DNA of 64,000 bases from Histomonas meleagridis (taxonomy: Eukaryota > Parabasalia > Tritrichomonadida > Dientamoebidae): the NCBI GenBank assembly GCA_020186115.1, contig WSYJ01000030.1, forward strand, positions 186,001 to 250,000. Direction: 5' to 3'. The notes beneath the pieces are model-generated. The model searched no databases and was not told where the DNA came from. It was given only the letters and a program-made list of their open reading frames with translations. The translations under genes were made by a program, and so were the position numbers. Shown here one piece after another: positions 1-64,000 of the stretch (positions are counted from its first letter, which is position 1; each line of letters opens with the position of its first letter).

Positions 1-97
1 GACCGAGTGGCCTAAGGTGCGAAGTTGTATTGGGTTATAACTTCAACCTCCCAAATGGCCCCAGGGAGGTTCGCGGGTTCGAATCCTGCAAGTGCTA
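1..97 (+). tRNA. tRNA gene, 5' end cut by window edge, isotype unresolved
   Basis: A perfect B box (GGTTCGAATCC, 76-86) sits inside a good T arm (GCGGG/CCTGC). An A-box-like D arm (ACC...GGT around GAGTGG) lies near position 2-18. The 3' acceptor strand is 90-96, discriminator A at 97, followed at once by a run of seven T, a Pol III terminator. The first eight or so bases are outside the window. Between the arms are a long hairpin (9 pairs around TTGGG) where the anticodon arm should be and a second hairpin (CCTCCC/GGGAGG) that would be a long variable arm. The total is longer than a normal tRNA, so an intron or an odd anticodon arm is likely. No anticodon fits cleanly: GTA (Tyr) and TGG (Pro) are both readable. 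Confidence 0.75.
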
Positions 98-1034
98 TTT
101 TTTTGATTTTTTATACACCAAACAAATTTTAATCTTCTTCATCATTTAACTTCACGAGTATATATCTTTAATTATTCTCACAATTTTATTATTATTACAG
201 CAGCAGAGAGTTGGATATTAAAAAATGAAAATTTCTCAACAATCATTAATATATAATTTCCAACATATTATGTTATCATCAAAATGAAAAAATATTTTAA
301 TATATTATATATATCTGATCATTCTATTTTTATCGATAAAAATAAAAATGCATTATTTTTTGAATAATACGATGATTTGAAAAAATTTGATTGTGTTGGT
401 TACAATGTTTTAATTTTTATTATTTATTGCAAAAAATGAATATTTTGAGAATCAAAGCACTTTTTCGAAAATAGAATATTTTTATTTTTCATAAAGTTTA
501 TTTAATTTATAAAACAACGATTCGAAGTTGTGCTAAAAATAAATACCCAAAATAAACCAAGTCACCACTTCATATAATTTTTAAAAAAAATGGGAGAAAA
601 AAATGAAAAATTCGAATAAATTTTTCATCCTGGTGGGTTTCACGTTCTCAAATCAATACCATATAAAATTCATCATCAATTAATCATGATTAACTAGAAA
701 AAACAAATTAAAAAAAAAATCGATTAAAAATTATATTTCATAAGTTTATAAATTTTTTTGATTTAACATATAAACTATTGTATAATTCATGGAATGCTTA
801 CATATGGAATGAAAATAGAAGAAAAAAAATCTGTTTTTTGGGAAGAAATACAGACTTTACCTAAAGGAAAAAATTGATTCTACAAGAAGCAACCAAAACA
901 GTGAACGTTCTCTGTATTCACTTTGTTTCGCCGCTCTATTTTTGGTTTAAGTCGATAAATAATAAATTCGAAGTAATTTAAATATATTTACTCTTTTTCA
1001 TAAGAATTTTTTGATTAATTTTTTATTTATTTAA
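98..1034. other. AT-rich intergenic region
   Basis: Apart from the T-run ending the tRNA gene (98-104), this stretch is AT-rich with homopolymer runs. It separates the tRNA from the 3' end of the USP gene on the other strand. I see no open frame with family resemblance and no convincing RNA gene. Confidence 0.5.
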
Positions 1035-4000
1035 TTAATTTTCAATTTTGAGTGCCTTTTCCTTTGTCCTGTACCCATATCCATAGTATACTTTACCTTT
1101 TTTGCTTTTCTTTGTCTCTTTGCTAATCAGAAATATTCCGTAATCCTTTTGGCATTTGTTTATCACCACGTCTTCATCATTTAACATCACGAGATCACTC
1201 ATAGATCCATATGAGTCTCCTATCATGAATTCGAATTTGTTTAATTCATCTTCATTCATTTCCAAATATTTATTAATTCTATTCTTTAATTGGAGCAAAT
1301 TTTCATTTGGTATTAACTTCACCAAAAATGGATATCCGAAACAATTTAAGTAATAATCTCCTTTATAAGCGTAACAACATTTAACTAATAATTCATCATC
1401 ATTAATTATTAATTGATCTTCAGGAACAATTTCGATTCTTAAAGGTGAACTTGATTGATATAATATATCATTTTCGGAATATACTCTATAAATTTTATTG
1501 TTCCATTCTTCAATAAATCGATACTTAACTCCGACTTTAAGTTTATTATTTTGGATTAATGAATTTTTGATTTTCTTTATTGTACTATTTTTAGTAATTC
1601 TAAAGTGGAATAATTTATCTGGTTTATAACCATTCGATGAGAATTGTATTGGTAAATTATTTGTGTTTACTATTTCTTTCTCTGAAATACCTTTAATTAA
1701 ATCAAAGAAAACATGATGGAACAATTTACCATGTAAATAGTTATGTGACCATAAGAAGTTTGGTGATGTATAACTTAAACCTGTTGAATATAATGAAGGT
1801 TTATGTGGATGTTCATTATTTTCTTTGTATAACTCAATCGAATCTGTTAATGGCGAATAATCCAAATGTGCATTTTGTGCAATGAATTGTTTCACATCTG
1901 AAAACGTTGAAGATGAAGGGAAACGTAAAAAGAATAATGGAACATTTGGCTCATTAACATTACTTACTAATATTTCTAATAATTCATTACGTGAACCTAA
2001 GAATTGTGTAACTGTAAGTTCCTTTAAGTTAATTGTATCACATGTAGTAATGATTGGTACTTTCGAATATTCTTCTTCTTTTTGAATGATTTGTTCTAAT
2101 GAATTCTCGTTTTTAATTGTTTGGATTTCTTCAATGAATTTAATTTTTGGTTCAAGTAATTCTTCGCCTAACTTTTGTTGGAATATTAGTATTGATCCTG
2201 TACTAATTGATTGTTCATAAAATGTCGAATCATTATCAATAAGTTTTGGATATGTTGTAGTCTCTACAAATGTAATTAATGCCGTATCTTCTGGAAATCC
2301 AATAGCCTTATTAACTTGTGGAAAGATTTCGCTGATTTTCGATGTTTCATTAATACGGAATTCACTAATATATTGTAATGGTGATGAATGACCTGGGAAG
2401 AAGAACTTAACCCAAACATTAATTTCATTCAATTCTAATTCCTTAAATTCGTCAGTAGCTTCTTCTGCATATAATGTGATTGAGTATCCTAAAGTTGTTA
2501 TAAGTTTATTATTTGTTTTCGATATTATTGATGTAGGTACACCGAAATATTGACATTTCCATAAGACTAATTTATCAAGTGGTATATTCATCTTTTCACT
2601 AACTAATGGAAATAGATTTGAGATTGTCGATGTCTTTTCAACATAAATAATATGTTTAGAATCTTGTTCTTCAACTTCAAATCCATTTTCATATTTGGAT
2701 GTATTAGTAATGATGGAATTAGAATCAAGAATTTCAATCGGTATTTGATTCTTCGTTTCTTCTTTTAATTTCTTTCGATTTTCTTTTTCTTCTTTTTCAC
2801 GTTCCATATATTCCTTTAAATGTTTCGGTACTGTTTCATCCGGAATTTCAGTGTATACTTCATGTTCAGCATCTTTACGGACATATATTAATATATATGC
2901 ACTATATGACTTCTCACGTGACCATTTACTGTTTTCATATTCCCCACCAAAGTTATCACTAATTGCTTTGTCTTCAGTGGTCTTAGAAACATCACTATCA
3001 TTAAATTCATACCATTGATTATCTAATTTGGTACGTAAAAATGAATAATAATGACCTGCAAATGCATTACCTGCATGAACTAAGACGCCAAAAAGTTCAA
3101 AGACTGCTGGCTTGCCTTTACTATCTTCTGCTAAGAATTCACTTAAATCTATTTCTTTAGGAAATTCAAATTTATCATTGATCTTAATTTGTTGCATATA
3201 ATTATAATCAAAATCAAAACGTCGTAAATGTAATTGTAAGATCTTCGGAAATGATATAAATTCTGTTCCCATATCTGCATCTTGGGGTCCATATTCATCA
3301 GTTTTATATTGATTGTCACCAACAAATTCTTCCGTTTCTGTATAATTCTCAAATGATTTTTGTAGATTGGGGCACCCCTTAACTGTCATTTGTAAATCAT
3401 AGAAATCTTCAACTCGTGAACTTTCATATTTAACATTACGACATCGTATAAATGATCGAAATTGACCTTTAAAGAGTTCAGCTATGGAATTTTCAAGTTC
3501 AGTGCCTTTAAGTTTTTTTTCAATATTTTCTAATAAGACACAACATAGTTCATGAATGTCATGCTGTTCAAAGGCTTCAGTGTCGCCCCATCCAAAACTC
3601 TTTGTTAAGGCTTTGGTAGAACATGGTTCATCACTAAATTGCATTTGACAAAATAGTCGTTGAAGACAAAGTGGAATAGATGTCTTTGGGTCTTCATTTC
3701 CAGTGGTATGGAATGAATAAACAATTCGTCGAAATGCTGGAAGATGAAACATTGATTGAAGAAATGAGTTAAGATAGCATGTACACCCTTGGTTCTTAAG
3801 GCCTACATACCCTGTTTCTTCTTTTGAATTGTTTTTATAGGAAGATTTATAATAATTTTTCCAATATGAAGTATTGTAACTATAAACTGGACCTGTAGTA
3901 GGGCTTTGGAAAATCTCATCATCGTCAGCATTGAATGTAGCATTTTCATAGATTTCATCATCATCACTACTTAAATCTTCTTTAAATGTATAATTAATCT

Positions 4001-4478
4001 GAAGTGAGCCACCAGAAAGATATCCTGGAGTATCTAAGAAGTAAGATAAAGGAACATCAAATTTGATGTCAGATTTATAGTCAAGTTTTGTAAATGTTGC
4101 TGTTTCTTTCTTTGTTTTCGATGAATCTTCTGTATTTTTGATTTCGAGTTTTAAAGTGACTTTACCACTGTCTGAAATACCGTCAACAATTGTTTCGATA
4201 GTAAATAGTTCATCATCTGAAGTATTTAAATTAGCTGCGAGGTTAACTTGACACGGATCACATGTAAAGGCTTTTGTCACAGTCTCACCATTTTTTAACT
4301 GTGATTCGCTGATAGACCAACAGAACAAGCTGCACATTTTGAATGATACGGTTATTGTGGTGTCATTTTTAACTTCCGAAATATAATTTGCCAAACAAGA
4401 TTTATCCAGAAATTTTGTTTCAGATGTAAAGTAGTCATTTATTGACTTATAAGTTGATCGTGGCAAAATGTTTCCCAT
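1035..4478 (-). CDS. USP7/Ubp15-like ubiquitin-specific protease
   Basis: Predicted cysteine deubiquitinase of peptidase family C19, 1147 residues, closest in layout to USP7/HAUSP. The N-terminal ~170 residues are where USP7 carries a MATH domain; here they are too divergent to assign by eye. The Cys box GLKNQGCTCYLNS puts the catalytic Cys at about residue 234. QHDIHELC and the KGT...GQF segment are typical of USP7. The His box GNAFAGHYYSF gives His 476 and the following EFNDSDVS gives Asp 494, so the triad is intact. Residues after ~560 contain a charged EKEEKENRKK linker and then long beta-rich sequence matching the position of the USP7 C-terminal ubiquitin-like domains. It starts at an ATG 25 bp after an AT-rich leader. 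Acts on ubiquitin conjugates in nucleus or cytosol (family knowledge). Confidence 0.9.
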   Translation of the reverse strand: MGNILPRSTYKSINDYFTSETKFLDKSCLANYISEVKNDTTITVSFKMCSLFCWSISESQLKNGETVTKAFTCDPCQVNLAANLNTSDDELFTIETIVDGISDSGKVTLKLEIKNTEDSSKTKKETATFTKLDYKSDIKFDVPLSYFLDTPGYLSGGSLQINYTFKEDLSSDDDEIYENATFNADDDEIFQSPTTGPVYSYNTSYWKNYYKSSYKNNSKEETGYVGLKNQGCTCYLNSFLQSMFHLPAFRRIVYSFHTTGNEDPKTSIPLCLQRLFCQMQFSDEPCSTKALTKSFGWGDTEAFEQHDIHELCCVLLENIEKKLKGTELENSIAELFKGQFRSFIRCRNVKYESSRVEDFYDLQMTVKGCPNLQKSFENYTETEEFVGDNQYKTDEYGPQDADMGTEFISFPKILQLHLRRFDFDYNYMQQIKINDKFEFPKEIDLSEFLAEDSKGKPAVFELFGVLVHAGNAFAGHYYSFLRTKLDNQWYEFNDSDVSKTTEDKAISDNFGGEYENSKWSREKSYSAYILIYVRKDAEHEVYTEIPDETVPKHLKEYMEREKEEKENRKKLKEETKNQIPIEILDSNSIITNTSKYENGFEVEEQDSKHIIYVEKTSTISNLFPLVSEKMNIPLDKLVLWKCQYFGVPTSIISKTNNKLITTLGYSITLYAEEATDEFKELELNEINVWVKFFFPGHSSPLQYISEFRINETSKISEIFPQVNKAIGFPEDTALITFVETTTYPKLIDNDSTFYEQSISTGSILIFQQKLGEELLEPKIKFIEEIQTIKNENSLEQIIQKEEEYSKVPIITTCDTINLKELTVTQFLGSRNELLEILVSNVNEPNVPLFFLRFPSSSTFSDVKQFIAQNAHLDYSPLTDSIELYKENNEHPHKPSLYSTGLSYTSPNFLWSHNYLHGKLFHHVFFDLIKGISEKEIVNTNNLPIQFSSNGYKPDKLFHFRITKNSTIKKIKNSLIQNNKLKVGVKYRFIEEWNNKIYRVYSENDILYQSSSPLRIEIVPEDQLIINDDELLVKCCYAYKGDYYLNCFGYPFLVKLIPNENLLQLKNRINKYLEMNEDELNKFEFMIGDSYGSMSDLVMLNDEDVVINKCQKDYGIFLISKETKKSKKGKVYYGYGYRTKEKALKIEN

Positions 4479-5027
4479 AAATTCGAATTATTTGAAACAT
4501 TAAGCCTCCTTTAGGTTAAAGAGTATATAGCAAAGGTAACATTTTAATAAAAAACTCATGAAGAGAATAACACAATGAATAATATAAAAAAATAATTTAA
4601 TGTTTTCATAAATCTCAATTACTTATCATAAACCCATCATTTTTTGGTTCTTCTGATTTTTTTACAAATGAATGAATTAGGCATATAAGAAAATAACAAA
4701 CATATAAAATTAAAATTCCTAAATAAAGAGGTTATAAAAATGTAACGTTCTGTATTTTATAGAGCTTCTTCAGAATTATTAAGGAACAAGAGCTCTTTCT
4801 CCCAATAACATTCTTAATGTATAGAAAATTTCCTATGTCTTAGATGCCGAAATTTCAATTACAGGTCGTACACCCTAGAAAACATGACAAAACTAATGTT
4901 TTATATTAGAATTAAGTATCACGTAATAACACATAATTTTTTTATAAAATTAATTGTTTGAATATTATTTTAAAAAAATTGCAAAATATATATTTAAATT
5001 ACTCTATTAACATATTAATTTATTAAA
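4479..5027. other. intergenic region between two minus-strand genes
   Basis: About 550 bp holding the upstream region of the USP gene and the downstream region of the next gene. The USP leader lacks the AACCG motif common at other starts here. No coding or RNA feature recognised. Confidence 0.4.
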
Positions 5028-6548
5028 TTAAAAATATTCTGTATGTTCATATTCCAATTTCTTATACGCATCACTTTTTGTAAAATGTGTTTCATTTGTT
5101 TGGCACGTTGGTACGTATCCGCCGTTCATTCTATAATGGCAATACAATCCGATTACTTTATCTCCTTTATTGTTATCGGGTAATTTGGATAACTTTTCAT
5201 CGTTCATTTGATTTTTTTGGTCTTCTTGATATTGTTTTGTTAGGAACAATTTCCTCCGCGTTTTCGTTTTACATATCATTCTCGAAGAAACTGCTAACGC
5301 AACATCTTCTCCAAAGGCGAATGTATAAGGCCTTAATCTCGCCGCGAGTTTTGCGTGGAATGGTCTATACATTAAAGGCACTGCAACATGATCACATTCT
5401 TCACATTGTTTTACTTTCCCCATCCATTTCCCACAATTTATTCGCAAGTCGCGTAGACCAGCCATCCCAATTATGGTATCTTTATCGCGTATACGTTGGA
5501 CAAAACCTTTTTGTATTGCACCATTTAATGGCGCTTGGTCATCATCCCATCTCATTACGAAATCAACGGGAAAAAAACTCGAAACATAAAGCGGAAACAA
5601 AAATAATGGACTCCAATTATAGCCCCAGATGTGATACACTGGACGTGAAGCTCGTGAACGTATCAAGTTTAGATTTAGCTCAATGCGATTTTCACATTGA
5701 ACTAAACAATAAAATTCGGGTAAAAGTGATTGATTATTATAATCCCAAATGAAATCATAGATATAATCGCGTTTAAATTGAGGCAACAATAATGCAATTG
5801 TTGGATTTGAAGTATCATTAATATTGGCGCATTTTTGATAATGTGGAATAGATATTTCGGTAATGTAATCATAGTTTTGATTGAGTTTAATGCCATCAAA
5901 TAAATTATATGTATAATGAAAATCTTCATTTTTCTGATTTAAAAGTGATAATATTAATAGAGGTGGCATTGTAAATGAGTTTAAGTTCGTGTAGTACAAA
6001 AGTTCTCGTAATAAAGCTGAATTTATAACTGCAAGTCCAATCCCACAATCAATTCCTTGGTACTGAGTTTTTCCACCATAAACTATATCACTACCTGTTT
6101 CGGTAAGTATTGAAATGGAGTCTTCAAGCCATTTTGTGGGTGGCATGTATTTTATATTAGATGTATTGACAAAAAAAACAAAATCAGGCAGAGTAATGGA
6201 ATAAAGAGTGGCTGCTAAAGTAATGTACCCAAGATCTGGTAAGTCATTATAAGTGACTTTTTGAGTGTATTGATCTTTTGGTATAGAAGAATTACGTAGA
6301 GTTAAATAATAATCTTTTATGATATATTTATCATTATTGATGTCTTTGTACGTTTCAAGAGGTATTTGTTGCACCATTTCAACACCAATCGTTAAACTAT
6401 AATTTGATGAATTATGATTCTTCTTCTTTTTTGTATAAACAATCATAGGGTCTTTTGTTTTGGTTTTGAGGCAATTGATGGCACAAATTATAGTAACAAA
6501 AAATAATATTATTATATTAAAAATCCATATAATGTTCCCATTCTTCAT
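5028..6548 (-). CDS. type II membrane glycosyltransferase-like protein
   Basis: 506 residues. A short basic N-terminus is followed by one hydrophobic segment (about residues 5-25), then a long lumenal domain: the plan of a Golgi type II glycosyltransferase. The C-terminal half holds a DxD-like motif in MRWDDDQAP (about residue 340), a paired-Cys segment CGKWMGKVKQCEEC, and an acidic FGEDVALAVS motif about 80 residues later. This order is expected for a GT-A fold enzyme using a nucleotide sugar and a metal ion. I cannot name the family or substrate. Several N-x-S/T sites fit lumenal placement. The start ATG lies right after AACCGACAA, the promoter-proximal motif seen at many genes here. Confidence 0.6.
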   Translation of the reverse strand: MKNGNIIWIFNIIILFFVTIICAINCLKTKTKDPMIVYTKKKKNHNSSNYSLTIGVEMVQQIPLETYKDINNDKYIIKDYYLTLRNSSIPKDQYTQKVTYNDLPDLGYITLAATLYSITLPDFVFFVNTSNIKYMPPTKWLEDSISILTETGSDIVYGGKTQYQGIDCGIGLAVINSALLRELLYYTNLNSFTMPPLLILSLLNQKNEDFHYTYNLFDGIKLNQNYDYITEISIPHYQKCANINDTSNPTIALLLPQFKRDYIYDFIWDYNNQSLLPEFYCLVQCENRIELNLNLIRSRASRPVYHIWGYNWSPLFLFPLYVSSFFPVDFVMRWDDDQAPLNGAIQKGFVQRIRDKDTIIGMAGLRDLRINCGKWMGKVKQCEECDHVAVPLMYRPFHAKLAARLRPYTFAFGEDVALAVSSRMICKTKTRRKLFLTKQYQEDQKNQMNDEKLSKLPDNNKGDKVIGLYCHYRMNGGYVPTCQTNETHFTKSDAYKKLEYEHTEYF

Positions 6549-6886
6549 TTGTCGGTTATAATCGTTTCGCTGAAATTTGATAAAACGATAAATATCAGTT
6601 CAAAGAAAAACAGACTTGTTTTGAATTAATAAACCCTCGCACTGTCACTTTTCAAAATTCTTCAAGAAATTTGTGAAGCATTTAATCGTTTATTTGGCAA
6701 ATGTCTATTTTGTCCATGTGATCCTATTTTCAATATCAGCATAAGATACTTATAACGCAAGTTGTGGATAACTTTTTCACAATGAACAAATGTATATCTG
6801 TTACCTTTGAGAGTTTGATTTCCTTGTTTTTGGTTTCATTGAAATGATTTTTCAAACCGACAAACCGTTGGAATGAGTTCCCCCAA
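6549..6886. promoter_or_regulatory. divergent promoter region with AACCG motifs
   Basis: This 338-bp gap separates two divergent genes. CGGTT occurs at 6553-6557, directly before the ATG of the minus-strand gene. AACCG occurs twice, at 6855-6859 and 6863-6867, within 35 bp of the ATG of ankyrin locus 1. The rest is AT-rich. The regulatory role is inferred from the motif recurring at other starts. Confidence 0.4.
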
Positions 6887-8116
6887 ATGTCCAACAAATC
6901 AACTCAACAATTACCAAATGAATTGGAAACATTAATAAAACTCAAAAATGTGATTTTTGGTTTGGACGCAAGTAATATTACTCGAACAACAAATTTCATA
7001 ATGAACAAATTTTGTCAAAATTATCCAATTTCTTTGAATACAATTTTATGTCAATTAATATACATATCATCTATGATAAAGAAAAATAACTTTGATGTAT
7101 ATTTGAACTTGTTAAAAGAAATCCAACAATATGAAGAAAATAATAAAAGTTCTTCAAAAATTTCAGATGTGTTTTCTCAATATCTTAATGACGAAAAAAC
7201 TATAAACGAATCATTCTATTTTCTTAATTGCATGATTGATTATAATTTACTTGAAGTAAAAACTATTCAAGATATGAAAAATCCATATTTTATACATTTA
7301 AATCCAAAAATAACCAAAAATTTATATGGTTGTTGGTTTAAACACGAGATTAAAATGCAAAACATTGAATATGAAGATTTGAAAAAGAATGATTGGGAAC
7401 TTCATAAACAATATATTAAAGAAGGACATAATCCAAATGAAATTGCGAAAATAATTCGAAATGATGAAATTGAAAAACTTCAAGAAATATCATCACAATC
7501 AAATTTTGATTATAATCAAACAATAAAACCATCACTTTATGAAAGATATTCATTCATTGATAAAGAAAATGTTACGTTAATTGATTATGCAGCATTCTTT
7601 TCTGCAGAAAAATGTTTTAAATATTTACTTATGAATGGATCAAATGCAATAAACACAGGTAAATATGCAATTGCAGGCGGAAATCTTGAGATAATTCATT
7701 TATGTGAACAAAATCATTCATCATTTGAAGATGCATATGAAACAGCAATTCAATATCATCGAAATGATATCTTTAAATATATTTATGAAAATAAAATTCT
7801 TGAAATCAATCGTTTAGATGAATTTGGGGTAAAATGCATTTCATGTCACAATTATGAAATATTCTTATTTTTATTAAAAGAAGGAATGAAAGTTAATAAT
7901 AATATTATTAATGAAGCAGCAACCCATGGAAATCTATTTCTTGTTAAATATTTCCTTAAAGAAAATCAACTTCCAAAATCTATTTTAAGTTTTTCAGCTA
8001 AATCAGGAAACATTGAACTTGTAAAATATATTTTGGAACAAAAAGAAATTGATATTAAACATAAAGATATCAATTTATTATATTTTATGTTTTTTCAGTT
8101 AATTTTTTGTTTCTAA
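6887..8116 (+). CDS. DUF3447/ankyrin protein, locus 1 (5' open frame)
   Basis: 409-codon ORF from ATG 6887. Residues 1-160 are a helical region shared in outline but not in sequence with the other family members. From about residue 180 a strongly conserved block follows (NEIAKIIRNDEIEKLQEISS..., SLYERYSFI, YAAFF.AEKCFKYLLMNG, YAIAGGNLEIIHLCEQNHSSF, then an IFKYIYE helix). This is the DUF3447/ankyrin region expanded in trichomonads. Further ankyrin-like helices follow up to KYILEQKEID. The ORF then reads into an AT-rich spacer and stops, although six further ankyrin cores follow to 9104. Ankyrin repeats mediate protein binding; no specific partner can be named. The true product may be longer (see the tail). 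Confidence 0.75.
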   Translation: MSNKSTQQLPNELETLIKLKNVIFGLDASNITRTTNFIMNKFCQNYPISLNTILCQLIYISSMIKKNNFDVYLNLLKEIQQYEENNKSSSKISDVFSQYLNDEKTINESFYFLNCMIDYNLLEVKTIQDMKNPYFIHLNPKITKNLYGCWFKHEIKMQNIEYEDLKKNDWELHKQYIKEGHNPNEIAKIIRNDEIEKLQEISSQSNFDYNQTIKPSLYERYSFIDKENVTLIDYAAFFSAEKCFKYLLMNGSNAINTGKYAIAGGNLEIIHLCEQNHSSFEDAYETAIQYHRNDIFKYIYENKILEINRLDEFGVKCISCHNYEIFLFLLKEGMKVNNNIINEAATHGNLFLVKYFLKENQLPKSILSFSAKSGNIELVKYILEQKEIDIKHKDINLLYFMFFQLIFCF

Positions 8117-9104
8117 AAAATATCTTAAAATTGTTTAATTTATTTGTATTTATTTTCGTGATTTTATGTCTTAAAATAATATTTGGAAAAGCACTTATTA
8201 TGGCATCTGAATATAATAAAATAGAAATAGTTAAATTACTTCTTGAACAAAAAGGAATTGATATTAATATTCAAACTATATATTTATATTATTTCGTGTT
8301 TATTTTAATTATCATTATGATATTTCGAAATAATATTTAGAATTTTTTTATATTATTTGATTCAGCTCTTTTTCGAGCGTCTAATGGTGGTCACACAGAA
8401 ATTGTTAAATTACTTCTTGAACAAAAAGGAATTGATATTAATGTTAAACGTGTTTTTTTGTTTTGGATGTCATTTAATAATTTGATATTTCAAAACAATA
8501 TTTGGTAATTATTTATATTATTTTGGACAGCACTTATAGGTGCATCTTTAAATGGTGAATCTAAAATAGTTAAATTACTTCTTGAACAAAAAGGAATTGA
8601 TATTAATGCTAAAGATATTTATTTGTTTTATTTAATATTTCTTTAAATAATTTGATATTTCAAAATAATAATTGGAAATTATTTAAATTATTTTGGACAG
8701 CACTTATATGTGCATCTTTAAATGGTCATACAGAAATAGTTAAATTACTTCTTGGACAAAAAGGAATTGATATTAATGCTAAAGATATTTATTTGTTTTA
8801 TTTAATATTTCTTTAAATAATTTAATATTTAAAAAAAACATTTGGAAATTATTTAAATCATTTGAAACTGGACTTATGTATGCATCTATGATGGGCCATC
8901 TAGAAATAGTTAAATTACTCCTTGAACAAAAAGGAATTGATGTTAATGCGATTGATATTTATTTGTTTTATTTAATGTTTATTTTAATAATTTGATATTT
9001 CAAAACAATATTTGGAATTTCTTTGAGTTGTTTGAAACTGCATTTGCCAAAGCAACTAAAAAAGGGCATGAAGAAATTGCTACATTAATTGCTTCCAAAA
9101 AATG
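8117..9104 (+). repeat. split ankyrin-repeat tail of locus 1
   Basis: Six 30-codon ankyrin cores start at 8188, 8362, 8527, 8697, 8867 and 9037; the last three steps are exactly 170 bp. Each core reads like TALMxASxxGHTEIVKLLL then EQKGIDINAKD and has no stop. The intervening spacers of about 80 bp carry stops in several frames, for example CTTTAAATAATTTGA. The last core is different (TAFAKATKKGHEEIATLIA then SKK) and ends in its own TGA at 9102-9104, as a real C-terminus would. The first spacer is longer and looks like two spacers fused after loss of a core. Confidence 0.8.
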
Positions 9105-9318
9105 AATATCTTACACACGGTTTTTTCTATAAAAACCATATTCATACTTTTATTTTTCAAAAAAAAATTATTAGCATGAATAAATTCTAAAATATGGATA
9201 CATCTCTCACTTGGAAAGGGATCGTTACGATCGAAATTTATTGAAAAAGTTTTAAGGCATGACATTTGACAAAAAGTGACATCAGACCAAACTCCTTTAT
9301 CAAACCGCCGCTATATAA

Positions 9319-10599
9319 ATGATCTTTCTCTGTTTCCTGACATCAGTCTCATCACTCTACCAAAATTATCAACTGGTTCCTCCCTTCTATGATACGCAAG
9401 TCTCAGAAATTGGAGAATGGTCACTCACTGACCATGCAATCAATCTAAAGAAAAAAATTCGGTTAACAACTGATGTACGTAAATACTCATGTGGTACCCT
9501 ATGTAATAGGCTTCCTACAACATTTAAATCATGGATTATCGATTATGAAATTTTAACTGAAGGATCTTTCACTGGAAGTTCATTAATTAATTTTCTTTTT
9601 ACAAAAGAAGTTTGCATAATGGAATCAATGAACTTCACAGGCTTTAGCATTTCTCTTCAAACAGCATCAGATAATCAAGGATATTCATATATCTTATTTT
9701 TCCAGAACAACCTTCAAAATCCAAGTAAAGTAGGAAAGGTTCAATTCAGGGGAAGAGAAACTCCAATTCACTTCAAAGTTATACGCAATGAAAACAAAAT
9801 TACTATGTTACAAATTGAAGGTGATGATATTACAACCAAAAGAACCACACAAACCATCTTCACAAAAACCATTGATGACATGCCTGATTATGGTTATTTC
9901 TCATTTTTTGCCCAAGCTTATGATCCTTCTGAAAATGTTGATATCTATTCAGTCCAAGTTACTCAAACCTCAGCTGAGAGCACCACGATTCCACCTGATA
10001 CCTCACGTAAGAACCGCAAGATCATTGAAGATTTTGTAGACTTCAGACGACTTGAAAAATCTAATCGCCGTCAATACATGCCAAGTTCCATCAAATATCA
10101 AATCCAATCCAAGAACACCAATGGCACCCTTACCCCAGGAGCGACAGACCTTCACGACGCCTTCAAGATAATCCACGAAGCGATTTACAGAAGCACCGAT
10201 TCGATAACCGTCAGCCAATTCAAAAAGTTCGTTCTGACATACATCAAAAAAGAAATCCAATCATCGGCGCATAAGATGGAAGAAGCGTTTAAATCATTTG
10301 ATGACATTAGTATGCAAATCTTTGTTATGTGGTCTAACTTAAAATATGAACTTCAACAAATTGCGACAACTGCAGATCGAGAAATGCTCCAATTAAAACA
10401 TGACGCGCTCGACTTAGCGAAGAAGATCGACTTTAAGAAGATCGACTTTGATGGTAATACGTTCCAAATGGGAACGTCGTATAGAGAAAGATCATTTTCA
10501 TGGGTTTTGGCAATAATATCAATTGCTGAAATTGTTGGGTATATAATATTCTTCATAATGCAACATCACAAAACTAAAGGATTCAAGAAGATTGATTAA
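9319..10599 (+). CDS. L-type lectin-like cargo receptor (ERGIC-53/Emp46-like)
   Basis: 426 residues. An N-terminal hydrophobic signal peptide (MIFLCFLTSVSS) precedes a beta-sandwich domain of about 200 residues. Its strand order resembles L-type lectins: IRLTT near the start, WIIDYEI, a FSISLQTASDNQGYSY strand, and a late GYFSFFAQAYDPSENVDIYS strand. A helical, probably coiled-coil stalk follows (about residues 270-390), then one transmembrane helix near residues 395-415. The C-terminus is KGFKKID, so it ends in a KKxx dilysine signal for COPI retrieval to the ER. This is the full plan of a cycling ER-Golgi lectin receptor for glycoproteins. ATG 9319 lies just after AACCGCCGC and TATATAA. The stop TAA is followed by A, giving the TAAA signal. 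Confidence 0.75.
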   Translation: MIFLCFLTSVSSLYQNYQLVPPFYDTQVSEIGEWSLTDHAINLKKKIRLTTDVRKYSCGTLCNRLPTTFKSWIIDYEILTEGSFTGSSLINFLFTKEVCIMESMNFTGFSISLQTASDNQGYSYILFFQNNLQNPSKVGKVQFRGRETPIHFKVIRNENKITMLQIEGDDITTKRTTQTIFTKTIDDMPDYGYFSFFAQAYDPSENVDIYSVQVTQTSAESTTIPPDTSRKNRKIIEDFVDFRRLEKSNRRQYMPSSIKYQIQSKNTNGTLTPGATDLHDAFKIIHEAIYRSTDSITVSQFKKFVLTYIKKEIQSSAHKMEEAFKSFDDISMQIFVMWSNLKYELQQIATTADREMLQLKHDALDLAKKIDFKKIDFDGNTFQMGTSYRERSFSWVLAIISIAEIVGYIIFFIMQHHKTKGFKKID

Positions 10600-11214
10600 A
10601 CATATAAAAATTTTAACTAAAAATTATAATTCTTTAAATTTGGTGTTTTTTTTTTTTTGTTTAAATATTTATGTTTTTATAAAGTATTAAAGTTCTATTT
10701 GCCTTTAAATATAATTTAATTTTTCATGTTTTTAGGAATAGAAGAGATACGAAGTGTTGCATTTTTATTTTTAATCATACCGAAATTTCGTAATTATCTA
10801 TGGGTTGGTTGAAGTAGTGGCATTAATATGAGTTTCTTTTTATAAAAAGTTAAGCTTTCCGGAAATAAAAACGAAATTGCTAAAAAATCTTTTCAAAATT
10901 AAATGTTATCCAAAAAATGTTAATCGCTGTTTACAAAAGAATTTTATTCTTTCCAATTACTTAAAAATGTGTTGATTTTATCATTTACTATCAAATCGAA
11001 CTGGCCTTTAACTTTGTAGCTTTATGAAAATTAATTCAAAATTGAGTCAAGGAAAAAACAGAAAATATAACACATTGATACATAGCGTTCATTTGAAAAG
11101 CAATTTGTAATAATAGAAATTGATCTTATCTTATTACTTTTTCAAAGATGATTTGTACAACCAAAATAAAAAAATTGTTATTGAACTCGATGCATTGTTT
11201 TATGAAATATTTTC
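10600..11214. other. intergenic region, lectin to Myb gene
   Basis: About 600 bp, AT-rich, with a T12 run near 10648. No open frame or RNA gene is evident. The last ~50 bases before ATG 11215 lack the AACCG motif. Confidence 0.4.
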
Positions 11215-12054
11215 ATGAAGCAGTCTCGATCTCCTCTATTCGAGATGGCCATAAATTTTCTTACAGAGGAAGCCACGTCCAATAGTTTGATGCAGAGTCC
11301 ATTCTTTCATCAAGCAAAGGAACTCTTTGAAGAGCTGATAAATGGAAAACATGTTGAAGAAAAGTTATCAAAACTTTTAATGGAAAACTTACATAATGAG
11401 CGTCCACTGGAAAGAATTTTGGACATTCTTTCTGTTGATGACAAGCCAATTCCATATATAGTACCACAAAGTCATTTAAACAAAAGAAAAAGACCTTGGT
11501 CACATATTGAAGATAATCGTTTACTAGCAGCAGTTCATAAACTTGGTACAACAGATTGGGAATCAGTAGCAAAGTTTGTTGGAAATGGGAGAACAAGGCC
11601 ACAATGTTCCCAAAGATGGAAACGTGCATTAGATCCAAGAATAACTAAAGATCCTTGGACACCAGCCGAAGAGCAGAAACTCATCGATTTAGTTCGTGAA
11701 CATGGTGCTAAAGGCTGGGGAAAGATATCATTAATGATGGGCTCGAGATCTGATTTACAATGCCGTTATAGATATGATCAGATCAAAAAACAAAGAGGTG
11801 AATCATTTATAAGAAATTCATCTAACAATCAGTTGAAATTCATTCCACTTCAAAATGGACAAGTACCACCGCTTTCTTTCAGAAATGGGTGTTATGTTCC
11901 AAAGGAATTTTCAATTGATGAACTCCTTTCGAGACCGAATAAATTGAATCCTGAACCTAAGAAGTTGGATTCAATTGCTTGCATTCTTATGGAGGCAGGA
12001 ATCACTGCTCCTAGTTTGGGCTTGCAAGCTAATTGTTTCATTCCAATTAATTAA
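11215..12054 (+). CDS. R2R3 Myb-domain DNA-binding protein
   Basis: 279 residues. After ~95 mostly helical residues come two SANT/Myb repeats: KRPWSHIEDNRLLAAV...W(E)SVAKFV...RPQCSQRWKRAL, then PWTPAEEQKLIDLV...GWGKISLMM...DLQCRYRYDQI. The regularly spaced Trp residues and the third-helix recognition sequences RPQCSQRW and DLQCRYRY are present, so sequence-specific DNA binding is likely. The remaining C-terminus is low-complexity with several basic residues. Trichomonad genomes carry many short Myb proteins, some controlling transcription from promoter-proximal sites. This is one of three in the window (also 57610 and 63329). Targets are unknown. Confidence 0.88.
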   Translation: MKQSRSPLFEMAINFLTEEATSNSLMQSPFFHQAKELFEELINGKHVEEKLSKLLMENLHNERPLERILDILSVDDKPIPYIVPQSHLNKRKRPWSHIEDNRLLAAVHKLGTTDWESVAKFVGNGRTRPQCSQRWKRALDPRITKDPWTPAEEQKLIDLVREHGAKGWGKISLMMGSRSDLQCRYRYDQIKKQRGESFIRNSSNNQLKFIPLQNGQVPPLSFRNGCYVPKEFSIDELLSRPNKLNPEPKKLDSIACILMEAGITAPSLGLQANCFIPIN

Positions 12055-12293
12055 TGAAACATTAAATCAATTTTATCTTTTTCATTTTTATAGCTAAAAG
12101 CATTATAATGTTGTTTAAGTTATGCATAACATTATAATGTTTTTACTCAATGGAACTGAATCACTATTATATATTGTGTTCAGTACCATTGTAAATGACA
12201 TTTATAAACATATTAACACATGTAAATGTTTTGAACACATATTTCGTAGAATGTTTTCATCAAAAAATAATTATGCGGATGGAATTTATTGTA

Positions 12294-13034
12294 TCAGCAT
12301 ACGTGAATAAGTGTATCCAAACCGAGCATTACTCCATCATTAAGAGTTGGATCATCAATTTTTCCACCATCCTCTTCGATATTAATGAAAGTATGTGCAA
12401 AATCGATGAGACAGCATCTGATTCCTTTTTCAGGATGATCACCATCATAAGCTACAAGGATCGAACTGGCATACATTCGATAGCCTGGGTGCTCAGCAAT
12501 TGTTTGTGCAAGCTTACCATAGATTATTTGAAGACGACTTCGGAATTGTGAAATCAAATCTCCAGGAAGAAATTCATGAATAGCTGCCTTAAACTCATCA
12601 TATGAGATTTTCAAGCCTTGTTTTCGGTCCCAGCCTTTAACAACTTCACCATTCTTACGAAGTTTTCCATCAATAATACGGACACCATGTGAATCGGTTG
12701 TGGAGCCTTTTTGTTTAGTTATAAGCTCATCAATTTTCTTTTGAGTAGCATGGAGATCATAATGGCGTGTTCCAACTTTAAGATCCATAACACATGGTGA
12801 AGTAAGGCCAGCAGTTAAATCACTGATAATAATTTTATTATCAAAAATGCCATAAAACTTAGGGATACAATCAACAAGGGGAGTTGATTGAAGATCTTCA
12901 TAAGCTTTTCCTTCTCTATGGTCAAGTGGCTTAGAGATTGCTGGATATGAAACATTGCATTTGCAAATACGTCCGTGTCCACCACCTTGTGCCTCAAGAT
13001 GTCCAGAAAACTCTATTGAAAATTCGTTTTCCAT
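12294..13034 (-). CDS. inositol polyphosphate kinase (IPK/IP6K family)
   Basis: 246 residues from the ATG at 13034. A longer in-frame extension to 13358 would overlap the divergent SHIPPO gene, so I chose MENEFSIEF as the start. The family signature PxxxDxKxG is present as PCVMDLKVGTRHYD (about residue 85). It is followed by the SSxL motif as ASSILVAYDG and the metal-binding DFAHT near the C-terminus. Family enzymes phosphorylate soluble inositol phosphates with ATP to make InsP4-6 or pyrophosphates; which substrate is used cannot be read from sequence. Size is at the short end of the family. It shares a ~78-bp divergent promoter with the next gene. Confidence 0.87.
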   Translation of the reverse strand: MENEFSIEFSGHLEAQGGGHGRICKCNVSYPAISKPLDHREGKAYEDLQSTPLVDCIPKFYGIFDNKIIISDLTAGLTSPCVMDLKVGTRHYDLHATQKKIDELITKQKGSTTDSHGVRIIDGKLRKNGEVVKGWDRKQGLKISYDEFKAAIHEFLPGDLISQFRSRLQIIYGKLAQTIAEHPGYRMYASSILVAYDGDHPEKGIRCCLIDFAHTFINIEEDGGKIDDPTLNDGVMLGLDTLIHVC

Positions 13035-13112
13035 TTTTTTAACCACTTCATTTGTGTGGAGACCGTTTGTTAAGAGCGCGGCTGTGTATCGGTTTTGTAC
13101 GTTATTGCAAAA
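13035..13112. promoter_or_regulatory. compact bidirectional promoter, IPK / SHIPPO genes
   Basis: Only 78 bp separate the two divergent start codons. The interval contains GACCGTTT near 13064 and ATCGGTT ending at 13094, so the CGGTT/AACCG motif faces both genes. Shared regulation is inference. Confidence 0.45.
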
Positions 13113-13832
13113 ATGGAACCTTGGGAAAGAGAATGCATTGCTCATAGGTCTACAAGCATGAGAAATCAAACTCCGGGGCCAGCTTATTACAACGTGAAGC
13201 GAAAATTCAAAAAGCAATGCCCTGCAATTAAAATTAAAGGGCGACATTTTGAAAAGCAAGATGTTAACAAAGCACCATATTATAACATTCCTTCGTCTTT
13301 TGGTAAAGTCGCTAAGATTGGAATGCATACAAGAACAGAAATAAAACCAGGATTTCAACCTCCTGGACCTTCATATATCCCTCCACCTTTTGGTAGTGAT
13401 GCACGCAAAATAAGCATGACTCCAACTGTAACAAAAAAAAGGTATCAGATACCAAGAAATTCATCAATGACAAAAGCAGAAATTGCAAAAATTGAAGCAG
13501 AAGAATCATCACGTGTTCCAAACGGAACTCCAGGACCTGGCCCTGGTGCGTATTCAACAAGAGATCATACATTCGATGCAAACGGCAAAAGGGGTTGTTC
13601 AATCATTGGGCACCATGATTTCAATTTTGATCAAACTTGTTCTCCAGGCCCTGGTAGATATGCCCCTCGCTATGATGCTGTTTTGCCTCAAGCACCAAAA
13701 GTTAAATTCCATAATAGGCCCAAAGAAAGGGAGAAGGAACCAGGTGTTGGATATCGTAACCTTGGGTCGACTTTGTCAGGCCCCAAGTTCACCATGAAAG
13801 CGCGGGCAAATGATGATATTGTAATAGTTTAG
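13113..13832 (+). CDS. SHIPPO/STPGR-repeat axonemal-type protein
   Basis: 239 residues from ATG 13113; an upstream TTG in frame is not a credible start. It carries recurrent Pro-Gly-Pro-Tyr/Ser repeats spaced along the chain: TPGPAYYNV, PPGPSYIPPPFGSD, TPGPGPGAYSTRDHTF and SPGPGRYAPRYDAV. These are STPGR (SHIPPO) repeats, found in proteins that bind tubulin or lie inside axonemal microtubules. A flagellar or cytoskeletal role is expected in a trichomonad with several flagella. The protein is basic and otherwise disordered, with no catalytic domain. Ends in TAG. Confidence 0.8.
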   Translation: MEPWERECIAHRSTSMRNQTPGPAYYNVKRKFKKQCPAIKIKGRHFEKQDVNKAPYYNIPSSFGKVAKIGMHTRTEIKPGFQPPGPSYIPPPFGSDARKISMTPTVTKKRYQIPRNSSMTKAEIAKIEAEESSRVPNGTPGPGPGAYSTRDHTFDANGKRGCSIIGHHDFNFDQTCSPGPGRYAPRYDAVLPQAPKVKFHNRPKEREKEPGVGYRNLGSTLSGPKFTMKARANDDIVIV

Positions 13833-14046
13833 AATTTATATTAAAAAAATTGATCGATTTTATTCATGTTTTAATTATTCACAGATTTTCAACATGTTCA
13901 CTTTTAGAAATATTTGTAATGTTTAAATCATAAATCTTATTTTAACATGTTAATTTAATATTATCGCTAAAAGTACGTTATAATGGTCAGGACAGAAAAT
14001 TTTCAATCAATATTTAGTCAGACTTTTGGAAAAATTGAACAAAAAA

Positions 14047-15282
14047 ATGGATGAAAATGGATGGGAAACACTGCAATCAGTTCAAAGATTTATATTTAAT
14101 ATAAGCAAGGAAGCTCCTTCTCAAGGAGAACAATTAATCACTGATATATGTAATGATAAATATAAATGCTCTTTAAATCTTATTATCTTTCAAATGATTT
14201 ATACATGTTTTTTAAGTTCGGGAAATAAATTTGATTTGCATATTAATTTCTTAAATAAACTTAATTTAATTGAAGGAAATAAGGAAGAAAACATATTAAA
14301 AAATTTCATTCATTTTCTTCTCCGTAAATACAAACAAAAATCAAATTATCTTATCGAGTATATAATTAATGAAAAATTGATAGAGTCAAAAACCATTAAG
14401 AATATGAAAACTTTATACTTTGCGCATCACTTTTCAAAGGAAGAATTTAATAAGGATATTTTACCATATTGTAAAGATGAAAACATTGATGAACTTTCGA
14501 AGAATGATTGGGAACTTCATAAGAAATTAATTAAAGAAGGACATAGTCCAAATGAAATTGCAAAAATAATTCGAAATGATGAAATCGAAAAACTTCAAGA
14601 AATATCATCACAATCAAATTTTGATTTTAATCAAACAATAAAACCATCACTTTATGAAAGATATTCATTTATTAATCAAAAAAGTGTTACATTAATTGAT
14701 TATGCAGCATTCTTTTCTGCAGAAAAATGTTTTAAATATTTACTTATGAATGGAGCAAATGCAATAAACACAGGTAAATATGCAATTGCAGGCGGAAATC
14801 TTGAGATAATTCATTTATGTGAACAAAATCATTCATCATTTGAAGATGCATGTGAAACAGCTATTAAATATCATCGAAATAATATCTTTCAATATATTTA
14901 TGAAAGCAAAATGGAAAATCTTAATAATATTGAATTAGGAAAGAAATGCATAATATATCATAATTATGAAATATTTACTTTTTTGCAAGAAAAAGGTATG
15001 AAAATCAGCAATTCAATCATTAATGAAGCAGCACGCAATGGAAACATATTTCTAGTTAAACATTTTCTTAAAAATAACAAAATTCCAAATGATATTTTAA
15101 TTTATTCAACAGAATCAGGAAACATTGAACTTGTCGAATATGCTTTGCAACAGGGAACAATTGATCGTGCTAAAAATATATTTTTAGTTTATTTAATATA
15201 TATTTTATTAATTTTATGTTTCAAAATGAAATATGGAAATTATTCAAAACATTTCAAACAGTTCTTATCATCGCATCTTTAA
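14047..15282 (+). CDS. DUF3447/ankyrin protein, locus 2 (5' open frame)
   Basis: Starts at ATG 14047 (MDENGWETLQSV); an upstream TTG frame is ignored. About 411 residues. The N-terminal ~150 residues are unlike locus 1, then the same conserved block appears (NEIAKIIRNDEIEKLQEISS through YAIAGGNLEIIHLCEQNHSS). The DNA of this block is nearly identical to loci 1 and 3, which suggests gene conversion or recent copying. The ORF ends out of frame inside the first spacer: its last residues come from reading the next ankyrin core in a wrong frame. Function unknown beyond probable protein binding. Confidence 0.75.
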   Translation: MDENGWETLQSVQRFIFNISKEAPSQGEQLITDICNDKYKCSLNLIIFQMIYTCFLSSGNKFDLHINFLNKLNLIEGNKEENILKNFIHFLLRKYKQKSNYLIEYIINEKLIESKTIKNMKTLYFAHHFSKEEFNKDILPYCKDENIDELSKNDWELHKKLIKEGHSPNEIAKIIRNDEIEKLQEISSQSNFDFNQTIKPSLYERYSFINQKSVTLIDYAAFFSAEKCFKYLLMNGANAINTGKYAIAGGNLEIIHLCEQNHSSFEDACETAIKYHRNNIFQYIYESKMENLNNIELGKKCIIYHNYEIFTFLQEKGMKISNSIINEAARNGNIFLVKHFLKNNKIPNDILIYSTESGNIELVEYALQQGTIDRAKNIFLVYLIYILLILCFKMKYGNYSKHFKQFLSSHL

Positions 15283-15841
15283 TGGGTTACAAAGATATAG
15301 TAAAATTACTTCTTGAACAAAAAAGTATTAATATTAACATTAACGATAAAGATATCTTTTTGCTTTATTTAGTATTTATTCCAATGATTTGGAACTACAA
15401 AATAATATTTGGAAATTATTTGAATTATTTCAAACAGCTCTTATGAAAGCTTCTTCTAATAATCACATAAAAATAGTAAAATTACTTCTCGAACAAAATG
15501 GAATTAATATTAATATTCAAGATATTTTTTTTGGTTTATTTATTGTTTATTTTAATAATTTTTTATTTCAAAATAATATTTGGAATTTTTAAAATATATT
15601 TTTCACAGCACTAATTCTTGCATCACAAAAAGGAAATATTGAAGTAGTTAAATTACTTCTCGAACAAAAGGGAATTAAAATAAATGCTAAAGATAATTTT
15701 TATTTAAATAAAATATAATTTTATAATATTATTTGGAAATTATTTAAATTATATAGAACAGCACTCAAAATTGCAGCTGAAAATTCTCATACTGAAGTTG
15801 TTAATTTCATTCAAGAAAAATCACCATGTGTATGTTATTAA
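15258..15841 (+). repeat. split ankyrin-repeat tail of locus 2
   Basis: Four cores start at 15258, 15434, 15605 and 15758. All four are open in their own frames and clearly diverged from one another (e.g. ASLMGYKDIVKLLL, ASSNNHIKIVKLLL, ASQKGNIEVVKLLL). The last core has a distinct end (VVNFIQEKSPCVCY) and stops with TAA at 15839-15841. The final spacer contains no GT dinucleotide at all, which excludes a GT-AG intron there. Confidence 0.8.
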
Positions 15842-16034
15842 AAAATATCAATCATTAATTATAATTATATATATTTCAAACTGTTGAGTATTCCATATAC
15901 ACAAAATTTTAATTGAAGTGTTTCACATAAAATTAGTAAGCGAAGCATTTACTTGGAGCAGAATGTTTCCTGTTCTGCATTGAGCACTTTTTGTAAGCCA
16001 ATCAAAACGAGAAGAGCATTTTTGAGAAGCTCTG

Positions 16035-16045
16035 TTTGGCCTTTC
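16035..16045 (+). promoter_or_regulatory. ribosomal-protein promoter motif TTTGGCCTTTC
   Basis: Sits 10 bp before the eS19 ATG. The same 11-mer (one variable base) lies 5 bp before uS4 and 10 bp before eL42, and I saw it at no other start in the window. Confidence 0.55.
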
Positions 16046-16055
16046 CTTTTTCCAA

Positions 16056-16502
16056 ATGATTGGAGCTGGCACAGGCAAAGCCGTTAATGTTCGCGATGTT
16101 GCTGCTAATGAATTTATCGAAACACTTTCAAAATTTTTCGAAACAAACCATCTTATTGAAGCACCAAAATGGGCTGATTTGGTCAAAACTGGTCATCTCA
16201 AGCAAATGCCACCCTGCTTAATGAACTGGTGGTACACACGTGCTGCTTCTGTTGCTCGCACTGTTTACCTCCACCCAGGCACCAGCGTTCAATATCTCCG
16301 TAATAAGTTTGGTGGAAATAAGAACTATGGTTCTGCTCCAAGACACTTTGCTCAAGCTAGTGGTAAAGTTGTCCGCACCATGCTCAAGCAATTAGAAGAA
16401 ATTGGCTATGTCAAGAAGGATGAGAAAGGAGGCAGAGTAATCACACCAAAAGGCCAAAAGCAACTTGACCTCATTGCTAAAGAAGTTCATTCCAAACAAT
16501 AA
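16056..16502 (+). CDS. RPS19: 40S ribosomal protein eS19
   Basis: 148 residues, normal length for eS19. The start (GKAVNVRDVAANEFIETLS) and the core PPCLMNWWYTRAASVARTVYL, followed by GTSVQYLRNKFGG, are diagnostic. A typical GGRVITPKGQKQLD C-terminus follows. It is a component of the small-subunit head needed for late 18S rRNA maturation in other eukaryotes. The ATG follows the shared motif TTTGGCCTTTC by 10 bp, so the 5' leader must be very short. The stop is TAA followed by A (TAAA). Confidence 0.97.
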   Translation: MIGAGTGKAVNVRDVAANEFIETLSKFFETNHLIEAPKWADLVKTGHLKQMPPCLMNWWYTRAASVARTVYLHPGTSVQYLRNKFGGNKNYGSAPRHFAQASGKVVRTMLKQLEEIGYVKKDEKGGRVITPKGQKQLDLIAKEVHSKQ

Positions 16503-16917
16503 ACAATCGCATATGACAATTATTTATTCTAATATTTTGAAATTGATTTCTTTTACTTTTTTATATTTTTGCTAGATCATTAACAAAACATTTTTTTTAA
16601 TGTATAGTCCTTATTATAGTTATCATTTACTAGGGGAAACTTCATGATAAAAATTGATTTAAATTTTGAGAAATCATTTCTAACTAAATTGAACTTTGAG
16701 ACATCATTTCTATAATTTTGCAAAATACCCACGTGCATTATTTTTGAAACAACATGTTGGATAGACATAATATCTTATAGATATACTATATTATTAAATT
16801 TTTTCGGTATGAAAGATGAAAGTTTTTAAAACTTGTAGCCCCAACGTTAAACATTAGAAATTGACATATAAGATTTTTTGAAGATCATTTCCATAGCATG
16901 GAATACGTTAAGAATAA
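16503..16917. other. intergenic region, eS19 to TVP23
   Basis: 415 bp of AT-rich DNA. CAACGTT near 16848 and TACGTTAAG just before the TVP23 ATG are the only GC-containing motifs that stand out. No gene seen. Confidence 0.4.
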
Positions 16918-17592
16918 ATGAATTCAGACAAAGAAAGCACACAACAAGAAGATAATCAAGTCCTCTTGGAAGGTGCAGTAAATGATAAAACCACTGGGAT
17001 ACATAGCAAATACCTTTTTTTAATAACAAAATCAATATCATTTCTCATTTATTTGTTATCAATTATTTTAAATTTTCATCCATTGATCACAATTTTCCTC
17101 AACTTACTAGTTGGGTTTATTGATTTTTGGCTTTGTAAAAATGAATTTGGCTTAAAATTGGTTGGATTACAATGGTATTTAGATTCAGGAACCAATGGAA
17201 ATTCTAAATGGGTATTTTACTCTAGACCTGATCCATACATTCCAGATCCAGTTGATGTTAACATTTTCTGGGGCTGCTTGTATTCCTTCACATTTTTATG
17301 GTTATTATTAATTATTTTGACTCTTGTTTCACGAAAATATTCCGGTTCTGTAGCATCGTTACTGCTTTTTGTAATCAACATATTTAATGTAATATGCTTC
17401 AAAAGGTGCGAAATTGTTCAATCTCACCAAGCTGATGAAGTTGCGCGGACAATTATGCTTGGTGATGAATTTTCGAGCGACAAACTTGATCTGGAGGAAG
17501 AAGTAGCCGAAGCGATACCAGAAATAGAAGCTTCAGAGGAAGAACAGAAGATCAAACTCAAATTACCAGAGCAAAATTCAAAAGAGGACTAA
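16918..17592 (+). CDS. TVP23/FAM18 family Golgi membrane protein
   Basis: 224 residues. Four hydrophobic segments (about residues 35-50, 55-75, 120-140 and 145-160) flank the family core DFWLCKNEFGLKLVGLQWY and the SKWVFYSRPD motif. These match the DFW.KN..GR.LVGLRWW and WVFES segments of TVP23. The family acts at the late Golgi and trans-Golgi network in vesicle traffic, with Yip proteins and t-SNAREs in yeast. The C-terminal ~50 residues are acidic (EEEVAEAIPEIEASEEEQ) and predicted cytosolic; that tail is longer and more acidic than usual. Confidence 0.88.
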   Translation: MNSDKESTQQEDNQVLLEGAVNDKTTGIHSKYLFLITKSISFLIYLLSIILNFHPLITIFLNLLVGFIDFWLCKNEFGLKLVGLQWYLDSGTNGNSKWVFYSRPDPYIPDPVDVNIFWGCLYSFTFLWLLLIILTLVSRKYSGSVASLLLFVINIFNVICFKRCEIVQSHQADEVARTIMLGDEFSSDKLDLEEEVAEAIPEIEASEEEQKIKLKLPEQNSKED

Positions 17593-18464
17593 ATTTCTTT
17601 TTATTAAACATAATACAATACCTAAAAATTTTAATTAAAATTAATTTCCATCTCAACACGCATAATATTCAAACAAGATTTATATATTTTCAAAATGACT
17701 TTCTTTGGACGTATACATAATGGCGGGTGTCTTGATTATGTGGGTGTGGAATTTTTATGCATTTTATAAACAACAAATTTGTTAATTCTTTTCACGAAGA
17801 AGAGTTTCCAAAAGAAATATCATAATACGAACCATGCAGGGCGAATTCATTGAATGATGAAGAAGTCATCACAAACTCAGATTATCTTGTAGAAAAGAAC
17901 CAAAATGAGTGCAGTTAGTTGGGATTTTTCTCAATCATCTCAGCCAGGCTATGTTACGTAAACGTTTACAGAAAGCCAATCTCAAATCAATGAAGATATT
18001 GAAGAAAAGAATCAGATTGGGGCCATCTCTTTTTTATTTTTGAATGTGGATATATAACACGCTAAAGGAATTAAGAATGTACATTCTTTATGCTAATTTA
18101 GCAACGTCAACCAAAAAAAATGGCGACTTTTTGAATACTTTTGATCGGTAAGTGAGCTTGAACAAATGTCTTGTACAAAAATCGGAGTTAATAAAACATT
18201 ATTCGTTGTACTTCAATAATTACATTAATATTAATATTATATATAAAATTAAAGCAAATTTGACAAAATATTTAAAATATCATGAAATTAATTTGATGCT
18301 CATCTTGGAAAACATCATCTACATAACTACAACACAATGGTTAACCGAATCCCCTCACTTATTATTGGTATATAAAAAAATATAAATAGCGCATTATAAT
18401 TTCTTTGATTTTTTGAGCATAAATTATGTTCAGTTAAAAATAAAATTTATACGCAGAGGTTTTT
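17593..18464. other. intergenic region with small relic ORFs
   Basis: About 870 bp between TVP23 and the end of ankyrin locus 3. It contains the broken ORF at 17905-18057 and a very short ORF at about 17695-17770. An AT-rich open frame at 18152-18385 has no ATG at its 5' end and no family resemblance, so I do not call it. Confidence 0.4.
17905..18057 (+). pseudogene. small broken ORF, origin unknown
   Basis: From ATG 17905 the frame reads MSAVSWDFSQSSQPGYVT, hits TAA at 17959-17961, then continues open for about 31 codons (TFTESQSQINEDIEEKNQ...) to TAA at 18055-18057. The composition is protein-like (Ser/Gln/acidic, then hydrophobic), unlike the AT-rich surroundings, which suggests the 5' end of a decayed gene. 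I do not recognise the family. Confidence 0.3.
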
Positions 18465-19603
18465 TTACTCTGTAACTCCTTTTTCTTTGAGTAATTTTAC
18501 TATTTCTGTATGACCATTATAAAATGCTTTCGAATAAGCAGTTTGAAATAATAAAAATAATTTCCAAACATTAAATAAAAATATCAAATTGTTAAAATAT
18601 ATAATAAATAAAATAAATTGATATCTTCAGCAATTAAATCAATTCCTTCTTGTTCAAGAAGTAATTTAAATATATCTACGAAACCAAACCAAGTAGCAAT
18701 CATAAGTGCTGTATTAAATATTTAAAATAATTTCCAAATATTATTTTGAAATATGAAATTATTAATATAAATATCAAATAAAACAAATAAATATCTTTAG
18801 CATTAATATCAATTCCTTTTTGTTCAAGAAGTAAATTAACTATTTCAGTATATCCTTTTTCAGATGCAATCATAAGTGCTGTTTGAAATAATTTAAATAA
18901 TTTCCAAATATTATTTTGAAATTTCGAATTATTGAAAATTATATCAAATAAAACAAATAAATATCTTTAGCATTAATATCAATTCCTTTTTGTTCAAGAA
19001 GTAATTTAACTATTTCTGTATGACCGTTTTTAGATGCAAACATAAGTGCTGTTTCAAATAATTTGTATAAATTTCAAATAATATTTTGAAAAGTGCAAGT
19101 AAAATAAAACAAATAAATATCTTTATCATTAACATCAATTCCTTTTTGTTGAAGAAGTAATTGAACTATTTCAGTATATCCTTTTTCAGATGCAAACATA
19201 AGTGCTGTTTCAAATATTTTGAACAATTTCCAAATAATATTTTGAAAAGTGCAAGTAAAATAAAACAAATAAATATTTTTAGCATTAATATCAATTCCTT
19301 TTTGCTCAAGAAGTAATTTAACGACTTCAGTATGACCATTTTCAGATGCTTTCATAAGTGCTGTATAAAATATGTTAAACAATTTTTAAATTATATTTTG
19401 AAATAAAAAATTTTTAAAACAAATTTTAAACAAAATATAAAAAAGTTTTTATCATTTATTTTAATTTCTTTTTGCTCGAGAAGTATTTTAACCATTTCTA
19501 TAAATCCAATTTGTGATGCCCAAATAAGTGGTGTATCAAAATTTTTAAATAATTTTCAAATAAAAAATTTTTAACATTAAATTTATCAAATAAAGTTTAA
19601 ATG
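18465..19603 (-). repeat. split ankyrin-repeat tail of locus 3
   Basis: On the minus strand, seven ankyrin cores follow the 5' ORF. They are separated by AT-rich spacers, some read through in frame (19382-19074 reads two cores) and others containing stops. All cores translated by eye are open; variants include TPLIWASQIGFIEMVKILL and TALMIATWFGFVDIFKLLL. The last core (TAYSKAFYNGHTEIVKLLK then EKGVTE) ends in its own TAA at 18465-18467, followed by AA. Confidence 0.78.
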
Positions 19604-20647
19604 TTATATTAGATTATTTCTAGAATTGAAATCTATTTCATTTTTCTTCAAGAAAAAGTTAAATATCTTAAAATTAATGATTATATTTGAAAACAAAAAA
19701 AGATTAGTAACAAATATGTATTCAACAATTTTGTTTTCATAAATATATTTAAAGATATCATTTCGATGATATTGAATTGCTGTTTCATATGCATCTTCAA
19801 ATGATGAATGATTTTGTTCACATAAATGAATTATCTCAAGATTTCCACCTGCAATTGCATATTTACCTGTGTTTATTGCATTTGCTCCATTCATAAGTAA
19901 ATATTTAAAACATTTTTCTGCAGAAAAGAATGCTGCATAATCAATTAATGTAACACTTTTTTGATTAATAAATGAATATCTTTCATAAAGTGATGGTTTT
20001 ATTGTTTGATTAAAATCAAAATTTGATTGTGATGATATTTCTTGAAGTTTTTCGATTTCATCATTTCGAATTATTTTTGCTATTTCATTTGGATTTACTC
20101 CTTCATGAATTAACTTCTTGTGAAGTTCCCATTCATTCTTTTTTAAATCTTCATTGTCTTTTTTAAAGTCATCAAAAAATGAAGAGTTAAGGACGTTCAT
20201 TAAACTAAGTAATTCTTCTAATGGAATATAATTTGCGAAATATGGCGTCTTTTGTTTATTTTCAACTAAATTTGATGGAATTAAATTCATTTCAATCATT
20301 CCAGCAAGAAGATAATATGATTCTTGTGAATCCAATCTAAGAATAGAATGCGCAAATATATTAAATAAATCATCATTATTATTATTTTTGGATTCAATTT
20401 CTTTCATAAAACGAAAATATATTTCAAAATCTGTTTTTTGTGAAACAAATGATGAATATATAAATCTGCTTAAAATTTTGTAGGGACAAATTGATATATC
20501 AGTTTTAAAAAGATCCATAGTTGCTTTAACAGAATCGTTAATATTCTTCACGTTTAAGTTTAAAACAATTTCTTCAAGTTTTTCTAATGCTTGTAAGAAG
20601 CTTTTTGAAGAATTCCCAAGGAATTTCGTAATTTTTCTATCAAGCAT
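19604..20647 (-). CDS. DUF3447/ankyrin protein, locus 3 (5' open frame)
   Basis: 347-codon ORF starting at ATG 20647 (MLDRKITKFLGNSS). The unique N-terminal ~165 residues resemble the other copies only in pattern (SxxSQKTDFEIYFRFMKEIE). The conserved NEIAKIIRNDEIEKLQEISS to IFKYIYENK block follows, with DNA nearly identical to loci 1 and 2. The ORF then leaves the family consensus and ends about 50 codons earlier than its paralogs, so the LFLVKYFL-type ankyrin region after the block is missing or broken. Cores resume downstream in other frames. Confidence 0.7.
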   Translation of the reverse strand: MLDRKITKFLGNSSKSFLQALEKLEEIVLNLNVKNINDSVKATMDLFKTDISICPYKILSRFIYSSFVSQKTDFEIYFRFMKEIESKNNNNDDLFNIFAHSILRLDSQESYYLLAGMIEMNLIPSNLVENKQKTPYFANYIPLEELLSLMNVLNSSFFDDFKKDNEDLKKNEWELHKKLIHEGVNPNEIAKIIRNDEIEKLQEISSQSNFDFNQTIKPSLYERYSFINQKSVTLIDYAAFFSAEKCFKYLLMNGANAINTGKYAIAGGNLEIIHLCEQNHSSFEDAYETAIQYHRNDIFKYIYENKIVEYIFVTNLFLFSNIIINFKIFNFFLKKNEIDFNSRNNLI

Positions 20648-20773
20648 TATCTTTTACAGAAAAAGTAAAAACCATTTTTTCAGAACTTTAAAAAAAAGTG
20701 AACATAAAACACATTTTAAATTTTGAAAAAATTTAATAAACGCATACTTATTTTTATTTATTTCATAACAACA

Positions 20774-23700
20774 TCAGATTTCAAATGGGTGAAAAACGAT
20801 TTCACCATTTTCTAACACTATGATGAAACAATTATTTTCATCATTAAATTTCATTCCAACAATTTTACCGAATCCCACAAAAACCTTTTTAAACTGCAAA
20901 TAAAATGCTTCTGCGACGAATACGTCACCTAATTCATTACTATATGCCACGTAATCTATTCCATGTTTATCTTTCCATGACATTAAATTAAAAACTTTTT
21001 CATTTATTTTTATTTTCCTTACGAACATTCCATTTATATTAAACAACTTCAAATAAATATTAAATTTATCATTTTCAAACACATTACATAAACAAATTAC
21101 GAAACCAAAAGATTTTGTAATCAAAATATTATCTAAAAAACAATTTTCATTATCGATGAAATAAAACGAATTATCTTTTTCAAGGTTAAAACGTATTAAG
21201 TCACCATTTTCACAACCAATTACACAACAATGGAATTCATTTGATATAGCGCTACATGTTATATCATCTCTAAAGAAGAATATATTATTAAAGCAATTAT
21301 TTAAATCATTTATATCATATATATAAATGATTGATTCTTTAGGATAAGTAATTACATATTTATCATTGGAAATTAACACTTTAAAATTATTAAAAATATT
21401 TTCATTAATTATTTGTTTCGAAGTTATTTGATTTTGTTCATTAAATTTAAATAATTTTATTTTGTTTTCATTTGTATAAACTTTAATTTCATTTAATTCG
21501 TTATTAAAATTAACTTTAATAATTTTCTTGTTCTTAATTAACTTTAATTGTTTTTTATCAATTTTTATCTTTTTTTTGTTTTTGTTTTGTTGACAATGTT
21601 TAACTTGAAATAACATTTGAGGAATTTGTCCATTATAAATTTGTTTATGTCGAATTAATCTTCGCTCATTAATATCATTCATTCGTTCATCATTCCATAC
21701 ATTAAAATATAACGCGTTATCATAAACATTACGTTTTTCGATTGACTTTTGATCAACGCCAAATGTCAAATCGATCCAAAGTGGTAAATTCTTTGTTACG
21801 TAATCAGACTCAAGTGCTTTTCTCATTATATAAACAAATTCTATTGGCGAATTTGCCCATTTTGGAATTTGTTCTTTATTTATGAACTCAGGAAAACAAT
21901 AAAACTCAGGAATTAATTCACTAAAGTTATATAAATCAGTAGAAATCGAATAAAACAATTTTTCCATTGTATCGAATTTATATTTATTCTCAGTAAAATG
22001 TATTAATGAAAAAGGTTTTATATTCTTTAAATATGTATATAATATATTAATAGGTAATAAGCCATAAGACATAAAATAACTATTCGTTGTCGAAAATTTT
22101 GTTAATTCATTATAAAATCGATCTAAAATTTTTCCTCTGTTCGGATTAATTGATCCAATGTTCTTATTAAAATCACGATAAATAGATTCATTATTTAAAT
22201 CGATCTCTTTGGATGAATAATCAATTAATACCCATGGAAAGATTGGATATTGCATTGGTGAATTAAAACTTCGACCACTAAATTGATTTAATATTAATAA
22301 ATAATCGAAATTCGAAATTTTCCCATTTTTCCATAAATTTACAAAATGATTTAATTGGAATTTCTTCTTTTGATTTAAGAACTTAAAAATTTTTTTCCGA
22401 ATATTTTCGGAATAAAATAATAAAAATAAAGTTTTGCCCGAATTAAATAATATTTCTAATGAAAGTTTACAATGTAAAAATGTTTTCTTACGGACAATGA
22501 TTATATTTGTTATATAATAATCTTTTCGTTTATTTTGTTGTTCTTCTGATTTTAATGTTAACTTATTACTCTTTAATTGTAATATATAAGGAATTGATCC
22601 TTTCGGAGTAACTTTACAACAATGTATAATTTTATCATCATGTTTTATATAATGAATAAATGGTTTCTCATCAGTAAAATGTATATATTTCTTTAGATAT
22701 TTCGGATTCGTTCGATTCTTTGATATACTTTTTACTTTATTTTCATTATTAATGTTGATAATGTTCGATTTTTTATATTCATATTTCATTAATAAAGGCA
22801 TTTGTTGATTACATAATATTGTGTCCCTAATTAAATCATGTTTTATTTCATCGGAATAACAAATAAATCCTTTGGATGATATTGATCGATATAAATTATT
22901 CCATTTCTTATTATTTTGTTGATTAAATATTAACTTCTGTTTTGTGATCTTGTTTTGTATGTTTTCACAATTAAATGATGTATTAAATTGATATGTTTGA
23001 GGTAAACAATTAGTTAAAAATTCAATTGTTTTATCATGTATTGGATATAATTCAGTATAAAAATCTTTGAACGATCGCGTAAACTTTTCAAATCCTTCGA
23101 AATTTTTAAAATTATTTTCTTCTTCATTAATATTTATATTAATTTCATTTAATTTATTTATTTTTTTAATGTCATTATATAATATGATTAAATATTCATT
23201 AATATTTAAATTCATTATATCATTAATAGGAATCTTTTGTAATAAATTCATGAAAAATGTTTCATCAAATTGTAATATATAATGTAAAATTATTATTAAA
23301 AGTGTTAAACTATTTTTTTGATAAATTTTCTTCTCAATTAATAATAAACAATATTTTTTAGCTAACTTTAAATCAATCCATTCTTTATTATTATTAATTC
23401 TTAGACCAAATTTTAATGTCATTTTAGTTAATTGTAAAGTTTTTAATTGGTTTAATATATTAATACAATTATCAGTTTCATTAAATGAAATTATATTTTG
23501 AATGTTTCTCATTTCAATGTTATTATTAAAAGGAGAATTAATGAATTGTTCATATAAACATTCATTATAATATGGGTCAATATGAAAAAATATGAAATGT
23601 TTTAATAATGAAATATATTCATTATATTCATTTTCAGTATAATTTTCATTATTTTTTATTAAGATTTTAGTTAACATTAATAAAAATTCGGTTTTCATTT

Positions 23701-26700
23701 GATGAGGATTTCGATGATAAGAATTTGATACTATATCCAAAAGTGAATATATTATTAACCATTGATTTTTAATTTTTAGTAAATATTTTAATATATTTTT
23801 ACGTTCTATTTTAGAAGTCGAATTAATCATTTTAATTAATATAAATAATGACCAATAACATTCTTTATATATATTATCTTGAAGTTTAAGTTCATTTATT
23901 ATTTCATAGATATTATTATCATTCGTTTTCAAAAAAGTATAAAAACATAAATTATATAAATTATTATTATTACTTTCATTAATTAAATTAATGATATGTT
24001 TAAAGAATTTGGTATTAAATGATTCATTAGATATCATTGACATTATAATATTTAAATGATTTTCTAATGATATATTAAATAAATTTCGTTTATGTAAATC
24101 TAAAACAATATCAATTGCTTTCATAATAACTTTCGACGATTTTTTATATGTAAATAATTTATTATATAATGGAACGAGATCATTTTTCTTAGCAATTCGA
24201 GGTAAAAACTTTTGGCTATTTAATATATCACATAATAATAAACAAATATTAATTTCAGGTACATAAAATATATAATTTAATAATAATAATAAATCATCAA
24301 ATTTACAATAAATAATTCGTAAAATTTCACATATTAATTTCATAAACTCAAATTTTATGTTTGGAATTGTTTGATAAAAGTTCATTATCTCATTTAAAAA
24401 AACTTTAAATGAAATCGTTTGATCTAATAAAAGTAATTGTTGATAATTAGATAATATGTTTAATATATCATCTTTCCATAAATTAAAATTTAATAATATC
24501 GATTGAAACAATTGTGATTTAAGTTCAATGTTTTTAATTATTTGAAACATTTCATAAAAATATTTATAAAGATCAAAATCTTTTTTAATGTTTTCAGTAT
24601 TTAATAGAATAGTTAATATATAATTAAACCCATTAATTCTTAAAAAATAATTTTCTGATTCATAATTTACTGAAAATATATTATTTAATATTAAAAAAAC
24701 ACTTTGATAATCAGTTAAAAATAATGGAATTATCGATATTAATTGATGTGAAAATATATTAACAAAAGAATTTGTATTTTGTTCATCGAAATTTTTTATG
24801 ATTTCAATGATTATATTTAAATATTTTTTATTATCATTATATTTATATAAATATGAAATTGTATTTAATACAATTTGATTAGATGAAATCGTTTTAGTTA
24901 TAAGTTTAAATAATATTATTAAACGATTATCATTTTTTTGTGTTATTCGTTCTAATAAATATTGATCTAATTTACATTTATGACAAGAAATTATATTTTC
25001 ATGTGAAAATTCACATAATTTTATAATGAAATCAATGACTTGCTCAAAAAATTCGGTGTTTTCAAAGATAACAAAAAATAAAATTAAAAAATTTTGTTGT
25101 TTTATAATAAATGTTGGCATTGTATAATTTTCGATTTCATTTCCGGATAAAATTTTCTCAATCGAATCAATCATTTCTTGAGTTGGATTAACTTTTTTAC
25201 ATTCATTTATTAATGTAATTATATCGAAAATAGAGAATTTATATTGTGAAGAAAGTAATTCCAAAAATATGAAAATTCGATTAATCGAAAAATGCGCTTT
25301 TTGTAAAATCGATGAAATTATCATTTTAGAACTAAACATATTAATAGTATCAGTATCAGTACAAATGAAATCGAGCAATTTATTATATAAAATGATAGAA
25401 TCCTCATTAATTTGCTCAAAGACATTTTTAAAATATTTAATAAAAGAAGTCGAATGAATTCTTTCTAAATATTTCTCAATGATTTTTAATACGAAATTTT
25501 GTAAATTCTCTTCGAAAAAGAATGAAAATAAACTTCTTATGAAATATTCGTTGTTAAAAAACATATATAAAATTTCATTATCTTTAAACAAATATGAAAT
25601 AAAAGAAAATAATTCAATTCGAACATTTTCGACTTCTTTTTTACCTTCTAAATTTAACTTTTGATAATATAATAAAGAATTAACTATCACAGTAATAAAA
25701 TCATTTGATTCTAATATAAAAGGTTTTAATTTGTCCAAATTTTTCATTATTCGTTTCGTTAAGTCAATTAATATTAATGGCGTCGAAATCGATTTCGATA
25801 TTATATTAATAATTTCTTTTATACCATTTTTCATTATGAATTTAAATGAAATTTCTCTTGCTGATTCAATACCAGAAGAAACATTTGTTACATAAGGCGA
25901 AAATATGATTTGATTAAATAACACATTCGTTAAATCGATTTTACAATTATTCATATCAATTTTAGTTATAAATATCAAAAAAACAATGTATAAATTAATA
26001 ACGTTTTGATCATTCGAATGTTTTTGGATCCATTTAATAAATATCTCAATGAAATAATCAATAAAATTCGGATTCTCATTTAATATTTCTGATATTTTAT
26101 CGATTTTTTCTAATAACTCCGAGTCAATTAAAAAATCCAAGTTTATGTTTGTTGAAGTTTTATGATATTTATTAATAATTATTTCATTATTAAATGTTTT
26201 TAATTTTTGAAATGTTTTAATCGGTTCAATTGGATAATTAATTTGTGGATATATTATGGAATCATTTGTTATGTTTTGCGCAATAAATGGTTCCATGTTT
26301 TGTAACGCATCTGCAAATCCATTTCCAATAATTTGTATTATAATGACTACAAAATCGGAACTCATTAATTGTATGATTTTACTTAATAAGATAATCGATG
26401 GTAAATATAAATTATAGAGATATGGAGATAAGGCGGAGCCAATGGACACTATTTCGCTTTGTGGAATTTTGTCATATGAATTACAAATGATGGTAGTAAG
26501 TGCCTCAAAAAAATTATCTGTATCTTCATATCGAACTTCGATAAATCGCTTCATAAATAATGAAAAAACGGAATAATGCTCTTTGTTAATGTCTTTGGTG
26601 TTGATAAAAAAGGTTTGAAAAGGTTTAATGATTTTTGGTAACTCACTAAAATCTTCATATGATAAATAAAATGTTATTGAATAGATAAAGGCATCATTGA

Positions 26701-27121
26701 CTATAGATGAATATTGAGATTGTTGAGCAAATAAAAGGGATTTCAAAATTATTTTTATGTACTCAACAGAACCCATCCTTTCACAATATAATATCCACGA
26801 AAGAAATGAATGCAATACTATTTGCGATATTATTTCTATTTCTTTTGGTGTACAATCTTTGATTTTGATTAAAAGTTTTAATGAATTAGGTTGAAATGCA
26901 TATTTGAATTGGATAGAACTAGGAAGAGAAAAAGAACGCGGATTTTTGGCAAAACTTGCTTTGATCGTTTCAATTTGTTTTTGTGAATAATTTGGAAATT
27001 GATTTGACTGATAAAAAGTTATTATTTCTTGCTTCTTAGTGAGCTTTTTGATATTGCTTATAGGTTTAATCTGTAAAATTGCAAGAAATGGTTCCTTTGA
27101 AAGGGCAAAAGCAAGGTTCAT
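20774..27121 (-). CDS. giant BEACH-WD40 protein (LYST/neurobeachin class)
   Basis: 2115 residues, one uninterrupted frame. Residues 1-1450 are helical, Ile/Asn/Leu-rich armadillo-like sequence without a clear signature. A divergent PH-BEACH region lies near 1470-1590. The BEACH domain follows at about 1600-1870, recognisable from FDYLLILNQFSGRSFN, the YPIFPWVL motif, and IPEFYCFPEF and the LPLWIDLTFG segment. A C-terminal beta-propeller region of ~230 residues with repeated DxxxF/V strands completes the layout. Such proteins organise vesicle fusion and lysosome or phagosome traffic. It is the largest gene in the window and very AT-rich in its N-terminal two thirds. Ends in TGA. Confidence 0.9.
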   Translation of the reverse strand: MNLAFALSKEPFLAILQIKPISNIKKLTKKQEIITFYQSNQFPNYSQKQIETIKASFAKNPRSFSLPSSIQFKYAFQPNSLKLLIKIKDCTPKEIEIISQIVLHSFLSWILYCERMGSVEYIKIILKSLLFAQQSQYSSIVNDAFIYSITFYLSYEDFSELPKIIKPFQTFFINTKDINKEHYSVFSLFMKRFIEVRYEDTDNFFEALTTIICNSYDKIPQSEIVSIGSALSPYLYNLYLPSIILLSKIIQLMSSDFVVIIIQIIGNGFADALQNMEPFIAQNITNDSIIYPQINYPIEPIKTFQKLKTFNNEIIINKYHKTSTNINLDFLIDSELLEKIDKISEILNENPNFIDYFIEIFIKWIQKHSNDQNVINLYIVFLIFITKIDMNNCKIDLTNVLFNQIIFSPYVTNVSSGIESAREISFKFIMKNGIKEIINIISKSISTPLILIDLTKRIMKNLDKLKPFILESNDFITVIVNSLLYYQKLNLEGKKEVENVRIELFSFISYLFKDNEILYMFFNNEYFIRSLFSFFFEENLQNFVLKIIEKYLERIHSTSFIKYFKNVFEQINEDSIILYNKLLDFICTDTDTINMFSSKMIISSILQKAHFSINRIFIFLELLSSQYKFSIFDIITLINECKKVNPTQEMIDSIEKILSGNEIENYTMPTFIIKQQNFLILFFVIFENTEFFEQVIDFIIKLCEFSHENIISCHKCKLDQYLLERITQKNDNRLIILFKLITKTISSNQIVLNTISYLYKYNDNKKYLNIIIEIIKNFDEQNTNSFVNIFSHQLISIIPLFLTDYQSVFLILNNIFSVNYESENYFLRINGFNYILTILLNTENIKKDFDLYKYFYEMFQIIKNIELKSQLFQSILLNFNLWKDDILNILSNYQQLLLLDQTISFKVFLNEIMNFYQTIPNIKFEFMKLICEILRIIYCKFDDLLLLLNYIFYVPEINICLLLCDILNSQKFLPRIAKKNDLVPLYNKLFTYKKSSKVIMKAIDIVLDLHKRNLFNISLENHLNIIMSMISNESFNTKFFKHIINLINESNNNNLYNLCFYTFLKTNDNNIYEIINELKLQDNIYKECYWSLFILIKMINSTSKIERKNILKYLLKIKNQWLIIYSLLDIVSNSYHRNPHQMKTEFLLMLTKILIKNNENYTENEYNEYISLLKHFIFFHIDPYYNECLYEQFINSPFNNNIEMRNIQNIISFNETDNCINILNQLKTLQLTKMTLKFGLRINNNKEWIDLKLAKKYCLLLIEKKIYQKNSLTLLIIILHYILQFDETFFMNLLQKIPINDIMNLNINEYLIILYNDIKKINKLNEINININEEENNFKNFEGFEKFTRSFKDFYTELYPIHDKTIEFLTNCLPQTYQFNTSFNCENIQNKITKQKLIFNQQNNKKWNNLYRSISSKGFICYSDEIKHDLIRDTILCNQQMPLLMKYEYKKSNIININNENKVKSISKNRTNPKYLKKYIHFTDEKPFIHYIKHDDKIIHCCKVTPKGSIPYILQLKSNKLTLKSEEQQNKRKDYYITNIIIVRKKTFLHCKLSLEILFNSGKTLFLLFYSENIRKKIFKFLNQKKKFQLNHFVNLWKNGKISNFDYLLILNQFSGRSFNSPMQYPIFPWVLIDYSSKEIDLNNESIYRDFNKNIGSINPNRGKILDRFYNELTKFSTTNSYFMSYGLLPINILYTYLKNIKPFSLIHFTENKYKFDTMEKLFYSISTDLYNFSELIPEFYCFPEFINKEQIPKWANSPIEFVYIMRKALESDYVTKNLPLWIDLTFGVDQKSIEKRNVYDNALYFNVWNDERMNDINERRLIRHKQIYNGQIPQMLFQVKHCQQNKNKKKIKIDKKQLKLIKNKKIIKVNFNNELNEIKVYTNENKIKLFKFNEQNQITSKQIINENIFNNFKVLISNDKYVITYPKESIIYIYDINDLNNCFNNIFFFRDDITCSAISNEFHCCVIGCENGDLIRFNLEKDNSFYFIDNENCFLDNILITKSFGFVICLCNVFENDKFNIYLKLFNINGMFVRKIKINEKVFNLMSWKDKHGIDYVAYSNELGDVFVAEAFYLQFKKVFVGFGKIVGMKFNDENNCFIIVLENGEIVFHPFEI

Positions 27122-27372
27122 CCGTCCTTTGGACCGTTAATTGTGAAGTGATATAAAAATGACGATAGCCAAAAAATTAATAAAGCACATTGAAAATAAT
27201 GAAACGAGGGGTGTGAATATCTGTAAGCAATAGATGTCGTTTTACTCCATTATTTTTCAAGTAATTTTTTCAAAAAGTATGTCATATTAAGTCAGTTATG
27301 GCAAAAAAAATTTTGTCTTACAACAATTTGTACAGAATCAAAATTAAAACTTAATTTCATATATTAAATTCA

Positions 27373-27403
<31 letters not shown>

Positions 27404-27730
27404 GAATTCGATCAAAATGAATTAAAAGTAATTAATTGCTCATTACATATAAAAGTTTTCATATATTAAGTTGAGTTTTTTTTCTAAATTACTTTTTCAT
27501 GTTTGAATCACCTAATCAAATAGAAATATGCTTTTTTTTGAATTAAAAGTTTGCTTTTCTCATAAAGTTACTATTTTTAACAATATTTAAAAGAATTATT
27601 ATCTATTTGGGTCGACAAAATTCGAAAATGAGCCATTCCTCACTTCAAAAATGAATTCAATAATAAAAAGATCATTTTTCACTGAAAAATATCGGTTATA
27701 TTGAAAAGTCTATCGTCTAATATACTTTAT
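27122..27730. other. intergenic region with TA microsatellite
   Basis: About 600 bp. ACCGTTAA lies ~12 bp upstream of the BEACH gene start. A (TA)n tract covers roughly 27373-27401. The rest is AT-rich with T-runs; no gene recognised. Confidence 0.45.
27373..27401. repeat. (TA)n microsatellite
   Basis: Uninterrupted alternating TA of about 28 bp, in intergenic DNA. Confidence 0.9.
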
Positions 27731-28531
27731 TTACAGGAAATATATTTCGTCTGTATTCCAAATGACGCCTGGCCAAGCGAAATCTGTTGCTTTCTTCTGA
27801 GTTGGGAGAAGCCTTTCTTTCCAAGTATTTCCAAATGTTGAAAATAGGATGGAAAGTTTTTCGAGGCTAAATCTTCCTTTCACTTTTTGCACAATTGAAA
27901 TATTTTGAGCTGAACCAATAAAGAAACTTAACCCTGCGAAGAACATTGCCCCCCCAAACATGAGAGAATAAATCAGCATCATAAGCGGCAAAATTTGACG
28001 GGGAAATTTGTATCTTGTGCATGTCGCTAAAGATGCTGGAAAAAGTGAAAAACAATAAATAGAACCATAAAAAAAGTTCAAAATAAATGCCTTAAAGTTC
28101 TTGTCTGCAATGCATTGTCCAGTAACACCGCAATGATGATCATATCTTAAATGACATGCTTGACATATCTCACAGTGGTGTGATAATGGTGGAGCAGGTA
28201 GATTACAAACAGGACAAAGCGGAACTCTACGTAAGCAATCTGGAATGTCTCCTTGAAGAATTTCTCTAAGGACGCCTCTTGAAGCAAGATCATCATATGT
28301 GCGACCTGGATCTCCAAGAACTGTAACCCCCCAACACCACAACCACATTGCATATGAAAAAATTGTAAAAATTGCATTGAAAATAAAGAGTGGATAATAT
28401 GGTGAATTTTGAAATAGATACGGAAAGAAACAAATCATATTAGGTACTAACAAAAAGAGTGATAATAATAACATGAATGCAGGTGGAAAAAATCGTATGC
28501 AGCCTTGAACAAGGCGCTGGATTGACGGCAT
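27731..28531 (-). CDS. DHHC-type protein S-acyltransferase
   Basis: 266 residues. Two N-terminal transmembrane segments (about 15-35 and 45-65) precede the Cys-rich domain CPVCNLPAPPLSHHCEICQ, then CHLRYDHHCGVTGQC. Two more membrane segments follow near 145-170 and 180-200. The catalytic DHHC tetrad is intact; the usual DHHCPW...N is DHHCGVTGQC here. Zinc-coordinating Cys and His are present. The enzyme transfers palmitate to cytosolic Cys of membrane-associated proteins, usually at ER/Golgi membranes. Substrate unknown. The stop is TAA followed by A. Confidence 0.93.
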   Translation of the reverse strand: MPSIQRLVQGCIRFFPPAFMLLLSLFLLVPNMICFFPYLFQNSPYYPLFIFNAIFTIFSYAMWLWCWGVTVLGDPGRTYDDLASRGVLREILQGDIPDCLRRVPLCPVCNLPAPPLSHHCEICQACHLRYDHHCGVTGQCIADKNFKAFILNFFYGSIYCFSLFPASLATCTRYKFPRQILPLMMLIYSLMFGGAMFFAGLSFFIGSAQNISIVQKVKGRFSLEKLSILFSTFGNTWKERLLPTQKKATDFAWPGVIWNTDEIYFL

Positions 28532-29652
28532 AAGATATGTTATGTGAAATTCGATAGAAATTTGGGGTGCTCTTTGATGTGCCCAGAATTTTTAAATTAA
28601 TAAAAATGGGGAACCGTTTTTAGCTACAGACAAACCTTGTCGATTGCACTTGAAATTAATAATGAATTGGATTCCAATTATAAAATAAAAAATTATCACT
28701 GGTAAGTTTAATAGTTAATTCAACTGATCATTACTTATTTTCATTCAAATCAAAAATGATTTCTTCAAGTGATTCCACTATTTACACAAATTGGCATGAA
28801 AAATCTTGATCTGATGGAAGTATGTGCGTTTCGCTTTGTGTATTTCCATGAGAAGGAATTTCTATAATAAATGATAATAAAGAAAAAAAGTTTAATGCTC
28901 AATAAGGCCACTTTTTATTATATAACCGTCAAAATACACTGAAATGGTAGTCACTTTTTTATAAATAAAAATATTAATATCAAAATACAAAAATGCTGTC
29001 CCAATTTAAGTTTAACATAAAAATGGGTTTCACAGGTAAAAAATGGTTGTTTTGAAATGAACTCTAATTTTAATCAAGTGAAAATTAAAAATTGATTAAA
29101 ATAATAAAGTGTGCTTTTCATATTAAACTGTATCATTTTTATTCGAAAGAATTTATTTATCAAATTATATGTGAAATAAGCGGATGAACAAAATTTTTAA
29201 AATATGTTTTAAGGCTCAACAATTGCATTTTTTAGTTTCCTGTTTCGTCGTTAAATCTCAGCTGTTGGTTGGTTCGAAACATAGATTTGATTGACAAATT
29301 GAGCAGCTGATCGAATAACTCTTTAATTCCGGTTCATTTACTTGATGACGTAAAAGCATGAAGCTTTGCACCAAACCTATTTATCATTTCTGCAGTCCTT
29401 TCAGTATTAATTAGGACGTAGCTTCCTTTGAATTCAGTATACGCTTTGAGATTTTGCATAAAAGTGAAAAACATGAACAATATATTAGATTTATTAATAA
29501 ATTAATGTTATATTTGTATTTTAAAAAATATATAAAGTTTTAGTATTTGATCAATTGATTGTTCTTCATCTTAATTTTAAGGATTACATTCTGAACACAA
29601 CTTTAAAATTTATAAAGATTTTAAAAAAGTTCACAATCGAAATCCCAATTTT
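28532..29652. other. 1.1-kb intergenic region with one small ORF
   Basis: AACCG at 28612-28616 lies ~80 bp upstream of the DHHC gene. The only protein-like stretch is the short minus-strand ORF 29334-29474. The remainder is AT-rich without recognisable signals. Confidence 0.4.
29334..29474 (-). CDS. 46-residue hypothetical ORF or gene fragment
   Basis: Starts at ATG 29474 and ends at TGA 29334. Composition (MFFTFMQNLKAYTEFKGSY..., INTERTAEMINRFGAKLHAF) is protein-like and less AT-biased than its flanks. It could be a real microprotein, a fragment of a lost gene, or chance. No family recognised. Confidence 0.2.
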   Translation of the reverse strand: MFFTFMQNLKAYTEFKGSYVLINTERTAEMINRFGAKLHAFTSSSK

Positions 29653-32079
29653 TTATAATTTAATAATTTGTTTTTCCGCATTTATAAAGATTCTTAGAGC
29701 TTCATGATGTTTCTCTGTTAATAATTGAATTGTTGGATCGATAGATAAAATGAAATGACTAACATATTGAAGTAACAATGATAAATCCGGCAATTTTGCT
29801 TTTAACAAAAGGTATATTACCAAAGCGAAGAACTCGTCGTTATTCGGAGGTGAATTCCCTTTTTCAATTGCATAAACTTCTCTTAACATATCCAAACAAT
29901 TCACGAAAATTTCTAAACGTTCCAGGGGCACCCCGACGCTCATACCTCTCAATTCGAAAACCGTCGCATCAAAACAATTTGATACGGAAAATAATCTTTT
30001 TAAGATTGGCGATTCTTGTCTTTCTACGAATCGATTTAGCTTCTCATCGTAAGCATTTGATATCTCGGCATCCTTAGCTACTAAGTTAGGGAAACATTCC
30101 TTAAAATCTTGATAAGAAAGATTTGATAAGAAATAACTATGAAGTTGTCTTGACATATCTGATAAGCTTTGAACTTCCACATCATTAACCTTAAAGAATT
30201 GGATCATTTCGACATTAATTTTTTCGAAGAATTGTACCCATTCATCCGATCTCGAATTAAACAAATTCGTTTTATTTTCGAATTCAGTTTGAATTTGTTT
30301 ATTTTTAGCCAAGAAATACTTCAAAATACTTTGTTGAGCAATTGGATCTAATTGTTTTGCAACGACTTGAATTGATTCCAAATCCGATGACAAATGGTAA
30401 TGAATTTGTTGTTGTTGGAAAGACACTAATAATCTCTTTTTACAATTTGTATGTTCATTATTTAATATGTCGACAATTCTTTGAAGGATTTGTTGTTCAT
30501 CGAATTGTTTTGATTGGAAAATGATTGCATCAGTTTTCGTAATTAATTCCAAATCATTCATTTCTTGTGCCTTTGTTTTGGTATAACTTAAGAAGCTCTT
30601 TAAATTATTTTGACCTGAGCAAGGAATTGAAGACAAATAATTAATTAACAATGAAACAAAATTCGACATATTATCATTGATCGGTGTATCCGCATAATTA
30701 TTAAATATCGGCAAAAGTATTTCCATGTTTTTATCGATTGTCGATTTGATTATTTGATTAAATCGTGGCATCTTAAATGAAGAAAACCAAAAGTCCAAAA
30801 GTTTATCTGAATCTAAACTCGATGGGAAATTCAATAGTTGTAACAATTCATTCTTTTCATTCTGATCGTTGTCTATCAAATTAATTCCTTCGTTAACAAT
30901 TTTCTGTATTAATAACGCATCATTTACAGAATACATGATGAAATGTGAGTTGAAATCAAAGTATTTATGAATACTTTCTAACGTAATTCCTTCAAATGTC
31001 ACGTCGACCGTTACGAGCTTTTCTAAGACAACTCGAGTTTTCAATGAGTTAAATTCCGGTAAATTTTCATTGAATTGCCTTTCTAAGTCATCCTGTGAAA
31101 TTCCCCCCTTAAGTGACCACTTAAAAATTCGAGTCAAATTTGACAGGTGAACTGACCGTAAATCAAATGCTGTATCGGGAATTAAGCCAAAAAGTTTGGG
31201 GTTAAATAACGCTGGCAAAATTAACGAATCGTAAAATAAGTATTCAATTAATTGATAAGCTTCGTCAGGTATAAGTGAACTCGAGATTTCGTACGACCGT
31301 TTAAAGAAGTATTTCAAATGTGGAGGCAAATATTTGATGCCGGTGATAATACTTTCGACCATTTCAGTAACAATGCCAATCAAATGTTTGTAATACTGTA
31401 TAGACTGTTCGGGTAACGATGATAAAAAAAAATCGTTCTCAAGAAAATGATTCATACACTTTCGTAACGAATGCTTAAGGAAGATTCGGGCATCTAAGAT
31501 ATGAAGATACTGACGAACAACATCGATAAGGAAATTGTTCCAAAAGAAACTCGATGAAATTGAGTTTGTGACTTTTATCTGATATTCAATAATGGATAGA
31601 ACGGCATCTGTGTATGCAAGCTTTTGATCAATGCACCATCCATAACCAAATAACGCTGGTAATGATGAGGAGGCAAAAAAGGAATATTCGGAACTCGATG
31701 GAACAAATGCCGACGGAATAACTTTCGGTTTACGGAAATAATGAACAGCGCATTTTAATATAACCGGAAGAAACCGGTCGTAGTTCTTCATGAAGTTGTT
31801 GATTTTAAGTGCGAAATCTGTTGGTATTTGAAGCGATGTAGGAGATTCGGCAATTTTCCTCGTCTCGAGTTGACTTAGCGAAGAAGAAAGTGCCTGAACA
31901 GAGGCGTCAGGAATACGGGTGAGAGAAAACCATGTAAGTGAAAATTTCCGATATGAGGAAATTGTCTTCTTGATTAACGAAATAATTCGCGACTTTTGGT
32001 GCTGTATTTCTACTTTGAGCATTTCATCGAATTTGTTCTCTTGGATTATTTGTTCATGAACGGAATCGAATGAAATCAT
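29653..32079 (-). CDS. VPS9-domain protein, probable Rab5-type GEF
   Basis: 808 residues. Most of the chain is helical and not assignable. The C-terminal ~110 residues match the VPS9 end: helix LERLEIFVNCLDMLREVYA, then NNDEFFALVIYLLLKAKLPDLSL, then LQYVSHFILSIDPTIQLLTEKHHEALRIFINA. This corresponds to the Rabex-5/Rin D-E-F-x-P-V-x-x-Y-V-x-x-K-A segment and catalytic helices. VPS9 proteins load GTP on Rab5/Rab21-class GTPases at early endosomes. The catalytic Asp is present in NNDEFF. AACCG at 32112-32116 and ACCGTTAT lie within 60 bp upstream of the ATG. Confidence 0.72.
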   Translation of the reverse strand: MISFDSVHEQIIQENKFDEMLKVEIQHQKSRIISLIKKTISSYRKFSLTWFSLTRIPDASVQALSSSLSQLETRKIAESPTSLQIPTDFALKINNFMKNYDRFLPVILKCAVHYFRKPKVIPSAFVPSSSEYSFFASSSLPALFGYGWCIDQKLAYTDAVLSIIEYQIKVTNSISSSFFWNNFLIDVVRQYLHILDARIFLKHSLRKCMNHFLENDFFLSSLPEQSIQYYKHLIGIVTEMVESIITGIKYLPPHLKYFFKRSYEISSSLIPDEAYQLIEYLFYDSLILPALFNPKLFGLIPDTAFDLRSVHLSNLTRIFKWSLKGGISQDDLERQFNENLPEFNSLKTRVVLEKLVTVDVTFEGITLESIHKYFDFNSHFIMYSVNDALLIQKIVNEGINLIDNDQNEKNELLQLLNFPSSLDSDKLLDFWFSSFKMPRFNQIIKSTIDKNMEILLPIFNNYADTPINDNMSNFVSLLINYLSSIPCSGQNNLKSFLSYTKTKAQEMNDLELITKTDAIIFQSKQFDEQQILQRIVDILNNEHTNCKKRLLVSFQQQQIHYHLSSDLESIQVVAKQLDPIAQQSILKYFLAKNKQIQTEFENKTNLFNSRSDEWVQFFEKINVEMIQFFKVNDVEVQSLSDMSRQLHSYFLSNLSYQDFKECFPNLVAKDAEISNAYDEKLNRFVERQESPILKRLFSVSNCFDATVFELRGMSVGVPLERLEIFVNCLDMLREVYAIEKGNSPPNNDEFFALVIYLLLKAKLPDLSLLLQYVSHFILSIDPTIQLLTEKHHEALRIFINAEKQIIKL

Positions 32080-32559
32080 AAAGATACTATTTACCCATCA
32101 AAGGGTAAATAAACCGATTACTGGTGACCGTTATCAACAAAAATAATTGTCACTTCAAATCAAAATTTTCTTTAGTAAATATCTAATAAAATGAATTTTA
32201 ATGATTGTTATTAAAAGCATTAAATTTTTCATTGTTTTTGATCAAATGACTGAAATGAAATATAAAATTACATTTTCAAATTATGAACAGAAAGTTTAAT
32301 TTGTGTTGTCAAACTTGCGAAATAACTTCATCTATAAGATCTTATTAGTCAAAATTTATTTTATGGATTTTCTCAACATGCACTTTATTTTCTTCATTCA
32401 GATAAACAATAGGATGAAAATTGTACGTTAAAATTCATTTTTCTTCTTATTTCTGCTTATTAAACACAAAACAAACAATTCATATAAATTGCGCTGTTCT
32501 GTATATAATCAAAAAAAAATTATTTGAATTTAACTTATAATTTATTACATTTTGTTCAT
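32080..32559. other. intergenic region containing an ankyrin gene fragment
   Basis: 480 bp between two minus-strand genes. It holds AACCG motifs near the VPS9 gene start and a ~100-bp relic related to the ankyrin gene at 34.6 kb (separate entry). Confidence 0.5.
32302..32405 (+). pseudogene. short duplicated fragment of the 34.6-kb ankyrin gene
   Basis: The stretch around 32326-32395 (CTTCATCTATAAGATCTTAT then a segment ending TCTCAACATGCACTTTATTT) matches 34861-34930 inside the downstream ankyrin gene with few differences. Weaker similarity extends ~20 bp upstream (GTCAAACTTG vs GTCGAACTTG). It is isolated between the VPS9 and HSP70 genes, so it is a gene relic, not an expressed exon. Confidence 0.75.
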
Positions 32560-34503
32560 TTAATCAACTTCTTCAACACGTGGTCCTGATGAGTGTCCAC
32601 TATTTGCTGATGCTCCACTTCCTTCTTGCATGTTCGCGCCTGGCATTCCGCCTTGTGCGCCGCCTGCTGCATGTTGATAAGCAGATTGCATAATTGGCAT
32701 CAGTTTGCCTTCGAGTTCCTTCTGCTTCGCTTCGATTGTCGCGACGTCTGCATCTTGGTTAGACTCGATCCATGCAAGTGTGTCGTTGATTTCTCTGTTG
32801 ATTGTGTCCTTATCTGATTGTGACAATGCGTTAGCGAACTGCTCTTGATTTAATGAGTTACGTACGCCGAAGCAGTATCCTTCGAGTGCGTTCTTCGCTT
32901 CCACTTTCTTACGCACTTCTTCATCTTGTGCTTTGTATTTCTCTGCGTCTGCAACCATTTTATCGATATCTGCTTGTGAAAGACGTCCTTTCTCATTCTT
33001 AATCGTGATCTTCTTCACGTTACCTGTTGACTTATCTTGTGCCGAAACGTTCATAATACCATCTGCGTTAACATCGAATGTAACTTCAATCTGTGGCACG
33101 CCGCGTGGTGCTGGCGGAATGCCTGTTAAATCGAATGTGCCAAGTAAGTTGTTGTCGCATGTTCGCGAACGTTCTCCTTCATAAACTTTGATTGTAACAG
33201 CGGGCTGATTATCTGAGAACGTTGTGAAGACATTTGACTTCTTCGCTGGAATTGTCGTGTTACGTGGAATGAGCACAGTCATCATTCCGCCCGCTGTTTC
33301 GATACCTAATGAAAGTGGTGCAACATCTAACAATAAAATATCTTTCACTGTGTCTGATGTATCGCCTTTGATAATTGCCGCTTGTACTGCTGCGCCATAT
33401 GCAACTGCTTCATCCGGATCAACACCACGGCATGGCTGCTTGCCATTGAAGAAGTCTTGTAACAATTGTTGGACACGTGGAATACGTGACGAACCTCCAA
33501 CTAAAACTATATCGGTGACATCTGACTTCGACATGTTCGCATCCCTTAATACTTGTGCAACTGGATTCATTGTTGACCTGAAAAGTTCATCATTTAAGTT
33601 CTCAAACATTGCACGTGAAATGTTATCCATGAAATCATGACCTTCATATAATGAATCGCAGACAATGGATGCGGATGTGGCTGTGGATAATGTTCGCTTA
33701 GCTCGTTCGCATGCTGTTCGTAATGTACGGAGTGCACGTGGCGATTGTCTTAAATCACATTTGAACTTCTTCTGGAATCGATCTGCAAAGTAATTAACCA
33801 TACGGTTATCGAAGTCTTCGCCGCCAAGATGTGTATCGCCTGCTGTGGCACGAACTTCGAACATGCCGCCATCGATATCAAGTAATGAAACATCAAATGT
33901 ACCGCCGCCGAGATCAAATATTAAAACATGACGCTCTTTATCAGATTTCTCATTTAGACCAAATGCAATTGCGGCAGCTGTTGGCTCATTAATAATACGT
34001 AATACATTTAATCCGGCAATGACGCCTGCATCTTTTGTGGCTTGACGTTGACCATCATTGAAATATGCTGGAACTGTAATAACTGCATCTTTGACTTTAT
34101 CTGTAAGTTGACTTTCTGCAATTTCCTTCATTTTACCTAAAACCATAGCTGAGATTTCTTCTGGATAAAATTGTTTTGTTTCACCTTTCCATTGGACTTG
34201 AATCCTTGGACGATCTGCTTCACCACGAACAACTTTAAATGGCCAATGTTGCATATCTTTTTGAACAACTGGATCACTAAATTTACGGCCAATCATACGC
34301 TTGGCATCAAATACTGTGTTTGTTGGATTCATGGCTGCTTGGTTCTTTGCGGCATCACCAACAAGTCGTTCATCTTCTGTAAATGCAACATAAGACGGTG
34401 TTGTACGATTACCCATATCATTTGCTATAATATCAACACGATTGTGTCTGAAAACACCAACGCAACTGTATGTTGTACCTAAATCAATACCTATAGCTGA
34501 CAT
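32560..34503 (-). CDS. HSP70: cytosolic HSP70 chaperone
   Basis: 647 residues. The three HSP70 signatures are present: [13 protein letters not shown] at residue 4, [14 protein letters not shown] near 197, and [17 protein letters not shown] near 335. The linker [14 protein letters not shown] leads to the substrate-binding domain. The C-terminus is GPRVEEVD, ending in the cytosolic EEVD signal that binds TPR co-chaperones such as Hop and CHIP. No signal or targeting peptide. Codon use is visibly less AT-rich than its neighbours, as expected of a highly expressed gene. The stop is TAA followed by A. An Inr-like TCATTT lies just upstream. Confidence 0.98.
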
Positions 34504-34510
34504 AATTAAA

Positions 34511-34516
34511 AAATGA
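34511..34516 (-). promoter_or_regulatory. Inr-like TCATTT upstream of HSP70
   Basis: On the minus strand, GATCATTTTTTAATT runs into the ATG. TCATTT fits the trichomonad initiator (TCA+1 Y W), about 10 bp upstream of the start codon, the usual short 5' leader for this group. Confidence 0.5.
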
Positions 34517-34632
34517 TCTTATGAATACATTTTTTGGTTGAGCATTTACTAATTCAATTTAAATTCGACCATTTAAAGTATTGAAATTATAAAGTTCAAA
34601 GTTCATCGGTTTTGGCATTTTTTGGTAAAGCA

Positions 34633-36399
34633 ATGGCATGTTCCAAAATGTTTGTTGAATGCGAAATATTCGAACCTCTTCTTAGCGTACAGACCGCCCT
34701 TCAAGATTTAACTTCTTCTACGCTTGATTATTCAATTTTTTTGATATCTGACTTCATTTCTAAACATCCAGGAAACGAACTAGATGTTATTCGTTCAATA
34801 TACAAGATATCAGAGACCAAGTACCACGAAATAGAGCAATTTGTCGAACTTGTTAAACAACTTCATCTAGAAGATCTTATTTGTCGAAATTTATTTTATG
34901 GTTTTTCTCAACATGCACTTTATTTTATTCAAGCTCTTATTCATTCCGGAATTGTAAGCCAATCTATTTATGACAAAGAACTTAAGAATCCAAATAAAAA
35001 TTATCCAGAAATTTACAATCAAAAATTTCACCAAAAGGATGATTCCCATATAACACAAGTTTTATCTTCAATTATTGACAAAGATGATTCTGATTCACTT
35101 CAAGAATATTTATCATCGCCATCAATCTCTATTAACTATGAATTTCCATCTATGCCACATCTAAACAATGTCACAAGTCCAATCAAATGGCAAGTAAGTC
35201 TTATAAATTATTCTGCATATCGTGGCATGTCAAAATGCTTTAAATTTCTTTTACTTAATGGGGCCAAACTTATCACCGATGGCACCTTAACGTCAATGAC
35301 ATATGCAGTTTATGGCGGTAATCTCGAAATCATACATATTCTCGAATCGCAAATTAAGATTCATCCCGAAGATATTTGTGGTGCAATTTATAACCATCAC
35401 AGAGAAGTATTTGACTGGATAATAACTAATTTAGATTGCGATGGAATAAGTAAAAAAATTGTTAACGTCTGTCTCCAAAGTGATTTTCTTTATGGACTTA
35501 CGAAAGTTCAAACAGAAGTTTCGATTGATGAAATATTTTATTCACTTGTAAAGCAAAATAACATTGAGTTTATGAAAGTACTTCTTAAAAATCATGGAAA
35601 TGAAATCACACATATTCGAACTGTTAAAGGTTACAACACAAAAATGAGCACTGTTTGTTATAGTGGGAACGTTGATATGTTTAAACTTTTATATGAACAT
35701 TATTCAGATCAAATCGATATCGACTTAATTTTCGACTCCGTAATTAAATCGCAAAATCTCGATTTTATAAAGTATTTTGTTAATGAGTTCCATCCTAATA
35801 TGTCAGCAAAAGGAACTCAAGGTTATACTCCTATATTAAGGGCATGTGAATTAAATGATTTTGATATCTTTGAGTATCTTTCTCAACAAAATGGTGTTGA
35901 TTATACAATCACGAATGATTATGGTATGAATTGTCTTTTTTTGTGTTGTAAAAATGGTAACTTTGAGATTTTTAAGAAATTAATGGAAATTCCAAGTATT
36001 GATATTAATAAAGAAACATGTGATGGCTTTACTGAAATAAATCCTTTGGGATGTGCAATGGAGAACAATAGAATAGAATTTGTAAAAATAATTTTAAATG
36101 ATCCAAGAATAATCCCTAATATAAGAACTTGGTATAATGCACAACATTTTAATTTTAAAAATAGTCATTTTGCAATTGCTTTACGATGTGAATCGCAAGA
36201 AATAATGGAATTGTTATTAAAACATCCTAAAATGAAAATAACTTTGGATGAAAAGAATATGGTGTTAAAAAGTTATCCGAAAATATCAAAAGAAATCATA
36301 GATAATGTAAAAATTCGAAATGTCGATAATTATGACTTATTGGATTATTGTTATAATGAGGAAGAAGGTCCTCCTTTAATAGATATGGAAAACGAATAA
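34633..36399 (+). CDS. intact DUF3447/ankyrin-repeat protein
   Basis: 588 residues from ATG 34633; an upstream in-frame TTG is not used. N-terminal helical region, a DUF3447-like part (about residues 190-260: LINYSAYRGMSKCFKFLLLN, then YAVYGGNLEIIHILESQ), then ordinary uninterrupted ankyrin repeats to the end. In those repeats the normal turn is kept, for example GTQGYTPILRACELNDFDIF and NDYGMNCLFLCCKNGNFEIF. Unlike the six split loci it has no AT-rich spacers, which makes it the useful comparison. It faces HSP70 across 129 bp, with CGGTTTTGGCAT 12-25 bp before the ATG. Confidence 0.85.
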   Translation: MACSKMFVECEIFEPLLSVQTALQDLTSSTLDYSIFLISDFISKHPGNELDVIRSIYKISETKYHEIEQFVELVKQLHLEDLICRNLFYGFSQHALYFIQALIHSGIVSQSIYDKELKNPNKNYPEIYNQKFHQKDDSHITQVLSSIIDKDDSDSLQEYLSSPSISINYEFPSMPHLNNVTSPIKWQVSLINYSAYRGMSKCFKFLLLNGAKLITDGTLTSMTYAVYGGNLEIIHILESQIKIHPEDICGAIYNHHREVFDWIITNLDCDGISKKIVNVCLQSDFLYGLTKVQTEVSIDEIFYSLVKQNNIEFMKVLLKNHGNEITHIRTVKGYNTKMSTVCYSGNVDMFKLLYEHYSDQIDIDLIFDSVIKSQNLDFIKYFVNEFHPNMSAKGTQGYTPILRACELNDFDIFEYLSQQNGVDYTITNDYGMNCLFLCCKNGNFEIFKKLMEIPSIDINKETCDGFTEINPLGCAMENNRIEFVKIILNDPRIIPNIRTWYNAQHFNFKNSHFAIALRCESQEIMELLLKHPKMKITLDEKNMVLKSYPKISKEIIDNVKIRNVDNYDLLDYCYNEEEGPPLIDMENE

Positions 36400-37004
36400 T
36401 TGTAAATTTTAACATTCGTTTGATTTTTGTTTTTATAATAAAATTATTTTGTTTTTATTAAATTTTATCTTTAGTATAAATACTTGAAATTTGATGTTAG
36501 GAATTGAAATAATTAGAAATTATGTGTATAAGCTTTTTTCGTAGATAAACTTTTAATTAAATTTATAAAATTATTTCGTTTATTATGTATTGGTATATAT
36601 ACATTCTTTAGATAATTAGAAACCATCATGTTTTTATAATAAAGTGGTTTTTTTATTATGATTCATTTAAATACTTTATCATGATATTGATGTTATATCC
36701 CAAATTATTATTTTCTTTTATATATATATATATATATATATGAATTGATTTTATGTTTAATTAAATTAATCTCATCTATTTAAAATTAAATCAAGTTTAC
36801 AAAAAACTAATTTAAATAATTTCTTCTAACAAGATTTCGCTTAAGAGCAAACAATTTTATTTTCAAAAGATTATCTCCATTATCAAGCATATACCCAAAC
36901 ACAATTTTCAAAATTTAGAATATATATAGTTCATGAAAGATTTTAATTTATTATCAATAGTTTAGTTTAATTATTTGTGTACAATATTAAATTCTATATT
37001 CATT
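36400..37004. other. intergenic region with TA microsatellite
   Basis: About 600 bp between converging genes. A (TA)n tract runs from about 36719 to 36741. Otherwise only AT-rich DNA. Confidence 0.45.
36719..36741. repeat. (TA)n microsatellite
   Basis: Uninterrupted alternating TA of about 22 bp between converging genes. Confidence 0.85.
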
Positions 37005-37767
37005 TTATTTATTAATTTTTTGATTATCTGCTATAGCAGATTCAATATTAAATCTTTTTAATAAATTTCAAAAATTATTATGAAACATCAAATTATTGTA
37101 ACAATTTTTATATATAACAAATAAATATCTATTGAAGTGGCATCAATTCCTTCATGCTCAAGAAGTAGTTTTACTATATCTCTGTGATCATAGAATGCTG
37201 CTTTCATAAGTGCTGTATAAAATTGTATAAATAATTTCCAAATATTATATTTAAATAAAAAATCATTAAAACAAATTTTATATAAAATAAACAAACATCT
37301 TTAGCATTGACATCAATTTCTTTTTGTTTAAGAAGTAATTTTACAATTTCTGTGTTACCTTTATAAGATGCATAAAATAATGCGTTCCAAAATATATTAC
37401 ACAATTTCCAAACATTAAATAAAAATTTTTAATTATTTCAAAAAACTTTAATTAAAATAAAAAAATATCAACATCATTGATATTAATTTCCTTATTATCA
37501 AGAAGCAATTTAACTATATCTATATTTTTTTCATAAGATGCCATCATGAGTGCTGTTTTAAATAATTTAAATGATTTCCAAATATTATTTTTAAATAGAA
37601 AATTTCAAAAATAAATTCTAAATAAAACAAAGAAATATTTTTAGCATTAACATCAATTCCTCCTTGTTTAAGAAGTAATTTAACTATTTCTTTATGGCTA
37701 TTTTCAGATGCACTCATAAGTGCTGTTCTAAATTTTGTGAATAATTTCCAAACATCATTTAAAAATA
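37005..37767 (-). repeat. split ankyrin-repeat tail of locus 4
   Basis: Core starts on the minus strand recur at exact 170-bp steps (the AGTGCTGT/equivalent signature at 37719, 37549, 37379 and 37209), then one step of about 176 bp. The four full cores are open (e.g. TALMKAAFYDHRDIVKLLLE). The last one is short (SAIADNQKINK) and ends with TAA at 37005-37007. Spacers contain stops. Unlike the other loci the terminal core is truncated. Confidence 0.75.
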
Positions 37768-38964
37768 TTATAAAATCGTAAAAATAAACATCAAATAAAA
37801 CAAATAAAAATCTTTAGAATTAATATCAACTCCATCTTGCTTCAAAACATATTTAACAAGTTCAATATTTCCTGATTCTGAGGCAAAAACGATTATGTTT
37901 GTTGGGATTTGATTATATTCAAGAAAGTGTCTTGTTAGAAACAAATTTCCAATTTTTGCTGTTTCATTTATAACAAATTTATCAATTTTCATTCCTTCTT
38001 CTTCCAAAAACAAAAGAATTTCATAATTACTATTATTGACACAAAAATAAAACAAATTTTCGTTTAATTTCTCTAATTTATTTTCATAAATGTATTTAAA
38101 GATATCATTTTGATGAAACTTAATTGCAGTTTCATATGCGCTTTTGAAAGATGAATGATTTTGTTCACAAAAATGAATTATCTCTAAATTTCCACCTGCA
38201 ATTGCATATTTGCCTGCATTAAATGTATTTGCTCCATTCATAAGTAAATATTTAAAACATTTAACTGATCCAAAAAATGCTGCATATTTAATTAAAGAGA
38301 TAACTTTCTGATTAATGAATGAACATCTTTCATAAAGTGATGGTTTTATTGTTTGATTAAAATCAAAATCACTTTGTGATGATATTTCTTGAAGTTTTTC
38401 GATTTCATCATTTCGAATTATTTTTGCAATTTCATTTGGATTATGTCCTTCTTTAACATATTTCTTATGTAGTTCCCAATCATTCTTTTTCAAATCTTCA
38501 TAGTTTTTGATAAAATAATTGTAAAATAGATTGTTGGAATACTTATCTTTGTTTTCTTCTTTTGTATCATAATGTACAAAATATAATAATTTAAAATTTT
38601 CGATAATATTTATATCAATTAAATTATTTTCAAGCATTTTATTAATGATATAATATGTTTCTTGTGTATTAATTTTACGTATATAATCTAAAAATATTTC
38701 AATGATTTTTGGATAATTTTTATCGAGTTCTTCTTCTTTTGTTTGAATTATTTTCAAATAATCCAAATATATATTATCTATATTCTTTTGTGAGTAAAAC
38801 ACACAGTATATCAAACTACTTAGTAGAAGATTAAATGAATATGGATAATTTGAATCAAATAATTTCATGGTTTGCTGAATTGAAGAATCAAAATATTCCT
38901 CCTTTAAATTAAATATAACGTGATAAAGTGTCTTAAGTATATCCATGTAATTTGATTGAAACAT
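37768..38964 (-). CDS. DUF3447/ankyrin protein, locus 4 (5' open frame)
   Basis: 398-codon ORF from ATG 38964 (MFQSNYMDILKTLYHVIFNL). N-terminal half unique, sharing the TMKLFDSNYPYSFNLLL pattern with locus 6. The conserved block follows, but with clear substitutions versus loci 1-3 (FGSVKCFKYLLMNGANTFNAG, IIHFCEQNHSSFKSA). Ankyrin helices continue to KYVLKQDGVDINSKD, then the frame runs into a spacer and stops. The tail continues to 37005. Confidence 0.75.
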   Translation of the reverse strand: MFQSNYMDILKTLYHVIFNLKEEYFDSSIQQTMKLFDSNYPYSFNLLLSSLIYCVFYSQKNIDNIYLDYLKIIQTKEEELDKNYPKIIEIFLDYIRKINTQETYYIINKMLENNLIDINIIENFKLLYFVHYDTKEENKDKYSNNLFYNYFIKNYEDLKKNDWELHKKYVKEGHNPNEIAKIIRNDEIEKLQEISSQSDFDFNQTIKPSLYERCSFINQKVISLIKYAAFFGSVKCFKYLLMNGANTFNAGKYAIAGGNLEIIHFCEQNHSSFKSAYETAIKFHQNDIFKYIYENKLEKLNENLFYFCVNNSNYEILLFLEEEGMKIDKFVINETAKIGNLFLTRHFLEYNQIPTNIIVFASESGNIELVKYVLKQDGVDINSKDFYLFYLMFIFTIL

Positions 38965-39340
38965 GGAATTCGCTTGGAAATACGTGTTTTAACTTTTACC
39001 TATTCAAAATTTTAACAGTCGTGTCAAAATGTTAAACGGAATTTCGTTACAGTTTAAATTCCGGTGAAAATTAATAAAATATCCACAATAAGCATAAAGA
39101 ATTGAGATAAACACACATAATAAATTACTCTTTATTATTTATTCATAATATTGATTTTATATTCACATGATGAATAAGTTGACATATATTTAAAAACAAA
39201 TGTTTTGAGTTTATTCAATAGTACTTTTCTAGGAAAGTCAATTTCCATATTCTTGCTAAACAGGGAAATAAATTGAGCTAGTAATTGCAGAATTCATTTT
39301 TCGTTCACAAGAAGAAAAATGCGGCGGTTATCAACTGAAA
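38965..39340. promoter_or_regulatory. divergent intergenic region, ankyrin locus 4 / spliced gene
   Basis: 376 bp between divergent genes. CGGTT at 39325-39329 (GCGGCGGTTATC) is ~12 bp before ATG 39341. No coding content seen. Confidence 0.4.
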
Positions 39341-40888
39341 ATGTGTCAAAAATCAAAAGAAAAAGAAAAAATGAATTTTAAGGTACAGCTTGGACTTGGA
39401 AATAATAATTGGTTTGATACAACCCTAAGAGTTTGCCAAAAAGAAAGTGAAATATATCTTGAATTTGGTGAGCCTGACTCAGATCCAATCATCTCAGATC
39501 GATTCTATTCTTTTAATCAAATTGAAGTTAGCGAATCACGTATTATACTTTGTGGTTCTACAACACGGACGATTCGTTTTCAAAATGGAAGAGACCTTTC
39601 TAATGTTTGGCTATTTCTTCAAAAATTTATTTCATTCCCTACAGTACGTGGCCCAAACGAAATGTTTTCAATTTCTCCAAAAGCAAATACCGAAAACAAC
39701 CAAGAATCAGAAAATAGGATTCCTTTATCACCTTTAATTTTAAAACGAAATAAAGAATTTGAAAGGAATTGCACAATACCTGAAATTGAAACAGAGGCCA
39801 AAATCGATTTTGCTAATTCTTCATCGATCTCATTTTTATCATCAATTCAAACAGAAGTCACACGCACTCGGTTAAAATCCATTTTAACAGAAGAAGCAAA
39901 AACTCTTAATCCATCATACCTTTTCTCCACACTCAAATTCACCAAAAAATCATATGCACAATTATTCGAAACAAAATTAATCACTGGAGATTTTCAAATT
40001 CTTCTCGCTGACTTCAAGAAACTTCATTCTCAATGGAAGAATCTTCTTGAAGATCAATGGAAAAATAATTCAAAACTCCGAAAATATGTAGCTGACCTTG
40101 AAAATGCAATCGAGAGCAGTAACATCCAATCCGAAACGATGCGACTTGTTCTCCATGACTCATTAGTTTCGTGTATGTATTTTTATGGGGAAGTTCAACA
40201 ACGATAGAAAAGTGACGATCCACTTTTGAATCAAACCGTTCTATCGTCGAGACTTTTCCAATTTAGAAAATCCTAACCCACAGTATATTTCCTTCGTTCT
40301 AAATTCACTCTCACTCCTCTTTTGTTCCAACTAAGTACCATCTTTTTGCAAACATATTTTGTTGGCGCAGTTAATTCTAATAAAATCATATCACAAGATG
40401 GAACCGAGAAAACCTTTGAAGAAGCATGCGCAATGGTATTCTACTCCATCCAAAACTTCTACAATGTTTTCCTTGAGGTTGCATCTAAGGATTACATATT
40501 TCCAGATTTCACATATGTTCTCAATATTATTAAACAACGCATTATGCCTCACTCCCCTGAAATATCGCACTTCATCACTGCAAATAACATCCAAAATGGC
40601 GAATTTTTGGAAAAGCAATATCTTGAATCGTTCATCTTCCAACGTTCACTAGAGGACGCACAAACAATGATTGCTGCGCTTTTGCTCTTTGATAAGCCGC
40701 AAAACTTCATGACAATGTTTGTAGCGACGGTGATTGCCGAACTTGATAATCGCATTGGCGACAACTCTCATACACAGCCGGAAACATTTAAGCAAATTAT
40801 GCAGTCTGAGGTGAAGGAAATAAGCTTCCAGTTGTTGTTTTTCAATGTCGATAGACTGATTATATTCTTCCAAGCAAATCCGAAATAA
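39341..40888 (+). CDS. two-exon gene, conserved protein of unknown function (possibly TBC-like)
   Basis: Two ORFs (39341-40207 and 40322-40888) are joined in frame by a predicted intron at 40173-40283. Exon 1 is 39341-40172 and exon 2 is 40284-40888, giving 478 residues. The N-terminal ~100 residues are beta-rich and PH-like (TTLRVCQKESEIYLEFG, TIRFQNGRDLSNVWLFLQKF). A Ser/Glu-rich linker follows, then an all-helical C-terminal half with FEEACAMVFYSIQNFYNVFL and DYIFPDFTYVLNIIKQR. PH plus helical C-terminus recalls TBC Rab-GAPs, but I see no catalytic Arg or Gln fingers, so this is only a suggestion. The stop TAA is followed by A. Confidence 0.65.
40173..40283 (+). other. spliceosomal intron, parabasalid type
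   Basis: The donor is GTATGT (40173-40178) and the acceptor region is CCTAACCCACAG (40272-40283). These match the known trichomonad signals GTAYGT and ACTAACACACAG. Length is 111 nt, within the usual range. Removing it joins a phase-1 exon end to exon 2, restores one frame across two ORFs and removes the in-frame stops at 40205 and 40274. It is the only intron of this type I found in the window. Confidence 0.85.
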
Positions 40889-41218
40889 AATAGTTTTTTA
40901 AGCATTTTTGAGACAAAGATATCTTCAAATTGGATCTCGCTTTCTATTTTTATATTTTTAAACTATGTACATCTGATTTTGGAAAAAATTCTTTTCAATA
41001 TCTTTCATCCAATTATATCATCGAACGCCACAATAACAGAAGTTGTGAAGAATAAAATGATGTGTTGTGAATAGAACCTTGCAATGTGCAATGAGATCAG
41101 ATTAAATTTTTGAAACCATTTAATTTACAATAGATATTTGTCACATTGACAAAAATAATTTCAAAAATTTAGGAATAAGTGTATTAAACGCTATTTTTTA
41201 TTCATTTGATTCCGATGT
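40889..41218. other. intergenic region between converging genes
   Basis: 330 bp between the 3' ends of the two-exon gene and the RhoGAP gene. Nothing recognisable. Confidence 0.4.
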
Positions 41219-42022
41219 TTAAATTGTCACTTTTCTTGTCGGCCGTTTAAAGTTATGATCCTCAAAAAAGATTGCAGGAGCAAAAGGAATGGATGTGTTT
41301 GTTCGAATCTTCCAGCGTTCTTTGATTAATCCCACCGAACTAGAATCCAAAGCATCATTCATTTCTTTGGAATAATAAAAGTCATCTGAAGTAAATGAAA
41401 CATTTCCAAAAATTTCAGGAGAATGTTCTATGAGAATTGTGACAACTTTGTTTTGCATTGGGCTTTCGAGCAATATTGTTTGTTTATCTGCTATTTCGGA
41501 TGCAAGAATATTTGGAGCAATACAAATTGCAAGATTTCCATATGTCATTTTGTTAACTTCAGAGTTTTCCCCAATTTCATGAAGGAAGTCCATTAGATAT
41601 GCAAGCGTTTTGTAGCGACTTGGTGATAAATCTAAACATATTTTTTTGATTCGTTCAAGGACAATTTCTTGATCTGGAATGTTACCGACAGCAACAATAA
41701 GGTCATAAAGTTCATATGTCATCAATGGATCTTTCTTTGCGATTTCTCTTAGATAACTTTTTAATGCGCAAGCAACTTCGATTTGGTTATAACAAGACCA
41801 ATCTTTTACATGCAAAGTATCAATTTCATTCAATAATCTGCTAATATTAACTGATGAACCACTTAATCGAAAGATACCGGGAACATTTTTTGCATCAAGT
41901 TCTCTTAACCTTTCAATCAGGAGTTTCATTACATATGGAATCTTATCTCCATATTCATTAAAAGTCATTTGTAAATAATGTGGTCTTTCTTGCTTTTCTG
42001 CTTTTTCTTGTCCTGCTTTCAT
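41219..42022 (-). CDS. RhoGAP-domain protein
   Basis: 267 residues, nearly all one RhoGAP domain. The arginine finger lies in VPGIFRLSGSSVNI (Arg 52). The helices CALKSYLREIAKKDPLMTYELY and the late NLAICIAPNIL motif (family consensus NLA.V..P.L) are all present, so the catalytic core is intact. It should stimulate GTP hydrolysis by Rho/Rac-type GTPases and so influence actin and cell shape. The first ~15 residues are charged and the C-terminal ~50 are basic; there is no other domain. It is divergent with ankyrin locus 5 across only 48 bp. The stop is TAA followed by A. Confidence 0.92.
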   Translation of the reverse strand: MKAGQEKAEKQERPHYLQMTFNEYGDKIPYVMKLLIERLRELDAKNVPGIFRLSGSSVNISRLLNEIDTLHVKDWSCYNQIEVACALKSYLREIAKKDPLMTYELYDLIVAVGNIPDQEIVLERIKKICLDLSPSRYKTLAYLMDFLHEIGENSEVNKMTYGNLAICIAPNILASEIADKQTILLESPMQNKVVTILIEHSPEIFGNVSFTSDDFYYSKEMNDALDSSSVGLIKERWKIRTNTSIPFAPAIFFEDHNFKRPTRKVTI

Positions 42023-42070
42023 TCGAATGGTTCAATTTTAAAAACGGTTTTTTACCGTCAAATATCAAAA
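42023..42070. promoter_or_regulatory. 48-bp bidirectional promoter with ACGGT/ACCGT inverted repeat
   Basis: The whole gap between two divergent ATGs is 48 bp. It contains a perfect inverted repeat, ACGGT-TTTTT-ACCGT (42044-42058), made of two copies of the CGGTT/AACCG-type motif facing opposite ways. Confidence 0.5.
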
Positions 42071-43285
42071 ATGGAAAATTCTCCAAAAAAGAATGTTAAT
42101 CAAAAAAGCAAAGAACATTTAAATATATTAATACAGTTTGAACAAATTATTTTAAGTTTGGTAAACGAAAATATTGAAAAATCTGCTCAATCAATGATCA
42201 ATTTATTTAATAATAAGTATCAATATTCATATAAAAATATTATTTGTAGACTTATTTATTCTTCTTTTGTTTCAAGGTTAAAAGATTTTAATATTTATTT
42301 TGATTTCATGAAGTTAATTGAACAAAAATGTAAAAGTTCAGATGAAAATAAAATTATAAATTTATTTATAAAATATATTCTTAAGAAAAATTCACAAGAA
42401 TCATATTATCTTTTAGCGCAAATAGCTGAATCTAATTTAATTGATCCTGAAATCATTAAAAATAAATCTTTACATTTTGCTCATTACAATAAAAAATTTT
42501 TCATCTTGGAATTTTTTGAATTTTATAATGATTTTATGGATAACCTTGAAAAGCTTAAAAAGGATAATTGGAAATTTCACAAACAATTATTAAAAGAAGG
42601 AGTGAATCCAAATGAAATAGCAAAAATAATTCGAAATGATGAAATCGAAAAATTTCAAGAAATATCATCACAACCAAAATTTGAGTTTAATCAAACAATA
42701 AAACCATCGCTTTATGAAAGGAGTTCTTTTATTAACAATGATATTGTTACATTAATTGATTATGCAGCATTTTTTGGGTCAATCAAATGTTTTAAATATT
42801 TATTATTAAATGATGTAGATGTAGAAAATGCAGGTAAATATGCAATTGCAGGCGGAAATCTTGAGATAATTCATTTATGTGAACAAAATCATTCATCATT
42901 TGAAGATGCATATGAAACTGCAATTAAATATCATCGAAATGATATCTTTAAATATCTTTATGAAGACTTATGTTTGAAATGCGATGATTTAATTGATTTG
43001 GCAGAAAAATGTATTTTATATGATTCATATAAAATTTTATCATATTTAGAAGAAAAAGAACTAAAAATTAATAGTTCAATAATTTATTCTTTAGTAGGAA
43101 ATGGAAATTTAATGCTCACTAAACATTATATTAAAACAAATCAATTTCCTGAAAATATCGTAATCTCAGCAGTAAAATCTAGAAATATTGATCTTGTTAA
43201 ATATTTTATTGATAAAAAAGGTTTTGATATTAATGCACGTGATTTTCTTTTCTTATGTTTTTTGTTTAATTCGAGAATTTTATGA
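42071..43285 (+). CDS. DUF3447/ankyrin protein, locus 5 (5' open frame)
   Basis: Starts at ATG 42071 (MENSPKKNVNQKSKEHLN), 404 residues; longer readings begin at a non-ATG codon inside the neighbouring promoter. N-terminal ~170 residues unique. The conserved block is present but more diverged upstream of the YAIAGGNLEIIHLCEQNHSS segment, where DNA identity with loci 1-3 becomes almost complete again. That mosaic pattern suggests gene conversion. Ankyrin helices run to DLVKYFIDKKGFDINARD, then a spacer stops the frame. A very long split tail follows to 45685. Confidence 0.75.
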   Translation: MENSPKKNVNQKSKEHLNILIQFEQIILSLVNENIEKSAQSMINLFNNKYQYSYKNIICRLIYSSFVSRLKDFNIYFDFMKLIEQKCKSSDENKIINLFIKYILKKNSQESYYLLAQIAESNLIDPEIIKNKSLHFAHYNKKFFILEFFEFYNDFMDNLEKLKKDNWKFHKQLLKEGVNPNEIAKIIRNDEIEKFQEISSQPKFEFNQTIKPSLYERSSFINNDIVTLIDYAAFFGSIKCFKYLLLNDVDVENAGKYAIAGGNLEIIHLCEQNHSSFEDAYETAIKYHRNDIFKYLYEDLCLKCDDLIDLAEKCILYDSYKILSYLEEKELKINSSIIYSLVGNGNLMLTKHYIKTNQFPENIVISAVKSRNIDLVKYFIDKKGFDINARDFLFLCFLFNSRIL

Positions 43286-45685
43286 AATTTTTTTTAATTA
43301 TTTCAAACACCACTTATTACTGCTACTAAAGATGGTAATGTTCAACTTGTTAAATTTCTTCTTGATAAAAAAGAAATAAAAATTAATATGAAAGAAATTT
43401 ATTTATCTTGTTTAAAATATGTTATTAATATTTCATGTTTCAAAATGTGATTTGGATTTTAATAAAACTATTTAATTCTGCTCTTATATATGCAGTTGAA
43501 AATGGAAATATTGAAATTGTTAATTTGTTTCTTCAACAAAAAGAAATTGATGTGAATTTGAAAGGTATTAATTTATATTATTTAGAGACTATTTTTAATG
43601 TTTGGTATTTCTTATTGAATTTTGAAATTTCTTTCATATAAATTGTAATGCTCTTATTATTGCATCAGAAAATAATCATGTTGAAATTGTTAAGATACTT
43701 CTTGGAAAAGAAGGAATTAAAGTTAACTCTAAATCTGTATCTAGAATTAATTTTATTTTTATTTTGATATTTTTCTGTTAAATAAAAATATTTGGATTTT
43801 ACAAGAAACATTTGAAACAGCACTTATGAATGCATCTAAAAATGGTCAAAAAGAGATAGTTAAATTACTTCTTGAACAAAAAGGAATTGATATTAATGCT
43901 AAAAATAAAGTTTATGTTAATAATTTGATGTTTGCAAATTATATTTGGAAATTATTTAAATTATTTAATACAGCACTTATGATGTCATTTAATGAAGGTA
44001 ATAATGAAATAGTAAAATTACTTCTTGAACAAAAAGGAATTGATATTAATGCTAAAAATAAAGTTTATTTTAATAATTTGATGTTTGAAATTTATATTTG
44101 GAAATTATTCTGTATATTTAATACAATACTTATGGAAGCATCTTCAAATGGTTATACAGAAATAGGAAAATTGCTTCTTGAACAAGAAGAAATTGATATT
44201 AATGCTCAAGATATTTATTTTTTTTGTTTGATATTTTTCTTAAATTTTTAATGTTTCATGATAATATTTGGAAATTATTTAAATTATTGCAAACAGCACT
44301 TATGAAAGCATCTTCGAATGGTCATGTGGATATAGTTAAATTACTTCTTGAACAAAAAGGAATTGATATTAATGCTAAAAATAAAGTTTATTTTAATAAT
44401 TTGATGTTTGCAAATTATATTTGGAAATTATTTAAATTATTTAATACAGCACTTATGATGTCATTTAATGAAGGTAATATTGAAATAGTAAAATTACTTC
44501 TTGAACAAAAAGGAATTGATATTAATGCTAAAAATAAAGTTTATTTTAATAATTTGATGTTTGAAATTTATATTTGGAAATTATTCTGTATATTTAATAC
44601 AGTACTTATTTATGCATCTCAAAAAGGTCATATAGAAATAGTTAAATTGCTTCTTGAACAAGAAGAAATTGACATTAATGCTAAAGATAAAATAAATTTA
44701 AATAATTTTATATTTCAAAATAATATTTGGAAATAATTTAAAATATTTTGGACAGCACTTACTTGGGCATCTAAAAATGGTCATACAGAAATAGTAAAAT
44801 TACTTCTTGAACAAGAAGGAATTGATATTAATGCTAAAGATATTTATTTGTTTTATTTAAAATTTATTTTCATAATTTATTATTTCAAAATAATATTTGG
44901 AAATTATTTAAATTATTTGAAACAGCACTTATGTGGGCATCTTCGAATGGTCATGTGGATATAGTTAAATTACTTCTTATACAAGAAGGAATTGATATTA
45001 ATACAAGTAATGTTTATATATTTTATTTAATGTTTCTTAAAATAATTTGATATTTTTCAATAATTTTTGGGAAAAACATAAAATATTTTATACAGCGCTT
45101 ATGTTTGCAGCCAACTATAGTCACACAGAGGTAATTAAATTACTTCTTGAACAAAAAGATATTGATATTAATGCCAGAGATATTTGATTGTTTTATTTAA
45201 ATTTTATTTTCATAATTTAATGTTTTAAATCAATATTTGGAGATTATTAAAAATATTTAGCACAGCACTAATTTGGGCATCTAAAAATCGTAATATAGAA
45301 ATAATCAAGTTACTTCTAGAAAAAGAGGGAATCAATATTAATATACAAGGTTTTTGTTTTCTTTATTTATTGTTTATTTTATAAATTTAATGTTTTTCTA
45401 TAATTTTTGGAAAAAATTTAATATATTTAATACAGCACTTATTTATGCTGTTAAAAATGGCAATACAAAAATAGTTAAATTACTTCTTGAACAAAAAGGA
45501 ATTAATTTAAATGCTAAAGATATTTATTTGTTATATTCAAGGTTTATCATAAAACTTTATTAATGTTTGGTATTTATGTTTAGAATTCATGAAAATTATT
45601 TGAAACAGCATTAGGTCATGCATGTCAAGCCGGTTTCGAGAAAATATCGAAATTAATTCGTGATAAAATTGATACATATGGATAA
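43286..45685 (+). repeat. split ankyrin-repeat tail of locus 5, 15 cores
   Basis: Fifteen cores start at 43307, 43477, 43647, 43817, 43970, 44123, 44293, 44446, 44599, 44752, 44922, 45092, 45262, 45432 and 45605. Steps are 170, 170, 170, 153, 153, 170, 153, 153, 153, 170, 170, 170, 170 and 173 bp. Most 153-bp steps are open read-through in frame (44224-44736 reads several cores); the 170-bp steps shift frame and contain stops. The last core (TALGHACQAGFEKISKLIR then DKIDTYG) ends with TAA at 45683-45685. Confidence 0.82.
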
Positions 45686-46066
45686 AAAGTAAACATTAAA
45701 ATTTAAATTTTTTTTTAAGCAATATATAAATTTATTACATATATATATACCTAATTAATTATGAAAACAATCAGTTTTTAAAGTAATTATTCAAATCTAA
45801 TCATAAAGAAATTCATAAAATTTTTAGTTTCTTAATCAAATTTTACAGAACAAACTATTTCTTAAAATTTTTTTATTTTCAAAGTTTTATTCTCTGTAAC
45901 TATTTTAATAAATTGTACTTATCAAAAAAAGGAAATATTTTTATTTTCTTCATATCAAAAATCTGAATATCAAACAACTGATTTTTTATTCACCCATTCA
46001 AATTTTGATTCAGGCATTGAAAAAATTGAATTCTTTACGATGATCCAGAATTCAGCAATTTTTTAG
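45686..46066. other. intergenic region, ankyrin locus 5 to kinase
   Basis: 381 bp AT-rich. TTCAGCAATTTTTTAG precedes the kinase ATG. No gene recognised. Confidence 0.4.
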
Positions 46067-47257
46067 ATGAATTTATGGCATCCCATTGAAGAATCCGATC
46101 CACTCTTTGGGATCTTATATGGATTAGTTCGGCCGATGTCATTTGACGAATTTCAAACACATTATCATTATATAAAAATTATTCATCAATCAAAAAACTC
46201 AACAGTGCGTTTAGCTAAACATGTTGAAACAGGTCAAAACGTTATAATGAAAACGATTTATAAATCAAAATTAACTAATCCTAAACAAGTTAGTGCATTA
46301 GTTCGCGAAATTCAAATACTCAAATTCTTTGATGAAAACAGACACATAACAGAACTTTATGACGTTCTCGATGTTATTGACGGAATATATCTTATTCTAG
46401 AATACGCTGAAGGCGGTGACTTATTTTCATATATCTCATCAAAAAAAACTCTTCATGAGTTCGAAGTTAAGCGATTTTTCCACTCAATAGTTAAATCAGT
46501 CTCAATTATGCACAACAATGGTTATGTTCACAGGGATTTAAAACTCGAAAATATTCTTTTGGATATTAATGGGAGAGTGATGTTGGCTGATTTCGGATGT
46601 TCACGTGAGTTTAAAGAAGGTGAATATACGTCATCGCTTTGCGGTACTGTACAATATGAAGCACCAGAAGTTCTTCTATGTAATAGTTATGATGCAACAA
46701 AAGTTGATTCATGGTCACTTGGTATTATTTTGTACGTGTTGTTCTTTCGTTGTTTCCCGTTTGACGCAACCTCAGTTTGTGAAGCATTGGATCAATTTTC
46801 AAGAGAAATTTGTATACCTGATAATTGTAATATCTCAAAGTCGGCTCGTAATGTGCTTATTGGACTCCTATGTAATGACCCAAATAGACGTATGAAAGTG
46901 GTGGACGTATTGCAACACGATTGGCTAAAAAAAATTAGTTCGTCACATTGTGATGAATTAAAAAAGAACAGAATTAAGCAAGCAGCATTGAGGTCATTAC
47001 AAGAGAGAAATACAAAAAATATGGATGCAAATAAATTGGTTGCATATAGAATAATGAAGAGAATGTATCAACTAGGAAAAATGGCAATAACTGTAATGGC
47101 GCCTCAAAGAAGAGAGAGTGAGCTAGGAAGAATAAATACTCCAAAGGCAAGAGCAAGAGAACACAGATCAATGTTGATATTTAGACCAATGTCAACAAAC
47201 ATCGCGCAAAGAAAAATACTTGATTCGCTTGTACCTCCTGCAAAGATTGTATTGTAA
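46067..47257 (+). CDS. Ser/Thr protein kinase, CAMK/SNF1-like, glycine-loop degenerate
   Basis: 396 residues. The kinase domain covers about residues 33-290. The ATP-anchoring Lys is Lys 62 (VIMKTIYKSK), the catalytic loop is HRDLKLEN (Asp 157), DFG is at 175-177, and EAPEVLL is intact. CGTVQYEAPE and SLGIILYVLFFRCFPF are typical of CAMK-like kinases. The glycine-rich loop is abnormal: IHQSKNSTVRLAK has no GxGxxG. The kinase is probably still active, since several active kinases tolerate Gly loss, but ATP binding may be altered. The C-terminal ~100 residues are basic and unassigned. The stop is TAA followed by A. Confidence 0.92.
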   Translation: MNLWHPIEESDPLFGILYGLVRPMSFDEFQTHYHYIKIIHQSKNSTVRLAKHVETGQNVIMKTIYKSKLTNPKQVSALVREIQILKFFDENRHITELYDVLDVIDGIYLILEYAEGGDLFSYISSKKTLHEFEVKRFFHSIVKSVSIMHNNGYVHRDLKLENILLDINGRVMLADFGCSREFKEGEYTSSLCGTVQYEAPEVLLCNSYDATKVDSWSLGIILYVLFFRCFPFDATSVCEALDQFSREICIPDNCNISKSARNVLIGLLCNDPNRRMKVVDVLQHDWLKKISSSHCDELKKNRIKQAALRSLQERNTKNMDANKLVAYRIMKRMYQLGKMAITVMAPQRRESELGRINTPKARAREHRSMLIFRPMSTNIAQRKILDSLVPPAKIVL

Positions 47258-47491
47258 ATGTTTGTTTTTTGATGAAAATTTTCGATTGCTGTTGAAATCC
47301 TGAATTTTGTCACTTTTCACAGTTGGTTCTGACACTTTTACATTTGGTCAGAAATGAATTGAATGGTTATAAAATAACTTTTTATAAGACAAGGCCGAAA
47401 AAATTGAATAGTTCAAAAACCGAAAAGTTTCGACGGTTGAATAAAATCAATAGAAAAAAAATTTGACAAAGTTTGTTACGGTTATTCAGGG

Positions 47492-47863
47492 ATGGATACA
47501 TCCGTTTTAGATCCTGAAGATTACCCAAGGCTGCCCCCAGTTTACAGAGTATACAGAAAATCACCAATTGGAGAGGCATTGATTGAAATTTTAGAAGAAT
47601 TAAAGAGTGATAGGATGGTAAATGAAAAAAATGTTGAATTATTTTTAACACAATTTGATCGAGCAATGACCCAGCACATCAACGACCTCCCACCAGAAAA
47701 CTTCACAATTTCTGTAGGGACCACAGTTAATTTCAAGTTTATATATAATTATTATCACATAAATATGGAGCCAGCAGTTATAGAATTTAATGACAGAACC
47801 TTCACATGTAAAAGCTTAGAGATCTTTGCGACTAAAGGAAAGCAAAGAGAATCTTCAAAATGA
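47492..47863 (+). CDS. TFIIA gamma (small) subunit
   Basis: 123 residues. YRKSPIGEALIEILEELKSD matches the N-terminal helical hairpin of TFIIA-gamma/Toa2 (YR.T.LG..L...LDEL). LFLTQFDRAMTQHINDLP matches the next helix. NFKFIYNYYHINMEPAVIEF matches the barrel region that reads YRFCDNVWTF in human. TFIIA stabilises TBP on promoter DNA. The N-terminus has ~18 extra residues before the hairpin. CGGTT occurs twice upstream, at 47434-47438 and 47479-47483. Recognition is by pattern; identity is low. Confidence 0.8.
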   Translation: MDTSVLDPEDYPRLPPVYRVYRKSPIGEALIEILEELKSDRMVNEKNVELFLTQFDRAMTQHINDLPPENFTISVGTTVNFKFIYNYYHINMEPAVIEFNDRTFTCKSLEIFATKGKQRESSK

Positions 47864-48111
47864 ATAAAAGTAAATGTCAACATCTTAATAATGAACTTTT
47901 CTCTTCGTTCTATGAAGTCTCTTTTTTATCTACTATTTTGCTTTAATTCATCTGTGTGATCGACAAATACTTGTACCAGAATTTTCACGTTCAGAATTGA
48001 ATTTTTTCATCGGTCTTGATACGTCGAATCCGTTCAAAATAAAATAACCGCAACTGTTTGTGAGAATCCTGCACATAAATTCAATACGAAGCAACAAACA
48101 TTTGAAAAGCG

Positions 48112-49206
48112 ATGAACAAAATCTGCGGAAGGTACATAGTTGAGCGAGTAATTGGCGCAGGTTCTTTTTCTGTGGTCAAACAGGTTATGGATATACAAAC
48201 TGGTGATCATTTTGCTTGCAAAATTTTCGAAATCTCAAATTTTGGTAACTCTATGGTAATGTCTCAGTTCGAAAATGAGGTTCGTATACTTCAACAAATC
48301 CAGCACGATGGCGTTGTAAAGCTTTATGGACTCTACAAAGATTCATCATTTTATTATCTCATTATGGAGTTATGTCCAAATGGTGAGCTCTTTGACTATA
48401 TTGTACAAAACCAAAGGCTTTCAGAGCTAGAAACAAAGTACTATCTTCGACAAATGCTTGAAGCTTTACAATACATCCATTCAATTGGCATAGTTCATCG
48501 CGATATCAAGCCTGAAAATCTTTTAATCGATGCTTACGGTAAAATTAAGATCAGTGACTTCGGGCTTTCACGTTTTGTTGACTCAAAAGGATTAGCTGAT
48601 ACTCCATGTGGTTCCATTTGTTATGCTTCTCCAGAATGTATCCGTGGAAAAGTTTACGATGGACGTAAGAGTGACATTTGGAGCGTTGGAGTTGTTACAT
48701 ACGCTATGTTAACAGGAGTTCTTCCATGGACAAAATCCAACCAAACACAGCTTATCGAACAAATAATGAACGCCGACTTCGTTGTTCCACAGTTTGTCAG
48801 CGAAGATGCCCGAAATTTAATCATACGTCTTCTTGATCCTGATCCAGATAAGCGTATTACTATTTCACAAGCTCTTCAACACAACTTTATCACATCAGCT
48901 CCAAACCATAAGTCATATAAAACATATTCCAAGTCACTTCCAATCAGTTTGAAGTACATTGATCGATTCTTTGGAAGGGATAAATCAGAGATAATAATCG
49001 AAGAAAAAGAGCTCAGTAGGTCATATTCATCCGTAAAGAGAGGTTTTGAGACTACGGTGAAGGATATTGAACCTAAAAAGGAAAGAAATACAGCTAGAGA
49101 AACCGGAAAGAGACTTGTTTTCCGTGTGCAACCTTTACCGTTTCAGGGCGTAGATCGCGGTGAAAACATCCAAAAACGAATAACTTTACCGAGGGTCAAT
49201 AGATGA
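48112..49206 (+). CDS. Ser/Thr protein kinase, CAMKL/SNF1-like
   Basis: 364 residues with a complete kinase domain at about 7-262. The glycine loop is IGAGSFSVV, Lys 37 lies in ACKIFE, the catalytic loop is HRDIKPEN (Asp 131), DFG starts at 149, and the activation segment ends CGSICYASPE. This is typical of the large CAMK-like kinase expansion in trichomonads. The C-terminal ~100 residues are basic and low-complexity, with no UBA or KA1 domain visible. AACCG at 48046-48050 is ~60 bp upstream. Substrate unknown. Confidence 0.94.
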   Translation: MNKICGRYIVERVIGAGSFSVVKQVMDIQTGDHFACKIFEISNFGNSMVMSQFENEVRILQQIQHDGVVKLYGLYKDSSFYYLIMELCPNGELFDYIVQNQRLSELETKYYLRQMLEALQYIHSIGIVHRDIKPENLLIDAYGKIKISDFGLSRFVDSKGLADTPCGSICYASPECIRGKVYDGRKSDIWSVGVVTYAMLTGVLPWTKSNQTQLIEQIMNADFVVPQFVSEDARNLIIRLLDPDPDKRITISQALQHNFITSAPNHKSYKTYSKSLPISLKYIDRFFGRDKSEIIIEEKELSRSYSSVKRGFETTVKDIEPKKERNTARETGKRLVFRVQPLPFQGVDRGENIQKRITLPRVNR

Positions 49207-50656
49207 AAGTTATTGTTTTTGGTTGCGTAAATATTTTGTAGTAAAGGAAAGAATGAAAAAAGTCTTGAATGTAAAGAGTTACAGAGTGTTTATTCCTGTT
49301 AAAAACAGATTTTTATCGTTAGCGATCCCATCCTGTCAAATTTTATGCTTGGGTTTACGTTGGGATTGAAAAGTGCAATGTCAAATAGAATTCACTGAAA
49401 AAATAAAAAATAAACCAAGCAAAAGAAAAAAATGAATGTGATGATAACTTGTTTGACAAATTGGAAGATAAAGATCATTCTGAATACAATAGATCAACGA
49501 ATTGAGACACGGTTTTACCTTATTTGGAATTGGAATTTTTTGATTAAAATATATAACTATGAGCCAGACAGAATGCAAAATGGATAAGATATTTTGCAAA
49601 ATATTGCAATGGAAGCAAATTGATTCAAAACTGCCCAAATGATAAAGTTTTGAATATATTCAAAAGTGTTGTGATAATTTGGTTTTTTCAATGTGCACTC
49701 AATCTTGATCTAACCGTTGGGATTACCCGAAGAATTTTGATTCAAATAAATTTTACAACATGTCACTCTTTTGGCAAAAATTGAAAACGATGTCAAAACC
49801 CTAAAGGAATTATCGTCAATTTTAGAAACAACTAAAAAATCGCCATGTGTCATAAAACTGAGAATATTGGTGCTATTGCGAAAAAATATCAAAGATTGAA
49901 AATATTACAATGATGCATTGATTATAATTATTTTTACATTACAATCATCTTAATAAGAATAAATCACATTTAAGTGTTTTTCTTTTGACACAAAAGTATC
50001 ATGCATCCTATCGTGTAAAAACCGTAAAATGGTGTTTGGGGTCTTCATTTTAACGGTGCTTAGGACGGGGTACCCTGGAAAGCATTTTTTCAATTGAATT
50101 TAATCATACTAAAATTGCAACAATTTTTACAATTAGTGGTGTATACCATTACTCACAATTATATTTTTTTAGCAAATTCTATTTTCATGTTCCCTCTAAT
50201 TTATATAGATATATAAACAACTTTCATTATCAATCAAAAATAAAGAAACAAAAAATAATGATGTATCAATAAACTTTCTACTTAGGAAAAAAAATAAATA
50301 TATTTAAATTTAAAAATATTTTAAATACTGATATTTTGTATATACGTATATGTTAAATAATATTTAAATAATATTAAAATTTTACCTTTTTCCAGTTTCA
50401 TGACGGCCGTTTAGTGTTTTTTGAGGTTGTTTTGGAGATGATTCATTCTCAGATGAAAATTGAGTTTCTTTCATAACTATGAAGTCACTCAAAAACAAGT
50501 TTTAAAGTTTTGGGAGAGTTGTACTCCAACTTTATATTCATCTTTTCGAGTTTCCGTTACTGGTTCAGAAAGTTTTGGCACTTTTGCACAAACACAAGTA
50601 CAGTGCAAACAAATTCGGAAGATATCCCTCTTTTCATTCAACCAACGCCTCCAAAT
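49207..50656. other. 1.4-kb intergenic region with a GC-richer island
   Basis: Upstream of TFIIF-alpha. AT-rich except for a compact GC-richer stretch at about 50028-50085 (GTGTTTGGGGTC, GGACGGGGTACCCTGG, ending in a T-run) that could be a small RNA gene. TTTTCATTCAACC at about 50630 gives an Inr-like TCATTC ~25 bp before the TFIIF-alpha ATG. Open frames at 50460-50656 lack an ATG. Confidence 0.4.
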
Positions 50657-51604
50657 ATGAACATTAATTACATGAGGCAGAATATTTCTGTTTTAGATAT
50701 ATCAAGCCTTAAAGCACCACTTTATTTATATCAACCAGATGTCCAACCAACTCCTGAAGGAGGCATTGTCAAAGAACCCGAACCAAACCTACGAAAGACC
50801 AAAGACAAATTCTTAATTGTCAACAAAGACTTTGCAAAAAGTCCAGATGAACAAAGTTGGTATTTATATACTAGTGACAATAGAGTATTCAAAGGCACTC
50901 CTGACACTTTCAAAGGAGCCATTATTACACGAGATGAGCAAGGTTTTCATCTTTCCTTTATTGATAATTCCATCAAGTTTTCACCAGAACTTAATCTTGA
51001 TGCCAAGAAAGGACTCGACATTGACACCATTCAGAACAACCAACGTCGTGATCGTGAACATCGAGAAAGAATGATGCAAAGTGAATACAAATTTCTTCTT
51101 GACCCGATCAAGAAAGATCAAGAAGAACGTGAGCGCAATAAAAAAGCGCTTGCTAAAGGTTCTGATTCTGATGCCGATGTTTCAGATGAATTCGATGATG
51201 ACGATGAAGGACTTGGCGATCTTTTCGATGATATTCCTGAAGTTTCTGATAACGAAAATCTTCTCGACTCAGATCTTTCCTCGGACAATGGCGAAGAGGA
51301 AGAAAAGAAAGAGAACAAACGAAAAGCGGAGGCTGAAGAGCGTCGACGTTTACAGGCAGGTCCACAAGAATCAAACGAAGACATCGTCGACAGTATCTAT
51401 GGCCCACCAGTAATCAAAGAGGACGAAGTGGTGAGGTTCATAATCGAAATTGGGCCTGTAACAAAAGATCAATTGCTGCATAAGTTTAAGTCAAAATTAA
51501 AGACGGATAAACAAAAAATTGCGTTTAAGGAAATTGTGACAAAAAGATTAAGAATTATTAAAATACATGGAAAGACTCACTTCAACCTAAAGAAAAATAA
51601 CTAA
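50657..51604 (+). CDS. TFIIF alpha subunit (RAP74)
   Basis: 315 residues from ATG 50657; the frame is open further upstream but without ATG, and an Inr-like TCATTC lies ~25 bp before this start. The N-terminal dimerisation region is recognisable (KDFAKSPDEQSWYLYTSDN then RVFKGTPD, aligning with W.LR...GR.FKG of RAP74). A long acidic, then lysine-rich middle follows (DSDADVSDEFDDDDEGLGDL, EEEEKKENKRK). The C-terminal ~65 residues are the RAP74 winged helix: KEDEVVRFIIEIGPVTKDQLL, then KRLRIIKIHGKTHFNLK. TFIIF binds RNA polymerase II in the pre-initiation complex and helps elongation. Much shorter than the human protein, as in other protists. The stop is TAA followed by A. Confidence 0.88.
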   Translation: MNINYMRQNISVLDISSLKAPLYLYQPDVQPTPEGGIVKEPEPNLRKTKDKFLIVNKDFAKSPDEQSWYLYTSDNRVFKGTPDTFKGAIITRDEQGFHLSFIDNSIKFSPELNLDAKKGLDIDTIQNNQRRDREHRERMMQSEYKFLLDPIKKDQEERERNKKALAKGSDSDADVSDEFDDDDEGLGDLFDDIPEVSDNENLLDSDLSSDNGEEEEKKENKRKAEAEERRRLQAGPQESNEDIVDSIYGPPVIKEDEVVRFIIEIGPVTKDQLLHKFKSKLKTDKQKIAFKEIVTKRLRIIKIHGKTHFNLKKNN

Positions 51605-52041
51605 AATTTAAAAATAATATTTTTTTTATTATCGCATTTTTTCAAAAATTATTTCAACATGATTTCTTGTAAATTTAAAATCACTTAAATATTTAATTAA
51701 ATTATTCTGGTATAAACAAATTCATTAAATATTAATCTCAAAATGGTGATATTGATATGATAAAAATATGAATATAAAACATACATAATGTTGTAATTAT
51801 AAAAATATCACTCTCAAGTCTAAAGATGATGAATCACAAGAAATTTGGAAAAATTAATGTTCACTTTTTTTTTTTTCATTATTATAAGCTATAGCTTAAA
51901 ATTTACATATCAATCGTAATTACGTTGAATTCAAATATCTTATACAAAAAAAGTTATCGTTCAAATAAAAAGTCACATAAACTATACAAAAAATTACATG
52001 TAATTCATGAATTTGTGCTCAACAGTGTGTGCATGTCTAAG
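51605..52041. other. intergenic region, TFIIF-alpha to ankyrin relic
   Basis: 437 bp of AT-rich DNA with a T10 run near 51867. No feature recognised. Confidence 0.4.
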
Positions 52042-52880
52042 TTATAAACTTCCAGGCGTCAGCTAAAAAAGTATTGGAATTATTCGATTCAAATTGTTCA
52101 CATTTAATATTATTACAAGTTACTTAGTTTATAATGCATTTTCATCACGAAAGCAAGAATTTGATATATACTTTGATATTTTAAAAACAACTCCAAACGA
52201 AAGAAGAAGAAATTAATCAAAATATTGTTAAACTAATATCAATTTTTATCAAATGTATATCTACAATGAACGCACAAAATTCATATTATTTAATTGAGAA
52301 AACGATTGAACAAAATTTAATTGATAAAAATATCACTAAAAATATTCATTCAAAATATTTCTCTCATTATAAAACAGAAGAAGAAAACAAATACCAAACT
52401 CATATGGAACTTGGGTTTAATGGAAATGAGGATATGCTCAAAAAGAATGATTGGGAGCTTCATAAGAAGGACATAATCCAAATGAAAATACAAAAATAAT
52501 TAAAAATGATGAAATCGAAAAACTTCAAGAAATATCATCACAAAATGATTTTTATTTTAATCAAACAATAAAACCATCACTTTACGAAAGATATTCATTT
52601 ATTAACCAAAGGAATGTTACATTAATTGATTATGCAGCATTTTTTTCTTCAGTTAAATGTTCTAAATATTTACTTATGAATGGTGCAAATGGATTTAATG
52701 CAAGTAAATATGCAGTTGCAGGTGGAAATGAAGAAATTATTCGATATTGATCGTGTTTTTTCTGATTTATTCTCATAAAGATATTTAAAGATATCATTTT
52801 GATGAAATTTAATTGCTGTTTTATATGCATCTTTAAATGATGAATAATTTTGTTCACACAAATGAATGATTTGATACTGT
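52042..52880 (+). pseudogene. ankyrin-family pseudogene with internal inversion
   Basis: Plus-strand remains of a DUF3447/ankyrin gene run from about 52042 (LELFDSNCSH, then SSRKQEFDIYFDILK) through a partial frame 52266-52499 (NAQNSYYLIEKTIEQNLID) and the conserved block to GGNEEIIRY near 52748. Frameshifts and stops separate these pieces and there is no start codon. From about 52750 to 52880 the continuation lies on the opposite strand (IIHLCEQNYSSFKDAYKTA then IKFHQNDIFKYLYENKSEK). So the gene was broken by a local inversion at the GGNxEIIHLCEQ point. Closest in pattern to loci 4 and 6. Confidence 0.85.
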
Positions 52881-53133
52881 TTCACATGGATCATTTAAAT
52901 CGTGTACATCTTCGTCATATCTACTGTCTAATTCGATGTCATTATCATCGAAACTTTGCGTTTCATCTGTTTTAATATTTCGACGTCTTAAGTTCTTATT
53001 CACTTATTTGCGCGCATTACGTAAAAGTTTCTCTTCGTTAGGTGGGAAACATTCAGTAACTTTCTCTATACCAAACATTGATATGCATTTCTCTATTAAT
53101 TTATGTCCTTTGCCTTTAATTTCCCAATTTGTC
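52881..53133 (-). pseudogene. fragment resembling the C-terminus of RRP12
   Basis: On the minus strand one frame reads KKTNWEIKGKGHKLIEKCIS, MFGIEKVTECFPPNEEKLLRNARK, a stop, then NKNLRRRNIKTDETQSF and an acidic tail. The basic helix plus G(I/Y)E.V....P....KLL.N.RK pattern recalls the C-terminal end of RRP12 (NUC173), a 40S pre-ribosome factor. An in-frame TAA and the missing body make it a relic. It adjoins the inverted ankyrin block, so several breakpoints lie close together. Confidence 0.45.
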
Positions 53134-53148
53134 TTTTTACTAGAGTTG

Positions 53149-53328
53149 GATATGGCGTTGGAACAGAAGAGTGTTCCCCAAAGTGATAACATAAAATATG
53201 AAGATGAAGATAGTGAAGCAAAGAATGAAAAAGCGAATACATTTATTGAAGGAATGTCAAGTAAAAACATTGAAGAAGATCCTTTCTCAGATGATTTTAA
53301 AGATGAAAAATTTAATGTTCAAATCTAA
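53149..53328 (+). CDS. 59-residue acidic ORF, possible gene fragment
   Basis: ATG 53149 to TAA 53328, reading MALEQKSVPQSDNIKYEDED then EGMSSKNIEEDPFSDDFKDE. Very acidic with no known domain. It could be a displaced acidic tail of the neighbouring RRP12-like relic, as both have Asp/Glu-rich ends, or a real small gene. The upstream region has no motif typical of other starts. Confidence 0.25.
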   Translation, partial: DMALEQKSVPQSDNIKYEDEDSEAKNEKANTFIEGMSSKNIEEDPFSDDFKDEKFNVQI

Positions 53329-53636
53329 TTTGAACAAATGAAAATTAGTAAAAATAGTAAAATGGTAATTTTTTATTAAAAATGTGCAATTATGAAACCA
53401 AAGCTTTAAGCTAAAGAATGAAAATATCAGCTCAGATTCCATTCTGTAGCATATTTCGTTTATTTTCAAAAATCCGTTTCAATAGGAAATTCTATTAACG
53501 ATAACTGATTTTCAGAACAATAATACCGTTTACTGCTTTGAATTCTCTATCGGTTGTCTACGGATTAAGTAAAGCTTTTATCGTACTTTTCAATATACTA
53601 TTCAAATGGATGACGACAAACATAGTCAATCGGATG
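53329..53636. other. upstream region of uS4
   Basis: About 310 bp. Contains ACCGTTTAC near 53527 and ATCGGTTGTC near 53550, so the CGGTT-type motif is also present upstream of this ribosomal gene. No coding content. Confidence 0.4.
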
Positions 53637-53647
53637 TTTGGCCTTTC
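53637..53647 (+). promoter_or_regulatory. ribosomal-protein promoter motif TTTGGCCTTTC
   Basis: Identical to the motif before eS19; ends 5 bp before the uS4 ATG, so it probably overlaps the transcription start. Confidence 0.55.
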
Positions 53648-53652
53648 TACAT

Positions 53653-54225
53653 ATGACGAGCCACAACTTCGGCCGTACTTTCAAGAAACCAATGCGTCCA
53701 TATGAAAAGGAACGTATTCACCGTGAACTTAAGGTTGTCGGTGAATACGGCCTTAAGAACAAACGCGAACTTTGGAGGGTAAATTATACTCTTGCAAAAA
53801 TCCGCAAAGCTGCACGTAACCTTCTCATGCTTCCAGAAAACGACACAAAACGTATTTTTGAAGGTGCTGCCCTCCTTCGTCGTCTCACACGTCTTGGTGT
53901 TCTTGATGAAACAAAGCAGAAACTCGATTATGTACTTTCACTCACACCAAACGATCTTCTTGATCGCCGTCTTCAAACGCAAGTTCATAAAGCTGCACTT
54001 GCCAAATCAATTCACCATGCTCGTACATTGATAAATCATCGTCATATTGCAGTTGAAAACCAACTTGTCAACCAACCACAATTTCTTGTTTGGAAGGAAT
54101 CTGAGCGAAATATTCGCTACGCTGATAATTCTGTTATGACAACTGAAAAGGCTGGACGTAAGAGGAGAATGAGAGCTAAAGATGCTGCTAAGAAACAAGG
54201 AAAGGGTGATGACTTCTCTGAGTAA
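53653..54225 (+). CDS. RPS9: 40S ribosomal protein uS4 (S9)
   Basis: 190 residues from ATG 53653 ([20 protein letters not shown]); a TTG frame five codons upstream overlaps the promoter motif and is not the start. The core [20 protein letters not shown], then [11 protein letters not shown], and [20 protein letters not shown] are diagnostic of eukaryotic uS4/S9. It binds 18S rRNA in the 40S body near the mRNA entry. The stop is TAA followed by A. Confidence 0.97.
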
Positions 54226-54478
54226 ACAAATCTGATTACGTTTGATTTTTGAATTACTATTTTAAAAATGTTGTTTCTTGTGAGATTTTCCCTGAGAAAA
54301 CACGAACAACTCTTCATTTATTCTTTTTTATATGAAGTAATTTGAGTTCAAAGCTTTCACTAAGTGAATCACTGTTTCATTGTGACATCACACTAAAGCA
54401 AATGTAAACTATACAATTATTGAGAGTTTCCGTTTACAATTAAAAATTCTGAAGCGTACGTTAGCTATTACAAGAGCG

Positions 54479-57022
54479 ATGTCTGATAGTTCACCACTTT
54501 CAACACCAATTCATTCAGAATCAGAATATTCAGAATCAGATTCTGATGTACAATCAACACGAATTGGCGACAATTTTGAAAGTGAGCCTGAGGGCGAAGA
54601 TTTGGCAGATACAGTTCGAACAGATTATAGAGCAATTCCAGAACTTGATACATATGAAGATGCTGGATTGGATACTGCAACGTATGAACAAATGTCTGCT
54701 GAGGATCGCTTAAATGCAGAACTTGAAATTCGTAGAAGAAATCAAACAATGCGTGGTCCAGCAGATCTTGGATGGGACTCTGACGATGAAATGTCAATTA
54801 TTGGAAGAAGAAACAGAATAAGACAAAGAGCTCGTGATGGAGATCTTGATCCATTAAATGAATTATTCAAAGTCGATAATGATAATCCAGTTATTCTTCA
54901 AGACGTTACAGGGCCGCTTACACAATATCTCGAAAGACCAGAAATTCGTCATGAAATTGCACGCAGATTTCATGATTTTTTAATTAATTACAAAAGTGGT
55001 GACGGCGAGCCATTATACATTAACAGAATCAAACAAATGGCTTCTCAAAACAGAATTAGCTTTGAGGTTTCATATGTTCATTTAGCTCAACATACGCCAA
55101 TTATTGGAATTTGGCTTGGAGATGCACCAACTCAAATATTAGAAATTTTGGATGATGCAGCTTTTGCACTTGTTACTAACAATGCACTTTTCCCTGAATT
55201 TACAAGAATTTCTCCAGAAATACATGTTCGTATATCTGATCTTCAAATTGTAGATGAGCTTCGGAACTTACGTCAGATACATCTTAATGCACTTATCAAA
55301 ACTCGTGGTGTTGTTACAAAACGTACATCAGTTTTTCCACAACTTCGAATCGTTAAATGGAAATGTTCTAGATGTGGTAACACAATTGGTCCATTTCCGG
55401 TAACAGATGAAAAACCAGTTCCACCTAATTATTGCCCTGTTTGCACAGCTAAAAGCGGATTTACAATAGATACAGCATCGACCGTTTACAGAAATTATCA
55501 AAGAATTACAATTCAAGAGCCTCCAGGCTCAGTACAACCAGGTCGTTTACCACGTACCAAGGAAGTTGTTTTATATGCAGACTTAGCAGATTGTTGTCGA
55601 CCAGGTGAAGAAGTTGAAATCACAGGAATTTACAAACACATGATGGACATTCGTCGTCAAGGCTTTCCAGTATTTTCCACAATGATTGAAGCTAATCATG
55701 TTTCTCGTAGTGGTGATTCATATTCAGCAATATCAATTACTAAAGAAGAAGAGCAACAAATCATTGAACTTTCAAAACAACCAGACATTTCAAAGACAAT
55801 TTTCGAATCTATTGCACCCTCAATCTTTGGACATGAAAATATCAAAGCGGCGATAGCACTTTCTTTATTTGGAGGCCGTCGGAAAGACTTCAGAGATCGC
55901 CATAACATCAGAGGCGACATAAACGTTCTCCTTTTGGGGGACCCCGGAACTGCCAAATCGCAATTTCTGAAATATGCCGAATCTATTGCGCCACGTGCAG
56001 TATTCACAACAGGCAAAGGTGCATCTGCTGTTGGACTTACAGCGTCAGTCCATTTAGAACATTCGACAGGTGAATGGACGTTAGAAGGCGGAGCATTAGT
56101 TTTAGCAGATGGCGGCGTCTGTTTAATTGACGAGTTCGACAAGATGAGTGATAAAGATCGCACGTCAATTCATGAAGCTATGGAACAACAATCAATCTCA
56201 ATCTCAAAAGCTGGCATTGTCACAACATTATTAGCACGCTGCTCGGTCATTGCAGCATGTAATCCCATCCATGGGCGCTATGATGGGTCATTATCCTTTT
56301 CACAAAATTCGGGTTTATCGGAACCGATTTTATCACGTTTCGATGTTTTATGTGTTGTTAAAGATGTTGTAGATTCGATACTTGATGCGAAATTAGCTGA
56401 TTACGTCATTAAATCACATCAAGGCGAAACACATCAAAACGGGTTAGACGAAGAAATATTGCGGAAGTACATTGCATATGCGCGAAAGAATGTTCAGCCG
56501 AAACTAAGTGATATCGATAACCAGAAACTTGTTTCGTTATATAATGAGTTGAGAGAAGAAAGTGAAAAAGGTGGCGGAGCAAGAATTACTGTTCGACATT
56601 TGGAATCGATCATTCGACTTGCTGAAGCACACGCGAGACTTCACTTGAGGAATAATGTGATTGAGTCCGATGTGAATTTTGCGATTTCGTTGATATTGGA
56701 ATCATTTGTTTCGACTGAGAAATATGCGAATAAGAAATACTTGGAAAAGAAATTCAGTAGATATTTGGTATACGGAAGGGATAGAAATGATTTGCTGTTA
56801 CATGTGATACATACAATGGTGAGAGAAAGAATCGCGTTCATGAACTTGAGAAGAAGCGGGATTGAGTATGAGGATAAAACGAGAAAAATAGTGATAAAGA
56901 AAAGTGATTTCGAGGCAAGGGCAAAAGACATCGGAGTGAACGATTTCCATACGTTTTATCAATCTCAAAAGTTTAGAAATGATTTCATGCAAACAGATAC
57001 AGAAATTATACGTGAAGCTTAA
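54479..57022 (+). CDS. MCM2: MCM2 replicative helicase subunit
   Basis: 847 residues. The N-terminus is acidic with the MCM2-type segment DYRAIPELDTYEDAGLD and DSDDEMSIIGRRNRIRQR. A C4 zinc motif (CSRCGN...CPVC) lies near residues 295-320. Walker A is GDPGTAKSQ (about 490), Walker B is CLIDEFDKM (about 545), and the arginine finger is LSRFDVL (about 617). IHEAMEQQSISISKAGIVT is the conserved presensor region. The C-terminal winged-helix region is present. MCM2 acts in the MCM2-7 ring at replication origins and forks. Full length, no lost motifs. The stop is TAA followed by A. Confidence 0.96.
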   Translation: MSDSSPLSTPIHSESEYSESDSDVQSTRIGDNFESEPEGEDLADTVRTDYRAIPELDTYEDAGLDTATYEQMSAEDRLNAELEIRRRNQTMRGPADLGWDSDDEMSIIGRRNRIRQRARDGDLDPLNELFKVDNDNPVILQDVTGPLTQYLERPEIRHEIARRFHDFLINYKSGDGEPLYINRIKQMASQNRISFEVSYVHLAQHTPIIGIWLGDAPTQILEILDDAAFALVTNNALFPEFTRISPEIHVRISDLQIVDELRNLRQIHLNALIKTRGVVTKRTSVFPQLRIVKWKCSRCGNTIGPFPVTDEKPVPPNYCPVCTAKSGFTIDTASTVYRNYQRITIQEPPGSVQPGRLPRTKEVVLYADLADCCRPGEEVEITGIYKHMMDIRRQGFPVFSTMIEANHVSRSGDSYSAISITKEEEQQIIELSKQPDISKTIFESIAPSIFGHENIKAAIALSLFGGRRKDFRDRHNIRGDINVLLLGDPGTAKSQFLKYAESIAPRAVFTTGKGASAVGLTASVHLEHSTGEWTLEGGALVLADGGVCLIDEFDKMSDKDRTSIHEAMEQQSISISKAGIVTTLLARCSVIAACNPIHGRYDGSLSFSQNSGLSEPILSRFDVLCVVKDVVDSILDAKLADYVIKSHQGETHQNGLDEEILRKYIAYARKNVQPKLSDIDNQKLVSLYNELREESEKGGGARITVRHLESIIRLAEAHARLHLRNNVIESDVNFAISLILESFVSTEKYANKKYLEKKFSRYLVYGRDRNDLLLHVIHTMVRERIAFMNLRRSGIEYEDKTRKIVIKKSDFEARAKDIGVNDFHTFYQSQKFRNDFMQTDTEIIREA

Positions 57023-57609
57023 ATAAAATTATTTTTTTTGATAATTTTGTAATAATATGATTTATGGTGACTTAGAAAAAGATGAAAGAACACAATACAA
57101 AGCTTCAACGTTGAAGCTTAAAATCGATTTTTTAATGTGCTTGTGATTATCTTATTCTTTCCAAAAAAATTTTGGATAAATTGGGTTATCCTTAGCAATG
57201 TATTGATGTTACGCCTTATAAACAATTTTTTGGTAGTATCATTTTGCTAAGGTTTCAGTCATTCACATCTAAGTGAATCTTATTAATTCCAAATCAATGG
57301 TATAATTAATTATAAGAAAGAAAAAGTCAATCTTTGTCTCAAAAACGTATAGCCTCAATGACCTAAAGAAGTGTTAGTTCAATAATTGTTTTCTTTCCTT
57401 TTAAGAAACCCACAAGATAACCGAATCAACCCAGCCAAATAACTGATTCAAATTTGAATAATTCTTTGGTGAGTTGAACACAAATTCAATCCGATTGAAT
57501 ATTCAATTGAAATTGAGTGGGAAATTGTCCGGGGATATTGAAAACTCAGATTTAAACGTATATTCTTATGAAAAATTGAATACTTTCAGTTCAGCTCCCA
57601 AAGCGCTCC
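57023..57609. other. intergenic region, MCM2 to Myb
   Basis: About 590 bp. Contains GCTTCAACGTTGAAGC (57106-57121), a 16-bp perfect palindrome just after the MCM2 gene, and CCGAATCAACCC near 57420. A short open frame at 57474-57680 is not convincing. Confidence 0.4.
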
Positions 57610-58215
57610 ATGAACTTTGCTCAGAGGGGGAATCAAATAATCACAGTTCCACCTCACACACATGTTATGCGAACATCTAAAGCACCAATAAAATCTAAGT
57701 TCAGCCTTCAAGAAGATGCAAAATTATTATCTTTAGTTTTGGAACATGGAACAAAGAATTGGATTCAAATCTCTCAACTCATGGGTACTAGAAATCCTAG
57801 ACAATGCAGAGAAAGGTGGAATAATTACATAAATCCTGATTTAAGGAAAGATCCTTGGACTCCTGAAGAAGATAAAATCCTTGAGGAGAAATATGCAGAG
57901 ATAGGACCAAAGTGGAATAAGCTTGCTCGATTTTTTGAAAATCGATCTGATAATAGTATTCGTAATCGTTGGATGATGATTTCAAGACATCGTTCAGTAG
58001 CAACAAACCCAAACAACACAAATAATGTTGAGCCTGTATCACGTGCTAAGAGTTGTAAGCCACAATTGCCGACAAGTCCAGAAACAATCAAAGTTGTTTC
58101 ATCAAATTTGGGAGATTTCAAATCTTTTGAAGAACCCTTTATCTTTAACACTGAATTTGACTTTACTTTCGAAGAAAAAAGGTTTGACGCTTGGGAGAAT
58201 TTTTCATTCTTCTAA
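57610..58215 (+). CDS. R2R3 Myb-domain DNA-binding protein
   Basis: 201 residues from ATG 57610. Two Myb repeats: FSLQEDAKLLSLVLEHGTKN, W(I)QISQLMGTRNPRQCRERWNNYI, then PWTPEEDKILEEKYAEIGPK, WNKLARFFENRSDNSIRNRW. The recognition helices NPRQCRERW and SDNSIRNRW are the classic Myb forms, closer to animal c-Myb than those of the 11215 gene. The C-terminal ~75 residues are Ser/Pro-rich then acidic and aromatic (FIFNTEFDFTFEEKRFD), which could serve as an activation region. Targets unknown. The stop TAA is followed by A. Confidence 0.92.
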   Translation: MNFAQRGNQIITVPPHTHVMRTSKAPIKSKFSLQEDAKLLSLVLEHGTKNWIQISQLMGTRNPRQCRERWNNYINPDLRKDPWTPEEDKILEEKYAEIGPKWNKLARFFENRSDNSIRNRWMMISRHRSVATNPNNTNNVEPVSRAKSCKPQLPTSPETIKVVSSNLGDFKSFEEPFIFNTEFDFTFEEKRFDAWENFSFF

Positions 58216-58578
58216 AAAATTTTAAGTTTTGATTTTTTTCACACTCTGAATTCCATTCAAATATTGAATACATGGAGATTTTACGATAGGTTTAGATCGC
58301 TTTTATTTGTGTGCGAAGAGTTAACTCTTTAAGTGTGTATTCGCTTATTAATATTATATTTTTAATCGTTAAATATGATGTCATTCGTTTTGAAAATAAA
58401 TTTGGTGATTTTTTCAAAATTAATTTTTGTTGATATAATCGAAAAATCAAAAACTCGACATGTTAACTTTATCCATTTATAGGAATTGTTGATATATCTT
58501 CGTAAAGTACATTCAAGATAATAATAATTTATGTCGTAAGCTGTTCGATATGAAGTGATTTTTACAACAAGTTTCGAA

Positions 58579-58752
58579 ATGCTCCATGAACAAAGTTCAT
58601 ATAAATACTGTATAATGGCATTTACTACAGTAATAAGTTTGTTGTATGGTTTCATTGATGAAGAAAAAGAATATGAATTTAGTCAAATTTTTTGTCAGTA
58701 TCACAAAAAGTCATATTTTGAAACTTTATTTCAGAAAAAACTACCTATTTAA
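58579..58752 (+). CDS. 57-residue hypothetical ORF
   Basis: ATG 58579 to TAA 58752. Reads MLHEQSSYKYCIMAFTTVIS then an acidic and aromatic tail. No family recognised. It lies next to ankyrin relics and may itself be a degenerate N-terminus of that family, but I could not align it with any copy. Confidence 0.2.
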   Translation: MLHEQSSYKYCIMAFTTVISLLYGFIDEEKEYEFSQIFCQYHKKSYFETLFQKKLPI

Positions 58753-58879
58753 ATGCGGCATTTTTTTCTTGGAACATGCAAAATGATAAAAAACTTCATA
58801 TTTTCACATCCAATAAATGAACAAATTCGTGAACAACTTTTTTTGATTATTCGCACTAAATCTTTATGTATATATACAA

Positions 58880-59026
58880 TATCAATTCCTTTTAGTTCAT
58901 AAGCGTAAACATTTAACTGAAGAAAAATTGGTACATAATTAATTAAATAGACATTTTTCTGATTAACAAATGAGCATCTTTTATACAGTGCTGGTATTAT
59001 TGTTTGATTAAAATCAAAATTTCTGA
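58880..59026 (-). pseudogene. decayed DUF3447/ankyrin fragment
   Basis: On the minus strand the sequence reads NFDFNQTIIPALYKRCSFVN, then QKNVYLINYVPIF and ELKGIDI. This parallels FDFNQTIKPSLYERCSFINQ and NVTLIDYAAFF of the intact copies, with many substitutions and a collapse into the KGIDI motif. It is separate from locus 6, whose terminal core ends at 59150. Confidence 0.75.
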
Positions 59027-59149
59027 TTTTTTTTTTTTTGAGAAGATAATTGATTTAAAGACCTTTATTTAAATAAATATGAATTAGTGATAAACATCTT
59101 CTTTATTCATCAAAAAAAGGGTGGGGCAGAACTTTTTGCATCCTATAGT

Positions 59150-60532
59150 TCACGCAATAACACACGTGTTCCTTTTCTGACGAATTAAACTCACTATTTC
59201 TGTATGACCATTTTCAGATGCTTTCATAAGTGCTGTTCTAAATAATTCAAATAACTTCCAAATATTATTTTGAAATTTCAAATTATTAAAATAAATTTTA
59301 AATAAAATAAATAAATATCTTTAGCATCAATATCAATTCCTTTTTGTTCAAGAAGTAATTTAACTATTTCTGTATGACCATATCGAGATGCCCATATAAG
59401 TGCTGTATTAAATATTTTAAATAGTTTCCAAATATTATTTTGAAATTTCAAATTATTAAAATTAATTTTAAATAAAACAAATAAATATCCTTAGCATTAA
59501 TATCAATTCCTTCTTGTTCAAGAAGTAATTTAACTATTTCTGTACGACCATTTGAAGATGCTTTCATAAGTGCTGTTTGAAATAATTTAAATAATTTCCA
59601 AATATTATTTTGAAATATAAAATTTTTAAAATAAATTTCACTTTTAGCATTAATATCAATTCCTTCTTGTTCTAGAAGTAATTTAACTATTTCTGTACGA
59701 CCATTTGAAGATGCCAAAATAAGTGCTGTTACAAATAATTTAAATAATTTCCAAATATTATTTTGAAATATAAAATTTTTAAAATAAATTTCACTTTTAG
59801 CATTAATATCAATTCCTTCTTGTTCTAGAAGCAATTTAACTATTTCTGTACGACCATTTGAAGATGCTTTCATAAGTGCTGTTTGAAATAATTTAAATAA
59901 TTTCCAAATATTATTTTGAAATATAAAATTTTTAAAATAAATTTCATTTTTAGCATTAATATCAATTCCTTCTTGTTCTAGAAGTAATTTAACTATTTCT
60001 GTACGACCATTTGAAGATGCCAAAATAAGTGCTGTATCAAATAATTTAAATAATTTCCAAATATTATTTTGAAATAATAAATTATTAAAATAAATTCTTA
60101 ATAAAACAAATAAATATCTTTATCATTAATATTTATTCCTTTTTGTTCAAGAAGTAATTTAACTATTTCTATATGACCATTTTCAGATGCTCTAATAAGT
60201 GCTGTTTCAAATAATATATATAATTTCCAAATATTATTTTGAAATAAGAAATTATTAAAACAAATATTAAATAAAATAAATAAATATTTTTGGCATTTAT
60301 TTCAATTCCCTCTTGTTCTAGAAGCAATTTAACAATTTCTGTGTGGCCACCAAAAGATGCAAACATAAATGTTGTAAAAAATAATTTAAATAATTTTCCT
60401 TTTATATTTTAAAACATAAAAATAATAAAATAATTATTTTGTAAAACATGTAAATATTTTTTCCATTAATATCAATTCCTTCTTGTTTAAGCAGTAGTTT
60501 AACTACTTCTAAATTATGTTCAATAGAAGCAA
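59150..60532 (-). repeat. split ankyrin-repeat tail of locus 6
   Basis: Minus-strand cores carry the AGTGCTGT signature at about 59228, 59399, 59569, 59722, 59875, 60028 and 60198, with further cores toward 60532. Steps are 171, 170, 153, 153, 153 and 170 bp. The three 153-bp units are almost identical and read through in one frame (60023-59448). The 170-bp units contain stops. The final core (TALMKASENGHTEIVSLIRQ then KRNTCVIA) ends with TGA at 59150-59152. Confidence 0.82.
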
Positions 60533-61783
60533 TCATAAGTGCTGTATTAAATATTTTGCGTAATTTCCAAATCTATTTTTGAAATAATAAATTGTTAAAA
60601 TAAGCTTTTTATAAAATATAAAAATATTTTTTGCATTGATATTGATTCCGTTTTGTTCCAAAACATATTTAATAAGTTCAATATTACCTGATTCTGTACT
60701 AAAAATTAATATATTTTGTGGAATTTTTATATTTCGAAGAAAATGCTTAGTAAGATATAAGTTTCCAATCTTTGCTGTTTCATTAATAATATTGTTATTA
60801 ATTGCCATTCCTTCTTCTAATAAAAATGCGAAAATTTCATAAGCAAAAAACTTCATACATTTTTCCCCTAAGAATTTTAAAGTATTAATTTCTTCAATTT
60901 TATTTTCATAAATATAATGAAAAATTTGGTTTTTATGGAATTTAATTGCTGTTTCATATGCGCCAACAAATGATGAATGATTTTGTTCACATAAATGAAT
61001 AATTTCTACATTTCCACCTGCAATTGCATATTTACCTGTATTTTCTACTTTTGCGCCATTCATAAGTAAATATTTAAAACATTTGATTGAAGAAAAAAAT
61101 GCTGCATAATCAATTAATGAAACATTTCCTGTATTAATAAATGAACATCTTTCATAAAGTGATGGTTTAATTCTTTGATTAAAATTAAAATTATTTTGTG
61201 ATGATATTTCTTGAAATTTTTCGATTTCATCATTTCGAATTATTTTCGCAATATCATTTGGATTATGTCCTTCTTTAATTAATTGTTTGTGAACTTCAAA
61301 ATTATTCCTTGAGAGTTCTTCATAATTCTTAAGAAAAGTATAACATAAGTGATCTTTTTTTATTCTTGTTTTGTTTTCTTTTTCTGTTTTATAGTGTGCA
61401 AAAAATTTTGACTGAATATTTTTAGTGATATTTTTATGTAACAGATTCTTTTCAATCATTTCCTCAATAAGATAATAAGCCTCTTGTGATTTAATTTCAG
61501 AAATATAGGTTTGAAAAAAATCAATGATGTAATTAATATTTTTGTTCTTTTCTTCTTCAGCTTGAATTGCTTGTAAATAATTTATATAAATAGAACTTTC
61601 TTTATTTTGTGAAATAAATGCAAAGTAAACTAAATTACATATAATAAAATTAAATGAATACGAAAAATTGGAATCAAATAATTTCATAGTTTGATGAACT
61701 GACCATACAATATTTTCCTTAGTTAAATTAAATATTAATTGTTCAATTGAGACAAGTATCTTCAAATTATTTTCATCATCCAT
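60533..61783 (-). CDS. DUF3447/ankyrin protein, locus 6 (5' open frame)
   Basis: 416 residues from ATG 61783 (MDDENNLKILVSIEQLIFNL); a longer reading starts at TTG. The N-terminal half shares TMKLFDSNFSYSFNFIICNL with locus 4 and with the 52-kb pseudogene, so these form a subgroup. The conserved block and ankyrin helices run to KYVLEQNGININAKN, then the frame reads a spacer and one core start before stopping. The tail continues to 59150. Confidence 0.75.
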   Translation of the reverse strand: MDDENNLKILVSIEQLIFNLTKENIVWSVHQTMKLFDSNFSYSFNFIICNLVYFAFISQNKESSIYINYLQAIQAEEEKNKNINYIIDFFQTYISEIKSQEAYYLIEEMIEKNLLHKNITKNIQSKFFAHYKTEKENKTRIKKDHLCYTFLKNYEELSRNNFEVHKQLIKEGHNPNDIAKIIRNDEIEKFQEISSQNNFNFNQRIKPSLYERCSFINTGNVSLIDYAAFFSSIKCFKYLLMNGAKVENTGKYAIAGGNVEIIHLCEQNHSSFVGAYETAIKFHKNQIFHYIYENKIEEINTLKFLGEKCMKFFAYEIFAFLLEEGMAINNNIINETAKIGNLYLTKHFLRNIKIPQNILIFSTESGNIELIKYVLEQNGININAKNIFIFYKKLILTIYYFKNRFGNYAKYLIQHL

Positions 61784-62135
61784 AATATGATTGACACTTT
61801 TATATGAACGCAAAAAGTTCTAATTGAGATAAAATTAGCAAATGCCCACAAGAAAAATGGGGCACTCCATACCAAACTCGCCTTAAAATTAAAAATGGTT
61901 GCATGATTTTTTTTAGAAATATCATTTTTCTAAAGGGCCGTTGCAATTCAGAATATGCCATCCTTTACATCCAAGTTCTGTTTATGGGGTTCTTCGCCAA
62001 AAATAAGCGTCGTTGAAAATTTGAAAGTACTCATTCAAAATATTGTTTGATTTACTTGTGCGACAGAAAAAAACAATAAACACTTTGTAAAAATAATGAA
62101 CATTTAACCAAAAAAAAGACTTTTATGAAGTGAAA

Positions 62136-62450
62136 TTACCATGTTGGTTCAGCATGCTTCTTCTTCTTGTCAACCATCCATTCGAACTTCCTAAGACGAC
62201 CAAGACAATACATTGAAGATTTCTTGCATTGTTGGCATGTGAAACGAAGGCTGATCTTCTTTGATGTCTTCTTGCTACGACGGAGGAATGGTTTAACACG
62301 ACCTACAAAACCCTCTTGCTTACGATCATATCTACGACGACCTAAAGCAACTTTACGTTCTTCACCTCGGCTAGCTTGGGTTACCTTAACAGTGGTGTGC
62401 TTCTTGCAAAACTTGCAGAAGAATTTCTTAGTCTTTGGGTAATGCACCAT
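62136..62450 (-). CDS. 60S ribosomal protein eL42 (L36A/L44)
   Basis: 104 residues from ATG 62450 (MVHYPKTKKFFCKFCKKHTT); the in-frame extension to 62516 runs through the promoter motif and is not coding. The zinc-binding pairs CKFC (N-terminal) and CQQC are present, as is the diagnostic GRRRYDRKQEGFVGRVKP. It is a large-subunit protein near the E site. The C-terminus is a few residues shorter and different from the usual end. Initiation lies 10 bp after TTTGGCCGTTC. Confidence 0.96.
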   Translation of the reverse strand: MVHYPKTKKFFCKFCKKHTTVKVTQASRGEERKVALGRRRYDRKQEGFVGRVKPFLRRSKKTSKKISLRFTCQQCKKSSMYCLGRLRKFEWMVDKKKKHAEPTW

Positions 62451-62460
62451 CTGCGGAAAG

Positions 62461-62471
62461 GAACGGCCAAA
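62461..62471 (-). promoter_or_regulatory. ribosomal-protein promoter motif TTTGGCCGTTC
   Basis: On the minus strand, 10 bp before the eL42 ATG. Preceded by further CGGTT-type sites (GCGGTTGTTTACGGTTTGGCC), so both recurrent motifs overlap here. Confidence 0.55.
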
Positions 62472-63328
62472 CCGTAAACAACCGCTTCCAAGGTAAAGGC
62501 CGTTTAATTTTACCAAAATGCAATTGCACTAAATAAAAGTGTAGACATCTTTTTAACATTTCTTTCTGTTTATATCATCTTTTAGAAAAAACAATCAAGT
62601 CTTGAAATAGGAGTTTACATGTGTAAAATGAAAACATTAAAATTTGCAGTTGATGTCAAAACATTTCCAAAACACTCATTGAACAAATGGGCCAAACTCC
62701 AAGTAATTATCATAAATGAACTTTTACAACTATTAAATAATGAAATAAATCAACAAATTTGCACACCTTCTGTTGGAAATTCAAGTTGATTCATTTGTAT
62801 TCATATCGATTTGAATTTATTATTTTAGCTGGAGATTAGATTTTTAATAATTGCGCTATTTTTTACTAAATCATGATATCAGAAATATTAAAAAACATAG
62901 TTTTACACTAACCATATCCAATTAAACTTTAAAGCAACACCTGTACACAAAGAGAAAATCATTTTATTCAAGAAATTACACTTTTATGAAATTTAGTTGA
63001 TGATTTAAAAAAAATATAAACACAATAAAAAAGGTATTTTTAAGAGCAATCCAACAAAATCATTAATGCTTTCTTTAAAATCTCTCTTTCCTATGAAAAA
63101 TTGGAATTTTTTTCATGGGAAGAATGTTCTTCCAAAAATAATAAAAAATTAAAACAACTTACTATTTTTTATTCTCGATGAAAAAAATTGTATCATCAAT
63201 TATGAGATTTTAGTTGTCCTAATTTGGGGTTTCTAAATCTTGTTTTTATTCAGAAAAATGTTTATTTCCGTTCGTTAATTTTTTTAACTTTTTGTTTGCA
63301 ATAATTTTAAACGGAAGTTAAACAGAAA
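62472..63328. other. intergenic region, eL42 to terminal Myb gene
   Basis: About 850 bp between divergent genes. Close to eL42 are CGGTT-type motifs and GGCCGTTT; close to the Myb ATG is AAACGGAAGTTAAAC. The middle is AT-rich with no gene recognised. Confidence 0.4.
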
Positions 63329-64000
63329 ATGTGCGAAGTGCCCCCTGCGAACAACCCAATAGCACCCACTCGGAACCGTAGTCGTGGAGGATCTACAAGC
63401 AAAAACCAAAAGTGGTCACCAGAAGAGGATGCTTTGCTGCGTGAAATTGTTTCTTCTCAACAAAGCATAAATTGGAAATCTGCAGAAGCACGCTTTCCAG
63501 GGAAAACTTCTCAACAAATCTTCGAAAGGTGGACCAAGGTTCTTGATCCAAAACTAACAAAAGGTTCTTGGACCAGACAAGAAGATGAAATAATCATCAA
63601 TTTCGTAGCTGCTAATGGGTGTAAAACATGGACTAAGCTTGCTTCATTGCTTCCAGGACGAATTGGAAAGCAATGTCGTGAGAGATGGTTTAACCATCTT
63701 GATCCGAACATAAGCAGAAGCCCATGGACACCAGAGGAAGACAGGATTTTGTATAAACTTCACAAAGAATATGGAAACCATTGGTCTAAGATATCACAGC
63801 ACATGCCTACAAGGACAGATAACATGATAAAGAACAGATGGTATTCTGTTCTCTCAAAGAAGTCTCCTCCTCCCTCAGAGGAACAGACGCCCATTAGTAC
63901 CAATGAAAACACAAATGAAGTGGCCAAAGAAGAATATGTTCTTCCAAAACCAATTGAAGAACCAGTCACAGAACAAAAGCCAAGCTGGATGCAAACCACC
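63329..64000 (+). CDS. three-repeat (R1R2R3) Myb protein, 3' end outside window
   Basis: The ATG at 63329 opens a frame that stays open to the window edge (224 codons seen). Three consecutive Myb repeats: WSPEEDALLREIVSSQQ...W(K)SAEARF, SWTRQEDEIIINFVAANGCK...KQCRERWFNHLDP, and PWTPEEDRILYKLHKEYGNH...NMIKNRW. The Trp spacing and recognition helices KQCRERW and NMIKNRW are like animal c-Myb. Beyond ~residue 180 the sequence is Ser/Pro/Glu-rich. Three-repeat Mybs are less common than one- or two-repeat forms in trichomonads. Function probably transcriptional regulation; target unknown. Confidence 0.9.
   Translation, partial: MCEVPPANNPIAPTRNRSRGGSTSKNQKWSPEEDALLREIVSSQQSINWKSAEARFPGKTSQQIFERWTKVLDPKLTKGSWTRQEDEIIINFVAANGCKTWTKLASLLPGRIGKQCRERWFNHLDPNISRSPWTPEEDRILYKLHKEYGNHWSKISQHMPTRTDNMIKNRWYSVLSKKSPPPSEEQTPISTNENTNEVAKEEYVLPKPIEEPVTEQKPSWMQTT

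Follow-up and report, generated by a model that had tools for sequence, protein, structure and literature searches.

Fixed-length 17-nucleotide A+T-rich elements between single codons of Histomonas meleagridis ankyrin arrays: candidate ultra-short intron-like sequences

An interrupted ankyrin gene and its relatives

The locus described here lies in a 64,000-nucleotide stretch of Histomonas meleagridis DNA (the window, C24:186001-250000). It begins with an ORF of 409 residues (6887-8116) that matches Ank_2 (1.8e-10) and DUF3447 (1.1e-09) in Pfam and runs out within the first spacer. At 8188-9105 (locus 1) it is followed by six ankyrin cores, all open, whose starts lie 174, 165, 170, 170 and 170 bp apart, the final four recurring at exactly 170 bp. 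The spacers between them break the frame: read on from the upstream core, TAA occurs in the spacers 3' of the cores at 8527 and 8697 and TGA in the one 3' of the core at 8867, and the earlier units with listed stops measure 209, 174 and 165 bp. The last core reads TAFAKATKKGHEEIATLIASKK and has its own end and stop (Table 1). A sequence-only reading of the locus had pointed to the open cores between out-of-frame, stop-bearing spacers, to the exact 170-bp recurrence and to the separate terminus of the last core, and we see all of these. It had also expected blocks of about 80 nt to be missing from the mRNA; the spacers are not homogeneous, and four 17-nt elements alternate there with single codons.

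The cores have the helix-loop-helix signature of ankyrin repeats, TAL...NG...VKLLLE...GIDIN. An insert of 96 nt in the first spacer, starting GTTTTTTCAG, does not parse into 17-nt elements; it is possibly a longer element or one of greater age.

The window contains five further arrays of the locus 1 type (Table 1), so the pattern does not arise by chance; the six arrays (W1-W6, W1 being locus 1) are all counted in the unit statistics below. Pfam Ank, Ank_2 and Ank_4 match five window ORFs, and the cores were found by HMM. Another ankyrin ORF in the window, of 595 residues at 34612-36399 (+), is open along its whole length, so the 17-nt elements seem not to be universal to ankyrin genes.

Searching the 43.28-Mb genome with the N-terminal ORF of locus 1 listed 105 matches including the query itself, with 104 scored of 3342 candidates. 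By eye-count, 91 of the 105 matches listed have no internal stop, and in ten N-terminal relatives that we checked (from 30 fetched and longer copies) no frame break was seen. The arrays are homogeneous, at 81% within locus 1 and 84-91% for the listed genome matches excluding the query, and some are long: 33 and 37 cores were detected in single runs at L060 (C86:191400-197200) and L061 (C36:312500-318700), respectively. At L047 a second array (4186-5748) carries a different element sequence, ATATGTTTTAATAATTT, which is still 17 nt long, and GAT codons are repeated between its elements.

Table 1. Features of locus 1 and of the related arrays in the window (window coordinates).
Feature	Position	Strand	Details
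N-terminal DUF3447/ankyrin ORF	6887-8068	+	Frame continues to TAA 8114-8116 inside the first spacer
Final core of N-terminal ORF	7979-8065	+	Followed by D1 codon GAT 8066-8068
First interrupted hairpin	8069-8187	+	17-nt element 8069-8085; TAT 8086-8088; insert 8089-8184; G4 GGA 8185-8187
Ankyrin core 1	8188-8274	+	KALIMASEYNKIEIVKLLLEQKGIDINIQ; open
Interrupted hairpin 2	8275-8361	+	17-nt elements 8278-8294, 8322-8338, 8342-8358; codons ACT, CGT, GAT, AGA, GAT; 21-nt element 8298-8318 by manual reading (21 nt called codons by the parser)
Ankyrin core 2	8362-8448	+	Open
Interrupted hairpin 3	8449-8526	+	17-nt elements 8467-8483, 8487-8503, 8507-8523; codons CGT, TGG, GAT, GGT, TGG; 12-nt remnant 8452-8463 by manual reading (12 nt called codons by the parser)
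Ankyrin core 3	8527-8613	+	Open
Interrupted hairpin 4, canonical	8614-8696	+	Elements 8617-8633, 8637-8653, 8657-8673, 8677-8693; codons GAT 8614-8616, AAT 8634-8636, GAT 8654-8656, GGA 8674-8676, TGG 8694-8696 (D-N-D-G-W)
Ankyrin core 4	8697-8783	+	Open
Interrupted hairpin 5, canonical	8784-8866	+	Elements 8787-8803, 8807-8823, 8827-8843, 8847-8863; D-N-N-G-E
Ankyrin core 5	8867-8953	+	Open
Interrupted hairpin 6, canonical	8954-9036	+	Elements 8957-8973, 8977-8993, 8997-9013, 9017-9033; D-N-D-G-E
Last core (capping repeat)	9037-9105	+	Ends after helix 2; own stop TGA 9103-9105
N-terminal ankyrin ORF, then cores and 17-nt elements	14026-15585	+	
N-terminal ankyrin ORF, then cores and 17-nt elements	18544-20647	-	
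N-terminal ankyrin ORF, then cores and 17-nt elements	37204-38964	-	
N-terminal ankyrin ORF, then cores and 17-nt elements	41978-45537	+	
N-terminal ankyrin ORF, then cores and 17-nt elements	59193-61813	-	

Seventeen-nucleotide elements separate single hairpin codons

We sampled 43 loci of this H. meleagridis genome and obtained 367 core-to-core units, 247 of them 170 bp long, 66 of 153 bp and the remainder between 130 and 209 bp. Core matches of 8 bits or less were dropped, as were units from cores matched only past model position 15, spacings outside 120-260, L003 (which overlaps L045), L001, and those among L006-L035 that repeat the window or L036-L055.

Along the 170-bp unit the most variable triplets start at core columns 12 and 21, which are surface codons, and at spacer columns 107, 127 and 167. 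The last three belong to a series at exact 20-nt steps, columns 87, 107, 127, 147 and 167, and the five codons of this series read D/N/G/S, then N/K/D/E/R, Y/D/N/G, Gly (GGA) and N/E/K/Y/W, before T-A-L. Canonical ankyrin hairpins have the consensus D-x-x-G-x-T, and the hairpin matches it only once the 17-nt elements are skipped. The plan of the unit is then D1-[17]-x2-[17]-x3-[17]-G4-[17]-x5-T6-A7-L8: the first position is D, N, G or S in 227 of 233 distinct units and the fourth is Gly in 203 of 233, with x2, x3 and x5 hypervariable. The arithmetic fits both common unit lengths: added to 34 codons (102 nt), four elements of 17 nt make 170 bp and three make 153 bp.

The elements have the consensus sequences ATTTATTTGTTTTATTT, ATTTATTTTAATAATTT, ATTTCAAAATAATATTT and AATTATTTAAATTATTT, from first to fourth. 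They are 95% A+T (4.9% G+C), with 16-62% G+C in the hairpin codons and 28% in the cores, and they share the pattern A[T/A]TT...ATTT, with A first in 93% and ATTT last. A parser that reads each unit as any mix of sense codons and elements returned the order codon-E-codon-E-codon-E-codon-E-codon in 237 of 367 units and, in 63 more, the same order with the first element missing. Each of the 367 parsed hairpins carries two or more inserted elements. Of the 311 units whose hairpin has five codons, 245 have 17 nt in slot 1, three have 18 nt and 63 have nothing there; slots 2, 3 and 4 hold 17 nt in 310, 305 and 310. Overall the parser found 1360 elements, a total confirmed by a per-unit tally, and gave 1322 of them a length of exactly 17 nt; this share is an upper estimate, because 17-nt elements served as its training set and any other length incurs a penalty. 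A few dozen units parse poorly, including the first spacers of locus 1 and several in L005, L010, W5 and L063. Within the elements, positions 15, 3, 11 and 2 change least and positions 5, 9 and 12 change most, so parts of both ends are constrained. Their length seems to be constrained too, and reading frame cannot account for this.

Codon-level selection acts on cores and stranded codons, not on the elements

Identical units were collapsed to leave 233 distinct 170-bp and 56 distinct 153-bp units for the stop counts. Expected values take alignment columns as independent and ignore shared ancestry; they are only approximate because the units are related and recombining, and the main contrasts far exceed that uncertainty. 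The cores of the 170-bp units hold 1 stop where 116.9 are expected, and the spacer frames 0, 1 and 2 hold 152, 999 and 77 against 167.0, 1002.9 and 101.1, the lower third-frame count being due in part to the hairpin codons inside the spacer. Across the whole sample 362 of the 367 cores are free of in-frame stops. The 153-bp units provide a control in which the spacer is in frame and read-through would be possible; here the cores hold 1 stop against 26.0 expected and the spacers 28 against 35.3, with a stop in the in-frame spacer of 25 of the 56.

Nearest-neighbour comparisons guard better against shared ancestry, with the units still non-independent. In 49 disjoint nearest-neighbour pairs of 170-bp units, omega was 0.40 in the core frame and 1.47 and 1.54 in the other two frames; in the spacers of the same pairs it was 0.94-1.20. 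(The path-averaged core stop count of this test, 15.3 versus 36.5, includes intermediate steps.) The signal is weaker among rare alleles, at a ratio of about 0.64 of expectation, with 77 nonsynonymous core alleles against 78.6 expected and 45 synonymous ones against 29.4. A parsimony tree gave 46 core stop gains against 69.7 expected, and 44 against 72.6 and 73 against 109.4 in two spacer frames; it was set aside for the nearest-neighbour tests, having placed many stops in ancestral cores, probably through recombination between units.

Cores also stay open along the arrays, in 163 of 163 cases at positions 1-4 and in 17 of 18 beyond the 24th, and only 13 of 424 core matches show a net change of length, several of these being end cores. 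By eye-count, 19 of 47 listed array ends look like short capping cores, for instance those ending in GHEEIATLIASKK or SHTEVVNFIQEKSPCVCY directly before the stop; the others are a full core, a short odd core or the edge of the fetched stretch. The open cores, omega and the capping ends together indicate that the downstream cores are most likely part of a protein. Stops and frameshifts are not spread equally over cores and spacers, as they would be in a pseudogene or a neutral array. Recent amplification without selection, which had been put forward as the alternative, is disfavoured by a core-frame omega of 0.40 versus about 1.5 and by the open cores beyond the 24th position. By these tests, the cores are under codon-level selection and the 17-nt elements are coding-like in no frame.

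What of the codons stranded between the elements? At x2, x3 and x5, 335 nearest-neighbour changes include 1 stop against 31.2 expected; x2 alone has 0 in 102 changes and x3 has 1 in 103, each against 9.5. This resembles the six variable core codons used for comparison, where 468 changes include 0 stops against 36.0 expected. Sliding the x2, x3 and x5 triplets by +1, +2 and -1 gave 3, 6 and 58 stops (10.9, 14.0 and 23.0 expected), and triplets inside the elements at three offsets gave 44, 32 and 42 (69.1, 32.2 and 60.5 expected). The stop deficit in some of these controls probably comes from uneven site rates, and stops are nearly absent only at the stranded codons, which on this evidence are under codon-level selection themselves. 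Per site, nearest neighbours differ about 2.5 to 3.5 times as often at x2, x3 and x5 as they do at core third positions. The hypervariable surface codons (columns 12-14, 21-23, 107-109, 127-129 and 167-169) suggest diversifying selection or an exchange of codons between repeats.

Abundance in the genome

An exact 24-mer across G4 and the fourth element, present in 91 of the 367 sampled units, has 1250 copies genome-wide, and its reversed control has none. Similarly, a core 21-mer followed by GCACTTAT marks 1395 junctions in the genome with gaps of 84-114 nt and 117 in the fetched loci. Hairpins with zero or one element would leave gaps of 33-63 nt, and for these the anchor pair gave 0 junctions in the genome and 0 in the fetched loci, two-element junctions falling outside both ranges. 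From the 91 of 367 units, and from the 117 junctions in fetched loci with 367 units, we extrapolate to about 4,400-5,000 units and, at a mean of 3.7 elements per unit, to roughly 16,000-19,000 elements. These totals are rough because the fetched loci were picked by similarity and are a biased sample. In the window outside the arrays, none of 95 element-like sites would join two ORFs of at least 40 codons upon removal of 17 nt.

How might the elements be skipped?

To explain these results we propose, with somewhat more confidence than doubt, that the locus is one multi-repeat ankyrin gene from whose RNA the 17-nt A+T blocks are excised as ultra-short intron-like sequences. Since a normal protein repeat reappears once they are skipped, the cell probably cuts the elements out. 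They would leave the transcript before translation, and the flanking codons, once joined, would encode a normal 34-residue ankyrin solenoid ending in the capping core at 9037-9105. The predicted message would lose 68 nt per 170-bp repeat, and the predicted junction peptide would read ...AK-D-x-x-G-x-TAL.... Of the earlier suggestion that the cores are selected and the spacers skipped, the selection stands, on omega and the open cores, the spacers seem to be missing from the protein, and the unit of removal has to be redrawn as four 17-nt blocks: a single block of about 80 nt joining INAKD to TALM is contradicted by the codons D1, x2, x3, G4 and x5, which are kept between the four blocks.

The machinery would have to recognise a short fixed-length A[T/A]TT...ATTT sequence instead of GT-AG, and it could be a derived spliceosome or something else. 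In fact, 62 of the 367 units have no GT anywhere in the spacer. Conventional GT-AG introns in the spacer were considered and rejected, GT being found in only 23 of 66 153-bp units and the recurrent GT of the 170-bp unit in about 81%. A 3' end at the AG of the conserved ACAG was rejected too, since these letters belong to Thr-Ala codons and copies with the synonymous ACT and ACG occur. Against excision, exons of one codon flanked by 17-nt introns would be an extreme case for a spliceosome. Also counting against it are the missing GT-AG, the negative search for conserved RNA structure, the absence of comparable joins between long ORFs elsewhere in the window, the poorly parsed units, the milder stop deficits in the triplet controls and in spacer frame 2, and the weaker signal among rare alleles. 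Separately, a U6 snRNA candidate with an ACAGAGA box lies at about positions 1501-1608 of L059 (C36:377228-377335) and scores 43.7 bits, just below the Rfam cut-off of 44.

More tentatively, and with doubt on balance the stronger, we envision an undescribed RNA excision system that would recognise ~17-nt A[T/A]TT...ATTT blocks by their length and ends, without GT-AG and despite their separation by single codons, at 16,000-19,000 sites in one hypervariable ankyrin family. The blocks may double as recombination anchors for swapping single surface codons between repeats. In our search of open-licence papers other than bioRxiv preprints, we found no description of these elements.

Alternatively, the elements could stay in the mRNA, with the ribosome skipping each 17-nt block. 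Bypassing and splicing give the same selection pattern, and selection tests do not part them because stops within a skipped block are harmless either way; moreover, blocks of nucleotides inserted between codons resemble the elements of Magnusiomyces (excerpts of PMC5009743). However, translational bypassing would need three to four successive skips per repeat, with one codon decoded between each; for the longest array, with its 37 cores and a mean of 3.7 elements per unit, this comes to more than 100. It also finds no conserved RNA structure to lean on: the mean MFE z was -0.38 (40 of 218 sequences), neither the alignment nor its column-shuffled controls folded into a structure, and the column pairs with the strongest covariation form no helices. 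Take-off and landing codons do not match either, since the elements end in TTT and the codons before them are RRT, variable or GGA; exceptions to such a match exist in Magnusiomyces (PMC5009743, in excerpt). We consider bypassing unlikely.

To the same degree, we doubt that the arrays are silent cassettes or pseudo-repeats of recent amplification, with a gene that ends at 8116 and untranslated arrays that are open through recency or through copying from an expressed, element-free gene. The arrays are indeed strongly homogenised, and the N-terminal ORF of locus 1 does end in the first spacer. Such untranslated arrays, however, fit poorly with an omega of 0.40 between nearest neighbours, set against a neutral-looking 0.94-1.20 in the spacers of those units, with cores that remain open along the arrays, with the apparent capping cores and stops at 19 of 47 listed ends and with selection on the codons isolated between elements. 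Nor did exact anchors, with a sensitivity of 201/367 and 115/367 on known units, find an element-free donor junction in the genome.

A further possibility is that the whole interval from D1 to x5, about 68-71 nt, is a single non-GT-AG intron whose inner codons are vestigial. The summed spacer does behave largely as non-coding sequence. The inner codons, though, shun stops (x2 0 in 102 changes, x3 1 in 103) and are hypervariable between conserved flanks, Gly is kept at position 4 amid 4.9% G+C, and individual 17-nt elements are missing from some units in which the neighbouring codons are retained. We replaced this single intron by 4 x 17 nt on seeing that triplets 107-109 and 127-129 shun stops and vary nearly as much as surface codons, and we now regard it as quite improbable.

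Removal could instead act on DNA in a particular nucleus or at some life stage, as happens to the internal eliminated sequences of ciliates; the elements are short, AT-rich, of fixed length and wholly missing in some copies. Internal eliminated sequences have TA at both boundaries, but the boundaries here are not uniformly TA: the elements end in TTT, and the second to fourth elements each adjoin the third base of the codon before them, a variable one or GGA. We know of no nuclear dimorphism in parabasalids, and give DNA-level removal very little weight. The weakest candidate, programmed -1 frameshifting in each repeat (170 + 1 = 171, with a U-UUA-AAU heptamer near the spacer end), can point to a spacer open in the downstream frame in 126 of 180 170-bp units and in the upstream frame in 88 of 180, but we give it next to no credence: upstream-frame stops occur at the neutral rate and downstream-frame ones at three quarters of that rate, 25 of 56 in-frame 153-bp units contain stops, and frameshifting cannot account for a codon signature at 20-nt steps.

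What excision would mean

The assembly of a virulent H. meleagridis strain, of 43.4 Mb and 28.66% GC, is reported with 573 introns, at most one per gene (excerpts of PMC8529796). If the elements are excised, this poultry parasite would have, against those 573, a new type of ultra-short intervening sequence in numbers of about ten thousand or above, together with exons that are one codon long. A transcriptome of H. meleagridis is deposited under PRJNA935845 (excerpts of PMC10063853); aligners commonly disregard introns shorter than about 20 nt by default, and gaps of 17 nt would then appear as deletions or be lost. Such sites would test how small introns and exons can be and whether GT-AG is needed. 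The gene models of the hypervariable ankyrin family would need rewriting, and the ORFs of about 400 residues would become the starts of long solenoids; in the arrays that we examined, as many as 37 cores were detected.

Comparison with known systems

Like other ankyrin-DUF3447 proteins (PF12796/PF11929), the members of this family have the cores, the D-x-x-G-x-T-A-L hairpin, capping repeats and variable surface positions, and unlike them they have at least two inserted elements in all 367 parsed hairpins.

Skipped blocks between codons are also found in Magnusiomyces capitatus mitochondria and in phage T4 gene 60, where non-coding content is passed over in a comparable way; those bypass systems are mitochondrial or phage, whereas here the gene is nuclear, the codon match is absent and the length is fixed at 17 nt (PMC5009743, from excerpts). 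Closer in phylogeny are the type B introns of Trichomonas vaginalis and T. stableri, of 23-28 nt with a T-rich interior, and thus also very short and in the same phylum. T. vaginalis, whose genome is intron-poor, has 63 GT-AG introns in which branch site and 3' motif are fused, and our elements have no GT-AG (excerpts of PMC12316389). The trichomonad type A 12-mer ACTAACACACAG has 3 matches in the genome versus 2 for the reversed control; it is not enriched and is absent from the element logos.

In mikrocytids, which are also parasites, introns are of uniform length and conserved sequence, with 16 bp in 217 of 224 and 17 bp in 7, but those 224 introns are distributed over 179 genes, in contrast to 3-4 elements per 34 codons here, and the excerpted text does not describe single-codon exons (PMC10245619). 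Mouse Ncam is cited as having an exon of 3 nt (excerpts of PMC8042270), so that exons of one codon are as small as known microexons get. The tiny spliceosomal introns of Stentor coeruleus, 15 nt long in 8173 of 8806 and 16 nt in the others, are likewise of fixed length, A+U-rich and present in many thousands, yet they are mostly GU...AG, whereas ours are A[T/A]TT...ATTT, 95% A+T, and spaced by single codons in one gene family (PMC9505925, in excerpt). In length, the elements fall in the narrow 15-17-nt range of ultra-short introns (1322 of 1360 at 17 nt, with a parser biased to 17). The excision route proposed here probably matches none of the intron types compared. We would provisionally class the elements as working like ultra-short introns, and place them outside the GT-AG class because the tiny introns compared, where their ends are given, are mostly or all GT-AG and these are not.
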